Shown here: positions 1 to 63,271 of the stretch, piece after piece
How the letters are laid out: each line of letters opens with the position of its first letter
Position numbering within the stretch: position 1 is the first letter of the stretch
Origin: Fidelibacterota bacterium
Lineage (GTDB): Bacteria > Fidelibacterota > Marinisomatia > SCGC-AAA003-L08 > TS1B11
DNA length: 63,271 bases
Assembly: GCA_020354025.1 (NCBI GenBank)
Contig: CP070638.1
Coordinates: 2,452,879 to 2,516,149, forward strand
Direction of reading: 5' to 3'
The notes under the pieces: generated by a model
Told to the model about the DNA's origin: nothing
Databases searched by the model: none
What the model saw: only the letters and a program-made list of their open reading frames with translations
Translations under genes and position numbers: made by a program

Positions 1-1
1 G

Positions 2-127
2 GAAATTGCCGCCGCTGTGGCCCGCGAGGCCTACCGGCTCGGGGTAAATGGCGAACCGGAACCCGACGACCTCGAAAGCTACATTCGTGACTGGGTCTGG
101 AAACCGGAATATACACCGTACGGCTGA
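2..127 (+). CDS. Malic enzyme, C-terminal fragment
   Basis: The window starts inside this gene; only the last 41 residues are present. The frame runs from base 2 to the TGA at 125-127. The tail carries an IAAAVAREA-type helix followed, near the end, by a W-x-P-E-Y-x-x-Y motif. The C-termini of NAD-dependent malic enzymes look like this (compare E. coli MaeA, which ends with a related W-x-x-E-Y segment). Such enzymes decarboxylate malate to pyruvate in the cytoplasm. The family call rests on the tail alone, so it is moderate. No terminator is obvious in the 109 bases before the next ORF. Confidence 0.6.
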   Translation, partial: EIAAAVAREAYRLGVNGEPEPDDLESYIRDWVWKPEYTPYG

Positions 128-236
128 CCGGGACCTGTCGGAAGCAGGATCGACACGCTCTTTCTTATCCTGACAGGAGAATCTGCCTGGTCGACATGGT
201 GAACGCAGGTCGTTTCCACACGGCTGGATTGCGACG

Positions 237-577
237 ATGAGAAGCCGGATCGCCCTCAGTACCTCACATATAAAACACATTCTCTGTGCTCTACCGGGCA
301 TTGAGAGTGGGAGGGTCGTTCTCGACCTGGGCCGCTTCGGGGCAGCCTCCCTGGCGGTGGATCAGCTGCACATCGGGCGGGCCGTGGTCCGGCTGCCCCT
401 GAGCTTCCACCCGGGCGGGGACCCGGATGCCAGGAGCATCAGCGTGCCGCTGAACTTCACCAACTGGCAGGTCCGCGACGAGGTCATCTGGTTCACCCTC
501 GAGCGTGCCGGGATTCTCCGGGGAGCCCTTTTCCAGGCCGCCCAGGGTGCTCTTCACAAGCTCATCAATGGTATCGT
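237..577 (+). repeat. Direct repeat copy 1 (paralogous domain)
   Basis: About 340 bases here match 2352-2692. The first 45 or so bases after the ATG are identical apart from isolated changes, and the rest differs mainly at third codon positions. Similarity stops at the junction with the ankyrin repeats. Confidence 0.85.
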
Positions 578-809
578 CCGAGGTTTATTGGAGGCCGGCA
601 CCAAGGTCAATGCCAAGAATGAGAGAGGCTCGACAGCCTTGATGAAGGCGGCATATTGGGGTCACACTACTCTTATCGAAGCCTTGCTGGAAGACGGCGC
701 TGATGTCAACGTGAGGGATGACGAGGGTCAGACGGCTTTGAGCCTTGCGGCAAGTAGGGGCCACACCGCCATTATTCAATTGCTGAAACAAGCCGGGGCC
801 AGGGAATAA
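237..809 (+). CDS. Chimeric protein: unrecognised domain fused to ankyrin repeats
   Basis: The protein has 190 residues. Residues 1 to about 113 are a domain I do not recognise, and it is repeated in the gene at 2352-2849. Residues from about 115 to 190 are about two and a half ankyrin repeats (NAKNERGSTALMKAA, then DGADVNVRDDEGQTALSLAA) ending LLKQAGARE, very like the end of the next gene. Between the two copies of the first domain most base changes fall at third codon positions of this frame, so the frame has been under protein-level selection. No clear ribosome site precedes the ATG. There is no signal peptide. The gene may be a recombinant between an ankyrin gene and the other domain; expression is uncertain. 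Confidence 0.55.
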   Translation: MRSRIALSTSHIKHILCALPGIESGRVVLDLGRFGAASLAVDQLHIGRAVVRLPLSFHPGGDPDARSISVPLNFTNWQVRDEVIWFTLERAGILRGALFQAAQGALHKLINGIVRGLLEAGTKVNAKNERGSTALMKAAYWGHTTLIEALLEDGADVNVRDDEGQTALSLAASRGHTAIIQLLKQAGARE

Positions 810-858
810 CAATAGAGCCGTATTGAAAGCATTCGGTGTCTAAGTAGGAGTATTTGTC

Positions 859-1899
859 ATGTTCAAGAATATTCTTTCTTTTTTCGGTCTTACAAAAGAA
901 AGCAAACTTATTAAAGCGGCAGAAAGAGGAAATGTGCAACAAGTCAGAGATTATTTAGATCAGGGGATTAGCCCCAATGCTAAGAACTATACTGGCTTTT
1001 CTGCCTTGATGTTTGCCGTCCGGGAGGGTCAAACCGCTACAGCAAAAGTTTTAATGGAGGCCGGTGCCGATGTCGAGGAGAAATTCCAGTTTGGCTGGAC
1101 CGCTTTAATGCATGCGGCGGAGTTTGGTCACACCGAGACTGCGAAAGCCCTGATCGATGGGAACGCGGACGTGAATGCGAGGGACGAAAAAGGCTGGCTG
1201 GCCCTGACAATGGCGGCAAATAGGGGCCACGCTAAGACGGTGAAAGCCCTGATTGATGGGGGTGCGAATGTAAATGCCAAAGACAGCGCGGATGCGACGG
1301 CGATAATTTATGCGTTGCTCAAAGGCTATACCGATGTCGTGCAAACCTTACTGGATGCCGGTGCCGACATTAATATCAAAGACCCAGATGGTATGACTGT
1401 GTTGATGAGCGCGGCATCTGGAGGTCACACTGCTATTGTCGAAGCCCTGCTGGAAGCCGGCGCTGATGTCAATGCCAAATTAGAGACAAGTTCCGACGTC
1501 AATGTCAAAGACCTTGATGGCATGACTGCGTTGATGTGGGCGGCTCAAGATGGTCACACTGCTACTGTCCAAATCCTCTTGGAGAAAGGTGCCGATGTCA
1601 ACGCGAAAGCCAAAATGGGTTGGACAGCCTTGATGCTGGCTGCACATAATGATCACACCGCTACGGCCAAATCCTTGCTGAAGGCAGGCGCTGATGTCAA
1701 TGCAAAAGAAAATAAAGGCTGGACGGCCTTGATGGCCGCGGCACAGTATGGCTATACCGATGCTGTGCAAACCTTACTGGAGGCGGGTGCCGAGGTCGAT
1801 ACCAAAGACAACGCAGGTCTGACCGTCCTAAGCATCGCTGCAAGTAACGGCCATTCCGAAGTAGTTCAATTGCTGAAAAAAGCCGGGGCCAAGGAATAA
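859..1899 (+). CDS. Ankyrin-repeat protein
   Basis: This protein of 346 residues is almost entirely ankyrin repeats. I count about ten 33-residue units with the usual G-x-TALMxAA, GHTxxVxxLLexGADVNAK pattern. A short N-terminal segment (MFKNILSFFGLTKES) precedes the first, degenerate repeat. There is no signal peptide, so it is probably cytoplasmic unless exported by another route. Between repeats six and seven about 11 extra residues (LETSSDVNVKD) repeat the DVNxK end of a unit, which looks like a small internal duplication. A TAGGAG ribosome site lies a few bases before the ATG. Ankyrin repeats mediate protein-protein contacts; the partner is unknown. The gene lies 49 bases after another ankyrin-containing ORF. 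Confidence 0.9.
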   Translation: MFKNILSFFGLTKESKLIKAAERGNVQQVRDYLDQGISPNAKNYTGFSALMFAVREGQTATAKVLMEAGADVEEKFQFGWTALMHAAEFGHTETAKALIDGNADVNARDEKGWLALTMAANRGHAKTVKALIDGGANVNAKDSADATAIIYALLKGYTDVVQTLLDAGADINIKDPDGMTVLMSAASGGHTAIVEALLEAGADVNAKLETSSDVNVKDLDGMTALMWAAQDGHTATVQILLEKGADVNAKAKMGWTALMLAAHNDHTATAKSLLKAGADVNAKENKGWTALMAAAQYGYTDAVQTLLEAGAEVDTKDNAGLTVLSIAASNGHSEVVQLLKKAGAKE

Positions 1900-1954
1900 C
1901 AGGAGGGTCGTCCCCATGCCCGCAGCACGAACCGGCAGCGTACGCGCTGGACTC

Positions 1955-2063
1955 CACTCACCCCTAAATCCCCTCTCTCTCGCCTGCCCCGTAGGAAGCG
2001 GGGATAGAGGGGCCTCGGCGTAGCCTACTGCGAGCCGACTTCACTGAGTGAATGGGGTGAGTG
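1955..2063. repeat. Nested inverted-repeat structure
   Basis: A 10-base inverted repeat (CACTCACCCC at 1955-1964, GGGGTGAGTG at 2054-2063) encloses further hairpins. One is CCCCTCT...AGAGGGG with an inner CCCC/GGGG stem (about 1970-2012). Another is the palindrome TTCACT-G-AGTGAA at 2040-2052. No ORF covers it. It could be a small non-autonomous element or a structured transcript end. Confidence 0.5.
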
Positions 2064-2161
2064 TTTAAGGCATCGGGTATGAGCTATTTCTCGACCGCTT
2101 ATAGTATCCTAATCCAGCACCCCTAAATATAAGGTAGACGTTCTTACAAGGAGAGTCTCCG

Positions 2162-2302
2162 ATGCGAATAAACATTAACCGGCTCATATCCCATTTGGTC
2201 CTCGTCACCTATTTGATGATATGCAGTTCAGGTTCTATAGCTGTGGCCGACCCAACAAGGACACCACCAGCCAAACCACCGCAAACATCACCGAACCCCT
2301 GA
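2162..2302 (+). CDS. Short secreted ORF, likely the 5' part of a frameshifted gene
   Basis: The ORF has 46 codons from ATG 2162 to TGA 2300-2302. It has a good ribosome site (AAGGAGA at about 2148-2154). The product starts with a hydrophobic signal-like segment (RLISHLVLVTYLMICSSG), then a proline-rich stretch. The stop follows a run of four C at 2296-2299. Removing one C would continue the reading frame through 2304-2351 into the ORF at 2352-2849, giving one secreted protein of about 210 residues. The ORF may therefore be the N-terminus of that gene, broken by a natural indel or a sequencing error. Confidence 0.5.
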   Translation: MRININRLISHLVLVTYLMICSSGSIAVADPTRTPPAKPPQTSPNP

Positions 2303-2351
2303 CCTCACCAGCGGGTATAAGGGAAGGGACTCGTTTTACCAGACCGCACCG

Positions 2352-2692
2352 ATGAGAAGCCGGATCGCCCTCAGTACCTCACATATAAAACACATTATCT
2401 GTGCTCTGCCGGGCGTCGATAGTGGGAAGGTCGTTCTCGACCTGGGCCGCTTTGGGGCGGCATCCCTGGCGGTTGACCAGCTGCACATCGGGCAGGATGT
2501 GGTCCGGCTGCCCCTGAGCTTTCACCCGGGCGGCGACCCGGACGCCAGGAGTGTTAACGTGCCGCTGAGCCTCACCAACTGGCAGGTCCGCGACGAGGTC
2601 ATCTGGTTCACACTTGAGCGCGCCGGTATACTCCGGGGAGCCCTCTTCCAGGCCGCCCAGCGTGCCCTTCATAAACTCATCGATGGTATCGT
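2352..2692 (+). repeat. Direct repeat copy 2 (paralogous domain)
   Basis: This is the partner of the repeat at 237-577. The substitution pattern is mostly synonymous in the forward frame. Confidence 0.85.
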
Positions 2693-2849
2693 TCAGCGAC
2701 GTTTCGGAGATCGGGTGCGCCTGCTGCGACAGGATGAACAGCTGGGGATCCCCGTCACAACTCTCCTGGAAAAATGGAGAAATGTACACCCCTCCATTGA
2801 AGTCGCTGAGATTGAGGTAAACGACGGAATAGCCCTTCGCCTGCGGTAG
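2352..2849 (+). CDS. Unrecognised domain protein (paralogue of 237-577)
   Basis: This ORF of 165 residues is unrecognised. Residues 1-113 match the N-terminal part of the ORF at 237-809. The rest (to VAEIEVNDGIALRLR) is present only here. The frame is open upstream to about 2240, so the annotated ATG need not be the true start. The upstream signal-peptide ORF at 2162-2302 is in another frame and could be joined to this one by a one-base change. If joined, the product would be a small exported protein. A minus-strand ORF over the same bases was rejected because substitutions between the two copies fall on its first codon positions. Confidence 0.55.
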   Translation: MRSRIALSTSHIKHIICALPGVDSGKVVLDLGRFGAASLAVDQLHIGQDVVRLPLSFHPGGDPDARSVNVPLSLTNWQVRDEVIWFTLERAGILRGALFQAAQRALHKLIDGIVQRRFGDRVRLLRQDEQLGIPVTTLLEKWRNVHPSIEVAEIEVNDGIALRLR

Positions 2850-2901
2850 CGCCGCGAACGGGTACGACCAGCACCACAGGCTTCCTCCCGGGAGTTATGT
2901 C

Positions 2902-4113
2902 TTATCGGCCAGCCATCATCCGGCTGACCCGGTCCAGCGCCGCCCGGGCCTCCCCGACCAGGTAGGTCCGGTTGCCCAGCCCGGCCACTACGCGGTAGTC
3001 TGCCCGGGCGCCAACCAGGTCGGCTCGGCCTTCCCTGATCTGCCCCCGAATGTAGTGGACTATCCCCAGGTGCCAGTCGAATTCCATGTCATAGTTGTCG
3101 ATGACCCACCCGCAGCGTTCCAGCGCCCGGTCTGGGTCCCCCTCCTCGAAGGCCAGGGCCGCCTCCAGGGCGGCGAACTTGAGCTCCCATTCCAGCCGCT
3201 GGCCGGGATGTGACCGCTGATAGAGATCCTTCAGCCGGGGCATGAATTCCCGCGCTTGGGCCAGGCGTTTGGTCCCCACCAGCGCCTCGCCCATCAGGAA
3301 GTTGAAGTAATAGTTATCGGGATAATGGCTTAGCAGCAGGTCGGTGTACCGGTAGACCATTTCCGGATCGTCCTCGATGTATAGGTAAACGATGGAGAGG
3401 GTACTGGCGGACTCCATCCAGGCATAGGGGGCCTCGCTGACCGCCCGCTGGAGCACCCGGATACCCCGGGGACGGTCCGGGTTGATGCCGAACAGACGGG
3501 CTACCAGCTGCACCGGGGCCGAGTGCATGCCGGCGTAGTAATCGAATATCCCGATTGGCAGATAGGCATCGGCCAGGGTGCTGTCCAGGGCATAGGCCTG
3601 GCGTACCAGACCCCACCCCTTGATACCGGAATACAGCCCCGCCAGCCAGCTCTTGTCCGCCAGGTGTACCCGGGTCCTCAGGCCGTAGGTGCTGCCTAGA
3701 AAAAGCAGGATATCCGCCCGGCGGCCGTAGCGGGAGATCATGGCCTCATACTTGGGTATGGTGGCGTTAACGGCCTCCAGCAACGCCTCGTGCGAGGCCC
3801 TGTAACCCTCTTCGGCAAGTCTCAGCTGCCATTGGTTGGCCACGGCCACAAAAGGCGCCACGGGATGGTATGGGTCCAGGGCGATGGCGGAATCCAGGGC
3901 GGCCTCCGCTTCGTGAAAGCGGTAGGAGTACATGGCATCGATTCCCCGCCATAGCACCGCCTCGCAGGAATCACTATCGCTCGGACCTCGCTCCGGGTGA
4001 GTGAGTCTTGGATGGGATTGGCCTTCCTGTCCAGCCCCGTTTTCCAGGGCAGGTACCGGGATTACAGTGCCCTGCAAACAGACAACTGCTAACATCATTC
4101 TGAGGGTGAACAT
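2902..4113 (-). CDS. Secreted TPR-like protein
   Basis: This protein of 403 residues starts with a signal peptide (MFTLRMMLAVVCLQGTVIP). Helical repeats of TPR character follow, for example the segment running AMYSYRFHEAEAALDSAIAL and then DPYHPVAP, and the segment around EGDPDRALERCGWVIDNYD. It is probably a periplasmic or envelope protein used for protein contacts. It lies 36 bases after the 4150-5775 TPR lipoprotein on the same strand and may be cotranscribed. No enzymatic motif is seen; the specific role is unknown. Confidence 0.75.
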   Translation of the reverse strand: MFTLRMMLAVVCLQGTVIPVPALENGAGQEGQSHPRLTHPERGPSDSDSCEAVLWRGIDAMYSYRFHEAEAALDSAIALDPYHPVAPFVAVANQWQLRLAEEGYRASHEALLEAVNATIPKYEAMISRYGRRADILLFLGSTYGLRTRVHLADKSWLAGLYSGIKGWGLVRQAYALDSTLADAYLPIGIFDYYAGMHSAPVQLVARLFGINPDRPRGIRVLQRAVSEAPYAWMESASTLSIVYLYIEDDPEMVYRYTDLLLSHYPDNYYFNFLMGEALVGTKRLAQAREFMPRLKDLYQRSHPGQRLEWELKFAALEAALAFEEGDPDRALERCGWVIDNYDMEFDWHLGIVHYIRGQIREGRADLVGARADYRVVAGLGNRTYLVGEARAALDRVSRMMAGR

Positions 4114-4149
4114 GCCTGTAGGTAAATAATTCGGAAACGGGGACAGCCG

Positions 4150-5775
4150 TCAGGGACCGGTGATACGGTTCAGCTCCACCAGCGCGGCCGGATGGTTGGG
4201 ATCGATAGCCAGCGCTCGTCGCAGTGCGGCGCGTGCCTGTGAGGTATCCTGCATGGCCCTGTACGTCCGGCTCAAGCCCACGTAGCTGTCGGCCCGGAAG
4301 GGATCGTTCTCGATGGCCAGCTGGAAATAATCAATCGACCGCTGGAAGTCATCGTAGCCCCGTGCCGCGGTACCGGCGTTCGCCAGTGCCTTTACCATCC
4401 ACCCGGGCGGCTGTCCGGCTGCCATTGTTAAGGCCTTGCCATGCAGATCCAAGGCCTCCCGGAAACGGCTCCGGTCCTTGAGCTCCAGTGAGTAGAGGTA
4501 ATAGGCCTGCGCCAACCAGATGTCCGCCTCCCGCTTTTCCGGATGCAGGTGTCGCAGCATCTCCAGTTCCTGTACCGCCTCCTGCAGCCTCAAGTCCATG
4601 AGATAGGCCCGGCCCAGGTTGAGGGAGGCGGCGGCGTCTCCCGGCTTCTCATCCAGCAGGCGCAGGAACACCCGGATGGCGGTTGTGGCGTTCCCCTCCT
4701 GCAGGGACACCTCACCGACGGCTACGTATGCCTCCCGCAGGTCGGTATCCAGGGAGAGGGCATCATAGAAGTCGGTCTTGGCCCGGTCCAGCATACCCAG
4801 CCCGGCGTAGGCTTGGCCCCGGGCATAATACAGCAGGGCGTGGTCGGGATACATCATCAGTCCTTCCCGGGCTAACTCCACGGCCGCGCCGTAATCCCCC
4901 TGGGCCGCCAGGTTCAGGGCCCGGTGGGAGTATACCCCCGCCACGGCTCCGAACTGCTCTTCCACTTTCTGATAGCTGGTCTCGGCTCCCTGATAGTTGC
5001 CTTCCTTCTCCCGGACCCGGCCCTGGGCGAGGTGGGCTTCGATGCTCTCGGGATTCAGGTAGATGATCTCCTGGAAAGTGCTCCAGGCCTTGGTATACTC
5101 CCCTCTCTCGAGGTAAAGATGCCCCAGATTAGACAGCATTCCCTGGTTCAGCGGTTCCAGGGCCAGTGCCTTGAGCTGATAGGCTTCGGCTTCATTGAGT
5201 TTATGGTTGCGGCGCTGCAGGTCAGCCAGGGTAACGAGTGTGGCCAGGTCCTCCGGATGGTCCTCGTGCTGGCGGACCAACTGCTGCAGCTGCCGGTAGT
5301 CCCCCGCAAAGCGGTAGCGCCGGCTTTCGGGCAGCTTCTCCCTGGCCGGGCCACCCGGCGGCCCCAGCTCTGACAACCGCCGCGTCGTCCGGCGATTGAG
5401 GGCGGTCAGCTGGTCGCCCAGGGTGGCTATGTCCGAGGTCATGGCCCTGAGCTCGGCCGGGGTGTAGGTCTTTTTTTTCGGCGCGGGGCGTCTGGCGGGC
5501 CGCCGGGCAGGCTGGCGGGCCGCGGATGGCTGCCCGGTCGTGGGCCTGCGCTGCCGGGCGGCGGGCTGTTGTCTGCGAGCGGGAGTAGCGGGTACGGCCT
5601 TTGAAGGGGCCGGCTTCTTCGCGGTACTGTCCTGCTCTACGGCTGCGGCAGCACCACCCTCGCCCGCCTCCTCGGATGGGCCTCTCCTGAACAGCGAACA
5701 CCCCAGCATCAACATCAGGGCTGAGAATACCACCAGCCCCAGACCGAACTGAAGAACTTTGCGAGTAGTGATCAT
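4150..5775 (-). CDS. TPR-repeat lipoprotein
   Basis: I place the start at the ATG at 5775. It gives a lipoprotein signal peptide (MITTRKVLQFGLG, then LMLMLGCS with the lipobox Cys) and avoids overlap with the divergent gene at 5939, although the frame stays open to 5961. The product is 541 residues. A low-complexity Pro/Ala/Arg/Lys linker (residues about 40-105) is followed by a long series of TPR units such as GMLSNLGHLYLERGEYTKAW and HALLYYARGQAYAGLGMLDR. The likely location is the inner face of the outer membrane or the periplasm. It is probably a scaffold; the partner is unknown. The gene following it on the same strand is also a TPR protein. Confidence 0.8.
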   Translation of the reverse strand: MITTRKVLQFGLGLVVFSALMLMLGCSLFRRGPSEEAGEGGAAAAVEQDSTAKKPAPSKAVPATPARRQQPAARQRRPTTGQPSAARQPARRPARRPAPKKKTYTPAELRAMTSDIATLGDQLTALNRRTTRRLSELGPPGGPAREKLPESRRYRFAGDYRQLQQLVRQHEDHPEDLATLVTLADLQRRNHKLNEAEAYQLKALALEPLNQGMLSNLGHLYLERGEYTKAWSTFQEIIYLNPESIEAHLAQGRVREKEGNYQGAETSYQKVEEQFGAVAGVYSHRALNLAAQGDYGAAVELAREGLMMYPDHALLYYARGQAYAGLGMLDRAKTDFYDALSLDTDLREAYVAVGEVSLQEGNATTAIRVFLRLLDEKPGDAAASLNLGRAYLMDLRLQEAVQELEMLRHLHPEKREADIWLAQAYYLYSLELKDRSRFREALDLHGKALTMAAGQPPGWMVKALANAGTAARGYDDFQRSIDYFQLAIENDPFRADSYVGLSRTYRAMQDTSQARAALRRALAIDPNHPAALVELNRITGP

Positions 5776-5868
5776 GGACCGCCTAAGAATACCTCTTAAA
5801 AGCCTGCGATGCAAGCTTTTGCCACAGGCGGCCGCCCGCCCCGCAAAAATGGGCTCAACACCCGCGCC

Positions 5869-5898
5869 TTGACTTTCCCCCGGCTTGATCCGTACCAT
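5869..5898 (+). promoter_or_regulatory. Possible sigma-70-type promoter for the 5939 gene
   Basis: TTGACT (5869-5874) and TACCAT (5893-5898) are separated by 18 bases and lie about 40 bases upstream of the 5939 start. The match is by eye and the -10 box is imperfect. Confidence 0.3.
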
Positions 5899-5938
5899 GC
5901 GGCCTGTTAATCTGGCAGATAAATAAGGAACAGCCGCT

Positions 5939-6646
5939 ATGACAACTCCCGATGCCGACACGTCTTTAAACCAGCCGCAGCAGCCCGTCCTTGTGCCCCT
6001 GCGCTATACACCGGTGGAGCCGCAAGAATGCCTGGCGCGCGCCCGGCGGGCTTACGAGCAGCTGGAGCAGCGCCGCTCCGTGCGCCACTTCAGCGACCGG
6101 CCCGTCCCCCGCGAAGTGATCGAGTACTTGATCCGCACCGCCACCACCGCCCCCTCTGGTGCCCATAAGCAGCCCTGGACCTTCGTGGCCGTCTCGGACC
6201 CCGCTCTCAAGACCGAGATCCGCCAGGCCGCCGAAGCCGAGGAGCGTAAAAACTACGAGCAGCGCCTCACCCCGGAGTGGCTGGATGCCCTGCAACCCCT
6301 CGGCGTCGACTGGCACAAACCGTTCCTGGAGATCGCACCCTGGCTGGTGGTGGTCTTCAAGCAGACCGTCGAGCTGCTGGGATCGGGCGAGCGGCGGAAG
6401 AATTATTACGTCAGCGAGTCGGTAGGCATCGCCGTGGGACTCTTCCTGGCGGCCATGCACCAGGCCGGACTGGTGGCCCTCACCTACACTCCCAGCCCCA
6501 TGAAGTTCCTGTCCGAAATACTCAAGCGCCCCCCGAACGATAAGCCCGTTATGATCATACCCGTCGGCTATCCCGCCGGGGACTGCCGCGTACCCGACCT
6601 ACAGCGGAAAAGGTTGGAAGAGGTAGCGGTGTTTCTGGAAGGGTAG
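5939..6646 (+). CDS. Iodotyrosine-deiodinase-like nitroreductase (FMN)
   Basis: This protein of 235 residues belongs to the nitroreductase fold and matches the iodotyrosine deiodinase subgroup closely. The N-terminal RRSVRHFSDRPVP and TAPSGAHKQPWTF motifs contact FMN in this family. The three lid residues that bind the zwitterion of the halotyrosine are present with the spacing of the human enzyme: Glu102, Tyr106 and Lys127 (ERKNY, then DWHK). The C-terminal part has PVGYPAGDCRVPDLQRK as in IYD. There is no membrane anchor, as in bacterial homologues. It presumably reductively dehalogenates a halotyrosine or a related phenol, using FMN and an unknown reductant. AAGGAAC precedes the ATG. It is a single-gene unit, divergent from the TPR lipoprotein. 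Confidence 0.85.
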   Translation: MTTPDADTSLNQPQQPVLVPLRYTPVEPQECLARARRAYEQLEQRRSVRHFSDRPVPREVIEYLIRTATTAPSGAHKQPWTFVAVSDPALKTEIRQAAEAEERKNYEQRLTPEWLDALQPLGVDWHKPFLEIAPWLVVVFKQTVELLGSGERRKNYYVSESVGIAVGLFLAAMHQAGLVALTYTPSPMKFLSEILKRPPNDKPVMIIPVGYPAGDCRVPDLQRKRLEEVAVFLEG

Positions 6647-6668
6647 CTGCCCCCCCCGACCGCCCCGC

Positions 6669-7031
6669 TCACTTGATACCGGCCGCCGGCTCCTCACCCC
6701 TTGACGGAACTATACAGATGAACTTGAATTCTTCGTTGGACGTATTTTTGAATTGGTGCATCTCGTCATCATTGACATAGATGTAATCACCAGCACTTAA
6801 CGGGTGGCTATTTTTATCGGCGTCGATCAGTGCACCGATCCCGCTTAATACCAGGCCTAAATGAGGATACCCATGCTGGTGATAGGGCGATGCGGCACCG
6901 GGCTCCAGGTCGAAGTGCCGCAACACCATTTCGTTGCTGCCGTCATCAGGACCAATCACTATGTGCTTCGTGATGCCTTCAGTACCGGCGAAATCGACAA
7001 CCCGGCTATCTTCGAGTCTTCTGATGATCAT
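6669..7031 (-). CDS. Small cupin-domain protein
   Basis: This is a single-domain cupin of 120 residues. Cupin motif 1 is seen as PYHQHGYPHLGLVLSG (two His and a Gly-rich end) and motif 2 as GDYIYVNDDEMHQFKN (the distal His). These residues normally hold a divalent metal. Without neighbours in a pathway the substrate cannot be named; such proteins include isomerases, dioxygenases and sugar- or acid-binding sensors. It converges with the deiodinase-like gene, with only 22 bases between them. A frame for cupin family membership is clear; function is not. Confidence 0.8.
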   Translation of the reverse strand: MIIRRLEDSRVVDFAGTEGITKHIVIGPDDGSNEMVLRHFDLEPGAASPYHQHGYPHLGLVLSGIGALIDADKNSHPLSAGDYIYVNDDEMHQFKNTSNEEFKFICIVPSRGEEPAAGIK

Positions 7032-7131
7032 GGTTCTTCCCCTGAGTCAATTTTAGGGGGTGAAGCTACATCGGATCGGGTGGCAGTATCAATGAATGAC
7101 GAAGCGGGTACTTTATCCCGGCGGTACCACA

Positions 7132-7152
7132 AGTCCCGTCAACGGCGGGATT
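7132..7152. repeat. GC-rich intergenic palindromic repeat
   Basis: The core CCCGTCAACGGCGGGA is a short palindrome and a member of the repeat family also seen near 11.9, 14.9, 17.7, 18.3 and 19.5 kb. Confidence 0.5.
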
Positions 7153-7310
7153 GAAGCAGATTGATGGACTTAGAATACTTCGGTGCTACCAGTCGTATGA
7201 TGTTGATGGTAGAGAGAGCTACGGAAGCTCTAAAATAAGCCTTGGTAGTAGGAAATGTCTCTCTTAGTTTCTCGCCTAAACTTCCCGAGATTCTAAAGAC
7301 CTATAGATAC

Positions 7311-10220
7311 ATGAAGCAGTACTGGCTCGCCTTTATAGCCGTTTTCGCTACCGGCTGCATGCTTGATCCACTGGATAAGGATAACCTCCCAGTTTGGTCA
7401 ACCACTCTTGAAATTCCACTAATTCAGACCGAGATCACCCTGGAGGGTATTCTGGAGGATTCACTGATCAGTGCCTATCCAACAGGTGAGGATAGCGATC
7501 AGATCTACGTTTTCAATAAAACGGTGAACATGGAACGGGTGGAAGTAGGCAACAGGATGAAGATTGATCCGATCAAGGAAAGTTTTGTCCAGTATGCCAG
7601 TGACGTGACGGTTGACAGTTCCACGACCACCTTGACCGTCGGATATGATACGGTAGGACTGGATGATATCATCGAGCCCATCAGTGCGGAGATGGGTTTA
7701 ATCGAATTGGACAACATTGATCCGGAGCAGACGGCACCCTTTCTCTTCTCAGAAATCATGCCTCCCGCTCTCGTGACGTCTATAGAAAATGCCATCGATG
7801 CTGCCGGAGGCAGCGCCAACGTGGTGGTGGATACTGTCGCCCTCTTTCCCCAACAAAAGCCGCTGTCTTTCGATTCGTTCAACTCGGCAGATGTCAGTTC
7901 CGGTCTCCTGGACGTGACGATCATCAATAACATGTTCATCCCTCTCGGGGCCCCCATCGACGTGGATGTAAGGAACAGCGTAGGGGCGTTTATCTTTAAG
8001 CTGACATGGGATACGGAAATAGCGCCCGGGGACTCCTCTACCCGGTCTAAGGACATAGGCGGCCTGTCCCTCCCTGGGGATCTACTGATCGAGGTATCCG
8101 GGACATCCAACGGGTCGCAGGGTGAACTGATAACCGTGACGAGTGCGGATCTGAATTCATCCTTCCGCATCCGCGCCGAAGCCCGCGAAATCCAGGTTAC
8201 TCAAACCGATGCCATCGTCCCTGAACAGACCATTACTGATACGAGTACCATAGCCCTGGAGCCTTCGGAAACGGTGGTAGAGGAAGCCGTCCTGCTCAGT
8301 GGGGAACTGAATATCGCCATCACCAATAACCTGCCCCTGACCGGGAACGCAAGACTGACTATCCCCAGTCTGTATCATGACACTCCGGACTCTGTATTCG
8401 AGGAGACCTTTGCCTTGCAGCTGGGCACCTTTGCCATCCCAGCCTCAGATCTGACGGGGTGGACCATGACTATGGACTTCTACGATCAGCAATTGGACTA
8501 CAACTACCGGATCATCACCGACGATACGGATCCAGCATACGTGATCATGGACCAGTTTGACAACGTAGACCTGGACCTGGCCATCACCCATATTACTTTC
8601 AGCGACATCAAAGGCCAGATCGAGGAACAGACGAATATCGACAGTGGTGAGATCGACATCGAATCGGACTCACGGATTCAGAGTGCATCGATCTCGGAGG
8701 GACACCTGCGTGTCGGGATCACGAACGGGATCGGTGGCGAAGCGGATGTACGCCTGACGGTGCCCGAACTATCCCGGATGGGTAGCAGTCTGGACACCGT
8801 GCTCACCGTCGGTCCTGGTGTCAATCAGCACATGATCGGTCTGTCCGGATATTATGTGGTCCCCAGGAGCCTGGATGACCAGCGCCTGACCTATAGAACC
8901 GAGACCGTTACACGGAGTGGAATCTATACTTATGATCTCCTTGATTCTATCTATGCGGACATAAACCTATCGGAATTGACTTTCGACGCGGTCACCGGCT
9001 ATATCATCAAAGAGGACATAGTTGAAGAGGACGACATTGAGCTGGATAGTGAGACGAAGGTGGAGACGGCGGTAATTGATTCCGGTGAGATTCAGCTGAC
9101 CATCCAGAATTTCATCGGGCTGGAAGCAGACGTGCTAATCGAGATATCCGAGATGACCAAGGGAGACTCCGGCTTTACGGTTTCCCTCCCCGTCACATCC
9201 TCCACTGAGCCGGTATTGGAAACCGTTGACATTTCCGGCTATAGCTTGAGCTTGCCGCTGGATGATCAGCGCATTCACTACATATCCACCCTGAGGATTA
9301 CCAGTGATGAGTTACTGTCACTCACCCTGGAGGATTCGATTACCGTCGATGTTTTGATTGACACGCTACGATTTACTTCTGTGGCGGGTATTATCGATAC
9401 GGTTGAGGTGGAGATTGATACGGTGGAGCAGGAAATCTCGACTTTGCCGGAGGAGATGGATGGTTTTGATTTTACCGATGTAGAGCTCACCATTGAGTTT
9501 GATTCCGACATCACTATTCCCGTCTTCCTCGACCTTGCCCTGGAAGCCCGCACTACCGATGGAGAATTAGCGACGACTTCAGTGTCCAACTGGAATATTA
9601 CCGACAGCGCTAGTGTCAGCGTTCCAAACGGGGCTGATCTGTTCAGTATCAGGCCGGATAGGATTCTAGTCTATGGATTAGCCCGGGTAGGAGGAGAGGG
9701 TGTTTTCGGCACCGTGACTTCTAACCAGAGCATCACTGGGATGCTGGCAGTACGGGCACCGCTGGAACTTGAGATAGGTCCGGACGCACTGATCACCACT
9801 GATCCCTATATGGTTACGGAGAAGGATGCGGAAGAGACTGTGGCTGAAGAGATAGAAGAGGTATTGGTATTTATCCACTATGACAACCAGCTAGAGTTTG
9901 GTACCTCTCTGAGTGTGTTCATGAGTCAAGATACCCTGGGCTTCCTTGATGATGGTACTGCACACGTGCTGGTAGATTCGCTGGTATTGAGCCCAAACGA
10001 ATCAGGTCTGGACTCCCTGGTGTTGAATGATGAGCGCCTGGATTTGTTTAACCAGGACTCTATGTATATCCAGGCCCGGCTGGGGGTAGTCGGCCAGACC
10101 GATCAAAGTGGCCAGCCGATACCTTCCCGATTCTTAAGCACCGATACACTCCGGCTAAATCTGTATGGACGACTTCAGTACCTGGTTGACGGAGCGGAAC
10201 TGGCAGGAAAAACCGAATGA
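7311..10220 (+). CDS. Giant beta-repeat lipoprotein
   Basis: I start this at ATG 7311 because it gives a lipoprotein signal (MKQYWLAFIAVFATGCM); an upstream TTG at 7242 only adds a non-signal extension. The product is about 969 residues. It is rich in Asp, Thr, Ser, Ile and Val, with alternating hydrophobic patterns typical of beta sandwiches. At least three long repeats can be aligned. Each has an S(G/E)xxxxxITN/QNxxGxExDVRLTVPxL-like strand pair, then a LxDQRLxYxxxxxxRS/ITS block, then LTFxxVxGxI and an acidic IEEDDIELDSE-type linker (about residues 300-490, 490-620, 620-760). It is probably anchored in the outer membrane. Its stop overlaps the start of the SPOR barrel gene (ATGA at 10217-10220), so the two are probably cotranslated and may form one envelope complex. 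The family is not recognised. Confidence 0.8.
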   Translation: MKQYWLAFIAVFATGCMLDPLDKDNLPVWSTTLEIPLIQTEITLEGILEDSLISAYPTGEDSDQIYVFNKTVNMERVEVGNRMKIDPIKESFVQYASDVTVDSSTTTLTVGYDTVGLDDIIEPISAEMGLIELDNIDPEQTAPFLFSEIMPPALVTSIENAIDAAGGSANVVVDTVALFPQQKPLSFDSFNSADVSSGLLDVTIINNMFIPLGAPIDVDVRNSVGAFIFKLTWDTEIAPGDSSTRSKDIGGLSLPGDLLIEVSGTSNGSQGELITVTSADLNSSFRIRAEAREIQVTQTDAIVPEQTITDTSTIALEPSETVVEEAVLLSGELNIAITNNLPLTGNARLTIPSLYHDTPDSVFEETFALQLGTFAIPASDLTGWTMTMDFYDQQLDYNYRIITDDTDPAYVIMDQFDNVDLDLAITHITFSDIKGQIEEQTNIDSGEIDIESDSRIQSASISEGHLRVGITNGIGGEADVRLTVPELSRMGSSLDTVLTVGPGVNQHMIGLSGYYVVPRSLDDQRLTYRTETVTRSGIYTYDLLDSIYADINLSELTFDAVTGYIIKEDIVEEDDIELDSETKVETAVIDSGEIQLTIQNFIGLEADVLIEISEMTKGDSGFTVSLPVTSSTEPVLETVDISGYSLSLPLDDQRIHYISTLRITSDELLSLTLEDSITVDVLIDTLRFTSVAGIIDTVEVEIDTVEQEISTLPEEMDGFDFTDVELTIEFDSDITIPVFLDLALEARTTDGELATTSVSNWNITDSASVSVPNGADLFSIRPDRILVYGLARVGGEGVFGTVTSNQSITGMLAVRAPLELEIGPDALITTDPYMVTEKDAEETVAEEIEEVLVFIHYDNQLEFGTSLSVFMSQDTLGFLDDGTAHVLVDSLVLSPNESGLDSLVLNDERLDLFNQDSMYIQARLGVVGQTDQSGQPIPSRFLSTDTLRLNLYGRLQYLVDGAELAGKTE

Positions 10221-11869
10221 GGCTTGCCTTCTCTTCTGTGCTGGTTGCTGGCGTGCTCCTGGCAGGGGAGCTGCCAGGGACCAATCCCGCCCGGACAGCT
10301 ACTGCCGGTGCGTATTTCACCCGCGTGAAAGGGAATCATGCTCTGGGCATAAATCCTGCTAATCTCGGGTATTATGGGAAACCTCTCATGCTGGGCAGGA
10401 CGGAGGAGGCTATTATCTCCGACGGGGCAGGCGCCGCTCAGGATTACTATTCGGTGCAACTTATCGCGAGTCCTGATAATAAGCTCGTGAAAAGTACGAA
10501 ACAGGTCTTTCATCGCCAATTTGGCACAGCCTTTCCATCGGCGATTATCATGGTGGACTCATTATACAAATTCCGGGTGGGTGATTTTACGGATCAGAAA
10601 AAGGCTGAAATTCTTCGGGATTCACTGGTGGCATACGGCTATAGCGATGCCTGGATCGTAAGGGAAGATCATCCCCTGGTAGAGCTTGATCCGGTACCAT
10701 ATTTCTCCATGACACTAGCCGGTATCAGTCTGAATGCCAGGAATAATGCCATTCATCCCAACTGGATCAACCAGCAGCTATTCGGGGGCCTTGATCTTCG
10801 GGATCCAGGTAAGAAAGACGAGTTTTTATCTGTATTCCCATCTCATGTTTGGAACATGAATTTTATGGCCGCTATGACTAGCCTGAGCTTTACTGTAGGC
10901 AATTTTGGTATGTCAATAGTTGAGCCAAAGGTGGTGTCCACCATGAATTTACCCACAGCTGTTATTGATGTGCTTTTCCGTGGCGTGAAATTTGATCAGC
11001 CGCGGGACCTTTCAAATATCAAAATGGATCTACTCGGAGTCGCTCCGGTGGCAGTTGCTTATGGTCGGCAGCTTGCATTACCGCAGTTAACGAAAATGGT
11101 TGACCGGTTTTTCGCCGGAGCAGGTGTGAATATTCTGCTCGGACTCGCGGATATGCATCTGGTATCCGAACAGCTGGATATAAGGACTACTCCTGACAGT
11201 ATTATGATTGAAGGCAGAACGAGAGTGGTTGCTAATGATGATCCGGAATCCTCAAGATCCCCTGTTCTGGGTGGCGGTTTGAGCCTGGACCTGGGTATTG
11301 CCATGGACATCAATCCTGCGCTAAGTGCCAGTCTTGCATTGAAGGATTTATTTGGACGCATAACATGGCCGGATAGATGTACTACGGTAAATGAATTCTC
11401 TATTCATCTGTCAGGTGAAGATATAGAAGATATTGCTGAGGACTACTCGAACCAACTGGACTCCCTCAAGCAGAGGTTTTCCGAATCTGATACATCATAT
11501 GCTTCCGGGACTGGCCGGACTGTGTACCCATCCCAATTCATCTTGGGTGCTTCGTATCGGGTCTTACCGGAGTTGACCATCGATGCCTCCCTCATCCACT
11601 ACCTGAACAATGACTACCTGGAAGATGCCACACCCCAGCTGTCACTGGGAATTGAATATGCACCAGCATCTGTTTTCCCGATGTATGCTGGTATCGGTTT
11701 AGGGGGAATGGATGGGTTTAAATGGGGTGCCGGATTCGCCCTGAACCTGGGGGCCTTCCAATGGAACCTGGGATTTGGGCAAAACGGTGGCGTGTTGAAC
11801 GCCGCCAGGGGAGTAAGTATCTCCACGGAGTTTCGTTTATTGCTTGGCCCCCCTGGCCCCGCACGGTAG
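10217..11869 (+). CDS. Outer-membrane barrel protein with internal SPOR domain
   Basis: This protein of 550 residues has an N-terminal signal peptide (MRLAFSSVLVAGVLLAG). A GNHALGINPANLGYYGKP segment is typical of DUF5723-like barrels. Residues about 77-150 look like a complete SPOR domain: DYYSVQLIASPDN at the start and LYKFRVGDFTDQKKAEIL with LVAYGYSDAWIV at the end. SPOR domains bind glycan strands stripped of stem peptides. The remainder (about 160-550) shows strand-turn patterns and a Gly/aromatic-rich C-terminal region expected for an outer-membrane beta barrel. The start codon overlaps the stop of the giant lipoprotein gene, so the pair probably works together. A SPOR inserted just after the plug-like N-terminus is unusual. 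Confidence 0.8.
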   Translation: MRLAFSSVLVAGVLLAGELPGTNPARTATAGAYFTRVKGNHALGINPANLGYYGKPLMLGRTEEAIISDGAGAAQDYYSVQLIASPDNKLVKSTKQVFHRQFGTAFPSAIIMVDSLYKFRVGDFTDQKKAEILRDSLVAYGYSDAWIVREDHPLVELDPVPYFSMTLAGISLNARNNAIHPNWINQQLFGGLDLRDPGKKDEFLSVFPSHVWNMNFMAAMTSLSFTVGNFGMSIVEPKVVSTMNLPTAVIDVLFRGVKFDQPRDLSNIKMDLLGVAPVAVAYGRQLALPQLTKMVDRFFAGAGVNILLGLADMHLVSEQLDIRTTPDSIMIEGRTRVVANDDPESSRSPVLGGGLSLDLGIAMDINPALSASLALKDLFGRITWPDRCTTVNEFSIHLSGEDIEDIAEDYSNQLDSLKQRFSESDTSYASGTGRTVYPSQFILGASYRVLPELTIDASLIHYLNNDYLEDATPQLSLGIEYAPASVFPMYAGIGLGGMDGFKWGAGFALNLGAFQWNLGFGQNGGVLNAARGVSISTEFRLLLGPPGPAR

Positions 11870-11911
11870 GCCCCGGATATACCCGCACCATCAAGATGCA
11901 TTTGTCCCGTT

Positions 11912-12010
11912 CCTAGTCCTGTCCGAAGGCGGGGCCACAAGTTCCGCTAACGGCGGGACTCCCGATCCCGCCAACGTCGGGACTCCCGATCCTGCCAACG
12001 GTGGGACAAT
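11912..12010. repeat. Palindromic repeat plus 24-base tandem repeat
   Basis: CCTGTCCGAAGGCGGGG at about 11917-11934 belongs to the dispersed repeat family. It is followed by two and a half to three tandem 24-base units beginning CGCCAACG(T/G)CGGGACTC (11945-11968, 11969-11992, then a partial unit to about 12010). Each unit contains a small CCCGCCAACG/CGGGA palindrome. No gene lies between 11870 and 12163. Confidence 0.7.
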
Positions 12011-12163
12011 CACGCTGCCATCCTCTCACCCACCAAGCGGTAAAAAGCGACCCTGAGCTTGCCAGAGGACGCTTGTCAGATGACCGTCTGATCTGCTAAC
12101 TTTCCAATGGCAGAGCCGGTCTGGCATCTTATCTTAAGAATATATTTACGCGGAGAATGGGTT

Positions 12164-13081
12164 ATGAAACGCAACTTCCTATTAGGGTTGGCTATTTTAG
12201 CCATCACGGTACCATGCATTTCATGTAGCGCGGGAGTAGTAGCCTTGCCGACCCGTGAGATGCAAACGGTCGGAGACGGTGTCAGCCTGCACCTGAGGAT
12301 CGCTGGTGATCCCGCTTCGGGTGAGGTGCTGATCGCCCTCCATGGGGGACCGGGCATGAACAGAGCCTACATGCTGAACCTGGAGCAACTGGCGAACCAG
12401 GAGCTGGCTGTGGTGACCTACGACCAGCGGGGTTCCGGCCTCTCCACCAGTCCAGCCGCCGAACCAGCTAACTATACCCTGGCAAAGCATGTCGCGGATC
12501 TTGAAGTTGTCAGGAAAACACTGGGAGTGGAGCAGGTACACTTCCTGGGACATTCCTGGGGTGGGATTCTGGCCCTGCAGTACGCCCTCGTGCATCCGCA
12601 GCGGGTGCAGTCACTTATCCTGGTGAACAGTGGCCCGCCTACCTGGGAGGGGATCATGGAGGCTCAGGCTTCCCTGGGCGCGCGTATCCAAGCACTCCAG
12701 CAGGCAGGTGTCCTCCAGACAGGCCAACCCCAGTCCGCCGGGGAAGCCCTGAAGATGGTCCTCCCCGCCTATTTCTCGGACCCTTCCTTCTGGTTCTCAT
12801 CCGAGAATGAAAAAGAACCGGTTTCTTTCAGTCAGACGGCCAACAGCCTGACCATGGTGGCTATCGAGGGCTATGATATCACCTCGGAGCTGGCCCGGTT
12901 GGACCACCGTGTGCTGATCCTCAGGGGCGAGGACGATCCCTTCGGCCGGCCCATGATCGAGGCCACGCGGTCAGCGTTGAAAAATGCTCGGGTGGAAATG
13001 GTGGAACTGGAGCGTTGCGGCCACTTCTGGCACGAGTGCCCGGATGAATTCTTCGCCCGGGTGCGCGCCTTCCTTGACTGA
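12164..13081 (+). CDS. Alpha/beta hydrolase, prolyl-aminopeptidase-like (S33), lipoprotein
   Basis: I choose ATG 12164, which has a GGAGA site and gives a lipoprotein-type signal (MKRNFLLGLAILAITVPCISC); the frame is open to 12107. The product is 305 residues. The alpha/beta hydrolase core is clear: HGGPGMNRAY (oxyanion region as in proline iminopeptidases), DQRGSGLS, nucleophile elbow GHSWGG, catalytic Asp in LRGEDDPFG and catalytic His in RCGHFWHE. A variable cap domain lies between about residues 165 and 230. It is probably an envelope-anchored peptidase or esterase. S33 membership is well supported by the HGGPG and GHSWGG pair; the substrate is not known. Confidence 0.85.
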   Translation: MKRNFLLGLAILAITVPCISCSAGVVALPTREMQTVGDGVSLHLRIAGDPASGEVLIALHGGPGMNRAYMLNLEQLANQELAVVTYDQRGSGLSTSPAAEPANYTLAKHVADLEVVRKTLGVEQVHFLGHSWGGILALQYALVHPQRVQSLILVNSGPPTWEGIMEAQASLGARIQALQQAGVLQTGQPQSAGEALKMVLPAYFSDPSFWFSSENEKEPVSFSQTANSLTMVAIEGYDITSELARLDHRVLILRGEDDPFGRPMIEATRSALKNARVEMVELERCGHFWHECPDEFFARVRAFLD

Positions 13082-13148
13082 CCCTGAGTGGTAGCCTGTC
13101 GCTCCCCGTTATCGCGATCCGCTGGCTGAGGCTGCCCGGGACCCGGTG

Positions 13149-13790
13149 CTAGGCGGCCGCCTTCGTATCCTGGCGCACCTTTGCATAGTGCCGGCGGGAT
13201 TTCACCCGGTTGCCGCATGTCTCCATGTCACACCACTTCCGGCTGTGGTTCTTGCTCTTGTCCACGAACAACCACGTACAGTCGCCGCCGTTGCATTGGC
13301 TGATCTTGTGGACCTCGTCTGTGGTGAGAAGCTCCGCCGCGGAGCGCACCACCGGCCATAAGACCGCTTCCAGATCGAAACCTCCCGCCTGCCAGGCCCA
13401 GCCGAATCCCTCCGGTCGGCTCACAATGTGAACCTGCGACTGCACCCGCGTCAGGATGCGGTTCAGCTGGTCGAGATTGGTGGTGGAAGGACGCTGGTCC
13501 TGGGCGATGGCGGCGAAGATCTGGTAGATCGTCGCTCGCAAGCGCTTGGCCTTGCGCAGGGCCGCCTCCGCCGCGCCCCGGTCCCTGGATGCCCTCACTA
13601 GCAGCTGCTTTGCTTCATCCCCACCAATGACCTGCACTTTCTCGGCCCAACGCACCAGGTCGGTATAGTCCAGCAGGCTGTCACCCGTATCTTCCGCCTC
13701 ATAGCGGTCCACGGTATTGGTGAATTCCAGGCACAGCCGCCCACCGGCCGTCTCGGCCAGGATGTCACTCTCTCGGTCATTTACGAGCAT
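13149..13790 (-). CDS. CGNR zinc-finger / ABATE-domain protein
   Basis: This protein of 213 residues has an N-terminal ABATE-like domain (GRLCLEFTNTVDRYEAED at the start) and a C-terminal CGNR zinc finger: C-N-x-x-D-C, about 15 residues on KWCDMETCGNRVKSRRHYAK. The family is thought to contain DNA-binding transcription regulators of stress genes. The 147-base gap before the divergent small gene at 13938 holds two inverted repeats that could be its operators. Confidence 0.9.
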   Translation of the reverse strand: MLVNDRESDILAETAGGRLCLEFTNTVDRYEAEDTGDSLLDYTDLVRWAEKVQVIGGDEAKQLLVRASRDRGAAEAALRKAKRLRATIYQIFAAIAQDQRPSTTNLDQLNRILTRVQSQVHIVSRPEGFGWAWQAGGFDLEAVLWPVVRSAAELLTTDEVHKISQCNGGDCTWLFVDKSKNHSRKWCDMETCGNRVKSRRHYAKVRQDTKAAA

Positions 13791-13810
13791 TACTGGTCCC
13801 CTCCAATATC

Positions 13811-13879
13811 CTAACCAGCAAAATAAGTATTGCTAGTTAGTATTTGCCCTATTAAATTCTAACCGTCTATTAGAATTTA
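13811..13879. promoter_or_regulatory. Two inverted repeats between divergent genes (candidate operators)
   Basis: One palindrome is perfect: TAAATTCTAA (13853-13862), seven bases, TTAGAATTTA (13870-13879). The other has one mismatch: CTAACCAGCA (13811-13820), ten bases, TGCTAGTTAG (13831-13840). Both lie in the AT-rich spacer between the CGNR gene (start 13790, minus) and the small gene at 13938 (plus). Autoregulation by the CGNR protein is an inference. Confidence 0.55.
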
Positions 13880-13937
13880 GAAAGTTATAGACAGCAAGTC
13901 AATGGTAGACTCGGGCACAAACAGTAAGGAGGCAGTC

Positions 13938-14129
13938 ATGATCAGGTTCATCAGCAGACTCTTAGGGCGGACCGGCCGTAATAATCCGAACGGCAAGCAG
14001 GGTACCGTCAAGGACGATCCCTTGAAAGAGCCCCGCGGCGGCAGGCGGCCCTCGTTGAAATGCCGGAACGGCAACCTGAGCGACGGACCCCTGCGCGCCA
14101 ATCAGGTGCCCTGGATAGCCATCCGCTGA
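13938..14129 (+). CDS. Small basic protein, unrecognised
   Basis: The product has 63 residues. A near-consensus ribosome site (AAGGAGG at 13926-13932) precedes ATG 13938, which is why this start is preferred to 13902. It is rich in Arg, Gly, Asn and Pro after a short hydrophobic start (MIRFISRLLGRTG). No family is recognised. It lies divergent from the CGNR regulator, next to two palindromes. Confidence 0.4.
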   Translation: MIRFISRLLGRTGRNNPNGKQGTVKDDPLKEPRGGRRPSLKCRNGNLSDGPLRANQVPWIAIR

Positions 14130-14350
14130 GCATCCCAGCCGCCGCTTCCATTCCCCACCATAGATCGGACTTCTGCCGCGTTCATGCATTTGGGAAACGT
14201 AACGGGATAGATACAGTTGCTCTCCGGCTTCTGGTCCATTATGCATGCCATACGACAAAAGTAAAAAATAAACTTGGGAGAAAAGCCTATGACATATATA
14301 TTGAGATCTAGCTATTTTACGCAACTGAACTCAATTAGGAGGAATATCTT

Positions 14351-14857
14351 ATGATACAAAGCCTCGAAAAAAACGGTTGGGTAAAGAAAATCAGATCCTT
14401 AACGCTGGCAGGTTTGCTCTTGGTACCTTTATCCGGTATGCTCGCACAAGAGTTGGAGGTCCAGCAGCAGCAGCAAGAAAAAGATTATTATCACGAGGGT
14501 AAGACTCAAGCGCAAGCTGACTACACCGGTGACGCAGCCTTTAGCTGGGGATTGAAGACAGGTGTTGTATGGGGAGCAATAACCTGGGCAGCCGTCGTCA
14601 AGTATGAAACGGGTTTGGTAGTTTACTTTGCTGCAGCAACACCTCCTGTAGCCGGTTACTGGCTTCTGGATAAAGATGAAACGGCTCCGGCACATCTCAC
14701 AAGTAATCTGACAGCACCGCAACAAAGAGATTTCAGACTTGGATACAAAGTAGGTATATGGGACATAAGAAAGAAAAAATATAACAAAGGAACATATATC
14801 GGGGCAGGTATCGGGGCAGCAATAGGTATGTTAATAACCCTTGCCACAACGCAATAA
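14351..14857 (+). CDS. Secreted / membrane protein with glycine-zipper-like helices
   Basis: The product has 168 residues. A strong ribosome site (TAGGAGG) precedes the ATG. A signal peptide (LTLAGLLLVPLSGMLAQ) is followed by a Gln-rich patch. Two hydrophobic hairpins follow, and the C-terminus ends with a Gly/Ala-rich helix (GTYIGAGIGAAIGMLITLA) resembling a glycine zipper. A membrane or pore-lining role is possible. No family is recognised. Codon use is more AT-rich than the surrounding core genes. Confidence 0.7.
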   Translation: MIQSLEKNGWVKKIRSLTLAGLLLVPLSGMLAQELEVQQQQQEKDYYHEGKTQAQADYTGDAAFSWGLKTGVVWGAITWAAVVKYETGLVVYFAAATPPVAGYWLLDKDETAPAHLTSNLTAPQQRDFRLGYKVGIWDIRKKKYNKGTYIGAGIGAAIGMLITLATTQ

Positions 14858-14923
14858 TAATTATTCGCCTCGCCCCCAGCGCAAAACCCTGGCGGTGGTG
14901 GCGGTGCTTCTGGCTCCCCCGCT

Positions 14924-14940
14924 CCTAGCCCGTCCGAAGG
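14924..14940. repeat. Dispersed GC-rich repeat fragment
   Basis: CTAGCCCGTCCGAAGG is a partial copy of the repeat family seen at 11.9, 17.7, 18.3 and 19.5 kb. Confidence 0.4.
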
Positions 14941-15000
14941 TGCTGAGGTCTCTCCCCTCTTCCCCCTCTATTTGTAAGAGATAGGGTATCCGTCAGCTGC

Positions 15001-17457
15001 TTATTCGTAGCGCAACACCTCCGCCGGATTGGTATTCGATACGCGGTAAGCCCGAACACCGACAATCAACCAGGCAAAGATCATCACAACGACAGCGATC
15101 CTCAGGAAGAAAAAGAGTGACAAAGAGATCCTGTCGGTGAAGAAGTTCAGGTAAGCGCCCATGGCAAAGTAGGCCAGTGGGGCGGCAAGGATTACGGCGA
15201 TAAGTACGGGTCGGGAAATCTGCAAGGTGAGCATCCGAATCAGGCTAGCCACACTGGCACCCAGGACTTTCCGCACACAAATCTCCTTGGTCCTCCCGTC
15301 GGTGAGAAAGACAGTCATGCCAAAGAGGCCGACGAAGGCCAGTGAAACACCAATAATGGAGAATATGACCAGTGCAGTGTTTATCCCCTTAAAGATCGTG
15401 AAAGTTTCATTGAATCCATCATCCAGGAATTCCCGCTCGATAGGATATTCGGGAAGTACACGATCCCAGACAGCATCGATCTGGCGGAGCGTGCTCGGCA
15501 AGTCCTCCGTAGTAACGCGGATCGAGGCGATTTGGGGCACTTCTTCAGGCATGATGAATGCAATGGGTCGTATCTGATGGTGAAAACCGAGAAAATTCAC
15601 ATTACTGGTAACACCCGCGATTCTATAGGTCACATCGGATGCATCATCACCAACCTCATAAAAAAACTGACCGACAGCATCTTCCGGCGATTCGTACCCA
15701 AAAGCAGTGACGGCTCTCATATTTACGACCACGCTCACTGTCGACTGAGCATATTCATTATCCTCATTCAAGCGATAGGCGTCCTCACCATACTCAATTG
15801 ATAAATGCCGACCAGCCAGGAGATCCAGATCGTAGGTTTCGGCGAAGTCCTCACCAATGCTTATAAGCTGCATATCGACTTTACGGCTTTCATCACCCGA
15901 AACGGGTGAAACCCGCACCAGCGACTGCCGTTGCTGGAATGGTACCTGGCTGCTGATAGTGACAAATTCAACAGCGGGGATAGCCTGCCATTCGGTGCGC
16001 AGGACATCATAGTGCGGCGCGATATTGGGGTTTGACATGCGGAATACATTTACAACATGATCCCGATGATAGGTGAACGCCCCGGATTGCAGTTTCCGGT
16101 TTTGAGCGAAGGTAATAATGACGGCTATGGCCAGTACAATAGACGACGTATATTGAACGACCAGCAGGATGTCTCGCATCACATTCCGCTTGCCGGCACG
16201 GCCGCTTTCACCCCGCAGGGCATCAGTAATCTTGGCCCTGGAAATAACCAGCGCGGGGTATCCCCCAGCGAACAATCCGGTCACCAGCATCAGCACCAGG
16301 AGACCACCCAGGGTCGCCGGACTACTGAAGAGTTGGAAAGCTATCGGCCGACCGATCTGTTGGCCGATGACCGGGACTATCAGTTTCACCAGCACCGCCG
16401 CGATTATCAATGCGAATAAGGCAATGGCAACACTTTCAACGAGAAACTGGTAGACAATCTGTCCCCGCGAAGCACCGATCGACTTGCGAAGACCCACTTC
16501 GCGCAGCCGGCTCATTCCACGGGCTGCCGCCAGGGTCATGTAGTTCAGGCAGGCAATCAGCAGGATTATCAGACCAAGGACCCGAATTGCCGCCATGGCG
16601 GGAATTCCGGTGGCTTCCCAGATCAAGAGGTTCATGTTCCGCAGAGGTCTCAGTCCGAAGCCGGAAGTGAGCTCCTTAATGTCGTCATTCAGGTATTTGT
16701 CATAAATCGTACGCAGGCGCTCTTCGAATTCCGGGGCGGTACCACCCTCTGGCAGCAGAACGTAGGTAAGGTTCTCTGATTTTAGACTCCTCCAGTTGCC
16801 CTGTAGATCGACATCATTGATACGGCTCAGGGCGCCGGTGGAGGCCACCATTTCGAACGAACCTTCCGCTGTGAACGAGCTCATAAAGTGACTGTTCGGG
16901 GGCAGGTCACGAAACACGCCGGTTACCTGGAGTTCATGTTTGGTCTCTACCGTTATCACTTCCCCAACAGGGTTAGCATCACCAAAATATTTTCCGGCCA
17001 TCGATTCTGAGAGTATTACTGAGGTTGGATTCTGCAAGGCATTGCTTGCATTGCCGTGGATAAACTCCAGGTCGAAGATGTCCAGGAAATCGGGATCCAC
17101 GAAGCGTAGCGACTCATAGAATTTCTTGTCACCCGATTTAACCAGCTGTTCCGTTCCAAATATTCGCGCGGATTTTTCGATTTCCGGGATATCGACAGGT
17201 AACAGTGGTTGGACCGCCGTGAAAACCGCGTCGCTGCTCTTTACGCCGACACCAGATTCCGGTGTGAAATGTATGTAAATGGTGTAGATGCGCTCTGATT
17301 TGGCGAAAAAGTTGTCAAAATTCTCTTCATACTCGGCGATGACCAGCACCAGGATAAAGACCGTTAAGCCGACTGCCAATCCGAGCACCTGAACAAACGT
17401 GGAGGATATCCTTTTTTTCAGGTTCCTCAGCGCTATGATCCAATAGTTATAAAACAT
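15001..17457 (-). CDS. FtsX/MacB-type ABC transporter permease, orphan
   Basis: This protein of 818 residues has an N-terminal membrane helix (MFYNYWIIALRNLKKR, then VLGLAVGLTVFILVLVIAEY) and a MacB-like periplasmic core. A first group of FtsX-type helices lies about residues 275-440, including ARGMSRLREVGLRKSIGASR. A second periplasmic region and a C-terminal FtsX block (about 675-818, with GRTKEICVRKVLGASVASL) follow. The duplicated layout is typical of the eight-helix permeases common in Bacteroidetes-like bacteria. The family exports peptides, lipoproteins or toxic compounds with an ATPase partner, but no ATPase gene adjoins this one. It ends with NPAEVLRYE, a common ending in this family. 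Confidence 0.9.
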   Translation of the reverse strand: MFYNYWIIALRNLKKRISSTFVQVLGLAVGLTVFILVLVIAEYEENFDNFFAKSERIYTIYIHFTPESGVGVKSSDAVFTAVQPLLPVDIPEIEKSARIFGTEQLVKSGDKKFYESLRFVDPDFLDIFDLEFIHGNASNALQNPTSVILSESMAGKYFGDANPVGEVITVETKHELQVTGVFRDLPPNSHFMSSFTAEGSFEMVASTGALSRINDVDLQGNWRSLKSENLTYVLLPEGGTAPEFEERLRTIYDKYLNDDIKELTSGFGLRPLRNMNLLIWEATGIPAMAAIRVLGLIILLIACLNYMTLAAARGMSRLREVGLRKSIGASRGQIVYQFLVESVAIALFALIIAAVLVKLIVPVIGQQIGRPIAFQLFSSPATLGGLLVLMLVTGLFAGGYPALVISRAKITDALRGESGRAGKRNVMRDILLVVQYTSSIVLAIAVIITFAQNRKLQSGAFTYHRDHVVNVFRMSNPNIAPHYDVLRTEWQAIPAVEFVTISSQVPFQQRQSLVRVSPVSGDESRKVDMQLISIGEDFAETYDLDLLAGRHLSIEYGEDAYRLNEDNEYAQSTVSVVVNMRAVTAFGYESPEDAVGQFFYEVGDDASDVTYRIAGVTSNVNFLGFHHQIRPIAFIMPEEVPQIASIRVTTEDLPSTLRQIDAVWDRVLPEYPIEREFLDDGFNETFTIFKGINTALVIFSIIGVSLAFVGLFGMTVFLTDGRTKEICVRKVLGASVASLIRMLTLQISRPVLIAVILAAPLAYFAMGAYLNFFTDRISLSLFFFLRIAVVVMIFAWLIVGVRAYRVSNTNPAEVLRYE

Positions 17458-17882
17458 GTCAAATTTCTCACAGAACGTGAATTACTAATGCTGGCACATG
17501 ACCATCAGCTGTGCCGCCGTGAGCAGATTGCGTGGAATGACTACTGCTCAGCTGCAATCCTATTTTTTTTTAGACCAGGCTAAGGGCGGTGTGGTTGTCA
17601 ATGCTGCAAATATTAATCGATTGTCAGCATGCAGATAAGGGTACTCCTGTCCGTCCTTCCCCTCACCTTAAGAGCCTGCCCCGTCCGCAGGCAAGCCGCA
17701 GCCCTAGTCCCGTCCTGAATCCCGCCAACGGCGGGGCCGAAGGCGGGGGCGAAGCCCCGTCTGGAGACGGGGCGGGGCGGGGCGGGGAGTTGCTGCACCT
17801 GGAACTTTTCGCCTCCCCACTAGTCTAATCCGCAATAACTCATCACAATTCACTGGTACAATCAACCAAAAAGAGGAACAAG
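17458..17882. other. Intergenic region with dense GC-rich repeats
   Basis: This is a 425-base gap between divergent genes. Bases about 17675-17790 hold several overlapping copies of the dispersed palindromic family (CCCGTCC, CCCGCCAACGGCGGGG, CCGAAGGCGGGGG, CCCCGTCTGGAGACGGGG), the densest cluster in the window. A T-run at about 17565-17573 follows a weak TGAGCAG/CTGCTCA stem. I see no gene in it. Confidence 0.6.
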
Positions 17883-18248
17883 ATGGACCTGAAAGATAAG
17901 CTGGACCTCCTGTGGAAGTACCTCCTCCTGGCCGTTATACTGACCTTTGTTATTCTGCTGTTCGTGTGCCGCGCTGGACATTGCGATCGCTCCACCCACG
18001 TCTGCCTCGGCAAGCCGCATGCGGGTATGGCCTTCATGGGCAAGGGCTGTATGGGCATGGGTCACGGCAAAGATATCAAGGTGGAAAAGAAAGTCACCAA
18101 TGGCGATACCACCGTGGTCGTCTGGGTGGATGGCAAGCAGGTTGACAACCCCGAGGAATACCTGAAGCAGATCAAGCACGGGTGCGCGTCGGGCGAGCAT
18201 ATGGAATATATCATGCAAGGCCACCACGGCAAGCAGGACAAGGATTAG
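17883..18248 (+). CDS. Small single-pass membrane protein with Met/His/Cys-rich segment
   Basis: The product has 121 residues. An N-terminal membrane helix (LLLAVILTFVILLFVC) follows a short charged start. After it comes a segment dense in Cys, His and Met (CRAGHCDRSTHVC, then HAGMAFMGKGCMGMGHG), a composition suited to binding soft metals such as Cu(I). The C-terminal part is hydrophilic, with VVVWVDGKQVDNPEEYLKQI and a His-containing end. A GAGGA site precedes the ATG. No family is recognised; metal binding is inferred from composition only. Confidence 0.7.
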   Translation: MDLKDKLDLLWKYLLLAVILTFVILLFVCRAGHCDRSTHVCLGKPHAGMAFMGKGCMGMGHGKDIKVEKKVTNGDTTVVVWVDGKQVDNPEEYLKQIKHGCASGEHMEYIMQGHHGKQDKD

Positions 18249-18280
18249 GACCGCCCGCTATTACGCCCAGCCGAAGCCTT

Positions 18281-18313
18281 AGTCCCGTCCTGAACCCCTG
18301 CCGAAGGCGGCAA
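18281..18313. repeat. Dispersed GC-rich repeat, downstream of the island
   Basis: AGTCCCGTCCTGAACCCC and the following TGCCGAAGGCGGCA form a copy of the palindromic family. It lies immediately outside the 3' end of the AT-rich island. Confidence 0.6.
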
Positions 18314-18334
18314 GGTCACTATTCTGGAATAATA

Positions 18335-19402
18335 TTAAATACCACCTAATCTACCTGAAATTACGTTTATCCTTTCCCTTAGCTCCTTCCTGAATTTTTC
18401 CGGTTCTTCCTTGAAATTATAAAAAGTGTATCGAAGTGGAGAAGTATCAAATGGTATTATTGGCTTACCCTCCTTGTCTAAGTCAGTTGCTGAGTTGATA
18501 GTTACAAGAATTTGTTTTTCCTTAGCAAGAGCATATCCAAGCTCATAATAGCAGTTTGGACGATGGTGAGTTAAGTCAGCGATGATGAATTTACAATTCT
18601 CTATGTAATCGTATATATCCTGATGAATACTCCTAAGCGGTTCTTCCTCTTCCTGAAAAATTAGCTTTAATCCGAATTCATCCTCCACAATCGGTCGATA
18701 TACATTATTTGTAAGGGAGAGGATATCGCTCTGGCATGCAGCAATCAGGAAAACGCTATTACTGAATCTTAAATAAGTCTTCTCAAATTCAACCTGGCCT
18801 CGCTCTGTCAGAGAACGGATTTTAGGATGCACTGGATGTATTTCAATAATACCAGCTGTTTCATAGTATGTTAATGCATTGCTTATTGCATGATCACTAT
18901 AGTGACATATCTCCATTAATTTCCCAACATCGAAACTCCCTCCTTGACTTGAGAGAACGTAGGCGCTTTCAAGTGCTATCCTCCTAGCAATCTGATTTTC
19001 CTTTATAACTGAGGATAAATCCTTAGAATAAATCCACACTCCACTCTTACTTGATATGCTGATTGTACCTTTGATTCTGGGATCTATGCCATCGCGGTAT
19101 AGCTTGAACGTCTGAGATTCATCGCACGGTAGATGACCTTGTAATATCATATCATAAATAATAGATAGACATGCATGTTCCGAATTCTTATGCAATAGAT
19201 CCGCATCATGTGGATCTTGGCCTAAAGGCTTTACATATTGTTCGGTAATCTCCACATAGTGAACAACTGAAAGCGCCTCAGAATCGGTAAGTGAGAAGTC
19301 ATACCTATAAAGTTTTCGGCTTGAATCTGGAAATAAAGCAGATTGTTCGACTAATAGTTTTAATCCATCATTTGACCGATATCTATATTTGCTAGCCGCC
19401 AT
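18335..19402 (-). CDS. Winged-helix protein with C-terminal deoxyribosyltransferase/TIR-like domain
   Basis: The product has 355 residues. The N-terminal ~125 residues are unrecognised. Residues about 140-215 look like a winged helix (FDVGKLMEICHYSDHAISNA, then a wing and RSLTERGQVEFEK). Residues about 220-345 have the fold pattern of nucleoside 2-deoxyribosyltransferase-like or TIR-like domains: NSVFLIAACQSD, a helix with YIENCKFIIADLTHHRPNCY, then YELGYALAKEKQILVTI and IPFDTSPLRYTFY. Such domains act as sensors or NAD/nucleotide hydrolases in anti-phage systems. It lies 243 bases downstream of the ParA-like gene, with a dispersed GC repeat between, so it may be separately transcribed. The function is inferred. 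Confidence 0.65.
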   Translation of the reverse strand: MAASKYRYRSNDGLKLLVEQSALFPDSSRKLYRYDFSLTDSEALSVVHYVEITEQYVKPLGQDPHDADLLHKNSEHACLSIIYDMILQGHLPCDESQTFKLYRDGIDPRIKGTISISSKSGVWIYSKDLSSVIKENQIARRIALESAYVLSSQGGSFDVGKLMEICHYSDHAISNALTYYETAGIIEIHPVHPKIRSLTERGQVEFEKTYLRFSNSVFLIAACQSDILSLTNNVYRPIVEDEFGLKLIFQEEEEPLRSIHQDIYDYIENCKFIIADLTHHRPNCYYELGYALAKEKQILVTINSATDLDKEGKPIIPFDTSPLRYTFYNFKEEPEKFRKELRERINVISGRLGGI

Positions 19403-19521
19403 AACTGTTTTTACTCCATTTTGATGCGAGTTTTTTTATTTGACGGAATGACATGCAAATTGCTAATACTTTACTTTTGATCTTCCCTTATTAATAACCT
19501 GTTGCATCAACTCGGTGTAAT

Positions 19522-19545
19522 CCCCAGCCCCTCCCGAAGGCGGGG
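19522..19545. repeat. Dispersed GC-rich repeat inside the island
   Basis: CCCCAGCCCCTCCCGAAGG followed by CGGGG lies between two AT-rich genes, so its composition stands out. It belongs to the same family as 18281-18313. Confidence 0.55.
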
Positions 19546-19645
19546 TGTCCTCCCTTCTTCTACCATGGACTTCGTTCGTCCTATTATAGGTCGCGGCTAG
19601 CTTTGAGAGGCACCCAGGTTTATTAGCGTGTAAAATACTTTTTGT

Positions 19646-20695
19646 TCATCTACTATTCTTTCTTTCACTGAACTCCTTATCAGAACCCATTACAAAACTT
19701 CTAATAAACGGCACAAACAATAATCCGACAGCATATATAAGTAGCAGGTCAAGCCAATGAATACCTCCTCTTATCATTATTCTATCAACAATAAAGTATG
19801 CGGTGATGAACAGCGCACCAGTGGCAATCAGCATCCGATCGATACGACTGGCGAAAGTAGAAGATTTAACTGGCCAAATCCTAGATTCGGGGAATCGCTT
19901 GAGATCAATAACCGTTGGAATTTCCTCTCGGTGAGCTAGCTTATTCCACGCCTCAGAAATTCCATACGCATATCTCGTTGAGTTCGCTTCATTCCAAAAC
20001 TCTGGTTTCCCAAAAGATTCAAACAAATCTACATCAAACGGTATCTTCCCAACAATGTCATAGTCGGCCCTGATTTCCTCCATACTCTCTCTATAGTCTC
20101 TTAGAGTTTTAACGTATCTGACCTTGTTCATAATAGTGTATACCTTTGCAGTATTTGAATCACGCAGATGCCTAAGAAGATTATCGTTTGTGCTCCGGGC
20201 AACTGGATCAGCTTCAGACACTGAAAGGGATAGATCTGAAAGTTCACAACAACGTATTATCATATCATCAATTCCTGCTCTATTATCGATAATAACGAAA
20301 TCATATTTCATATCCCTTAAACTAGTAAACAGCTCTTTTGTCCTTTCTTTACTGCTTCCGGTAGTATCCATGTATTCAAGATGCTCTTCGATCTTGGAGA
20401 CAGCAGGTATCAGATCCACCTCGAAGAAGCGTTCTCTTGCGAATTCCATGCTTTTTGATTCCCCACGCGTGAGTCCGAAGAAATCTGCAATTGTTTGTTT
20501 ATCAGTAATTCTCCGTCTTTCCTTTTTATATAGATAAAAGAAGTGAGTTAAGCCCCTAACAAAAGGATCGAGGTCAACGAGAAGAATGGACGAGCCTTCC
20601 TGCGCAAGAATTCTACCAAGAATTGCTACAAGCAAAGACTTTCCGGTTCCACCCTTGCCACTAACTACATTAATCAATACAGGTTTCTTTTTCAT
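19646..20695 (-). CDS. ParA/MinD-type ATPase with C-terminal membrane anchor
   Basis: The product has 349 residues. It begins with a deviant Walker A motif (INVVSGKGGTGKS, with the signature Lys before GG), then ILLVDLDPFVRG and a Walker B-like DFVIIDNRAGIDD. These mark the ParA/MinD/Mrp group of SIMIBI ATPases. After the ATPase core, residues about 280-335 form two hydrophobic helices (MLIATGALFITAYFIV and LLLIYAVGLLFVPFI), so it is anchored in the inner membrane. That is unusual, because MinD uses an amphipathic tail and ParA is soluble. It overlaps by four bases the small membrane protein gene before it, implying cotranslation. It does not adjoin parB, minC/E or partition sites. The context points to defence. 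Confidence 0.85.
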   Translation of the reverse strand: MKKKPVLINVVSGKGGTGKSLLVAILGRILAQEGSSILLVDLDPFVRGLTHFFYLYKKERRRITDKQTIADFFGLTRGESKSMEFARERFFEVDLIPAVSKIEEHLEYMDTTGSSKERTKELFTSLRDMKYDFVIIDNRAGIDDMIIRCCELSDLSLSVSEADPVARSTNDNLLRHLRDSNTAKVYTIMNKVRYVKTLRDYRESMEEIRADYDIVGKIPFDVDLFESFGKPEFWNEANSTRYAYGISEAWNKLAHREEIPTVIDLKRFPESRIWPVKSSTFASRIDRMLIATGALFITAYFIVDRIMIRGGIHWLDLLLIYAVGLLFVPFIRSFVMGSDKEFSERKNSR

Positions 20696-21042
20696 TTGAA
20701 CGCCTTCACAATTAATCCTATGAAAGTTAGGGAAGCGAGGATCAATGCTGATGGTAATGAAGAAGCAGCTAGGTCTTCAACTGAAGTTACTAGTTTATTA
20801 AACACGATAAAATGGTGGACGAGGATTACAATTGCACACGGGAGGAATCCCATAGCAAGTCTGAACCAAAACGATTCAGTGTTTCTTCTTTGTTTCGAAA
20901 ATCTGGTGTTTGTACCAATAACAAGATATGTAACTGCAATACCACACAGCCACATGAAAAACAGGCTGACTGCAATAACGGGTTGAGCAAGAAGAATTTC
21001 GAGTCCTTTTTGCTTCAATTCTTTTTCTGCTATGCATGCCAT
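20692..21042 (-). CDS. Small membrane protein, three predicted helices
   Basis: The product has 116 residues. Three hydrophobic segments are seen: QPVIAVSLFFMWLCGIAVTY, FRLAMGFLPCAIVILVHHFI and SALILASLTFIGLIVKAF. A purine-rich site (AAGGAAAGGA) precedes the ATG. Its stop overlaps the start of the ParA-like ATPase gene, so the two products are probably made together and may form a membrane complex. No family is recognised. Confidence 0.75.
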   Translation of the reverse strand: MACIAEKELKQKGLEILLAQPVIAVSLFFMWLCGIAVTYLVIGTNTRFSKQRRNTESFWFRLAMGFLPCAIVILVHHFIVFNKLVTSVEDLAASSLPSALILASLTFIGLIVKAFK

Positions 21043-21215
21043 ATTTCAATTCCTTTCCTTGAAAAACTGAATGCTATGCCTTGCCGTAGGTTACTCCCTT
21101 AATATTTTTCTATTCCTCTATTCCAGTTATTGCTTAATGTGTTTTCTCGCCACGTGTGTTCCTTTTAAACTTCATCCCCTATGGCCAGGAGACAATAGCC
21201 TCATCTCGTCCTTCT

Positions 21216-22478
21216 TTATATCCCCTCCCAAATTCTATCTTGAATACCCCTTCTAGCGCCAACACAATGAACATGTATCCTATCCTTAATATACTTGCGA
21301 CATTCTCGTATAAATTTAATTCTGTTAGGATCAGATCCTTCTCGTGTGATCACAATCATCTGCCGCTCTACGTTGGCATTCAACCATCGTTTCAGCACTT
21401 CATTTATATGTTCATCTCGGAAGGAGTACCCTATTGTCACCAGTAGTATACAATTCTCAATCCTTCGTCCAAAGGCTCTAAATAACTCGATGAAAGGTCC
21501 TTGAGCTGTTAGCTTATTTCCACTGCCAAATACAACAGCAGGTCTATAGCGATAACCTTTTCTAATATCTTCAATCTTTGCTCTCTGAATAATGTCATGT
21601 GGTATCTTATTTCTAGTTCTTTGATTTTGTTGAAGGTCCCAATCAACAGAGCCGTGTAGCTTTAGTAGCTCTATTCCATTTTTAGGTGGATCAATTACTC
21701 CAACCTGTGACCATGATGTGAGACCTGTTGCTACCTTAATGTCCATTTTTTCAGCGCATAGCTCTATTACATTGTCGTAATTCAAGCTAGCAATTGTAAC
21801 TACGTCACCTTGCTCCAAGGTTATTAGTGGCTCAATATATTTGATCTTTTGTTCATCCTCTATCCATACCATCTCAACACGAAGGCGTAGCATTGTATCT
21901 GCAGTATGTGAAAACGCTTCAGTTTTTCCCCTAAATGCTTCTTTTATCGAATTAAATATATTTTCAATCAGTTTCTCGAGGCTATGCTTGGCATGGAAAA
22001 TGTGAACTGATTGGCGCCGGCTAAAAGATCCTCCAAAGCCAGAGTTTTTATCTGTATCTATATCCCTGATTAAATTTTCTACCAGTTCCTTAAAGTCACT
22101 TTCTAACCGCCAACTATCTAATGAAATCTCATCTGATTTTTCTATCTCTTCAATCGTGGGAGACCAAGTCCCAACAAATGGCGCAATATCAAGTTCATTA
22201 CGATCTGCCAGCATCTCTACTGCAGAGAATAAGTCCTCAATGTTAATTCCAGCAAATGGGTCCCCTCCTTTCACCCCTCTTCTAAATTGCATACCTCCTA
22301 TTACGTACTTCAGTACCTTTTCTTCAAGTTCATATCTATAGCTTTCTTGGATTTTTTTCAATATAGTTTTTGTCATATCATTCGTCGTCGGAATGCCCGC
22401 ATCTACTGATGAACCTGCGCCTAATAGAAATACCGGTTTATCACCCATTTTTCGCTCAGCAGTTTCGAAATCTTTCAT
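21216..22478 (-). CDS. SIR2-like NADase domain protein
   Basis: The product is 420 residues if the ATG at 22478 is used (22448 and 22520 are alternatives; none has a strong ribosome site). SIR2 motifs are clear: FLLGAGSSVDAGIPTTNDMT (NAD loop), SLNYDNVIE, LLKLHGSVDW and a terminal TIGYSFRDEHIN. SIR2-like proteins of this large type (SIR2_2 group) mostly serve in anti-phage systems, where they deplete NAD+ and cause abortive infection. No zinc-binding CxxC pair is seen, as expected for this non-deacetylase group. It overlaps the 3' end of the HNH gene slightly, which suggests coupling. A 173-base gap separates it from the small membrane protein gene that follows. Confidence 0.85.
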   Translation of the reverse strand: MKDFETAERKMGDKPVFLLGAGSSVDAGIPTTNDMTKTILKKIQESYRYELEEKVLKYVIGGMQFRRGVKGGDPFAGINIEDLFSAVEMLADRNELDIAPFVGTWSPTIEEIEKSDEISLDSWRLESDFKELVENLIRDIDTDKNSGFGGSFSRRQSVHIFHAKHSLEKLIENIFNSIKEAFRGKTEAFSHTADTMLRLRVEMVWIEDEQKIKYIEPLITLEQGDVVTIASLNYDNVIELCAEKMDIKVATGLTSWSQVGVIDPPKNGIELLKLHGSVDWDLQQNQRTRNKIPHDIIQRAKIEDIRKGYRYRPAVVFGSGNKLTAQGPFIELFRAFGRRIENCILLVTIGYSFRDEHINEVLKRWLNANVERQMIVITREGSDPNRIKFIRECRKYIKDRIHVHCVGARRGIQDRIWEGI

Positions 22479-23349
22479 ACCTTGCACCAAGAAGCTCCCT
22501 ATCCGGCCACCATTCTTCATTCTTCGGCAAGGTCAGTCTTGAATGATGCATCCCCTGTAGACCATGCAGCAGCATGGGGCCGTCATATTCGTGTAACACG
22601 TCTTCTCTCACCTCAATTATATAATCCGGCGTGATTCCCAGTATAAAACTGTCAAACGCTGCGTGGTGTAACTTGCACAGGGCGATACCGTTATCAACAG
22701 TAGACCTGCTGTCCGGTTCCCGGTCGGCAATAATATGCGCTGCATCCAGCAGTTCTAGGTGCCGAAGGCGACACAGGGCACACTGGGATTGATATGCTGC
22801 CAGTACTCTTTCCCTGAAACTCCTCTGGTGCAATCTGGTCCTTACCGTAGTTGTCAGATACGCCCTTCGTGCTACAGTATCTTCGCTCACTTTGTCCGCT
22901 TCTCGTTGGTCAAGGACTGACAAGTCGTCCAAGGCCACCTTGAATGTCAAGCTTACCGGATCGTCCCCAATAATAAATACTGGCCATACAGCCAGATACT
23001 TACCAGGTAGAATACTATGAAGATAAATGAGGGGTGTGTTTGTACGAAGGGCCTCTCTCAATCCCACATTGTCCCGATGAGAGATATCAGTCCCCCGATA
23101 CCTGTAATGGAGGAAACCATCGTTTCCGAATTGGTCATCGTAAGGACCCTTGGTCGTGCTGGTGATGGAAAGCGGCAGATCAAGCAATTTGGGTTTAAAG
23201 ATTCCCTGCGGTGCGACGAGGGGTATGCGGTTGCCCTGAAATTCAAATCCTTTTCTCAACAACTCCCGTGGTAACACGTCACCATGAACACCTACCTGCT
23301 CACTGAACCATTCAAAGGCAGCCAGGCGGATTTCTAGGTCAGTGTTCAT
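22456..23349 (-). CDS. HNH endonuclease (restriction-like)
   Basis: The product has 297 residues. The C-terminal HNH module is clear: CALCRLRHLELLDAAHI, then DNGIALCKLHHAAFD, with metal-binding His and Cys. The upstream arm RRAYLTTTVRTRLHQRSFRE is typical of HNH_2-type nucleases. The N-terminal ~170 residues are unassigned and may recognise DNA. Proteins of this layout are often annotated as putative restriction endonucleases and found in defence islands. No methyltransferase gene adjoins it, so a modification-dependent enzyme is possible. Its base composition is less AT-rich than the four genes that follow, so it may have a different history. Confidence 0.8.
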   Translation of the reverse strand: MNTDLEIRLAAFEWFSEQVGVHGDVLPRELLRKGFEFQGNRIPLVAPQGIFKPKLLDLPLSITSTTKGPYDDQFGNDGFLHYRYRGTDISHRDNVGLREALRTNTPLIYLHSILPGKYLAVWPVFIIGDDPVSLTFKVALDDLSVLDQREADKVSEDTVARRAYLTTTVRTRLHQRSFRERVLAAYQSQCALCRLRHLELLDAAHIIADREPDSRSTVDNGIALCKLHHAAFDSFILGITPDYIIEVREDVLHEYDGPMLLHGLQGMHHSRLTLPKNEEWWPDRELLGARYERFRNC

Positions 23350-23492
23350 AGCTAATTATAATTTCAGCCAGAATGTACGCTGATTTACGACATTATATTA
23401 CTATAATATAGTGCGATTTGTGGCGTCCTTGGTGGTTTTTATGTTTCCTTATCTCCTCGTCCTCTACGTTTCCTTTCCTCTTGGCTGACGGA

Positions 23493-24452
23493 TCAATCAT
23501 CAATCATTTTCACGCTCCCGGTTTCTTCCCGGCCGCCTCTTCCGCCCCCCCCCTCCTTCCGCATCACCCGCGCCGTATGACCCAGGCTCGCAACTCCCGG
23601 AACGCTCCTGAGTCCCTTGTACTTCTTTCGCAGCTCCCTCAGCGCCTGCCGGTTGCCCAGGGCGCTCCGTACCCCGGCGAAGTAGTCCCGCATTCCCGCC
23701 ACCACCGCCATATCCCCCACCGGGCCGTGCCCCGGCACCACCGTAACGTCTTCCGGGAACCGGGCCAGCAGCCCCTCCAGCGTTGCCTGCCAGTCACCCG
23801 TGTGCGCCTGCCCTCCGAACGCCATCAGTACCGGGTGCCGGTCGGTAAACACCAGGTCGCCCGTCAGCAGCACCTTCCGCTGCCGGAAGTACACCACCAG
23901 GTCGTTCGGCGAATGGCCCCGGCCCGTATTGATCAGCAGGACCTCCTCGTTACCCATGTCGAGCACCAGCGAGTCCGCCACCGCTTTCGCCGGGTAGGGC
24001 TCCCCCCCGGCATAGGACTCCCGCCCGACGGGCTCCTGCCCAGCGTAGGGCTCCTGCCCGCCCTGAGCCTCCCCGTCCCCCGGCGCACTGCTGCCCGTCA
24101 GCACCCGGGCACCGGGATAGAGCTTGTTCCCCCCAACGTGGTCCAGGTGGTCGTGGGTGATAATGACCGTCACCGGCCGGCCGTCTGCCCGCGCTTCGAC
24201 CAGCGACCGCAGCCGCTTGGCGCCCCGGCCCCACTTCGTGTCCACCACGACCACCTCCTGCTCCCCGACGAAGATGGCGCTGTTGCCGCCGCCCCCGGGC
24301 ACGATTGTCAGCGCCGCGTCCACCTCCACCACCGCTGTCTCCAGCGCCGCTGTCTCCAGCGCCGCTGGCTCCGTCGCCACCCTGGCCGCACACCCCCAAC
24401 TCATCAGCGCGAGCGCCGCCAGGATAGTGATCATCTGAAACGTCTTGCTCAT
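23493..24452 (-). CDS. Metallo-beta-lactamase-fold lipoprotein
   Basis: I start it at ATG 24452, which gives a lipoprotein signal (MSKTFQMITILAALALMSWGCA); the frame is open to 24587, but that extension reads through a tandem repeat. The product is 319 residues. The MBL metal motif THDHLDHVGG is present, with further metal ligands at HSPNDLV (third His), GDLVFTDRH (bridging Asp) and PGHGPVGD. A Gly/Glu/Pro/Tyr-rich insertion with short repeats (about residues 145-170, AGQEP, GRESYAGGEPYP) sits between strands. It is probably a zinc hydrolase at the outer or inner membrane. The substrate is unknown; subclass B3 lactamases and quorum lactonases share the fold. Confidence 0.85.
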   Translation of the reverse strand: MSKTFQMITILAALALMSWGCAARVATEPAALETAALETAVVEVDAALTIVPGGGGNSAIFVGEQEVVVVDTKWGRGAKRLRSLVEARADGRPVTVIITHDHLDHVGGNKLYPGARVLTGSSAPGDGEAQGGQEPYAGQEPVGRESYAGGEPYPAKAVADSLVLDMGNEEVLLINTGRGHSPNDLVVYFRQRKVLLTGDLVFTDRHPVLMAFGGQAHTGDWQATLEGLLARFPEDVTVVPGHGPVGDMAVVAGMRDYFAGVRSALGNRQALRELRKKYKGLRSVPGVASLGHTARVMRKEGGGGRGGREETGSVKMIDD

Positions 24453-25001
24453 AATATCCCCCCCCCTAGACCTTGCCCCCTCCCTGTAACTAAAAACCCA
24501 GAACCCGAAACTAGAAACTTGAAACTTGTAACTATTTTTCGCGCACCTCGCGCACCAGGCGCACCACGCGCACCAGGCGAAAGACAAATACCCGTCGCCG
24601 CCTTATATTCCGGCGCTATGCAAATGCCGCCGCCATATCGCCTTGCCAACGCGCCCGCGACAGCGGCCCTGCCTTCCCTGCGTATGGACCGGGTAGCTCC
24701 ATATCATTCCTCATCCTCGTTCCGCCTCTCTGGCCTTCTTACCATTTTGCATTTTGCCGCCGGCCATCGTCGGGAAAAAACTTCAGGATGCAGAATTTTG
24801 TATGGGTTTTGTATGGATTTTGACGGTCCGGCAGTCACCACTTCAGCGGCAATCCGTTATCATCGATTTTTCATTTTGCATTTTGCCTCCGGCCATCGTC
24901 GGGAAAAAACTTCAGAGTGCAGAATTTTGGTGGGATTTTGCGGAATTTTAGGGTATCTCTCCGGTCTAGTTCCTGTTCTTCAATTTTGCATTAAGCAATT
25001 T
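24453..25001. other. Intergenic region with several short repeats
   Basis: This 549-base gap holds no convincing gene. Four tandem 9-base units of GCGCACCNN type occupy 24541-24576. A 63-base direct repeat (CATTTTGCATTTTGCC, CGGCCATCGTCGGGAAAAAA, then CTTCAG and GCAGAATTTTG) is present at 24743-24805 and 24872-24934. AT-rich CATTTTTCATTTTTCAATT sits next to the rmuC stop. Confidence 0.7.
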
Positions 25002-26084
25002 TCATTTTTCATTTTTCAATTCTTCGATCTCCGACGCCAGCTCCTCTGGCGCCTCCGGCAGCTCTTCTGGCACCTTCGCCAGCTCCTCTGGCACCTTCGG
25101 CAGCTCCAGGCCGATGGTCGCGCCCAGGTTCTCCTTGAACCGCTTGATATGTCCTTCACCGACCCGGTACGCCTCCGACGCGTTCTCCAGCCCCTTGCCG
25201 ATCACCTCGAACTTCTTGTGGAACAGCTCGAAGTTCTTCTCCACCGCCGCCAGCCCCTCCTGCAGCGCCTTGGCGTTCTTCAGGATCTCCACGTTACGGA
25301 TGCCGATGATCACCATCTGCAGGAAGGCGTAGAACGTGTTCGGGCTCACCGGGATCACCCGGTTGCTCTGCGCGAATTCGAATATCGCCGAGGGCTCTCC
25401 CAGGAAGTTCTTCTCCGCGATCGTCTCGTAATAGATGGCCTCCGATGGGATGAACATCAGCGCGAATTCCGTCGTGCCCTTCTCCGGCTTTATGTACTTC
25501 GAGCCGATGGACCGCACCTGCTGTTTCAGGGCATCCTCGTATTCCTTCCAGTGCGCCTTCTTTCGCCCCTCATCCTGGCTGTCGAGGTAGCGCTCGTAGT
25601 GCTCCCGGGGGAACTTGGCGTCTATCGGCACCACCACGTCCTTCACCTTCACCACCGCGTCCACCCGCTCCCGCCCGTCTATGGCGTATTGCCGCTCCCA
25701 TACGCCCTTGGGCAGCACCCGGTCCAGCAGCTCCTCCAGCACCGCCTCTCCGTAGCTCCCCCGCAGCTTCGGCGACTGCAGCAGGTACTTCAGCGACTGC
25801 CCCAGCTCCTGGGCCTCCTGCTGCTGCTGCACCAGGCTCTCCACCGTCTTCCCCATGTCCTTGATCGTCTCCAGCGTCTTGATCGTCGTGCCCGAGAGCA
25901 CGTCCTTCGACTTCTCCACCTCCTGCCTGGTGGTGTCCATCGTCTGCTGGATGTTCTGCTGGAATTGGAGGAAGCTCCTGCTCATGGCGGCCTCCACCTT
26001 GTCGGTGCCCTGGCCCCTCCAGGCGATCAGGACCACGACCAGGATTATCACTATGACCAGCAGCCCGGCGGTTACGAATTCCAT
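25002..26084 (-). CDS. rmuC: RmuC family protein
   Basis: The product has 360 residues. An N-terminal membrane helix (AGLLVIVIILVVVLIAWRG) is followed by a coiled-coil and the RmuC core with LRGSYGEAVLEELLDRVLP, VVVPIDAKFPREHYERYL and TTEFALMFIPSEAIYYETI. RmuC proteins carry a nuclease-like fold and limit recombination at inverted repeats. The C-terminus holds three short PEEL repeats (KVPEELPEAPEELASE) and ends in residues encoded by an AT-rich repeat. It stands alone, 123 bases after the BatD-like gene. Confidence 0.9.
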   Translation of the reverse strand: MEFVTAGLLVIVIILVVVLIAWRGQGTDKVEAAMSRSFLQFQQNIQQTMDTTRQEVEKSKDVLSGTTIKTLETIKDMGKTVESLVQQQQEAQELGQSLKYLLQSPKLRGSYGEAVLEELLDRVLPKGVWERQYAIDGRERVDAVVKVKDVVVPIDAKFPREHYERYLDSQDEGRKKAHWKEYEDALKQQVRSIGSKYIKPEKGTTEFALMFIPSEAIYYETIAEKNFLGEPSAIFEFAQSNRVIPVSPNTFYAFLQMVIIGIRNVEILKNAKALQEGLAAVEKNFELFHKKFEVIGKGLENASEAYRVGEGHIKRFKENLGATIGLELPKVPEELAKVPEELPEAPEELASEIEELKNEK

Positions 26085-26207
26085 ACGCTATCTCCCTTGA
26101 TGGCGAGCAGGACTAAGCACGCTGATATGCCCGCTGCTCTATGCTGCAATGTAGTGAGGTATATTGCTGAAGGCTATGTAATCCGGGGGTCAAGGGGGGC
26201 TCGCCCC

Positions 26208-27107
26208 TCAGACCCGGAACTCCGGCCGGGTCCGGTCGATGATGGCCGCCACCCGCCTCAGGTCCTCCCGCCACGCCTTCGTCGGATGGTGCTGGTCGGC
26301 GAATTTGGCCAGGTCGCTCTGCTCCAGCACCTGCCCGATCAGCGCCGCCGTACCCGGATCGTCCAGCTCACCGGGCAGCAGATCCTTGATCTCCGACGTC
26401 GTCATCTCCAGCGCCCGGAACAGGAACCGCTGCTCCAGGTACCGCCGCAGCAGCCGGGACAGCTCCAGGTAATACTCGCTCGCCAGAGCCGGACGGTATT
26501 TGCCCACGCTCAGCTTGCCCAGCGCTCTCGTCGCTATGTCGTCCGGCTGGAGCACCTCGTCCTTGGCCGCCTGGGCCGGCCCCGTCAGGCGCCGCCGGCT
26601 CCACCACAGCAGCGCGATCACGACCACCAGCACTGCCGCCAGCCCGGTCCTGAACCAGAACGAACGCGGGTTCCTAAGGATAACGGGTATCATGCCCTTG
26701 ATCTCCCGGATGTCATGCTCCTGGCCCGTAAGGACACTGGCAACCAGGATGGACAGCGAGTCGGTCTGTATCACCCGCTCGGCGCCGTCGGCAGCAACTA
26801 TCTTGACCGGGATGCCCGGCAGCATCACCCGGCCCAGCTCCCAGAAGGTGAAGGTATATTCCACCGCCATCGGTTCCAGGCGGGTCTGGTCCAGGCTGGC
26901 TCCGGGACTGGTCACGGCAACCTCCGCAAAGTGAGGGACGCTGCCGGCGGGCAGGTCCACCTCCAGCCGGAGGATCACCGGCTCACCGATGTGTACGGTA
27001 TCGGCGCTCCAGCCGCTTGTGAGCCGTGCGCCCTGCTCCTGGCCGGGCAGCACCTGGGCGGACAGCGCGCCGGTGATCAGCAGGCAGACTGGCAGGTAAT
27101 GTCTCAA
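26208..27107 (-). CDS. BatD-like membrane protein
   Basis: The product has 299 residues. A signal peptide (MRHYLPVCLLITGALSAQ) is followed by an exoplasmic beta domain (about 35-140, with VHIGEPVILRLEVDLP and TFWELGRVMLPGIPVKI). A membrane helix comes next (TGLAAVLVVVIALLWW), then a cytoplasmic helical domain (about 190-299). This layout is seen in BatD and DUF4381-type proteins, which associate with DUF58 and MoxR proteins. It overlaps the DUF58 gene by four bases. Confidence 0.75.
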   Translation of the reverse strand: MRHYLPVCLLITGALSAQVLPGQEQGARLTSGWSADTVHIGEPVILRLEVDLPAGSVPHFAEVAVTSPGASLDQTRLEPMAVEYTFTFWELGRVMLPGIPVKIVAADGAERVIQTDSLSILVASVLTGQEHDIREIKGMIPVILRNPRSFWFRTGLAAVLVVVIALLWWSRRRLTGPAQAAKDEVLQPDDIATRALGKLSVGKYRPALASEYYLELSRLLRRYLEQRFLFRALEMTTSEIKDLLPGELDDPGTAALIGQVLEQSDLAKFADQHHPTKAWREDLRRVAAIIDRTRPEFRV

Positions 27108-27979
27108 TGACGGCTCGCCCTGGTGGTAAAGTAATTCATGAGGGGCTGCACGTAGCTGTCGTGCGTATTGATCGAGATAAGGTCGATGCTGTTACGGCGG
27201 CAGAACTCCTGGAAGACGGCCCGCCGTTCCTCGATCCGCCCTCCGAATTCCTCCCGGACCGCCTTCGAGGACGTGTCCAGCCAGGCCTCTTCACCCGTCT
27301 CGGGATCATACCACTTGACCAGCCCCAGGTTGGGCAGGCTCAGCTCGGAGGGGTCCTCCAGTCGCAGCAATATCAGGTCGTGCTTGCGGCTTACCAGCCT
27401 GAGGGGCACATCGAAACCTTCGTCGATAAAATCGGACAGCAGGAAGATGACGCTGCGCCGCTTGAGCACCCGCAGCAGGTACTCCAGGGCGGTGTCCAGG
27501 CTCGTCTGCCGGCCCATCGGCTCGTGGTAGAGCAGGTCCCTGATCACCCGCAGGACGTGCCCCCGGCCCTTCTTGGGCGGGATGAACTTCTCCACGCCGT
27601 CGCTGAAAATGACCAGCCCCACCTTGTCGCTGTTCTTGATGGCGCTGAAAGCCAGCACGGCGGCGATCTCGATGGCGATATCGCTCTTCAGCACGGGACC
27701 CGTGCCGTATACCGAAGAGCCGCTGCCATCCACCGCCAGCACGACCGTCAGCTCCCGCTCCTCATCGAAGCGCTTGACGAACGGTCGGCCAAAACGCGCG
27801 GTGACGTTCCAGTCGATGGCCCGGATGTCATCACCGGGCAGGTACTCCCGCACCTCGGCAAACTCCATCCCCCGCCCCTTGAACACCGAATGGTACTCCC
27901 CGCCGAAAATGTCATTCACCAGGTGCCTGGTCTGGATCTCGATGAAGCGGACCTTCTCCAGAATTTCCCTGGGTATCAT
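27104..27979 (-). CDS. DUF58 / vWA-like protein
   Basis: The product has 291 residues. The DUF58 signature is clear (GRGMEFAEVREYLPGDDIRA, then IDWNVTARFGRPFVKRF). A von Willebrand A-like fold follows, with a metal site-type DGSGSS and LLSDFIDEG. Such proteins work with a MoxR ATPase, probably in maturation of other envelope proteins. It follows moxR by 32 bases and precedes the BatD-like gene with a four-base overlap. Confidence 0.9.
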   Translation of the reverse strand: MIPREILEKVRFIEIQTRHLVNDIFGGEYHSVFKGRGMEFAEVREYLPGDDIRAIDWNVTARFGRPFVKRFDEERELTVVLAVDGSGSSVYGTGPVLKSDIAIEIAAVLAFSAIKNSDKVGLVIFSDGVEKFIPPKKGRGHVLRVIRDLLYHEPMGRQTSLDTALEYLLRVLKRRSVIFLLSDFIDEGFDVPLRLVSRKHDLILLRLEDPSELSLPNLGLVKWYDPETGEEAWLDTSSKAVREEFGGRIEERRAVFQEFCRRNSIDLISINTHDSYVQPLMNYFTTRASRH

Positions 27980-28011
27980 GTCAACACCTCATGGGCCTGC
28001 CGGCAAGCGGT

Positions 28012-29037
28012 TCAAGGGGTAGGAATTGTGTCGAACAGGCGGTCGATGATCTCTTCGGAGGTCACGTTCTCCGCTTCCGCCTCGTATGTAAGTAGAATTC
28101 GATGTCGCAATGCGGGGCGGGCGACATCCCGCACATCGTCCATGATCACGTAGCCCCGATGGTTCAAAAATGCCCTGGCCCGGGCTGTGATGGCGATGTA
28201 GATCGATGCCCGCGGGGAAGCTCCGAAAGCGATCAATCCTTTAAGGTCATTAAGACCGAACTGTTCCGGGTTGCGCGTCGCTATCACCAGGTCAACGATA
28301 TACTGCTGGATATTCTCCGCCAGGTGAATGTCGTTCACCAGCTCCCGGCTCTTGAGGATCTTTTCCGCCCGAATGACCGGTTTCACTTCCGGCAGGTGGT
28401 TTGTCCGGGCCATGCGTTGAAGGATCAGCAGTTCCTCGCTGTTGGAGGGATAGCTCACCAGGAGTTTGAACATGAAACGGTCCACCTGGGCTTCGGGGAG
28501 AGGGTAGGTCCCCTCCTGCTCGATGGGATTCTGGGTAGCCATTACCATGAAAGGTTGGGGCAGTGGGAAGGTTTCGGTGCCGATGGTCACCTGCCCTTCC
28601 TGCATGGCCTCCAGCAGGGCGCTCTGCACCTTGGCAGGTGAGCGGTTGATCTCGTCGGCTAACACGATGTTTGTGAAAATGGGGCCCCGCTTGACTTCAA
28701 ACGTCCCCTCTTTAGGGTTGTATATCAAGGTACCTATCAGGTCTGCGGGCAGCAGGTCCGGCGTAAACTGGATGCGTTGGAACTTGGTCTGCACTAGATT
28801 TGATAGGGTGCTCACCGTGAGGGTCTTCGCCAGGCCGGGCACTCCCTCCAGCAAAGCGTGCCCCTTGGATAGCATGGCGATGAGCAGCTTCTGGATGAGG
28901 TCATGCTGCCCGACGATGACCCGGCTGATTTCCTCCCGGAGCCCGCTGACATACTCCGATTCGCCGATGATGCGGTCGGTGAGAGCTTGGAGGTCAGGGC
29001 TGGGCTGAGCCTTAGGCCGGGATGTTTTAGATGGCAT
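28012..29037 (-). CDS. MoxR-family AAA+ ATPase
   Basis: The product has 341 residues from ATG 29037, chosen for its AAGGTG site (the GTG at 29046 is the other option). Walker A-type LLEGVPGLAKT, Walker B VLADEINRSP and the sensor ATQNPIEQEGTYPLPEAQ mark the MoxR class, a chaperone-like AAA+ group. Its partner is normally the DUF58/vWA protein, encoded next. It overlaps slightly with the end of the preceding TPR lipoprotein gene. Confidence 0.95.
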   Translation of the reverse strand: MPSKTSRPKAQPSPDLQALTDRIIGESEYVSGLREEISRVIVGQHDLIQKLLIAMLSKGHALLEGVPGLAKTLTVSTLSNLVQTKFQRIQFTPDLLPADLIGTLIYNPKEGTFEVKRGPIFTNIVLADEINRSPAKVQSALLEAMQEGQVTIGTETFPLPQPFMVMATQNPIEQEGTYPLPEAQVDRFMFKLLVSYPSNSEELLILQRMARTNHLPEVKPVIRAEKILKSRELVNDIHLAENIQQYIVDLVIATRNPEQFGLNDLKGLIAFGASPRASIYIAITARARAFLNHRGYVIMDDVRDVARPALRHRILLTYEAEAENVTSEEIIDRLFDTIPTP

Positions 29038-29521
29038 TCGTGACACCTTTCAGAGCCTCAATCTCATCAGCGGATTTACCTAGGTTCTCCAGCTCGAATT
29101 TCACCGAAGGGATCAATTCGTGGTTAGGGTATTGATCCATAAATCCCGTGTATGCCTGTCTGGCCGCCTCGTAGTCCTTGAGGTGATTGGCATATACGAA
29201 GCCGACCATGAAAAGGGCCTTTACCCCTTCATCAGTGTCAGGATAAAGGATAGTAGTCTCCTGGTATGCTGTGACAGAGCTCTGAAGATCATCCATATTG
29301 TTCATGAAAATGTCCCCCGTCTGGAACAGGGCCTTGGGCGCAAGGGCATGTTCAGGATAGGTGGCTACTAGTTTCTCGAGGGTCCTTATGGCTTTGCGAT
29401 ATTTCCTGGCCCGCACTTGCCCCTCAGAGGATCTCCATAGCTCTTCGGCCGTCTGCCCGACGCCGCAGGCTATAAAAAGCAGCAGTAATGACAGGTAAAT
29501 GCTTCGCTTTGTCGGACGCAT
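29027..29521 (-). CDS. TPR lipoprotein, BamD/YbgF-like
   Basis: The product has 164 residues with a lipoprotein signal (IYLSLLLLFIACG). TPR helices follow: RKYRKAIRTLEKLVATYPEH, ALAPKALFQTGDIFM and AARQAYTGFMDQYPNHEL, the pattern of BamD and YbgF/CpoB repeats. At this length it lacks the five repeats of true BamD, so it is better called BamD-like. It heads the moxR/DUF58/BatD operon. Confidence 0.8.
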   Translation of the reverse strand: MRPTKRSIYLSLLLLFIACGVGQTAEELWRSSEGQVRARKYRKAIRTLEKLVATYPEHALAPKALFQTGDIFMNNMDDLQSSVTAYQETTILYPDTDEGVKALFMVGFVYANHLKDYEAARQAYTGFMDQYPNHELIPSVKFELENLGKSADEIEALKGVTNAI

Positions 29522-29757
29522 ATAACTATACTCCTATACTCGTTGATGAATAGCTTTCATGGGAGCGAAAATTTATGCTCAGGCTCCACCGGGCTTCAAG
29601 ACACAATTACAAGGTTGTTTTACTTATATACCGGCAGTGGAGTTCCAGCTTCACTCTTCCAGCTCGTGTTTGGCAGGCATTAAAAAGAAAACAATAATGA
29701 AATAACCGCAAAATATGCGTATTAACTGAACAGGCTAGGGTTCACCATTGGCACAGG

Positions 29758-31569
29758 TTAGAAGGTGTACAGAAAGGCCGTCTGGAGAGTGGGATTATCC
29801 CCCCAGGGAAAGGCCACATCAATCCTTACGGGCCCCAGGGGAGTTGTTATCAGCAGTCCCGCCCCAGTATCCCAGCCCCAAATCCATTCCAGAGTTGGAT
29901 CGTCCGGTTCCTGGTAAGCCCATAACCCACCAGCATCTATGAAGAACTCGGCACCTAGAATCCAGATGAGTGGAACACGCAGCTCAATATTAACCAGCCA
30001 TTTCGCCATCCCACCCTCTTCAGAAAAGCTGCTGGGCTTGGACCAGCCTCTCAAAGACGTACTGCCACCCAGATCAAAGAGATGATAGCGTCTTAATCTA
30101 ACACCGGAGGGGGCAGTCATCAGGTATCCCGCCTTAAAACGATATGCGAATACTGCACTTTGAAAAAGGGTATGGTAGCGTCGGATATCCAGTTCTGCCA
30201 GGTGATAGAGCGGATTACCTGTCAGGAAGGTGCGCTGAAGGGAATACTTGATTTGAAAGATGGTGCCCCGGCGAGGAGCTAACAGATTGTCCGCTCCCTG
30301 GAACAGGTATTCCAACCTGAAACCTCCTTCGGCCCCAGCGGCAATTGAGTCAGGATCAGCTGCAGTTTCGATCCAAACCAATCCGATAGAGCCCCGTGGT
30401 TGATGGCGCTGTGTCCGTTTAGGAAGTAGAGATAAATCCACACCCTGGCGCCAGATAGTCTCGGGGACTGTGCGGTAATCAGAGTACAGTCTAACCGACG
30501 AGGGCAGTCGGATTCCCATAGTCCAGGGGGAGACAATTTCCCCGGCGGCTAGAAAATCAGGCGGCCACCATCGCTCCCATAGCAGATTGCCTTCCAGGGT
30601 GATACCGGTTCGGAGACTGGTGTTCAGTAGCCTGGAATGCCACCACTGAAACGAACTGCTCAGTGCCGTATTGGGCTCGCCCCCTCTCGCGGCCTCCTTC
30701 TGGCTGAATCCCGCACTGAAATCGAAGCTGCCCCGTCCCAACTCGCGGACGCGTACTTCGATATGCGCAATCCTGGGCTCCTCAGCCTGAACCAGGGGAG
30801 TTATTTCAACAGCACTGAAAAGCCCCGACTCGAAAACACGCTGCTGACTAAGGAGGAGTTTGCTCCGGTTGAAAACATCCCCGCGGTGAAACAACAATTC
30901 GCGCGTCACATACCACTCCGGGATCTGCTGAAGCCCCGACACCATCACATTACCAATTAAATAAGTAAGACCCTCGGAAATCGTAAGGCGCAGGTGAACA
31001 TCATCGTTTACCTCGATTTCTTCGAGGATGTCGATGGTAAGCTTGCCCTGATCCTGATAATGGTGTCGCAATGCCTCCAACCGATCCCGGATACCTACCG
31101 GATTATACGGTTCTCCTATTTGTATGCCCAGGAACTGCACGATCTCCTCTCTAGACAGGAGTCGATCACCTGTTATAGTAACCTCCGACAGCATGAACGG
31201 CCGCCCCTCGTTTACCCGAAGATAGACCTCCACCCCTCCATCAGGGGTAATTGTGAAAGACTCATCTACCCTGGCTTCCAGATACCCGTGACTGAAATAA
31301 AAATGCTCGATGGTGAGGGCATCGACTTTCAGTGCGCGGCGGCTGAAGGGAGTACCACCAGATAACAACTTGGGGGCCCTCAATCTCATCAGGTTCGTAA
31401 GCTCGCCCAGTTCAAACGTCAGACTGTCGGGATGTCCAATGAAAGTCAGGCTGTCAGGAGGACCGATGGTAATACTTACTATCGGTGGATTGGCCTGTTG
31501 GCCAGTTAGAGCGACCACTGATACAAGAAAAGATAGAGAGAGAATGACTGCCCGAGGCGTGCGAATCAT
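29758..31569 (-). CDS. tamA: TamA/BamA-family outer-membrane assembly factor
   Basis: The ATG at 31569 gives a signal peptide (RAVILSLSFLVSVVALTGQ); the frame is open to 31686 but that would overlap tamB. The product has 603 residues. The N-terminal part has POTRA-type repeats (about 50-280, for example FMLSEVTITGDRLLSREEIV and YLIGNVMVSGLQQIPEWYV). The C-terminal part is a beta barrel with the FDLGGSTSLRGW motif of the Omp85 superfamily (the RGW site) and ends in an aromatic residue (TAFLYTF), the outer-membrane sorting signature. It probably inserts barrel proteins or acts with TamB. It directly follows tamB by 22 bases. Confidence 0.9.
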   Translation of the reverse strand: MIRTPRAVILSLSFLVSVVALTGQQANPPIVSITIGPPDSLTFIGHPDSLTFELGELTNLMRLRAPKLLSGGTPFSRRALKVDALTIEHFYFSHGYLEARVDESFTITPDGGVEVYLRVNEGRPFMLSEVTITGDRLLSREEIVQFLGIQIGEPYNPVGIRDRLEALRHHYQDQGKLTIDILEEIEVNDDVHLRLTISEGLTYLIGNVMVSGLQQIPEWYVTRELLFHRGDVFNRSKLLLSQQRVFESGLFSAVEITPLVQAEEPRIAHIEVRVRELGRGSFDFSAGFSQKEAARGGEPNTALSSSFQWWHSRLLNTSLRTGITLEGNLLWERWWPPDFLAAGEIVSPWTMGIRLPSSVRLYSDYRTVPETIWRQGVDLSLLPKRTQRHQPRGSIGLVWIETAADPDSIAAGAEGGFRLEYLFQGADNLLAPRRGTIFQIKYSLQRTFLTGNPLYHLAELDIRRYHTLFQSAVFAYRFKAGYLMTAPSGVRLRRYHLFDLGGSTSLRGWSKPSSFSEEGGMAKWLVNIELRVPLIWILGAEFFIDAGGLWAYQEPDDPTLEWIWGWDTGAGLLITTPLGPVRIDVAFPWGDNPTLQTAFLYTF

Positions 31570-31591
31570 TAATTGGGTACAGGATCGATGA

Positions 31592-34500
31592 CTAATAGCG
31601 GAACTTGAGTCTGTACTTGATCTGAACCAGGCCTTTTTCATCAACCGATCCCACCAGTGACATGTTTCGATTAATACGGAACGCAATCTGAGCCTGGGTA
31701 TAGCTCAGAGTCGGATCAGCTCGTAGGCCCATATATACCTTGGACCACAACCGCTTACCGATATGGATCCGTACTGCTTCCATGTCTCTAAGTACAGTGC
31801 GGGGGCTGGCGGTCTGAATCTGGAAGCGATCGAGACCCGGAAACTGGCGGGCTTCTTCTTCGATCCGCCGTAGTACAATATTTGTCAAGCTCAACCCGCC
31901 CGTTACGGCGATATCCACACCCTCCTCCAGACTTTGCCCAAGCGCGAAGAGTTGAAGAAAATCGCTCTCACTATAGAGCGCTGAAGACTCAAACGACATT
32001 TGCGGATCATCCAGAGTCCCCGTCAGTACCAGGGTTACATCCACCGGTTCATCTTCGCGGATAGTGGGAACATCAGACTGGAGCACATCAACCTGTGTAG
32101 TAGCTCGGATATAAAAACGGGGATTGAGAGTAGAGGGTTCCAGCGTAACCGTCCCCTCATCAAAAACGAAGTCATATCCGTTGTAAACAAAACTGCCGCT
32201 CAATACATCGATGGTACCAGCAAAGCGAAAGTCTTCCGATCCAACCTTTGTGAGGGTGATTTCGCCCTCGACCTCCGCGTTCACGTCGCTGTTTTCGATA
32301 GTAACACCGGAGTACAGGGGAATATGGATGTCGTAGATCAGAATTGTGCCTTCATCAGCTTTTTTAAGGGCATAACTCTCAGGGCCGGTGAAGTCCATGC
32401 GGAGAAACGCCTGATCCGGATCGGGAACAAAGTCTCCTTGGAAATATACTGTGTCCCTCCCTGTAACCGCTAAAGCAGGAGACCCCACTGCCTCGATCTC
32501 CCCCAGCGGCCGGGCAAAGTAGACGTGTTCCCCACTCAGCTGCAGATCGAACACGGGTTTAAAGAACCTCGTCATATCCATTGTACCTGAGACGGTGAGA
32601 CGAGAGTTATCCTTGCCCCGCCGGCTGCCATATGGAGTATGGCCTTCTAGGCGCTCTATCACCAACAAGTTATCCATCAAGACCAGCTCACCTTCCACTC
32701 CCACAATGGGATTCTCCATGATGAACAGCTCAACCTTGCCGTTTCTGGCAGTCAACTTCCCGTTGCGGATCAGCTGTTCAAAGGTACCCGAAAGGGCAAT
32801 CTCGATTTCATACTCACCATTAAGGGAATCAACATCCCCGAAATAAGGGGTAAGGAAATCGAGTTGGGTAGTCGTGCCGGAAAAGGCTAGGTCAACGGGT
32901 GCATCGCTGATCACATCCAGCGCACCCGTAGTGGGACTCAGGTCTGCCGGGAGGGTGCCGCCACCGGAATACGTACCAGTGGCGGTCTTGAGCGTCAGGT
33001 CGCTGAACTGCATTCGCTGCCGCTCATATTGCATACGACCGGTAAGCAGTTCCCCAGCGACCCGGTCAAACCTGGGATCTGCGATACTCAGAGCAGCTGA
33101 GTAGACCGGATGGTTGGCCTGACCCCTGGCGGTGAAGGTTCCCGTTGTCCAACCATGTGTCTCTAATTTCCAGGGTAAAATTGGCTGGAGATCGTGAAAC
33201 TGGAAATCAGTCAGACGGCCTTGGAGATCCAACGAATCCAAGGCTCCCAGGCTGCCAAAGCGGGAACCATCCAGGGCATAGGCCAATTCGCCGGTCACCT
33301 CCGCCTTCCCATCCTGGTGCACCCAGTCCAACTGCTTGAAAACCAGTCGGTTGTCCTTCAGGAAAAATTCAGAGCTCAGCTGGGTGAAAGGCATCTGGCT
33401 TAATTCACCATCGGTGACAGCTGCCGTTCCGGTCAGAGCCAGATGGCTACCCTGCATATCCAGGCTGGCCGCGGCAGCTACCACTCCCAGCAGTCTGGGC
33501 GGCTTCCCTAGAAACCTGAACAGGCGTTCCAGCTTAATATTCTCGCAACTCGTTTGCATCGCAAAGTTGCCGGGATCAGTCCAACTGCTTGTGAGTGCAA
33601 TCTGCCCGCCAGCAACGCTCAGGATGACCGGTGAGATTTCGATCTTCTCTCCAACTCGCCTAGCTAGAACTGGACCACCAGCCAGCACCTCCGTATTGCG
33701 CCAGGCGGTAACGGTATCTAGGACTACACGCAGCGGCTCGGAAAGAGTAAGGTATCCCCGGGTATCTAGTTTTTCAAGTCCCTGGTATATTCGCAGGACA
33801 CTAGCAAATACAGTATCTCCCTTGAAGATAAACTCCGCTTCTCCACCTTCCGCCAGCATCCCCATGATGTTCAGATCCCCCGTAGAGGCATATAAACGAC
33901 CGCGGGGGCGGGTTATGGCGTTGTCTAGAATAAACTGGATGAATGCCTGACCAGCCTCTACTTCACCGTATCCGGTACTATTGAGCATCACCGCACCCGT
34001 GAAGGAAGGATCGTGCCAAGAATCACTTGCCCATAGCTGTCCATTCGCCCGACCCTTAATAGGAACTAAACCAAGAGAATCCAGCAGGTTGCCCAGAACA
34101 TCGGTCTGGAGATAGACCTCAAGATCGAGAATCTCCCGTTCGGCGTCTACCGATCCCCATAGCTGGATATCACTGCCAGCAAATTGCAGGTTGGTGGTGT
34201 CAGTTATAGTCCATACGCGATTTTCCATAGCCACCCCACCGTGAACATCGCGGAGGACATGATCCCAGTATCCCAACCGATCCAAGGCCAGAACCAGTTG
34301 CAGAGAATCGATATCGTCACCGTGCCAGTTGACCTTGAGACCCGCGGTACCGTCCAGCATAAGTTCCGGAACACCGGGGAGGAAGTCGTTCAGCCGGGTT
34401 CCGGAAAACGATGCGTCCAGAGCCAAGCTCCCACTTGGATCCACTTCACCGTGGGCTTCAATATGTTGCGATCCCTTGGCAAAGAAGCTGCGATCAATGT

Positions 34501-35377
34501 GAATCCCACTATCTGTCACTCTGAAATCCATCTCTGCCCGGTCGAGGGGATGGTTCTGAGAATACAGATCCAAGGAGAACCGACATTCCAGCGATTTGAG
34601 GTTTCCACGCAGGTACCCCTCGACGGACTGACAGTCAAGCCATCCAGGGAGCGACGCAGGGCGTAGAAACTGATCAGACTTTACATAAAGGTCCAAATCC
34701 ACCCTCGGGATAACCTGAACGCCGCCATCCAGGGCTACTCTGTTTCCCTGATAGCTCAGATTCCCGGATTCTATGGCAATCCGCCGGCCGTTAAAAGCGA
34801 AGTGTTCGGCAGCCAAGTATAGCGTATCTGGCAACTGGGGATGAGCCAGGTTGAGTCGGGCCTTTTTCAAGGTGGTGGTCTCAGTCATATCCAGGTTGCC
34901 GGAGATCTGAAACCAGAAATCGGTATCGCCCTGGGTAATGGTAGCGTCCTTAACGTTGAAATTCTGAATAGAAACCCAGGGCAATCTATCCGTTTCCAGT
35001 CCATCCATCGTATCAGAAGAATCCATCGATTGCAAATCCAGACGGAGCCTCGCTACGGAAACCTCTTCAAAGAACAAATCCCGTCTCAGAAACCGGAAAA
35101 AATCAATATTCATGCGGGCATCTTCCGCCCTTAAAGTAAAGCTGCCATCCCTGGCCGTAACGGTGATATCCTGAAATTGGAAAGAGCCGAACAGATCTCC
35201 GACGAATCCATTATATGAAACACGTAAGCCACTCGGATTTAAATACTTACGGTTTGCATACGACTGGAGGTACTTGGTGAATAGACCAGGGAAAAATACG
35301 ACCACCGTGAAAGCCGCCACCAGCACTAGTATAAGTACTTTCCTTAGAGAACGGATTACTTTTCGCCACCGCTTCAT
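31592..35377 (-). CDS. tamB: TamB-family (DUF490) translocation/lipid-transfer protein
   Basis: This protein of 1261 residues has an N-terminal membrane anchor (KVLILVLVAAFTVVVFFPGL). A long series of beta strands of AsmA/TamB type follows. The C-terminal DUF490 domain (about 1000-1261) includes GTIDVLSGSFVYNGYDFVFD, a segment starting TLEPSTLNPRFYIRA, VTLVLTGTLDDPQMSFESSA and SESDFLQLFALGQ. TamB-like proteins form a hydrophobic groove across the periplasm and carry lipid or aid TamA. Its place next to the TamA-like gene supports the call. It starts downstream of the dnaK terminator and must have its own promoter. Confidence 0.92.
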   Translation of the reverse strand: MKRWRKVIRSLRKVLILVLVAAFTVVVFFPGLFTKYLQSYANRKYLNPSGLRVSYNGFVGDLFGSFQFQDITVTARDGSFTLRAEDARMNIDFFRFLRRDLFFEEVSVARLRLDLQSMDSSDTMDGLETDRLPWVSIQNFNVKDATITQGDTDFWFQISGNLDMTETTTLKKARLNLAHPQLPDTLYLAAEHFAFNGRRIAIESGNLSYQGNRVALDGGVQVIPRVDLDLYVKSDQFLRPASLPGWLDCQSVEGYLRGNLKSLECRFSLDLYSQNHPLDRAEMDFRVTDSGIHIDRSFFAKGSQHIEAHGEVDPSGSLALDASFSGTRLNDFLPGVPELMLDGTAGLKVNWHGDDIDSLQLVLALDRLGYWDHVLRDVHGGVAMENRVWTITDTTNLQFAGSDIQLWGSVDAEREILDLEVYLQTDVLGNLLDSLGLVPIKGRANGQLWASDSWHDPSFTGAVMLNSTGYGEVEAGQAFIQFILDNAITRPRGRLYASTGDLNIMGMLAEGGEAEFIFKGDTVFASVLRIYQGLEKLDTRGYLTLSEPLRVVLDTVTAWRNTEVLAGGPVLARRVGEKIEISPVILSVAGGQIALTSSWTDPGNFAMQTSCENIKLERLFRFLGKPPRLLGVVAAAASLDMQGSHLALTGTAAVTDGELSQMPFTQLSSEFFLKDNRLVFKQLDWVHQDGKAEVTGELAYALDGSRFGSLGALDSLDLQGRLTDFQFHDLQPILPWKLETHGWTTGTFTARGQANHPVYSAALSIADPRFDRVAGELLTGRMQYERQRMQFSDLTLKTATGTYSGGGTLPADLSPTTGALDVISDAPVDLAFSGTTTQLDFLTPYFGDVDSLNGEYEIEIALSGTFEQLIRNGKLTARNGKVELFIMENPIVGVEGELVLMDNLLVIERLEGHTPYGSRRGKDNSRLTVSGTMDMTRFFKPVFDLQLSGEHVYFARPLGEIEAVGSPALAVTGRDTVYFQGDFVPDPDQAFLRMDFTGPESYALKKADEGTILIYDIHIPLYSGVTIENSDVNAEVEGEITLTKVGSEDFRFAGTIDVLSGSFVYNGYDFVFDEGTVTLEPSTLNPRFYIRATTQVDVLQSDVPTIREDEPVDVTLVLTGTLDDPQMSFESSALYSESDFLQLFALGQSLEEGVDIAVTGGLSLTNIVLRRIEEEARQFPGLDRFQIQTASPRTVLRDMEAVRIHIGKRLWSKVYMGLRADPTLSYTQAQIAFRINRNMSLVGSVDEKGLVQIKYRLKFRY

Positions 35378-35421
35378 AGATTTTTATCCCTGACCATTTG
35401 AAATATACAACCGCAAACGGC

Positions 35422-35457
35422 TCAATAAAAACAGAACGGGCGATATTTAATCGCCCG
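35422..35457 (-). terminator. Rho-independent terminator after dnaK
   Basis: On the minus strand, the stem CGGGCGAT / ATCGCCCG with a five-base loop (35437-35457) is followed by TTCTGTTTTT. It lies about 30 bases after the dnaK stop. Confidence 0.8.
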
Positions 35458-35485
35458 CTCCATGTTTGCCGATGTCTTTGAGAAA

Positions 35486-37399
35486 CTACTTTTTATCATC
35501 CACAACTTCGAAATCAGCGTCCTCTATCTCATCGTCATCCCCTTTACCAGAGGACTTGGACTCCGTTTCTTCCGGGGGTGGTTTACCTTCCTCGCCGGAC
35601 TTGGTCTCAGCATACATTTTCGTGGCCAGATCGGACCAGATCCGGTTGACACCGTCGATGGCATCCTGGATGTCCTTGGTGTTAGAACCGGCATTGGCTT
35701 GCTTGAGCTGCTCCAACTCTTTTTCCAAACGCGATTTGTCACTGTCCGACAGCTTATCCCCAAACTCTTTGATCTGCTTTTCCGTCTGGTAGAGTAACTG
35801 ATCTGCGTTATTGTGCAACTCCACTTCTTCCCGCTTTTTCTTATCCTCTTCATCATGTACCTCAGCATCCCGGCGCATCTGCTCAATCTCCTCTTCGGTA
35901 AGACCGCTGGAAGCCTCGATCCTGATACTCTGTTCCTTGCCCGTCGCCTTGTCTTTGGCTGTTACGTGCAATATACCATTAGCGTCAATGTCGAAAGTGA
36001 CCTCGATTTGCGGGATACCCCTGGGTGCCGGGGGGATACCATCCAGGTGGAAACGCCCGATAGTCTTACTGTCTATAGCCATCTGCCGTTCACCCTGGAG
36101 AACGTGGATCTCCACTGAGGGTTGGCTATCAGAAGCAGTTGAAAATATCTGGCTCTTCTTAGTTGGAATAGTGGTGTTTGCCTCGATAAGCCTGGTCATT
36201 ATGCCACCTAAGGTTTCAATTCCCATGGACAGCGGAGTCACATCCAGCAGGAGGACATCTTCTACCTCGCCGCCTAGAACACCACCCTGAATAGCAGCAC
36301 CCACGGCTACAACTTCATCGGGATTAACGCCTTTGTGAGCCTCTTTGCCAAAAATATCCTGGACAATCTGCTGTACTTTGGGAATCCGCGTACTTCCACC
36401 TACCAGAATGACCTCATTAATGTTCGTCGGCTTGAGACGGGCATCTTTCAAGGCTTTAAAACAGGGTTCCTTCAAACGTTCGAACAAGCCCGATGCTAGA
36501 TTTTCAAACTTGGCCCGGGTGATCTGGATATTCAGATGCTTGGGCCCGGCGGCGTCAGCCGTGATGAATGGCAGGTTAACGTCTGTCTGAATAGCGCTTG
36601 AGAGCTCCATCTTGGCCTTCTCGGCTCCTTCCTTGAGACGTTGTAGTGCCATGGGATCATCACGAAGATCTATGCCCTCGTCCTTCTTGAACTCATCGGC
36701 CATCCAGTCGATTAGTATCTGGTCGATATCGTCGCCGCCAAGATGCGTATCCCCATTAGTGGACTTGACTTCGAAAACACCCTGACCCAGCTCAAGGATG
36801 GAAATGTCAAAGGTTCCGCCACCAAAATCAAAGACAGCTATTTTCTCGTCCTTCTTTTTGTCTAGGCCATACGCTAAAGCAGCGGCGGTAGGCTCGTTAA
36901 TTATACGCCGGACATTCAATCCGGCAATCTTGCCGGCATCTTTCGTAGCCTGGCGTTGTGAATCGTTAAAATAGGCTGGGGTGGTAATAACGGCGTCTGT
37001 TACCTTAGTCCCCAAGTAGGCTTCAGCAGTTTGCTTAAGCTTCTGGAGAATCATAGCACTGATTCCAGGAGGTGTATATTCTTTATCGCCTATCTTAACG
37101 AGGACCTCCCCTTTCGAACCCTTCACGACCTCAAAGGGGACCTCCCCGATTTCCTGGCTCACTTCATTATGTAACCGGCCCATGAAGCGCTTGATAGAAT
37201 ACACAGTGTTCTGCGGATTGGTCACGGCCTGCCGTTTCGCCGGTTGACCCACCAACCGGTCACCATTCTTGGAAAAGGCTACCATTGAGGGAGTGGTACG
37301 CCCCCCCTCGGAATTCTGGATAACCGTCGGGGAACCTCCCTCCATTACTGACACGCAGGAATTGGTCGTCCCCAGATCGATGCCGATAATTTTTCCCAT
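35486..37399 (-). CDS. dnaK: Chaperone DnaK (Hsp70)
   Basis: The product has 637 residues, the usual length. The ATPase part begins [20 protein letters not shown] and includes [17 protein letters not shown] and [14 protein letters not shown]. The substrate domain has [17 protein letters not shown] and the C-terminal lid ends with an acidic tail ([17 protein letters not shown]). A strong ribosome site (AAAGGAGG) precedes the start. No CIRCE operator was found upstream, and grpE and dnaJ do not adjoin it. Confidence 0.98.
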
Positions 37400-37538
37400 T
37401 TCAAACCTCCTTTTGAATGCTCAGATTAATTGGGTACAAGAATGGTGCCGGGTGAAAAATTATGACCAAATGGCACAATTGTCAGTGAAAGTGAGTAAAT
37501 ATGGCGTGTTTGGAACTTAGTGGAGGACGGAAAGGAAC

Positions 37539-40004
37539 TCAGTCAGTTTCCTCCGCCAGGGGAACGTCGGAATCTTTGAGGTCGGAAACTTTCTGGGCGA
37601 AAAAGAGCTTCTTACCCCGGACACTGATGTTGATATGGCCGCCCTCGGTGAACTCCCCGGTGAGGAATTTCTCGGCAATAACATTCTCGACTCGATCCTG
37701 TATTACCCGACGCATGGGTCGGGCACCAAACGACCTGCTGTACCCTTCCTCGATAATCCGCTCCTTGGCCGCTTTAGTGATACTATACGTCACACGCTTG
37801 CTGGCCAGGTTGTTCTTAAGGTCACGCAGCTGCAAATCCACTATCTGGAGGAGGTGTTTCCTGGCGAGGGAATTGAAAACAACGGTTTCATCAAGCCGAT
37901 TGAGAAATTCCGGGTTGAATAGGCGTTTAACCTCTGCTAGGATATCGGCACTGATTTTCTCGTCATTCGGCTCAGAAGTGTGAGCGAAGCCATACCCTCC
38001 GCTTTCGAGATCCCTGGTCCCCAGATTAGAGGTCATGATAATGACGGTGTTGCGGAAGTCCACGCGGCGACCAAGACTGTCGGTAAGAGTACCCTCATCG
38101 AAAATTTGTAGCAGAATATTAAATACATCAGGGTGGGCTTTCTCGATCTCATCGAAGAGAACCACGGTAAAGGGATTACGCCGAACCCGCTCGGTGAGCT
38201 CGCCGCCTTCATCATAACCCACATATCCCGGAGGTGCTCCTACCAGCCGGGAGACGTTGAACCGCTCCATGTACTCCGACATGTCCAGCTTAATCAGAGC
38301 TTCATCGTGATTGAACAGGTGCTGGGCTAGAACCCGGGCCAGCTCGGTCTTACCCACTCCTGTGGGGCCGAGGAACATGAAGGAGCCTATGGGATGTCGG
38401 GGGTCTTTCAGTCCGGTGCGGGCCCGTTGGATAGCCTTGCTGAGCGTCGCGATTGCCTCATCCTGCCCGATGACGTACTCCCGGAGTACGTCCTCCAGAT
38501 GCAGAATCTTTTCCAACTCATTCTCAGCCACCTTGTTGACTGGAATGCCCGTCATCATGGCCACGGTGTCAGCGACGTCATCCTCGTTGACTATCGGCCA
38601 TTCCTGCGTTTCTCCATCTTCCCATTGGTGCTGCAGGTGTTCTACCTTTTCAACAAGGTACCGCTCCTTATCACGCAGCCTGGCTGCCTGCTCAAAATCC
38701 TGTTGGCTGACAACCTGTTCTTTCTGATGGCGGACTTCCTCCACTTTTTTTTCCAGATCAATTAGCTCCTGTGGAACCACCAGGTTATTGATGTGGACCC
38801 TCGCGCCAGCTTCATCCATCACATCGATGGCTTTATCCGGCATGAACTTATCGGTAATATACCGGTTGCTCAGCTCCACGCACGCATTGATAGCCTCATC
38901 GGTATACCTAATATGGTGATGACTCTCATATCTCTCTTTTAGCCCCCGCAGAATGTGTAGACAGTCTTTAACACCGGGCGGGGACACCATTACTTTCTGG
39001 AAACGCCGCTCCAGAGCTCCGTCCTTTTCCACATGACGGCGGTACTCATCCAAAGTAGTAGCACCTATGACCTGGACCTCTCCGCGGGAGAGGGCTGGTT
39101 TGAACATATTGGCCGCATCAATAGATCCGCTGGCACTACCGGCACCTACGATGGTATGCAGCTCATCGATAAACAGGATGACATTCCGGGCGTTATCGAG
39201 CTCATGCATCAGGGCTTTGAGCCGCTCTTCAAACTGTCCCCGATATTTTGTACCAGCCACCAAGCCGCCTAGGTCTAGGGCGAGCACACGCTGGCCGTAG
39301 AGTACCCGCGGCACTTGGCGAGCCACGATTCTGGTAGCTAATCCCTCGACAATAGCCGTCTTCCCCACACCGGGCTCGCCAATTAATACTGGATTGTTCT
39401 TCTTGCGCCGGGCTAGAATCTGGGCCACCCGCTCAATCTCCTGCTCGCGACCAATCACTGGGTCCAACGCCAACTCCGAAGCCAGCAAAGTGATGTCCCG
39501 ACTGAAATGATCCAGGGTTGGAGTAGTTGACTTCTTGGGCTTTCGGCCTGCCTTTCGGGAAGCGGTGGCCGACTGCCGCTGGGCTGGGATATGCTGTTTG
39601 ATGGCGGCGTAATCGATGTCAAAACGGATTAACGCCTCGCTGGCTACACCCTCCGTTTCCTTGGCGATAGCCAGGAGTAGGTGCACATCGTCCCCCACCT
39701 CCTCATTAAAGCTTTTCGCTTCAGCGAAAGTGGTGCGTAGGATTCTCTCGGCGCGGCGGGTATGGGGCAGATGCCCCAAAGTTATTGTGCCGCCTGAAGA
39801 CCGCACCATGTCTTCGATCTCTGTCTGTAGCTCCTGAATGTCGCTGACTAGCTCTGTCAGAATTTCATACGCCGAACCACCGCCCTCATTGAGGATGCCC
39901 AACAGCAGATGCTCAGATCCGATGTAGCTGTGTCCCAGGCGCAGAGCCTCCTCCTTAGCATTCCTGAGAATATTCTGGACCCGCTTGGAAAAATTTTCCT
40001 TCAT
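37539..40004 (-). CDS. clpC: ClpC-type AAA+ unfoldase
   Basis: The product has 821 residues. An N-terminal Clp_N domain (repeats at about 5-70 and 80-145) is followed by a first AAA domain ([15 protein letters not shown]) and a short UVR-like helix pair ([20 protein letters not shown]). The second AAA domain has [16 protein letters not shown] short middle region distinguishes ClpC from ClpB. A YGF tripeptide after the [11 protein letters not shown] segment sits where ClpC has its ClpP-binding VGF loop, so it probably feeds ClpP. No clpP gene is in the window. Confidence 0.92.
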
Positions 40005-40049
40005 GTCACTTTCATCCCATGCATCAATTCAAATTTACCTCCGGGGAGA

Positions 40050-40739
40050 TCATTCATCAACCTCCGGTGTGAGCCCGATCACTCCCTTGTGCAAGTATAA
40101 TCGACGATCAACCTTTTCGGTCAAGGTCTCACTGTGGGTGGCAATGAGAAATGTCTGGCCGTGATCCCGGCGTAACTGCTTGATGAGGTTCAACAGGATA
40201 GCTCCATTTTCAGCATCCAGGTTTCCGGTTGGTTCATCGGCAAGAACAATGCCAGGCCGGTTAACCAGAGCCCTGATCACCGCCACTCGCTGACGCTCCC
40301 CCCCGGAAAGCTGGCTGGGATAGTGACCGCAGCGATCCACCAGACCGGTAAGTTCGAGCAGCTGCCGAAGGTAAGAAGTATCCAACGCTCTCCGATTATT
40401 GGCCAGCCAGAGTGGTAATTCCAGGTTTTCCCACAGCGTAAGCTCCGGCAGCAGATGATGAAACTGAAAAACGAACCCGATGTTCCGGTTGCGAAACCGC
40501 GAAAGCTCATTATCCGTCATGTTGCTGATATCCTGACCGTTCAGGAGTATCCGGCCCCGATCAGGTTGATCCAGGGTACCCAGGATGTTGAGCAACGTAG
40601 ACTTGCCGCTGCCCGAGGGTCCCATCAGGGCGACGATACTTCCCTGCTCAACTTCCAGGTTCACCCCTTTGAGAATCTGCAGTCGGCCGCTGTTAAGGGG
40701 ATAGCTTTTATGGATATCTTCTGCCGTAAGGAGAATCAT
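40050..40739 (-). CDS. lolD: LolD-type lipoprotein-export ATPase
   Basis: The product has 229 residues. ABC motifs are in order: Walker A GPSGSGKST, signature QLSGGERQRVAV and Walker B IVLADEPTGNLD. The subfamily (LolD/MacB/FtsE) is supported by FQFHHLLPELTLWENLELP and by the two adjacent LolC/E-type permeases. It drives release of lipoproteins from the inner membrane. The gene begins one base after the stop of the first permease. Confidence 0.93.
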   Translation of the reverse strand: MILLTAEDIHKSYPLNSGRLQILKGVNLEVEQGSIVALMGPSGSGKSTLLNILGTLDQPDRGRILLNGQDISNMTDNELSRFRNRNIGFVFQFHHLLPELTLWENLELPLWLANNRRALDTSYLRQLLELTGLVDRCGHYPSQLSGGERQRVAVIRALVNRPGIVLADEPTGNLDAENGAILLNLIKQLRRDHGQTFLIATHSETLTEKVDRRLYLHKGVIGLTPEVDE

Positions 40740-40740
40740 C

Positions 40741-41931
40741 TTACTTCTCGTAATTTACCGCCTGCCCCGGTGCGATTGAGCTGGCAGTGCGAGCGGGATA
40801 CCAGGCTGCTCCCAGACTCATGGCTAAGGCTCCCACTATCACCACCAATACATCCAGCCAACGAAGGTCCATCGGCAGCCCGCCTTCGGCATATAGCCCT
40901 TGGGGACCTGGAATGAAGTGATAGGCGGCCTGGCCCAGGGAAACTGCCACGCCAAAACTCACCCCCACACCAACACCCACCACCCCGATCAGCAAGCCCT
41001 GACGGAGAAATAGAGCCCTGATGAACTGGCCAGTAGCCCCCATGGAGCGGAGTATGCCAATCTCACGGTACTTTTCCATCACGGACATGACCATCGTACT
41101 AGTGGCATTGAAAGAGGCAACCAGGATAATAAGAAAGAGAACCACCGTACTGCCCAGTTTTTCCATTTTCATAGCTGTAAGCAAATCAGTATGACCGGTC
41201 TCCCAGGTGCGCAGTTCCCATTTTTCCCCGTCTAGAATTTCAAGAGATCTTTCCGTCCAGTTATTATCGATCCCTTCAATAGACAGTCCACTGTAAGCGG
41301 CCAGGCGGGGCACTAGCTTTTCAGCCGCCGGGAAATCGGTGAAGAGATACGCATCATCGAAATCAAGGATACCGAACTCGTAGATGGCCTGAACACTGAC
41401 CTTGAGCTGCGGCGGCCGGGGATCGGCAAGGGATATGTCCAGCGGAGAGATGAGGCGTACCTCATCACCCGGCAACAAGCCCAGCCTGTCTGCCAGGAGA
41501 GACCCGATAATCACCCCATGCCCCAAAGGCCGATAGGGCAGCTGCTGGATAACAGATTCACCGAACGCGGCCTGGTGCTTGGTCAAATCCGGTACAATCC
41601 GGGCCGTTACCAAACGGTAATCCGCTTCAGACTGGACTACCAACTTGCGCTCGGCATAAGGCCGGGTGCTGATTCCCGCCGTGGCCAGGGCGGCGGCAGC
41701 GGTCTCAATGTCTGCTTTGGAGGACCGGGGCAGCAGCACTCTCTGATGCTCAAAGCGCATGAGGTCGTCATGCACTTCCGCCTCAAAACCGTTTAGGATG
41801 GATAGGGATAGAATCAGCACAGCTGATCCTATCGCAACACCAACCACCGCAATAACGGCACTCCTATTAAGCCTACGCCTCTCCTGCCGCCAAAGTAGTA
41901 ACCGCCGAGCCAGAAACCATGAACTACTCAT
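40741..41931 (-). CDS. LolC/LolE-type permease, second copy
   Basis: The product has 396 residues. An N-terminal helix (VIAVVGVAIGSAVLILSLSI) comes before a periplasmic domain (about 45-260), then three C-terminal helices with EKYREIGILRSMGATGQFI of the FtsX family. It overlaps the other permease gene by eight bases and is followed at once by lolD. It forms a LolCDE-like complex by context. Confidence 0.9.
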   Translation of the reverse strand: MSSSWFLARRLLLWRQERRRLNRSAVIAVVGVAIGSAVLILSLSILNGFEAEVHDDLMRFEHQRVLLPRSSKADIETAAAALATAGISTRPYAERKLVVQSEADYRLVTARIVPDLTKHQAAFGESVIQQLPYRPLGHGVIIGSLLADRLGLLPGDEVRLISPLDISLADPRPPQLKVSVQAIYEFGILDFDDAYLFTDFPAAEKLVPRLAAYSGLSIEGIDNNWTERSLEILDGEKWELRTWETGHTDLLTAMKMEKLGSTVVLFLIILVASFNATSTMVMSVMEKYREIGILRSMGATGQFIRALFLRQGLLIGVVGVGVGVSFGVAVSLGQAAYHFIPGPQGLYAEGGLPMDLRWLDVLVVIVGALAMSLGAAWYPARTASSIAPGQAVNYEK

Positions 41932-43135
41932 ATCGCAAGGCCTCAGCAGGCTGAACAGCAGCTGCCCGCCGGGCCGGCCAAACCGCCGCCAGCAACGACA
42001 GGAACACTGTCAATAAGGGAATAATCACCAGTGACTGCCACGACCACTGGACTGGGAGGGCGTCCATAAAGTAAATATCCGATTCAAGGGCGAGGAACTG
42101 GAACTCCCGTTGGAGAGAACCCAAGATGAGGGCCAGCACCACTCCGACTCCGCTGCCCACCAGCCCCACTGTGCATCCTTGATATAGGAAAATACGCTGG
42201 ATCCGCCTGCAACTGAATCCAAGACTGCGCAATATACCAATGTCCCGCTGCTTTTCAACCACCACCAACGTTAATGTGCCTAGAATATTTACCAGGGCTA
42301 CAGCAGCAATAAATCCGAATACGATGAGGATGGGCAGCTGTTGGCCTTTGAGCCAGCTAAACAGGTTGGCATGCCGTTGGCGCCAAGAGATCAGGTTATA
42401 GGGAAAGCCAAGTTCATCCTCCAAGTCAGCCGCTAGTTCGTCAGCCCGGTCGCGATGGGTAATGTTTATTATGGCCCTCGAAGGCGGCTGATCCTGGCCG
42501 AAAAGCGCTTGAGCCGAACCCAGGGAGGTAAACGCCAGCACCTGGTCGTATTCCACCATGCCTGAGCGATAGGTGGCGGCAACGGCAAATCGCCGACCCC
42601 GTATCCCCTGCTGTCCCAGGAGGTAGGTGATATCAAAGAGAATCACCTCGTCTCCCGGTATCAGCCGAAGCACCTGAGCCAGTTTCTCTCCAAGAATGAT
42701 GGCGGAAGTATCACCGGGTGAGGGCAGCTGTCCGGCAACAACGAAACCTTCAATGTCAACCACTTCCTGAAGCTGCTGCAGATCGGCACCCATAAGGAAG
42801 ACACCGTCGGATTTATCACCCCGGCGGACGAGGGCGTGCCGGGCAATGAAAGGAATGACTTTCTCCACCTCAGGATGCCCACGCAGGCGCTGGAGCAGCG
42901 AGTCCGGAAGAGATACTTCCTCGTCTAAAACATTGGCTAGTCGAAGGTGGCCGTCCATGCTCGCTACTTTGCTTTCAACTTCTTCCTCAAAGCCCCGCAT
43001 GACACTCAGGGTCAGAATGAGGGCTGCTACGCCGATAGCCAGGCCGGTCATTCCCAGGTAGCCGATAAAGGAAATGAAACCGTAGCTATGCCGGGTTCGG
43101 AGATATCGGAGGGCTATAAACCGCTGCGGATTCAC
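41924..43135 (-). CDS. LolC/LolE-type permease, first copy
   Basis: The product has 403 residues. The N-terminus has the LolC-like FIALRYLRTRHSYGFISFIG followed by a membrane helix, and the C-terminal FtsX block has VVEKQRDIGILRSLGFSCRR. It ends AVQPAEALRYE. It overlaps lysS by four bases at its start and the second permease by eight bases at its end. Which of the two permeases corresponds to LolC and which to LolE cannot be settled by eye. Confidence 0.9.
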   Translation of the reverse strand: MNPQRFIALRYLRTRHSYGFISFIGYLGMTGLAIGVAALILTLSVMRGFEEEVESKVASMDGHLRLANVLDEEVSLPDSLLQRLRGHPEVEKVIPFIARHALVRRGDKSDGVFLMGADLQQLQEVVDIEGFVVAGQLPSPGDTSAIILGEKLAQVLRLIPGDEVILFDITYLLGQQGIRGRRFAVAATYRSGMVEYDQVLAFTSLGSAQALFGQDQPPSRAIINITHRDRADELAADLEDELGFPYNLISWRQRHANLFSWLKGQQLPILIVFGFIAAVALVNILGTLTLVVVEKQRDIGILRSLGFSCRRIQRIFLYQGCTVGLVGSGVGVVLALILGSLQREFQFLALESDIYFMDALPVQWSWQSLVIIPLLTVFLSLLAAVWPARRAAAVQPAEALRYE

Positions 43136-44631
43136 AGCTGGATCGGGCGCATGGCCGGGAACAGGATGACGTCCTTGATGGAGTCCTGACCAGTGAAGAG
43201 CATCACTAGCCGGTCTACACCGATACCCACCCCACCGGTGGGGGGCATCCCGAACTCCATAGCCTCCAGGAATTCCTCGTCAACCACCTGGGCTTCCTCG
43301 TCGCCGGCCTCGCGGAGTCGAGCTTGGTCTTCCAGCCGCGTCCGCTGATCGAGTGGATCATTTAGCTCGCTGAATGCGTTGGCGAACTCCATGCCGGCAA
43401 TGAAGAGCTCGAAGCGCTCCACCAGATTGTCCGGGCCGTCGCGGTGTGTCTTTGCCAGGGGCGAGATTACTTTGGGATAGCCCACCACGAAGGTGGGTTG
43501 TACTAGCTGCGGTTCTACAAGCAGCCCGAAGATCTTTTCGAGAACCTGACCGTAGTTAAGACCTTTGGCTACATCCAGGTTTCGATCCCGAGCAAAACGG
43601 TAGAGGTCTTTCACATCGGTCATTGCTCCGAGATCTTCGTCGGTATACTTACGAAGCAGATCAAAAAGGCCCGCCCTGGCAAAGCTCGGACTGAAATCGA
43701 TTTCGTGGCCTTGATAGACTATAATGGTGCTGTCCAGCTGCTCTGCCACGGTCTTGAAGAGCCCCTCGGTGAAGGTCAACATATCATTGTAATCGGCATA
43801 TGCCTGATAGTATTCGAGGGCGGTGAACTCCGGATTGTGGTAGCGATCCATTCCCTCATTACGGAAGTCCTTTGCAATTTCGTAGACTTTCTCGAATCCG
43901 CCGATGATCAGGCGCTTCAGGTAGAGCTCATCAGCAACACGCAGGTATAGGGTTCGATCCAGGGCATTATGATACGTAGTGAAGGGCCGGGCAGATGCTC
44001 CGCCGTAGAGGGGTTGCAGGGCAGGCGTTTCCACCTCAATGTAACCGTGATCATCCATGAACTGGCGCAGAAATCGTATTATTTGGGCCCGCTTGATAAA
44101 GACCTCCTTAACTTGGGGATTGGCGATCAGATCCAGGTAGCGTCGCCGGTAGCGGTTCTCCTTATCTTCGAAAGGATCGAAAACTTCCCCTTCTTTCTCC
44201 TTCAGATTGGGCAGCGGCCTGAGCGATTTGGCCAGCAGCTCCAGCGTCCGGGCTTCAACCGTGATTTCCCCGGTCTTGGTACGGAATACCCGGCCTCGCA
44301 CACCCAAGAAATCCCCCAAATCCACCCGGCGGAAGACCTCCTCATAGCTGTCCTCGCCAACAAGGTCCATTTTCACATAGATCTGCTGTTTGCCCATGAC
44401 GTCCATCAGATGAGCAAAGCTGGCCTTACCCATGCGGCGCAGAGATACCACCCTTCCGGCTACGGCTACATCTGGTGGATACTCGTCGTCTTTCATGATC
44501 TGGATGTCGGCACTGTGGTGGGTTACTTCGAACCGGTAGGGATAAGGATTGATTCCCATATCCCGTAGTTCGTGGAGTTTCTTCTGCCGTATAAGGCGGA
44601 TTTCGTGGAGCGTTCTCTGCGGCTGCGTCAT
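43132..44631 (-). CDS. lysS: Lysyl-tRNA synthetase, class II
   Basis: The product has 499 residues. An OB-fold anticodon domain (about 55-150) is followed by the class II core: motif 1 around FLRQFMDDHGYIEVETPALQ, motif 2 DFRNEGMDRYHNPEFTALEY and motif 3 near GVGIGVDRLVMLFT. It charges tRNA-Lys in the cytoplasm. It overlaps prfB by four bases upstream and the permease gene downstream by four bases. Confidence 0.97.
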   Translation of the reverse strand: MTQPQRTLHEIRLIRQKKLHELRDMGINPYPYRFEVTHHSADIQIMKDDEYPPDVAVAGRVVSLRRMGKASFAHLMDVMGKQQIYVKMDLVGEDSYEEVFRRVDLGDFLGVRGRVFRTKTGEITVEARTLELLAKSLRPLPNLKEKEGEVFDPFEDKENRYRRRYLDLIANPQVKEVFIKRAQIIRFLRQFMDDHGYIEVETPALQPLYGGASARPFTTYHNALDRTLYLRVADELYLKRLIIGGFEKVYEIAKDFRNEGMDRYHNPEFTALEYYQAYADYNDMLTFTEGLFKTVAEQLDSTIIVYQGHEIDFSPSFARAGLFDLLRKYTDEDLGAMTDVKDLYRFARDRNLDVAKGLNYGQVLEKIFGLLVEPQLVQPTFVVGYPKVISPLAKTHRDGPDNLVERFELFIAGMEFANAFSELNDPLDQRTRLEDQARLREAGDEEAQVVDEEFLEAMEFGMPPTGGVGIGVDRLVMLFTGQDSIKDVILFPAMRPIQL

Positions 44632-45804
44632 GACGTCGAACCCTTTACTGCGGATGAATCTGTGCTACCCTCCCCTGCGGCGGAGGCGGCACTTTGCAGG
44701 AGATAAGCCCGGATAAAGCGGTCAATATCCCCATCCATGACCGCCTGGATGTTTCCGGTTTCCTCCCGGGTGCGGTGGTCTTTGACCATGGTATATGGCT
44801 GGAACACATAAGAGCGGATTTGGCTGCCCCAGGCTACGTCTTTCTTGGTATCCTCCAGCTTCTGCCGCTCGACCTGCTGTTCCTGGCGGTGCAGGTCATA
44901 CAATCGGGTTTTGAGGATCTTCATGGCAGTGGCCCGGTTCTTCATCTGGCTGCGCTCATTCTGGCACTGAGCTACAATACCGGTGGGTTGGTGGGTGATT
45001 CGCACGGCCGAGTCTGTCTTATTGACATGCTGGCCACCGGCACCACTGGAGCGAAAGGTATCGATGCGTAGATCTTTCTCATTGATCTCAATCTCCATCT
45101 CGTCCTCGGCCTCCGGGTAAATGAAGACTGAGGCGAAGGAGGTATGCCGGCGGGCATTAGCGTCGAAGGGTGAGATGCGCACCAGACGGTGAACTCCTAT
45201 CTCGGCTTTTAGGTACCCATAAGCCCGCTTGCCCTTAACTTCGATGGTCACGTCTTTGATGCCGGCTTCGTCACCGGGCTGATAGTCCAGGATCTGGTAT
45301 TGATAACCGTGACGCTCTATCCAGCGCAGGTACATTCGCTGCAGCATTTCGGCCCAGTCCTGGGACTCGGTTCCACCAGCTCCCGGATGGATGGTGAGTA
45401 GGGCGTCCTTTCCATCATCCGGCTCGCTGAGTAGGTGCAGTACCTCGGCTTCTTCCAAGGCAGTCAGGTAGTGCTCCAGCGCCTCGCAGGCCTCCTCGGA
45501 TATAACATCGGCCCCTTCTTCCTGCGCCAGCTCCAAGTGAATTTCCGCCTCATCGTGCAGGGAAACCAGCTCCTCCCACATCTGCAGCTCCTTCTCCAAG
45601 CCGCTGATCTGTTTGAGGGTTCCCTGGGCTTTTACCTGATCATCCCAGAAATTCTTTTTGGTGGTGGACTGCTGCCGGCTGGCTAGCTGCTGTCGGAGGG
45701 TATCCAGGTCAAAGGTACCTCCAGAGCTCGCCGTACCGCGCTTCGGCGGACTGGAAGCCGTTACGATAGGTTTCCAAACTGCGGTTTGCCGGATTTTCGC
45801 TCAT
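44628..45804 (-). CDS. prfB: Peptide chain release factor 2, with programmed +1 frameshift
   Basis: The gene starts at ATG 45804 (MSENPANRSLETYRNGF), runs for 31 codons to CTT and meets an in-frame TGA at 45711-45709. A +1 shift (base 45711 skipped) joins it to the long frame ending at 44628, giving about 391 residues. The peptide-anticodon-type SPF (VRISPFDANARRH) and the catalytic GGQ (SSGAGGQHVNK) are both present, which identifies RF2. The extra C-terminal segment (about 20 residues, Ser/Ala/Gly-rich) is unusual. RF2 reads UGA and UAA; low RF2 allows frameshifting, so it autoregulates. It precedes lysS with a four-base overlap. A start at 45599 would miss the N-terminal helices. Confidence 0.95.
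45708..45724 (-). promoter_or_regulatory. prfB recoding site
   Basis: On the minus strand the bases read CTC TGG AGG TAC CTT TGA C. The internal Shine-Dalgarno-like TGGAGG, the slippery CTT and the TGAC stop context match the arrangement in E. coli prfB (AGGGGGTATCTTTGAC), with the SD element at the same distance. Confidence 0.92.
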
Positions 45805-45963
45805 ACTTATGTACCTGCCTGGTATCTAATAAATAATGTCTAATTTAATGCCCTGCTACAGACAATAAACAGGTTCAGCCAGATTAAGGAGCGAAATGTA
45901 TACATAAGCTAGCGTATCGACAAAGGAGGAATCAGGGCTCAATGAGGAGCTGTGAAACGGATA

Positions 45964-46743
45964 CTACTCTCCCGCACTCACGAAAATATACCTGTTCAGC
46001 AAGCCCCGCAAGTCCGTTTCATCCAGGTTGCGGTGGAAGGTACCGTCAATGGCCAGGGAGACTTGTCCCGTCTCTTCGGAGATTACCACCGCTAGAGCGT
46101 CCGATTCTTCGGTAAGGCCCAGGGCGGCCCGGTGGCGGGTCCCCATACCAGGGTCTAGAGTCTCGCTCTCACTCAGGGGGAGGATACACTGGGCCGCTTC
46201 AAGGATCTCGTTCTGGATGATCGCCGCCCCGTCATGTAGGGGAGAGGCGGGATTGAAGATGGAGACCAGCAGTTCCTTTGATACCTCAGCCCGCAGGGGC
46301 ATGCCCTTTTCCTTGTAGCTCCGTAAGCCACTGTCTCGCTGTAGCACGATCAGTCCGCCCCATTTGCGCTGAGACAGCTCCTGGCTGCTCTCCACCACCG
46401 CATCGATGGTACGGCTGCCCGTTACCCGGAAGATGCCCCTGATCACCGGCGTCTGTCCAATGCGGATGAGAAGCCGCCGCAGCTCCGGCTGGAATAGAAT
46501 CACGAAAGCAACCACCCATACAGTCTGTACCTGCCGCATTAGCCAGGAAAGGGCATTCATGTTAAAGAATCGGGCTACCAAGGTCATCACTAGCAGGATG
46601 ACCAATCCCACCAGCATTTGTCCCGCCCGGGTGTTCTGGAAATATTTATATAACGTATAGAATAGAAAGGATACAACTAGGATATCGAGAATATCAAAAA
46701 GTGAAATGGGCAGGAAACCGATACGAAAAATCTCAAAATTCAT
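45964..46743 (-). CDS. cdaA: Diadenylate cyclase CdaA
   Basis: The product has 259 residues. Three N-terminal membrane helices (FDILDILVVSFLFYTLYKYF, then MLVGLVILLVMTLVARFF, then VWVVAFVILFQPELRRLL) precede the DAC domain, with the catalytic DGA (PLHDGAAII) and GTRHRAALG. It makes the second messenger c-di-AMP from two ATP. It overlaps the folP gene by four bases. No cdaR/YbbR gene or glmM adjoins it, unlike in Firmicutes. Confidence 0.95.
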   Translation of the reverse strand: MNFEIFRIGFLPISLFDILDILVVSFLFYTLYKYFQNTRAGQMLVGLVILLVMTLVARFFNMNALSWLMRQVQTVWVVAFVILFQPELRRLLIRIGQTPVIRGIFRVTGSRTIDAVVESSQELSQRKWGGLIVLQRDSGLRSYKEKGMPLRAEVSKELLVSIFNPASPLHDGAAIIQNEILEAAQCILPLSESETLDPGMGTRHRAALGLTEESDALAVVISEETGQVSLAIDGTFHRNLDETDLRGLLNRYIFVSAGE

Positions 46744-47954
46744 ACGCTACCCATCAGCCTCCGAGATACGATCCGGGACTTGAGTGCGGGAACCACGTCG
46801 TGGACCCGCAGGATATCCGCTCCGTTCACCATGGCGATAGTACCGGCTGCAATGCTCTCCTCCAGGCGGTCCCGGGGCATCTCGCCCAACTCGCTCTGCA
46901 GGAATGACTTCCGGGAAACTCCCACCGCAACCGGCCGGCCGAATATCCGCAGTTCTCCCAGGCGTCGCAGGATTTCATAATTATCCCCCCGACGTTTCCC
47001 GAACCCGATGCCGGGATCAAGGATGATCTGCTCCTCCTTCACACCCGCCTTCGCCGCCTGTGTCAGGCGCTCATCGAAAAATCCGTGCAACTCATCCATC
47101 AGGTAATCATAGTGCGGATTCTGCTGCATGGTCTTCGGTTTGCCCTGCATATGCATCAGTATCAACAGGCACTCCGCCTGGGCTGCCACCTCAAACATCT
47201 GGGGGTCATGACGGCCAGCACTCACGTCATTGATCAGGGTAGCGCCAGCTTCAAGGGCTTCCCGGGCTACCTGAGCCTTTGTGGTATCTATGGAGATCGG
47301 TCTGTCCGTCTGCTCACGAAGTCTGGTTATGACCGGCAGCACCCGTCCTAGCTCTTCCTCCGTCGAAACCGACTCCGATCCCGGGCGGGTTGACTCACCA
47401 CCCACGTCAACGATCTCCCCCCCTTGTTCAAAAAGAGTCATTCCATGGCTGACGGCAGCGCTAGTATCTATGTAGGCATTGCCATCGCTGAACGAGTCCG
47501 GAGTCACATTCAGGATTCCCATGATGAGGGGGTAGCGAGAGGGCTCACCTGTAAGAGTCAGTAGCAGCGAATCAGCTCGCCTTGAGGATTTAGTGGTTTT
47601 TTTTAGAAAATCCTCGATCCGCCCAGCTGCCTGCTTCAATCCAAAGGGCTGGGCTTTCAACCGGCTTCCCAGCTTCGCCAGTTGCCGTCGAGTGCCCATG
47701 ACAATCACGTCCTGAGGCTCCGGATCACCCAGAACCACTGATCGACTGGTGGCGCACTCACCCCCCACGCTGATCATTTCCTGCTTTAGGATATTAGCGG
47801 CCGGCGATTTTAACGACCGCAGGCGCAGGACATGGAAAAAGCCTTTGGGAGACATGATTCCGATGCCCCTCTCGTCGACTTTCAGGGAATCGAATTCCTG
47901 TACCAGCTCTTCTGGCGTGTAAGCGATAATCTCCCTGATGGTGGCCACCGACAA
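46740..47954 (-). CDS. folP: Dihydropteroate synthase with N-terminal extension
   Basis: The product has 404 residues, longer than the usual 270-290. The DHPS core begins near residue 142 (LIMGILNVTPDSFSDGN) and contains IVDVGGESTRPGS, PISIDTTKAQVAREAL and LDPGIGFGKRRGDNYEIL. The first ~140 residues form a separate segment (with GGECATSRSVVLGDP and VIVMGTRRQLAKLG) seen in some long DHPS proteins of other phyla. It condenses pterin pyrophosphate with pABA in folate synthesis. It starts two bases after ftsH ends. Confidence 0.93.
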   Translation of the reverse strand: MSVATIREIIAYTPEELVQEFDSLKVDERGIGIMSPKGFFHVLRLRSLKSPAANILKQEMISVGGECATSRSVVLGDPEPQDVIVMGTRRQLAKLGSRLKAQPFGLKQAAGRIEDFLKKTTKSSRRADSLLLTLTGEPSRYPLIMGILNVTPDSFSDGNAYIDTSAAVSHGMTLFEQGGEIVDVGGESTRPGSESVSTEEELGRVLPVITRLREQTDRPISIDTTKAQVAREALEAGATLINDVSAGRHDPQMFEVAAQAECLLILMHMQGKPKTMQQNPHYDYLMDELHGFFDERLTQAAKAGVKEEQIILDPGIGFGKRRGDNYEILRRLGELRIFGRPVAVGVSRKSFLQSELGEMPRDRLEESIAAGTIAMVNGADILRVHDVVPALKSRIVSRRLMGSV

Positions 47955-47956
47955 AG

Positions 47957-50152
47957 TCAGCTGGTTGGCTTGGTTGACGAGGATGCCTTCCGCTTTGACC
48001 CGGCCGCTGGTGATGTTCTACTGCGGGGTTTATTCGCTGAAGTTGATTTGGATTCCTGGGCCGTTGCAGTTTTTTTCCGGGTAGTACTACCAGCTGTTCC
48101 TCTACGTCTGGTTTTCGCCCTGGGGCGGCCGTCCGTGGAGACTCTGAGCAGCCTTTTCCCCGAGAAAAGCCGCGGCAGGTCTTCGCCTTGGACAGTCTCG
48201 TGTTCCAGCAGGGCTTTGGCAAGCAGATCGAGCTTATCCATATGCTCTGTAATAATCTGCGTCGCCCGGCGTTCGGCCGTCAAGACAATAGTGCGGATTT
48301 CATTATCGATCGTGCGGGCTGTTTCCTCACTGATATTCTTTTGCTGCTGAATCTCACGGCCTAGGAAAAGTTCCTGTCCGGTTTTACCTAGCGTTGTCGG
48401 GCCAACCTTGTCGCTCATACCCCATTCCACCACCATCCGACGGGCAAGCTCAGTCGCTATTTCCAGGTCATTGCCGGCCCCCGTGGTCAGATCATCGAAA
48501 ATCAGGCGTTCGGCTGTGCGGCCGCCCATTAGAATGTCCAGCCGGCCTTGAATATATACCCGGCTGTAATTGTGTTTGTCGTCAAGGGGGAGCTGGGCGG
48601 TAAGTCCCAGGGCTCGCCCCCGGGGAATGATGGTGATCTTGTGGAGAGGGTCGGCCTGCTTGGTATGGTAGGCCACCAGGGCATGACCGGCCTCGTGGTA
48701 GGCCGTGACCTTCCGTTCCTCCTCCGATAAAATCACACTCCTGCGTTCCACACCCATCATCACTTTATCCTTGGCCTCTTCGATGTCTTCCATGCCCACC
48801 TTGGTCTTGTTCTTACGGGCCGCCAGGAGAGCCGCTTCATTCACGAGGTTGGCCAGATCAGCACCTACCAGTCCGGGCGTAGAGCGGGCTACCACCTTGA
48901 GGTTTACATCATCAGCCAGGGGAATATCCTTGGAGTGCACTTTCAGGATGCCTTCCCGCCCTTTCATACCAGGGGCATCCACTACGATCTGCCGATCGAA
49001 CCGGCCGGGGCGCAGAAGAGCCTTGTCCAACACATCAGGCCGGTTGGTGGCTGCGACGAGGATCACACTAGTGTCGGTATCAAATCCGTCCATCTCGACC
49101 AGCAGCTGGTTGAGCGTCTGTTCACGCTCGTCGTGGCCACCGCCCAATCCAGCGCCACGGTGCCTACCGACAGCGTCAAGCTCGTCAATGAAAACGATGG
49201 CCGGGGCCTGCTTTTTGGCCTGCTCGAACAGGTCCCTGACGCGACTGGCACCCACGCCAACGAACATCTCGACAAAGTCAGCGCCTGACAGGTTGAAGAA
49301 AGGAACGCTGGCTTCACCGGCTACCGCCCGTGCCAGAAGGGTCTTGCCCGTCCCCGGGGGGCCCAGCAGGAGCGCCCCTTTGGGAATTTTACCGCCCAGA
49401 CGAATAAAGCGCTTAGGATTCTTCAAAAACTCAATGATCTCGCGGAGCTCTTCCTTGGCTTCCTCACAGCCAGCTACGTCTTGGAACGACACCTGGGGCT
49501 TGTCCGGCGCGACGATCTTAGCCCGGCTCTTGCCGAAGTTGAAGATATTCCCTTGCCCGCCGACGCCCCCCTGCATCCGGCGCATGATGAAAAACCAGAA
49601 AAGAACAATCAGCAGAATCGGCCAGGCACTCCAGATATAATCAAACCAGCCGGGGCTCTTGTCCTTGAACTCAAACCGCAGGCCACTCTCCTTCCATTTA
49701 CTTACCAGGTCGCTGTCAACATAGGGTATGACGGTCTCGAATTCCTCGTATCTACGCGTTTGGCCGTTGAGGCTGGTTTCAACATACGGTTCCTTGAACT
49801 TGCCCCGGAAGGTGTTACTGGTAATTACAGCCGATTCCACTTGACCGTTCTGGATGTAGTCCTCCAGCTCGGTGAAGGTGGCCTTTTTGACATCCCCGTT
49901 TGAAGAGAATATACTGGCCAGCAGGAACGCCACCAGAACGAGGGCCATCCATCCCAGGGACGTCTTCAGGGCTCGACCCATCTGGAAGCCTGGTGGCTGT
50001 GGCGGGGCTTCCTTGCCTCCTTTACCGGGAACCCGCTTCTTGTCCCCAGCTGGATGCCCCTTGCCACGATTCTCCCCCCTGACATCTCGGGGGGGACGCG
50101 GTGGCTTCAACTCCGGTCTCTGCGCCTTTTCCCGCTTATCTCTATCCGGCAT
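47957..50152 (-). CDS. ftsH: ATP-dependent zinc metalloprotease FtsH
   Basis: The product has 731 residues. An unusually long basic N-terminal stretch (about 65 residues of Lys, Arg, Pro, Gly) precedes the first membrane helix ([17 protein letters not shown]). Then come a periplasmic domain, a second helix, the AAA domain with [16 protein letters not shown] and the protease zinc site [13 protein letters not shown]. The C-terminus carries about 60 residues of Lys/Ser/Thr/Arg-rich sequence after the conserved end. It degrades membrane and short-lived proteins. It begins one base after hpt. Confidence 0.96.
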
Positions 50153-50153
50153 C

Positions 50154-50729
50154 TCAATTCTCCCTGAAAGCGTAAAGTGACCTCAGCCCCCGTAATTTCT
50201 GATCCACATCCAATCCATAGCCTACAACAAAACGATTTGGAATATTAAATCCAACATAATCAATAGTAAAATCCAGATTCGCCACCTCATATTTAAGTAG
50301 TAAAGTTACAAAGATTACCGAAGCAGGTGCGGCTTCTTCCATGCGGTTTCGTAGAAATTTAACTGTCAGGCCTGTATCCACAATATCTTCCACGATGACC
50401 ACGTCGCGACCGGTAATGTCGGCACTGATATCCTTCAGTAACCGTACGGTGCCGGTAGAAGACGTCTCGCTGCCATATGAAGCAATTTTAATAAAATCAA
50501 TTTCAAAGTCAATATCCAGCTGCCGCACCAGGTCGGCCATGAACATAAATGAGCCGTTCAAGACACCTATGAGGATAGGACACCGTTCACGATACTGCTC
50601 TGAAAGGACAGCGGCCATTTCAGCCACCTTGCCTTGGATTTTCGCCTGAGGGATAAAGAGTTCCAGGACCTGACCACCATAGCGACTGGAGGCGGGGACG
50701 GTTATCTCTTGCGGATCTGCGTCTGCCAC
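50154..50729 (-). CDS. hpt: Hypoxanthine phosphoribosyltransferase
   Basis: I choose the GTG at 50729, which has a GGAGG site five bases upstream inside the end of tilS; the frame is open to 50789. The product is about 191 residues. The PRPP-binding motif VVIVEDIVDTGLT and the LIGVLNGSFMFMADLVRQL and FIKIASYGSETSSTG segments identify it. It salvages hypoxanthine and guanine. The overlap with tilS (about 28 bases) suggests translational coupling, an arrangement also seen in other bacteria. Confidence 0.93.
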   Translation of the reverse strand: MADADPQEITVPASSRYGGQVLELFIPQAKIQGKVAEMAAVLSEQYRERCPILIGVLNGSFMFMADLVRQLDIDFEIDFIKIASYGSETSSTGTVRLLKDISADITGRDVVIVEDIVDTGLTVKFLRNRMEEAAPASVIFVTLLLKYEVANLDFTIDYVGFNIPNRFVVGYGLDVDQKLRGLRSLYAFREN

Positions 50730-52018
50730 GTAATCCTCCACGGGGACCTGAGCAGCTGATCCCGGGGAATCCCCAACCCGGGTAGCCAAACCACCTCCTC
50801 CTGACCAGTTACTACCAGCGGCCAGTGAGTCTTCTCTAGACGATTGAGGCGGGCGTTGATATAAATATCACTAACCAGTTTAGCGTGTCTGCCGGGCATC
50901 AACGTGGTCCGGTCACCGGATCGCCACGATCGCAGCCACAAACCGGTAGCCCCCGCTGCATGGTCGGTTGTGGTCATCACGAAATCATGGTAACCCCACT
51001 TGGTCCGACCCGGTTCCAGTGGGTGTTGCGCCGGGGCCGAGCCCTGCTTGGAATGATAAAAGATCAGCCGTCCACGATCCATCAAAACCTTGGCCGAATC
51101 AGGTAGGTCAAAAACCTTACCGACGGTACCCGCCCGGATAAAATGACGAAAGTTCTTCCAATAGAGGGAACTCATCTGAATATGTGCTCCAAGGAACCGC
51201 TCCACTACACTTCGGATCGTCAGCTTGAAAATGTCTTCCTCTACTGCGAGTAGGACTTCAACTGGCATCTCCACGGTTGCCGGGATGTTTCCCTCTGTAG
51301 CCAATCCCACGAGTTCACTGGCTGCAGCGGTGCAGTGGGCCTCATATCCCTGCGCCAGCCTAGACAAGCCCAGCAGCGTCTCCCTGGCGCCATTGTCTTT
51401 GGTCATTACGGTGCTCAACACGCCGTGACGCAGACGGTTACGCAGAAAACGCCGGTCGGTGTTGGACGGATCTTCCACCCACTCCAGGGCTTCACTTTCA
51501 GCCCACAATCGCAGCTGCAGCCTGGTAAAAGACAGTAACGGACGCAGTACCCGGTCCCGCCGGGGCCTGATGCCCGCCAGACTCAGAAGAGGCGCCTGCT
51601 GGATCAGGCGCATGAGAACGGTCTCTGCCTGGTCATCGGCATGGTGGGCGGTCAGGATCCACTCTGCACCCGCTTCCTGCCGCAACCGTTCAAGGGCGAC
51701 GTAGCGCTCACGGCGGGCCCACGCTTCAACCGATTCTCCTTTCCGCTGGCCTGGACTGAGAACAGCAGCCCGGAAAGGTAGATCCAGCCGGGCGGCAAAT
51801 CCCCGGCAGAAAGCCTCTTCCCCGTCGGCCTCAGGGCGGAGACGGTGGTTGACGTGACCTAGGGTAACTGTGAAGCCATGCCCGCTCGCCAGGCTCGACA
51901 TACTCTGTGCCAGCACGACGGAGTCCAGTCCCCCTGAAAAAGCCACCAGGAAGTGAGAACCTTTCAGCGGGATTCCCCACCGGTAGAAGACGGGTTCCAA
52001 TCGAGTAGGATCATACAT
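50702..52018 (-). CDS. tilS: tRNA(Ile)-lysidine synthase
   Basis: The product has 438 residues. The PP-loop motif FSGGLDSVVLA is followed by LGHVNHRLRPEADGEEAFCR and ILTAHHADDQAETVLMRLI, all typical of TilS. It converts the C34 of the tRNA-Ile CAU anticodon to lysidine. A C-terminal domain (about 340-438) is also present. The gene is followed by hpt and ftsH as in Bacillus. Confidence 0.95.
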   Translation of the reverse strand: MYDPTRLEPVFYRWGIPLKGSHFLVAFSGGLDSVVLAQSMSSLASGHGFTVTLGHVNHRLRPEADGEEAFCRGFAARLDLPFRAAVLSPGQRKGESVEAWARRERYVALERLRQEAGAEWILTAHHADDQAETVLMRLIQQAPLLSLAGIRPRRDRVLRPLLSFTRLQLRLWAESEALEWVEDPSNTDRRFLRNRLRHGVLSTVMTKDNGARETLLGLSRLAQGYEAHCTAAASELVGLATEGNIPATVEMPVEVLLAVEEDIFKLTIRSVVERFLGAHIQMSSLYWKNFRHFIRAGTVGKVFDLPDSAKVLMDRGRLIFYHSKQGSAPAQHPLEPGRTKWGYHDFVMTTTDHAAGATGLWLRSWRSGDRTTLMPGRHAKLVSDIYINARLNRLEKTHWPLVVTGQEEVVWLPGLGIPRDQLLRSPWRITWQTQIRKR

Positions 52019-52060
52019 TACTGCTAATTACCTGCGACAATTCAACACCCGGCAACTGTT

Positions 52061-53992
52061 TCAGGCCTTCCCGAGCGTAGATGACGGTTGCTTCTTAGTA
52101 TTGACACGCCTGGCTTCATTATCAGTTCCAAAATCAAGCCCGCCGTTATGCGGCAGGATCACTTCCAGAACCTTCAGAGCGATGTGGTAGCGATTGAACG
52201 GTGGCATGATGTATACCCCATGGGCGCATTGCCGGATCTCCAGGAGCATCTCACGGGCGATGGCAATCCCCTCGGCTTCGCCATGATCGCCAGCCTTATA
52301 CATCCGCTCCCGAACGATGTCGGGGATGGTCATGCCCGGAACCTCGTTATGTAAGAATTCGGCGTTACGGAAAGATGCCAGGGGGAGGATGCCGGGAATT
52401 ACCGGCCGCTTCAGGTGCTCCACCTTCGTCAGGAACCGGCACAGGAGCTGGTGATCATAGATAGGCTGGGTCATGATGTATTCGGCGCCGTGCTCGATTT
52501 TCCTTTCCAGGCGATCCATTTCGCGTTCAGGATTCTGAGCCGCCGGATTCGCACCTACTCCGATGACGAAGGCGGTCTGGCCTTTCATGGAGCGCCCGCC
52601 CATATCCAATCCCTGGTTCAGGTTTCTTAACAGCGTCACCAGACCGATGGCGTCCACATCAAAGACACCGGTGGCCGATGGGTAATCGCCCATTAGGGGC
52701 GGATCACCGGTTACCGCCAGAATGTTGCGAAAACCGTTAGTGTAGGCCCCCAGCATATCGGACTGGAGCCCGAGAAGATTCCGGTCCCGGCAGGTGGTGT
52801 GCAGGATAGTCTCAATCCCCACTTCCCTCTCGAAGATAAGCCCAATGGACTGGGGATTGGCCCGGGCGGTAGCCCGCGGGCCATCGGCGATATTGATCAT
52901 ATCCACACCAGCCGTTTTCAGAGCCTGGGCACCCTCAATCAACTTGGAATGGCGCAGCCCCTTGGGGGGATCGATTTCCACACTGATAACAAATTTGCCT
53001 TCGACAAGTTTACGACCCAGAGGGGAACGCTCTACCATAGGCACCTCCTCCAGTCGGCTCTCTTCCTCCACCGGCTGTAACTTGACGGCAACCTTCTCAG
53101 CCCTACCCAGTGCCCTGATAGCACCGGCCATAGACTGGATGTGTTCAGGAGTGGTGCCGCAGCACCCACCTACCAGCCGGGCACCGGCGTCAATGAATCG
53201 CTTGGCGTATACTCCGAAGTAGTCGGGTGTAGCAAAATAAAATAGCCGCCCGTCAACATACTCCGGGCTCCCGGCATTAGGCATGACTGAGACAGGTCGG
53301 TCAGTAAGTGCAACCATACGCGTTGTTACATCCAGGATAGTCCTGGGGCCGATCGCGCAATTTGCACCTATGACGTCTGCGCCTTTCTCCTCAAGCACGC
53401 TGACGGCCTCCTGCATGGAGGCACCCGCTAGGATGCTGTTCTCATCAGCATAGGCAAACTGTCCGATGATAGGGATCTCAGGATCTACTTCCCGCGCAGC
53501 TTCCAGGGCAATGGCCATCTCACCCAGATGGGAGATAGTCTCGAAGATAATCCCTTCAACACCGGCTTCCACTAAAACCGACACCTGATCTTCGAAAGCT
53601 TCATGGGCCTGTCGCGGGGTAATGCCCTTATCCTGCACTATTGGCCGCCCCAGAGGTCCCACTGCCCCTAGTATGAAAATCGGCTTACCACCAGCAGCGG
53701 CCCGGGCATGCTCAACGGCCAGCCGATTTATCTCTGAGGCTCTCTGCTCAAGGCCGAATTTTTCTAGTTTGTAGCGGTTAGCACCGAACGTGTTGGTCTC
53801 GATGACCTCCGCTCCGGCATTGATATACTCCTTGTGGATGTCAACTACCAAGCGCGGTTCAGTGACGTTAAGCTCATCGAAGCAGCGGTTGACGAAAACA
53901 CCCTTAAGATACAGCATTGTGCCCATGGCACCATCACACAGCAGCACCTGCTCTTCAAGAGCCTCAAGAAAAGTGCGTTTAGCTTCGGACAT
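52061..53992 (-). CDS. Fused homocysteine S-methyltransferase / methylenetetrahydrofolate reductase
   Basis: I start at ATG 53992, just after the stop of the preceding MBL gene; the frame is open to 54085. The product is about 643 residues. The N-terminal part (1 to about 290) is a zinc-dependent homocysteine methyltransferase: LLCDGAMGTMLYLKG, IIGQFAYADENSI and the zinc cysteines of RLVGGCCGTTPEHI. The C-terminal part (about 330-630) is an MTHFR TIM barrel with GKFVISVEIDPPKG, ILAVTGDPPLMGDYPSA and YIMTQPIYDHQLLCRFL. It resembles Bacillus YitJ and Thermotoga enzymes. It has no cobalamin domain, so a separate B12 protein would complete methionine synthesis. Confidence 0.92.
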   Translation of the reverse strand: MSEAKRTFLEALEEQVLLCDGAMGTMLYLKGVFVNRCFDELNVTEPRLVVDIHKEYINAGAEVIETNTFGANRYKLEKFGLEQRASEINRLAVEHARAAAGGKPIFILGAVGPLGRPIVQDKGITPRQAHEAFEDQVSVLVEAGVEGIIFETISHLGEMAIALEAAREVDPEIPIIGQFAYADENSILAGASMQEAVSVLEEKGADVIGANCAIGPRTILDVTTRMVALTDRPVSVMPNAGSPEYVDGRLFYFATPDYFGVYAKRFIDAGARLVGGCCGTTPEHIQSMAGAIRALGRAEKVAVKLQPVEEESRLEEVPMVERSPLGRKLVEGKFVISVEIDPPKGLRHSKLIEGAQALKTAGVDMINIADGPRATARANPQSIGLIFEREVGIETILHTTCRDRNLLGLQSDMLGAYTNGFRNILAVTGDPPLMGDYPSATGVFDVDAIGLVTLLRNLNQGLDMGGRSMKGQTAFVIGVGANPAAQNPEREMDRLERKIEHGAEYIMTQPIYDHQLLCRFLTKVEHLKRPVIPGILPLASFRNAEFLHNEVPGMTIPDIVRERMYKAGDHGEAEGIAIAREMLLEIRQCAHGVYIMPPFNRYHIALKVLEVILPHNGGLDFGTDNEARRVNTKKQPSSTLGKA

Positions 53993-54005
53993 GAGCTGTA
54001 TTCCG

Positions 54006-54656
54006 CTAGTCAAGTTCCAGCAGGAAGGGATTTGTGCGTCTCTCCCGGCCGATAGTAGTGCTGGGACCGTGACCCGGGTAGACAATCGTATCGTCGGGTA
54101 GACTCATAAGGAAGTGCAGGGACCCCTGGAGAGCGCCCCAGTCGCCGCCGGGAAGATCAACGCGGCCTACTGAGCCGGAAAATAAGGTATCCCCTACGAA
54201 CCAGTGGTTTTCAATCTGATAGCAAACCCCGCCTGGTGAATGACCCGGGGTGGTGTGAACTACTATCTCAAGCCCGCCCAAATGGTCCGAAGACACTATT
54301 CGGGCAAGCCTGGCGGAGCTCGGATTCAGCCAGTGGTCTACCTTGGGAATCGGTCTTTCAGGCACACCAAAGAAACGACATGAATCTGGCAAATATCTGA
54401 GCGCTTCGCGTTCCCCTTCCGGGAAGCAGACGACCGCCCCACTCCATTGGCGCAAATCCTCTATCGCCCCGACGTGGTCAATATGGGCGTGGGTTGCGAG
54501 GATAGTGCCGAGACTCAGATCCTCTGTGGTGATTGCATCCATCAGCCGGTCGGTTTCATCCCCGGGATCGATGATGACTGCTCTAGTCTGCCCCTCCTTC
54601 CATAACAGGAACGTATTAACCTGAAACGGACCCGCTACAAGGGTCTCTATCCGCAT
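54006..54656 (-). CDS. MBL-fold hydrolase, glyoxalase II-like
   Basis: The product has 216 residues. The metal motif ATHAHIDHVGAIEDL, HTTPGHSPGGVCY, FVGDTLFSGSVGRVDLPGGD and VYPGHGPSTTIGRE are those of the YcbL-like type II glyoxalases. It probably hydrolyses a thioester in the cytoplasm. It sits three bases after the GAPDH-like gene and upstream of the methyltransferase/MTHFR gene. Confidence 0.88.
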   Translation of the reverse strand: MRIETLVAGPFQVNTFLLWKEGQTRAVIIDPGDETDRLMDAITTEDLSLGTILATHAHIDHVGAIEDLRQWSGAVVCFPEGEREALRYLPDSCRFFGVPERPIPKVDHWLNPSSARLARIVSSDHLGGLEIVVHTTPGHSPGGVCYQIENHWFVGDTLFSGSVGRVDLPGGDWGALQGSLHFLMSLPDDTIVYPGHGPSTTIGRERRTNPFLLELD

Positions 54657-54659
54657 ACC

Positions 54660-55730
54660 CTAGACTTCCTTGAAATACAGTTCCCTCAGGCACTTTATCT
54701 TTTCCTCAAAGGAGTGGGGATATAAAAACCACTCCGCGACGGAGATAGAGCTGAGCAAGGAATTCCCATCCTGTGGAGTAAAGGCAAAACCGACGATCTC
54801 GTGCTTGTTGTGAACCTGTAGGGTTGGTACGACCACCACCGCCTGGTTCAGAATCCGTCCGTAATGCCCATGGTCCCTGCCGAAGGAGAATATCTGGTTG
54901 GCGGTAGCCTTTTCGGTCAGGGCGATACGGAAGTTTGCGTCCAGCCGGTCAATGACTTTCTGAAGGGTCGTAGGCTCCTTCAACCTGAGGTTGAAGTGCA
55001 CCGCGTGCATATACTGCGAATTGACCCTCATAGTCGAAGAGAACAGGTTCAGATCCAAGCCCAAGGTGGCGAATAGCTCTGCGCAGTCCCGGGCGTGGTG
55101 GGTACCATAGTTATCACATTCGTGCTTACCCACCTGAGGAGCAGGGACAAATGCGGAATCCTGGCTGATATCGCTGGCCCGGCGTATGATTACAAACCGT
55201 CCGTCAATTAGGTTGTCGGCTGGTGCATCCTTCAGCGCTAGAGTCTGCACCAGGACGGCTATACTGTGTGTATTGCAGGAGACCACCTGGATGAACTGGT
55301 CCTTGCCATGCACCAGCGCATCATCGTTGATCCCCCGGGCGTACATCTTCCCGAAGCCGTACTCACTGCCCTCGGCTACAAAGCCGAGCGTGGACTCCTT
55401 GAACCGGTCATAATACTCGGCCTTATTGCGGTGGCCGCTGCCTTTTGGTGTGCAGTCAATGATTACCGAAGCGCGTTCAACAGCCTCCTCGGCAATGAAA
55501 TCAGGGTCAAGGCCTATGCTCTTGAATCCATCCACCGCGTCAGGACTCACCGCCAGGCGGCCTCCACGTCTGATCAGGTCCTTTACCTTGGAACGCTCAC
55601 TGGTAAGCGGCGTATTCTTATGAAAGGTAACTTCGTCTATGCCGAGCTGCTCACCGTAGTCACTCAGCAGGCCGATAAGCGGTTCTCCTATAGTACCCGT
55701 TCCAACGATGTGAATAATTTTCCGTGCCAT
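54660..55730 (-). CDS. Archaeal-type (type II) glyceraldehyde-3-phosphate dehydrogenase homologue
   Basis: The product has 356 residues. The Rossmann motif is GTGTIGEPLIGLL. IIDCTPKGSGHRNKAEYY, FVAEGSEYGFG and the catalytic Cys152 in QVVSCNTHS follow the pattern of archaeal phosphorylating GAPDH (DCTPEG, VVSCNTT). A THHARDC segment sits near where that family has its catalytic histidine. Bacteria normally use the unrelated-in-sequence type I enzyme, so this is unusual. Its substrate may differ (the N-terminal half diverges), so I call it a homologue. It precedes the MBL gene by three bases. Confidence 0.7.
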   Translation of the reverse strand: MARKIIHIVGTGTIGEPLIGLLSDYGEQLGIDEVTFHKNTPLTSERSKVKDLIRRGGRLAVSPDAVDGFKSIGLDPDFIAEEAVERASVIIDCTPKGSGHRNKAEYYDRFKESTLGFVAEGSEYGFGKMYARGINDDALVHGKDQFIQVVSCNTHSIAVLVQTLALKDAPADNLIDGRFVIIRRASDISQDSAFVPAPQVGKHECDNYGTHHARDCAELFATLGLDLNLFSSTMRVNSQYMHAVHFNLRLKEPTTLQKVIDRLDANFRIALTEKATANQIFSFGRDHGHYGRILNQAVVVVPTLQVHNKHEIVGFAFTPQDGNSLLSSISVAEWFLYPHSFEEKIKCLRELYFKEV

Positions 55731-55765
55731 GGTGCCCTATCCATTTTCCATGGTTGAGTGGAGAT

Positions 55766-55879
55766 TCATCGCTGAGAGAGCACTTTTCGTTCCCGCAGCC
55801 ATGTGCGCAGTACATAGACCAGCACCACGACCCAGACGCTGATGATGCAGGCCAGTAGATAGCCGTGATATTTAAGCAT
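55766..55879 (-). CDS. Tiny single-helix protein, CcmD-like
   Basis: The product has 37 residues: a short start (MLKYHGYLLA), one membrane helix (CIISVWVVVLVYVL) and a basic end (RTWLRERKVL). Its ATG at 55879 overlaps the stop of ccmC by eight bases, the position and form of ccmD in cytochrome c maturation operons. It is too short for most gene callers. CcmD stabilises CcmC with haem and CcmE. Confidence 0.7.
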   Translation of the reverse strand: MLKYHGYLLACIISVWVVVLVYVLRTWLRERKVLSQR

Positions 55880-56561
55880 CGCTCATCCCTTCCGCTCGTG
55901 CCATCCGCCTGAACTCCAGCTCACCTACGTGGCGGCGATAGCGAAGCATATATACCAAGATAAGGGTAAAACTGAAGAGCGAGAAGAAAAATATTCTCAA
56001 AATCCCGGAAGGTTGCCGGGTCATTTCCATTTGGGGATGGCTCTGCACTTCCGGGGCCCACCATGTCACGGCCGTGAGGATCAGCGGGATATCGATCACT
56101 GCTAGAATGCCGATAACAGCCGCATAGCGCGAGGCCCGCTCGTAAGGCCCACCGAAAGCCCGGACCATGAAGTATCCTATAAATATTAGGAACAGAACCA
56201 GGGTTGTGGTGAGACGCGGTTCCCAGCTCCATGGTCGACCCCAGGTGGGTGTAGCCCAGATCGGTCCGGTAATGAGGATTAGTAAAGCGAACAACGTGCC
56301 AACCTCGGCGCCCGCCAAGGACCAGCGATCCCACCGGGGCTGGCGCGTGATCAGGTAGGCACCCCCGGCTACGGCCACTAAGAGATACGCCAGGAAAGCA
56401 TTCCAGGCCAGAGGCACGTGGTAGTAGAAGATTTTCTGGGCCATCTCTTGTTTGGGCACTACCGGGGCTACCTGGTAGATTAACCACAGATTTGCGATGG
56501 CGACCGCGAGGGTTATTGCCAGGAAAACCTGGTTTCGGCGTATGGTATGGAAGGCTTGCAT
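55872..56561 (-). CDS. ccmC: CcmC-type haem handling protein
   Basis: The product has 229 residues with six hydrophobic helices. The tryptophan-rich WWD-type motif (WATPTWGRPWSWEPR) and the flanking His (FYYHVPLAWNAF and the WWAPEVQSH segment) are those of CcmC/CcsA proteins that bind haem at the membrane face. A clear AAGGAG site precedes the ATG. Other ccm genes do not adjoin it. Confidence 0.92.
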   Translation of the reverse strand: MQAFHTIRRNQVFLAITLAVAIANLWLIYQVAPVVPKQEMAQKIFYYHVPLAWNAFLAYLLVAVAGGAYLITRQPRWDRWSLAGAEVGTLFALLILITGPIWATPTWGRPWSWEPRLTTTLVLFLIFIGYFMVRAFGGPYERASRYAAVIGILAVIDIPLILTAVTWWAPEVQSHPQMEMTRQPSGILRIFFFSLFSFTLILVYMLRYRRHVGELEFRRMARAEGMSDA

Positions 56562-56718
56562 CTACTGCTCCTTAATATAATCAAAGATGAGGCTGCTCGC
56601 TAAGATGAACAAGGAAAAATAGTAACCAGGAGTATCAGACAGGGATCCCATTCACGGAGCGGTTACCCGGCCAGTGCGGTGACTGATATGAAAATCACCA
56701 ATTTGGCCCGCTGATTCT

Positions 56719-57870
56719 TCATGTGTGAATCTTCTCAAAACAATCCTCATCCCCGAAATCTACCCTCTCCATAAGCATGGCTTTCAGTCCATCGAATCCT
56801 TCCCTCGCATGCACGTCCAGCTGTTCCCGGGCTTCACTGCCACACTCCAGCACTTCCTCTACTGTTGCCGTCACATTCTCAGTGCCCAGCTCGGTCAAGG
56901 AGGGGCGCACATAAGTCACCAGCTTCTCTACCAACTCGGCCATGGTCATCACCTGGTGATTGTCGGGATCGGCCACTATGGCATCGAAACCAAATCGGGT
57001 GGCCTTCCACAGGGCGTCATTGAGATATTCCAGCTCAAAGTCCTGCTGTAAGCGATTATCGCGGAGCTCCCCGAATATGCGATGGCAGATGGCCTGCCCT
57101 AAGGCCACCAGCATTTCGGTACGCTTCAGGGAACGCTGCATATCTGATACCCGAAACTCCACCGTCCCGTAGCCAGCGTGGGGGCGAATTTTCCACCAGA
57201 TCTGTCGGGGCAGGCGGATAGACTCCATTGCCAGATAGGTTTCCAATACCTCCCGGAAGTGTTCAAAATCACGGAACATCCCGGGAATATTAGTCCGGGG
57301 GAAAGCCCCGAACTGGAACGTCCGGGCTGAGAGCATCCCGGTATTTCGAGCCCGGAAGAATGGCGAATTGGTAGACAGCGCCAGCAGGGGAGCCAGCCAT
57401 CGGCGGGCTGCGTTGGTGGCGGCAATGGCCGCTTCGGCATCGGGGAGCGCCACATGGACGTGGATGGCGAAGGTAATGTTCCGCCGCGCATAGTAGTGTA
57501 GCTGTTCTGCGACCCATTGATAGCCGGGACTATCCACAAACTGCTGTTCGTCGCCCAAGGCCGTAGGATGGGTGCCACTTATGCCGATACAGAAGCCTAG
57601 TTCCCGCCCCATATCCCGAACCCGTCCCCGATAATGCCTGACATGGCTCATAGCTTCACTAACCGTCTCGGAAACGGGAGTATTGATTTCGATCTCGGAG
57701 AGAATCAGCTCATAGCTAAAGCGCTCCTGCTCATCCGCATCTAGTCGGTCCAGGATGCTATCGGCTCGCGGCACTAGGTCACCGGTGGTGGGGTCACAGA
57801 GCATATACTCTTCTTCAATCCCAACCGTGAAGCTTCGGTCATGGCTAAACAAATCGGCGTATGTAGACAT
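56719..57870 (-). CDS. GCS2-type carboxylate-amine ligase (YbdK-like)
   Basis: I start at ATG 57870 (MSTYADLFS), just after the end of the mutase gene; the frame is open to 57927. The product is 383 residues. The glutamate-cysteine ligase 2 family is shown by FTVGIEEEYMLCDPTTGDLV, FCIGISGTHPTAL, IHVHVALPDAEAAI and a KIRPHAGYGTVEFRVSDMQR segment. The family joins an amino acid to a glutamate-like acid with ATP; YbdK has weak gamma-glutamylcysteine activity. Glutathione-type thiol synthesis is therefore only a suggestion. Confidence 0.88.
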   Translation of the reverse strand: MSTYADLFSHDRSFTVGIEEEYMLCDPTTGDLVPRADSILDRLDADEQERFSYELILSEIEINTPVSETVSEAMSHVRHYRGRVRDMGRELGFCIGISGTHPTALGDEQQFVDSPGYQWVAEQLHYYARRNITFAIHVHVALPDAEAAIAATNAARRWLAPLLALSTNSPFFRARNTGMLSARTFQFGAFPRTNIPGMFRDFEHFREVLETYLAMESIRLPRQIWWKIRPHAGYGTVEFRVSDMQRSLKRTEMLVALGQAICHRIFGELRDNRLQQDFELEYLNDALWKATRFGFDAIVADPDNHQVMTMAELVEKLVTYVRPSLTELGTENVTATVEEVLECGSEAREQLDVHAREGFDGLKAMLMERVDFGDEDCFEKIHT

Positions 57871-57895
57871 ATCCTGAAAGGATGATTGGCTTAGA

Positions 57896-59569
57896 TTAGA
57901 ATGTCGTGCTTTCCACCCAGATACCAAGCTCTTCTTTCATAACGGCAACGATTTCACCAAGCGTAGCGTAAGCCTTTGCCGCCTCGATCACCGGGTAAAG
58001 AATATTTTCCGATGAGTGACAAACTTCACTAACACGCTTCAAGGCCGCTTCCACGGCAACGCTGTTACGCCGGGTACGGAGCGATTCAAGCTTCTTCCGC
58101 TGCTGCTGTTCGACCTCTGCCGAGATCTTGAGGATGGGAATATCCAGGGTCTCAGCTTCATTAACAAACTCGTTGACGCCCACGACAATCCGCTGCCCCG
58201 TTTCTACTATCCTTTGGTAATCGTACGCAGCTCGGGCTATCTCCCGCTGGAAGAAGCCTGCCTCAATGGCCGGGATTACGCCGCCTAGCTCGTCGATCTT
58301 CTGAAAATAGGCTTCGGCCTGTTCCTCCATCGCGTCAGTCATGCTTTCCACGAACCAGGAACCGGCCAGTGGATCAATAACGTTGGCGACACCGGTTTCA
58401 TAGGCAATTAGCTGCTGGGTGCGCAGAGCAATCATAGCGGCTTTCTCAGTCGGCAGGGCGATGGTCTCGTCCATGGCGTTGGTATGCAGGGAGTTAGTGC
58501 CCCCCAGGACCGCCGCCAATGCCTGGAAAGCAGTGCGGGATATATTGTTCTCCGGTTGCTGTTCTGTGAGGGTGCATCCCGCTGTCTGGGTGTGAAATCT
58601 CAGCCGCCAGGAACGGGGATCCCTGGCACCGTATCTGTTTTTCATCCACCGCGCCCAGATACGACGAGCTGCCCGGAACTTGGCGATCTCTTCGAAGAAA
58701 TCCAGGTGTGAGTTGAAGAAAAATGAGATGCGGGGAGCGAAGGCGTCCACATCCATCCCCCGATCAATTCCATGCTCGATGTAAGCGAAGCCGTCGGCTA
58801 GGGTAAAGGCCAGCTCCTGAACAGCGGTGCTACCCGCCTCCCGAATGTGATAGCCGCTCACCGATATTGAGTTGTAGCGGGGCATCTCGTCAGTGCAGAA
58901 TTCGACCATGTCTGTGACGATACGCATGGATTCCCGAGGCGGGAAGATCCATTCCTTCTGGGCAATGTATTCCTTGAGGATATCCGCCTGGAGGGTCCCG
59001 GTCAGGTCGCACCGTGGTACACCCTGGTTCTCGGCTGTAGCCACGTAGAACGCCAGTAGAATGAAGGCCGGGCCGTTGATTGTCTGGGAAACGCTGATCG
59101 CTCCCAGGTCGATGTCCGTAAAGAGTGTCTCCATATCTTCCAGGGATGACACGTTGACCCCGCACCGGCCCACTTCGCCTAGCGAGCAATTATCATCGGC
59201 GTCGTAGCCCATGAGGGTGGGCATATCGTAGGCCACGGACAGGCCGGTCTGTCCGTGCCTCAACAGGAATTTGTAGCGCTCGTTGGTCTCTTCGGGAGTT
59301 CCGAAACCGGCGAACTGGCGCATGGTCCAGAACCGGCCTCGGTACATGTTGGGATACGCTCCCCGTGTGAAGGGATACTGCCCCGGAAAACCCCATTTTT
59401 CCAGGTAATTATCATCCGATTCCGGCGGGAGGTATAGCATGTCCACCGGTTGACCAGAGACGGTATTAAAACTGTAATCCCGGACTCCCGCACTCTTGGC
59501 CTCATCCTCCCACTGTCGCCGAGCGGTCCTGGCCGCAGCTGAAATACGTCCACTCCTTGGCGAACTCAT
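57896..59569 (-). CDS. Methylmalonyl-CoA mutase, catalytic subunit
   Basis: The product has 557 residues. The substrate-binding N-terminal region begins with [20 protein letters not shown] and [35 protein letters not shown] and [20 protein letters not shown] are typical of the mutase catalytic domain. The ~130-residue cobalamin domain (DxHxxG) is missing, so a separate B12-binding subunit must exist elsewhere. The enzyme interconverts methylmalonyl- and succinyl-CoA, in propionate metabolism. It could also be a related acyl-CoA mutase (for example isobutyryl-CoA). It lies 25 bases before the GCS2-type gene. Confidence 0.9.
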
Positions 59570-59620
59570 TGTCTCTCCTTATAACTTGATACGGTGGTTG
59601 TGCTTCAGGAGCGTCTGCCG

Positions 59621-61510
59621 CTATTTTAGAACGACCATGGACGGTGTCATCTCCAGCACCCGCTCAACAATTCTGGCCGGGGTTAGACCAAGCAACTCCA
59701 GAAGCTCTCCCCGCGTCGCATGTCCAACGTATTCATCTTCAATACCTAAGGACACCACCTGAATGTGATTATCAAGCTGGCCGAAATATTCCCGGATGGC
59801 CGAACCGAATCCGCCTGCTAGAATCCCTTCCTCAATGGTGAAAACCGGTGCGTCCTCCTCGGCGATACGCTGCAGGAGTGCCTCATCAATCGGCTTGACA
59901 AAACGGCAGTTTACTACCATCGCCTCAACGTCGTGATTCCGGGATAGCTCGGTGGCCGACTGCAGAGCCGCAGCAACCATACTACCCACCGCCAGGAAAA
60001 TCACGTCCGGCCCTTCCTTGATAATCTCCCACTTTCCCCGTTGGATAATCTTCGCTCCCCCGTCAGGATCAAATTGAAGGCTGCCATCCTTGGGATAGCG
60101 GATTGCCACGGGAGCCCCATAATCCGCCGCACTGAAGAGGAGATCGCGTAGCTCATCACCATCCTTGGGCGCACAGACCACCATACCGGGAATCTGCCGC
60201 AGGAAGGCTAGGTCGAAAACCCCATGATGCGTCGGCCCATCGGGACCCACCACACCGGCCCGGTCAAGGCAGAAGATCACCGGCAAATCCTGTAGGGTGA
60301 TATCGTGGATTATGTTGTCATAGGCCCGTTGCAGGAAGGTAGAATAAATTGCCACCACCGGGAGCACACCCTGGGTGGCCAACCCGCCGGCAAAGGTAAC
60401 CGCATGTTCTTCAGCAATGCCGACATCGAAATAGCGGTCAGGATATTTGCCGGCGAATTCGGTCAGACCCGTGCCTACTTCCATGGCTGCGGTGATACAG
60501 CAGACGCGATCATCTTGTTCCGCTAGCTCCATTGCCACTTTACCAAAGACCTGGTTATAGTCGGGCGCTGACTTGACCTCGGGCTTGCGGTTCTTCCGAC
60601 CCGGGAGACTATAGAACTGAAGCGAATCGTCCTCTGCCTCCTTGGCTCCGTGCCCCTTAGTGGTCAAAACATGAACCAGGGTTGGGATGGGTAGAGCCTT
60701 GACATTCCTGAATACCGGGATCATGGAATCATAGTCGTGGCCGTTGATAGGTCCGAAGTAACGCAAACCCAGCTCCTCAAAAATCAGGCCGGGCGTAATG
60801 AGACTTTTCAGCCCCTCCTCAAGCCGGCGGAGAAAATTACGGACCGCCTTGGTACCCAAGGGCAACAGACCGGTCGCTTTCCAGATATCATCCCTGATAC
60901 GGTTATATAGGGGATTTGATACAACACGAGTCAGGTAGGTGGAGAGACCACCAATGGTCGGTGAGATGGACATATGGTTGTCGTTGAGGACCACCGTCAG
61001 TTTCATTTCCTTGAAGCCCAAGTTGTTCAGCCCCTCATAGGCCAGACCGCCGGTTAGAGCGCCGTCCCCAATAACGGCCACCACATGCCCTTCCCGCTGC
61101 CGTAGATTGCGGGCCTCTGCTATTCCCAGGGCGGCGGAAATGGCTGTGCTGGCATGCCCCGCTCCGAAAACATCGTGCTCGCTCTCTTCCCGGCGCAGGA
61201 AACCGCTGATACCGTCTTTGGTGCGTAGAGTATGAAAGACGTCGCGGCGCCCAGTGAGGATCTTGTGGGCGTAAGCCTGGTGACCCACGTCCCAGACCAA
61301 TTGATCTTGTGGCGAGTCAAATACGTAATGCAGGGCTACCGTCAGATCCACGACACCTAGAGGGGAGCTGTAGTGCCCTCCGGTCTCTTGAACCACTGTC
61401 TTTATAAGGTCCTCCACCTCCTCAGCCAGTTGCGGTAATTTTTCCGGCGGAACTTGTTTCAGGTCGTCAGGACCGTCAATGGTTGATAGGAGTGGATATT
61501 TTTCGGTCAT
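59621..61510 (-). CDS. dxs: 1-deoxy-D-xylulose-5-phosphate synthase
   Basis: The product has 629 residues, the usual length. The ThDP/substrate motif VWDVGHQAYAHKILTGRRD, IGDGALTGGLAYEGLNNLG and the catalytic Glu in FDVGIAEEHAVTFAGGLA are present, as is DRAGVVGPDGPTHHGVFDL. It makes DXP from pyruvate and glyceraldehyde 3-phosphate, the entry to MEP isoprenoid synthesis. It overlaps pdxT by four bases. Confidence 0.97.
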   Translation of the reverse strand: MTEKYPLLSTIDGPDDLKQVPPEKLPQLAEEVEDLIKTVVQETGGHYSSPLGVVDLTVALHYVFDSPQDQLVWDVGHQAYAHKILTGRRDVFHTLRTKDGISGFLRREESEHDVFGAGHASTAISAALGIAEARNLRQREGHVVAVIGDGALTGGLAYEGLNNLGFKEMKLTVVLNDNHMSISPTIGGLSTYLTRVVSNPLYNRIRDDIWKATGLLPLGTKAVRNFLRRLEEGLKSLITPGLIFEELGLRYFGPINGHDYDSMIPVFRNVKALPIPTLVHVLTTKGHGAKEAEDDSLQFYSLPGRKNRKPEVKSAPDYNQVFGKVAMELAEQDDRVCCITAAMEVGTGLTEFAGKYPDRYFDVGIAEEHAVTFAGGLATQGVLPVVAIYSTFLQRAYDNIIHDITLQDLPVIFCLDRAGVVGPDGPTHHGVFDLAFLRQIPGMVVCAPKDGDELRDLLFSAADYGAPVAIRYPKDGSLQFDPDGGAKIIQRGKWEIIKEGPDVIFLAVGSMVAAALQSATELSRNHDVEAMVVNCRFVKPIDEALLQRIAEEDAPVFTIEEGILAGGFGSAIREYFGQLDNHIQVVSLGIEDEYVGHATRGELLELLGLTPARIVERVLEMTPSMVVLK

Positions 61511-62082
61511 GATGGCAACGCTTCCAGGAACAACCTATGAATGCTAGTGTCATTAGTAAGTTCGGGATGAAAAGCTATGCCCATATGGGGGAACTGGCGT
61601 ACGAGAACCGGTTCGTCCTCTATTCGGGCTAGAACCTCCACTTCCGGTCCCACCTCGTGAATCCGTGGTGCCCGGATAAATACGGCTGGCACCGTATCAT
61701 GTCGCCCGTTCAATTGCACCTTCACGGGAGTTGTGAAGGAATGCACTTGCCGCCCCCAGCTGTTGCGGGTTATCGCAACATCCAGTAGATTTAGACTTTT
61801 CACCCGGTTATCAGAGGGTTCCCTGGCCATGAGAATGAGACCGGCGCAGGTGCCCATCACGGGCCGTTCCCGGGCAAAGCTACTGACCGCCTCCCGGAGA
61901 TGGCTACGATCTAGCTGCTTGCTGATGGTGGTAGACTCGCCGCCCGGGATGACCAGACCGGCCAGGTCTTCCAGATCACTGACGTAACGGACGGCCCGCG
62001 CACGGCACCCCAGGGATACCAGCATCTCCCGGTGACGGGTAAAGTCACCTTGCAGGGCCAGGACCCCTATTGTGTTTACCAA
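61507..62082 (-). CDS. pdxT: Pyridoxal phosphate synthase glutaminase
   Basis: The product has 191 residues. The class I glutaminase triad is visible: Cys in [13 protein letters not shown] and His-Glu in [11 protein letters not shown], plus the PGGESTTIS motif. It supplies ammonia to PdxS, with which it forms a 12+12 complex. It overlaps pdxS by seven bases and dxs by four bases. Confidence 0.96.
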
Positions 62083-62957
62083 CCGCGCTCCTGTAGTCGC
62101 TCTTCCGGGGGAATCTCGGACATATCCAGCCCACGCATGGCAGCCTTCAAACCAGCTGAGATGCGCGATAGCTTTTCAGGATCGTTATAATAAGTGGTGG
62201 CTTCCACAATGGCCTGGGCTCTGGCAGCGGGATCTTCCGATTTGAAGATGCCTGAACCTACGAAGACCGCCTCAGCCCCCAGCTGCATCATGAGGGCCGC
62301 ATCTGCGGGGGTCGCGATTCCCCCTGCGCTAAAATTGGGCACCGGCAGCTTGCCGATTTTTGCTACCTGCTCTACCAAAGCAAACGGCGCGCCCAGCTCC
62401 TTGGACTCAGCCATTAGCTGAGCCTGATCCATGACGGTTAGCCGTCGAATAGCCGACTGAATGGTGCGCATGTGGCGTACCGCCTCTACGATGTTGCCCG
62501 AGCCTGCCTCCCCCTTAGTGCGGATCAGGGCGGCACCCTCACCGATGCGCCTGAGCGCCTCTCCCAAGTCCCGGGCACCGCAGACAAAGGGTACCTTGAA
62601 ATCGTGCTTATAGACATGGTTCTCCTCATCGGCCGGCGTTAGCACTTCGCTTTCATCGATAAAGTCTACCTCCAGAGCCTCCAGAATCTGGGCCTCTGCG
62701 AAATGCCCGATGCGGCATTTGGCCATCACCGGGATGGACACCGCTTTCTGGATGGACCGGATAACCGTGGGACTGGCCATCCGGGCAATCCCCCCGTCTT
62801 TACGGATGTCGGCGGGGATGCGTTCCAAGGCCATTACCGCCACCGCCCCAGAGTCCTCAGCAATCTTGGCCTGCTCGGCGGTGGTGACATCCATGATTAC
62901 CCCACCCTTGAGCATCTCGGCAAGACCTACCTTGACTTCGAATGATCCCTTTTCCAT
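62076..62957 (-). CDS. pdxS: Pyridoxal phosphate synthase subunit
   Basis: The product has 293 residues. [40 protein letters not shown] and [19 protein letters not shown] identify PdxS, with the Asp and Lys residues that bind pentose phosphate. It makes PLP directly from ribose 5-phosphate, glyceraldehyde 3-phosphate and ammonia without DXP. It is the first gene of the pdxS-pdxT-dxs operon. Confidence 0.97.
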
Positions 62958-63185
62958 GACTATTCTTCCGACCTTTGGTTGTTGTCAATAACCGTTTGCC
63001 ACTAATCTACAAACGCCACTGACACCTTAGTAGCAATTCTTTTCCCCCAGCCAGCTTCTATTGCCTGGTGATCAACTCGTTTTACTTGGAAAGGGAGCTC
63101 TCGTTCCCGATTGTTCGTCAGGTTTTCCTACAATTCTCCTTTTTCCCACGCGGAGAACCATGCCTGAGGTCCCCTATAGGCGGTC

Positions 63186-63269
63186 TCAAGCCACACTGGC
63201 GGGTGTGGGAGCATTAGCAATGGCTTCAATTCTCGATTTAACCTCTTCGATAATATAATCGGGTGTGGA
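63186..63269 (-). CDS. C-terminal fragment of an unidentified protein
   Basis: The window ends inside this frame. The visible end reads STPDYIIEEVKSRIEAIANA and then PTPASVA before TGA (63188-63186). The amphipathic helix looks real, but the family is not recognisable. The 228 bases up to pdxS hold no other gene that I can support. Confidence 0.4.
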   Translation of the reverse strand, partial: STPDYIIEEVKSRIEAIANAPTPASVA

Positions 63270-63271
63270 GG

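What the first reader, a model, noticed from the sequence alone, without database searches (positions are those of the whole stretch)
18335..22478. Candidate undescribed defence locus: SIR2, membrane ParA-type ATPase, small membrane partner and winged-helix/nucleotide-binding protein
Four minus-strand genes in visibly AT-richer DNA encode an NADase-type SIR2 protein, a three-helix membrane protein, a membrane-anchored ParA/MinD-type ATPase and a protein with a deoxyribosyltransferase/TIR-like C-terminal domain. SIR2 and TIR-like domains are established effectors or sensors of anti-phage immunity. A membrane-anchored ParA with a coupled small partner in such a locus does not match any system I can name. 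I infer a membrane-associated sensing complex that triggers NAD+ depletion.
Basis: partly seen in the sequence, partly recalled or inferred. Interest (0 to 1): 0.8.

Follow-up and report, generated by a model that had tools for sequence, protein, structure and literature searches.

The report
Membrane-anchored ParA pair in defence island
The locus is not one four-gene immune system: it is a stack of separate gene modules, and the one that recurs intact in unrelated places, including the accessory slot of P2-like phages, is an undescribed two-gene pair (a small membrane protein plus a membrane-anchored ParA-type ATPase) that probably protects against other phages.

Summary
The genes are as described: SIR2, three-helix membrane protein, ParA/MinD ATPase with a C-terminal membrane hairpin, and a protein with a nucleoside-deoxyribosyltransferase/TIR-like C-terminus, all at about 39% GC in a 54% GC window. 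A fifth gene, an HNH nuclease, overlaps SIR2 upstream. The island lies inside an 18-kb insertion absent from three relatives. The four-gene reading fails. The genes form three spaced units, and homologues of each occur without the others. The unit that recurs is the two-gene pair. It occurs alone in the S-V accessory slot of three P2-like phages (36% GC against 57%, antisense to the late genes, ATPase dN/dS about 0.02), in a contig from another phylum, and, as a more distant relative, near bSEFIR and a type II restriction enzyme. A sister phage carries retron VI in the same slot. The HNH-SIR2 unit resembles short-Argonaute-associated SIR2 but has no Argonaute; the last gene shares only its effector domain with a CBASS protein. 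No PADLOC, Pfam, NCBIfam or PHROG model describes the pair beyond its P-loop domain. Best reading: a mobile, membrane-bound two-gene phage-interference module lying next to unrelated NAD+/nucleotide-targeting defence genes. Defence function is inferred from context only.

The parts
20692..21042 (-). small membrane partner (116 aa, three predicted membrane helices); first gene of the pair
   Evidence: ORF; hydropathy; homologues directly upstream of the ParA gene in L024/L025/L026 and L102
19646..20695 (-). ParA/MinD-family ATPase (349 aa) with deviant Walker A (SGKGGTGKS) and C-terminal membrane hairpin; overlaps the partner gene by 4 nt (ATGA)
   Evidence: profile E<1e-140 in the core members, 3.5e-22 in G049
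21216..22478 (-). SIR2-family protein (420 aa; alternative start 22520) with intact GAGxSxxAGIP, LNYD and LHGSVDW motifs; second gene of the HNH-SIR2 unit
   Evidence: (PADLOC Aga_SIR2 class II E=1.9e-44)
22456..23349 (-). HNH endonuclease (297 aa), overlaps the SIR2 start; full-length homologues stand alone elsewhere
18335..19402 (-). protein (355 aa) with N-terminal region of unknown fold (winged helix possible) and C-terminal nucleoside-deoxyribosyltransferase/TIR-like domain (about 232-351)
21043..21215 (-). 173-nt gap between SIR2 and the pair, with a good ribosome-binding site (AAGGAAAGGA) before the partner gene
19403..19645 (-). 243-nt gap between ParA and the last gene, holding a GC-rich TTCG-loop hairpin
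6647..25001 (.). lineage-specific insertion between nitroreductase and rmuC, within which the AT-rich island (18335-23349) lies
   Evidence: the two flanking genes are adjacent in G004, G005 and G009

Best explanation
The locus is a small defence island of three independent units: HNH-SIR2, the membrane-protein/ParA pair, and a single gene with a deoxyribosyltransferase/TIR-like effector domain. The pair is a self-contained mobile two-gene module. Inferred mechanism: the ParA-type ATPase is fixed to the inner membrane by its C-terminal hairpin with the ATPase domain in the cytoplasm. ATP-driven dimerisation at the membrane gates or recruits the three-helix partner, and an infection-linked signal at the membrane (for example DNA entry) switches the complex so that it blocks entry or damages the membrane of the infected cell. 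Shown: gene content, operon overlaps, conservation of the pair and of its ATPase motifs, mobility, and defence-slot contexts. Inferred: anti-phage activity, the trigger, and the effect on the membrane.
For: The pair has the same order and 4-nt overlap in the window, three P2-like phages and genome G462; G049 keeps the order, with a 29-nt overlap. Core members score E<1e-140 against at best 2.4e-18 for FlhG/MinD proteins and form a 99/98 clade. The P-loop, DLDxFxRGLT and DxRAGxD motifs are invariant in that core. In the P2-like phages the pair sits between genes S and V, antisense to the late genes; this slot is empty in three relatives and holds a retron VI pair in a Yersinia phage (RT_VI E=2.6e-104, HTH_VI 6e-36). 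Its GC is 0.36 against 0.57 for the phage backbone, and ATPase dN/dS is about 0.02 with dS near 2, so it is a kept, imported cargo. In G049 it lies near bSEFIR (E=4e-82) and a type II restriction enzyme (E=3e-113). The window island lies in an insertion absent from three relatives.
Against: No functional data. Only three well-supported lineages of the pair were found, plus one distant one. G049's ATPase has a long branch and 93/92 support, and its small partner is not recognised by the partner profile. Accessory genes in a prophage slot can serve other purposes. The G462 contig begins 262 nt upstream of the pair, so its context is mostly unseen.
Confidence: 0.55

Rival explanations
1. The four (or five) genes are one defence system: the membrane ParA complex senses infection and triggers SIR2 and the deoxyribosyltransferase/TIR-like enzyme to deplete NAD+ or nucleotides.
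For: Same strand, same low GC, adjacent. In G049 a TIR-type protein (bSEFIR) also lies upstream of the pair.
Against: 173- and 243-nt gaps with a separate ribosome-binding site and a hairpin. The pair occurs without SIR2 or TIR genes in P2-like phages. Homologues of SIR2, HNH and the last gene occur without the pair. In G049 the bSEFIR gene is separated from the pair by a DUF5615 gene and about 1.3 kb.
Confidence: 0.12
2. The pair is a lysogenic-conversion module with a non-immune role, for example in envelope function, host fitness or prophage maintenance.
For: Found in a prophage accessory slot, antisense to the late genes. ParA/MinD relatives mostly position cargo or act in the envelope (general knowledge). 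Strong purifying selection.
Against: Also found in chromosomal islands with SIR2, HNH, bSEFIR and restriction genes. The same phage slot holds a retron in a relative.
Confidence: 0.25
3. The ParA protein is a plasmid- or chromosome-partition ATPase left behind by a mobile element.
For: Best PHROG match outside its own family is ParA-like partition protein phrog_164 (E=2.9e-16).
Against: No ParB-like gene among its neighbours in the window, the phages, G049 or G462. It has a membrane hairpin and a constant membrane partner. No plasmid in PLSDB carries it at 80% coverage.
Confidence: 0.04

Closest known systems
MinD / FlhG (ParA/MinD superfamily; PDB 1ion, 4rz2, 1hyq)
   Same: Deviant Walker A fold, membrane-linked ATPase
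   Different: MinD and FlhG bind the membrane reversibly by an amphipathic helix (general knowledge); this family has a C-terminal two-helix transmembrane hairpin, its own DLDxFxRGLT motif and a constant small membrane partner
P2-family lysogenic-conversion genes and the P2 gpA-gpQ defence hotspot (old, tin; PMC9122126)
   Same: Small accessory genes carried at a fixed site in P2-like phages
   Different: Different site: the pair sits between S and V, where P2 has a different 261-aa antisense gene; it is not among the anti-phage systems described in the passages read
bSEFIR (PADLOC)
   Same: TIR-superfamily defence gene found about 1.3 kb from the pair in G049
   Different: The window has instead a deoxyribosyltransferase/TIR-like domain with another N-terminus; no sign that bSEFIR needs the pair
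SPARSA / short-Argonaute-associated SIR2 (PADLOC Aga_SIR2 class II)
   Same: Best SIR2 relative by profile, E=1.9e-44
   Different: No Piwi/Argonaute gene next to it; coupled to HNH instead
Cap17-type CBASS effector (Moellerella plasmid, L123)
   Same: C-terminal Nuc_deoxyrib_tr-like effector domain
   Different: Window protein lacks the Cap17-like N-terminal domain (PF18178), and no cyclase gene is among the island genes

Membership tests
ParA/MinD P-loop superfamily | Deviant Walker A (KGGxGK[ST]) and ParA/MinD fold | tested here: met
   SGKGGTGKS/T conserved; CbiA E=4e-14 over cut-off; Foldseek hits are CooC, FlhG, MinD, ParA, though the model has pLDDT of only 54.5
KGGVGR-motif variant ATPase (NF047398) | Curated NCBIfam score of 90 bits | tested here: not met
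   47.8 bits
ParABS partition system | ParB partner encoded next to ParA | tested here: not met
   No ParB-like gene in four contexts by gene reading; neighbours are defence, phage-structural or housekeeping genes
Thoeris | ThsA with SIR2+SLOG (or macro) and a ThsB TIR protein | tested here: not met
   SIR2 protein has only SIR2_2 in Pfam; TIR_2 match of the last gene is E=0.074, below cut-off
SPARSA (short Argonaute) | Adjacent Piwi/Argonaute gene | tested here: not met
   No Argonaute among the neighbouring genes scanned
SIR2-HerA | Adjacent HerA helicase | tested here: not met
   Neighbours are HNH and the membrane/ParA pair
CBASS | CD-NTase cyclase with effector | tested here: not met
   No cyclase among the island genes in Pfam or PADLOC
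Any PADLOC defence system for the pair | Full-length match to a PADLOC model | tested here: not met
   ParA's best match is only the P-loop of PDC-M28B (best stretch residues 9-43); the small partner has no match
Functional anti-phage system | Reduces phage plating | not testable with these tools
   Needs a wet-lab test

The most novel reading that the evidence does not exclude
A membrane-anchored ParA-family ATPase with a three-helix membrane partner is an undescribed class of phage-exclusion or abortive system, carried by P2-like phages and by bacterial defence islands in several phyla, which uses a ParA/MinD-type ATPase cycle at the membrane for immunity.
Probability: 0.42. Interest if true: 0.75.

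Novelty: new variant of a known kind. Interest (0 to 1): 0.5.

Why it matters
I know of no immune system built on a ParA/MinD-type ATPase cycle, and the literature searches made here found none. If the pair works in defence, it would link bacterial spatial-organisation ATPases to immunity at the membrane. It is small (about 1.4 kb), present in P2-like phages related to well-studied ones, and therefore quickly testable in laboratory E. coli. It also points to the S-V site of P2-like phages as a second accessory slot that can hold defence genes.

Tried and rejected
Pseudomonadota could not be surveyed with the genome search because no centre genome was available. Surveys were empty in three phyla (58, 249 and 251 genomes), found 1 of 296 in the phylum of G245 (a Paludibacteraceae genome), and 2 of 245 in the window's own phylum. 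Two weaker hits (G292, G304) were FlhG-like genes in flagellar clusters and were rejected by context. DNA and protein searches found no copy of the phage version in complete E. coli genomes, INPHARED or PLSDB. A viral scan with the small partner alone found nothing. The structure model of the last gene (pLDDT 36) was discarded. Promoter and terminator scans were at chance level. No Rfam match in 17400-23700. Literature searches found no ParA-based anti-phage system. The SIR2-HNH combination was not seen in five HNH homologue neighbourhoods.

Full report
Check of the observation. Pfam finds SIR2_2 (E=1.7e-11), CbiA/ParA (4e-14) and a sub-threshold Nuc_deoxyrib_tr domain (1.2e-5). PADLOC finds Aga_SIR2 class II (1.9e-44) for SIR2 and 'Effector TIR' (1.5e-16) for the last gene, and little beyond a P-loop match for the ParA protein. 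The SIR2 motifs GAGSSVDAGIP, LNYD and LHGSVDW are intact (read from the sequence). The ParA protein keeps SGKGGTGKS and ends in two hydrophobic helices; the small protein has three. A fifth gene, an HNH nuclease at 22456-23349, overlaps the start of SIR2.

Operon anatomy. There are three units: HNH-SIR2 (overlapping), the pair small-membrane-protein/ParA (ATGA overlap, 4 nt), and the single last gene. They are separated by 173 nt and 243 nt. The second gap and the DNA downstream of the last gene each hold a copy of a GC-rich TTCG hairpin, CCGCCTTCGGSNGGGG. The promoter-like and terminator-like scans were no better than shuffled DNA, so the units are inferred from spacing and overlaps.

The island is an insertion. 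In three members of the same family (G004, G005, G009) rmuC and a nitroreductase gene are adjacent. In this genome they are 18.4 kb apart (window 6646 to 25002), and the island lies in between. The SIR2 gene is the only SIR2_2 member found in its genome.

The pair elsewhere. A profile from the window ParA and one relative found three strong matches in viral contigs. All three are P2-like phages in which the small membrane protein and the ParA gene sit between tail genes S and V on the strand opposite to the late genes. In the phages the pair has 36% GC against 57% for the rest, ATPase dN/dS of about 0.02 (dS near 2, so rough) and partner dN/dS of 0.11-0.17. It is kept under selection and looks imported. 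A fourth strong member lies in genome G462, beside rsfS and gyrA. A more distant one is in G049, same class as the window genome, with the same gene order. On a tree with MinD/FlhG-like proteins, the window, G462 and phage proteins form a 99/98 clade. G049 joins with 93/92 on a long branch, and an HMM built without it scores it at 3.5e-22 against 2.4e-18 for FlhG. Its small partner is not recognised by the partner profile. G049 is therefore a probable but unproven member.

Context of the pair. In G049 the upstream TIR-type gene is bSEFIR (E=4e-82) and a type II restriction enzyme (3e-113) lies downstream. The phage S-V slot is empty in phages 10W, FSL SP-004 and 500465-1, holds a 261-aa antisense gene in P2, a retron VI pair in a Yersinia phage (2.6e-104 and 6e-36), and a gene with a weak LmuA match (2e-6) in a Klebsiella phage. 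It is not the gpA-gpQ hotspot described by Rousset et al. (PMC9122126). In the readable contexts the pair has no SIR2 gene beside it except in the window.

The other genes elsewhere. SIR2 homologues on plasmids stand alone (Arthrobacter, Curtobacterium) or follow a Piwi gene (Hymenobacter); a distant SIR2 in the same phylum sits next to a HerA-like gene (HerA by reading the sequence). HNH homologues with 31-41% identity over their full length stand alone or beside a type I restriction system, never with SIR2 in five neighbourhoods. The last gene's C-terminal domain matches the effector of a CBASS operon on a Moellerella plasmid, where it is fused to the Cap17-like N-terminal domain beside bacHORMA and AAA genes. 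Each unit is modular.

What it is and how it may work. The island is a cluster of independent defence-type modules. The new part is the pair. A ParA/MinD-type ATPase permanently fixed to the membrane, with its ATPase domain in the cytoplasm, and a three-helix partner would suit a membrane switch: ATP-dependent dimerisation changes the state of the partner, which then blocks DNA entry or depolarises the membrane of an infected cell. The anatomy, conservation, mobility and contexts are shown here; immunity, trigger and output are inferred. The last gene and SIR2 would act separately, by analogy with known NAD+- and nucleotide-degrading effectors (established knowledge of these families, not tested here).

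Comparison. By fold and motif the ATPase belongs to the ParA/MinD superfamily (the structure model is only moderately reliable, pLDDT 54.5). It fails the KGGVGR model cut-off, and no ParB was seen. It matches no PADLOC, PHROG, NCBIfam or Pfam family beyond the P-loop domain. The locus fails defining features of Thoeris, SPARSA, SIR2-HerA and CBASS.

Limits. No literature hit described such a pair, but only open-licence papers were searched.

Noticed in passing
window 6647-25001; L143, L144, L126: 18-kb lineage-specific insertion between nitroreductase and rmuC, empty in three relatives (the two genes lie within about 60 nt of each other there); it also holds an ABC permease, an alpha/beta hydrolase, a CGNR regulator, a cupin, a DUF5723 protein and a metallo-beta-lactamase-fold gene.
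   Followed up: partly
L139:2272-3496; L135, L134, L137, L138, L142: The S-V site of P2-like phages is an accessory slot distinct from the known gpA-gpQ hotspot: empty in several phages, retron VI in a Yersinia phage, a different antisense gene in P2.
   Followed up: partly
window 18295-18310 and 19528-19543 (- strand): Two copies of a GC-rich TTCG-loop hairpin (CCGCCTTCGGSNGGGG) flank the last gene; 15 of 100 shuffles gave two or more matches when two mismatches were allowed.
   Followed up: no
L123:2867-6911 (Moellerella wisconsensis plasmid pW51-a): CBASS operon whose Cap17-like protein carries a deoxyribosyltransferase-like C-terminal domain, a possible effector variant.
   Followed up: no
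L021:10880-17502 (G049): Genes that read as selA and selB are separated by a methyltransferase, a type II restriction enzyme and a PIN-domain gene, suggesting a defence insertion in the selenium operon.
   Followed up: no
window 237-809 and 2352-2849: Two ORFs beginning with nearly the same sequence (MRSRIALSTSHIKHI...) on either side of another gene; possibly a duplicated segment.
   Followed up: no
window 23418-27110 (+): A 1230-aa open frame antisense to the metallo-beta-lactamase, rmuC and neighbouring genes; looks like a spurious ORF of GC-rich coding DNA.
   Followed up: no
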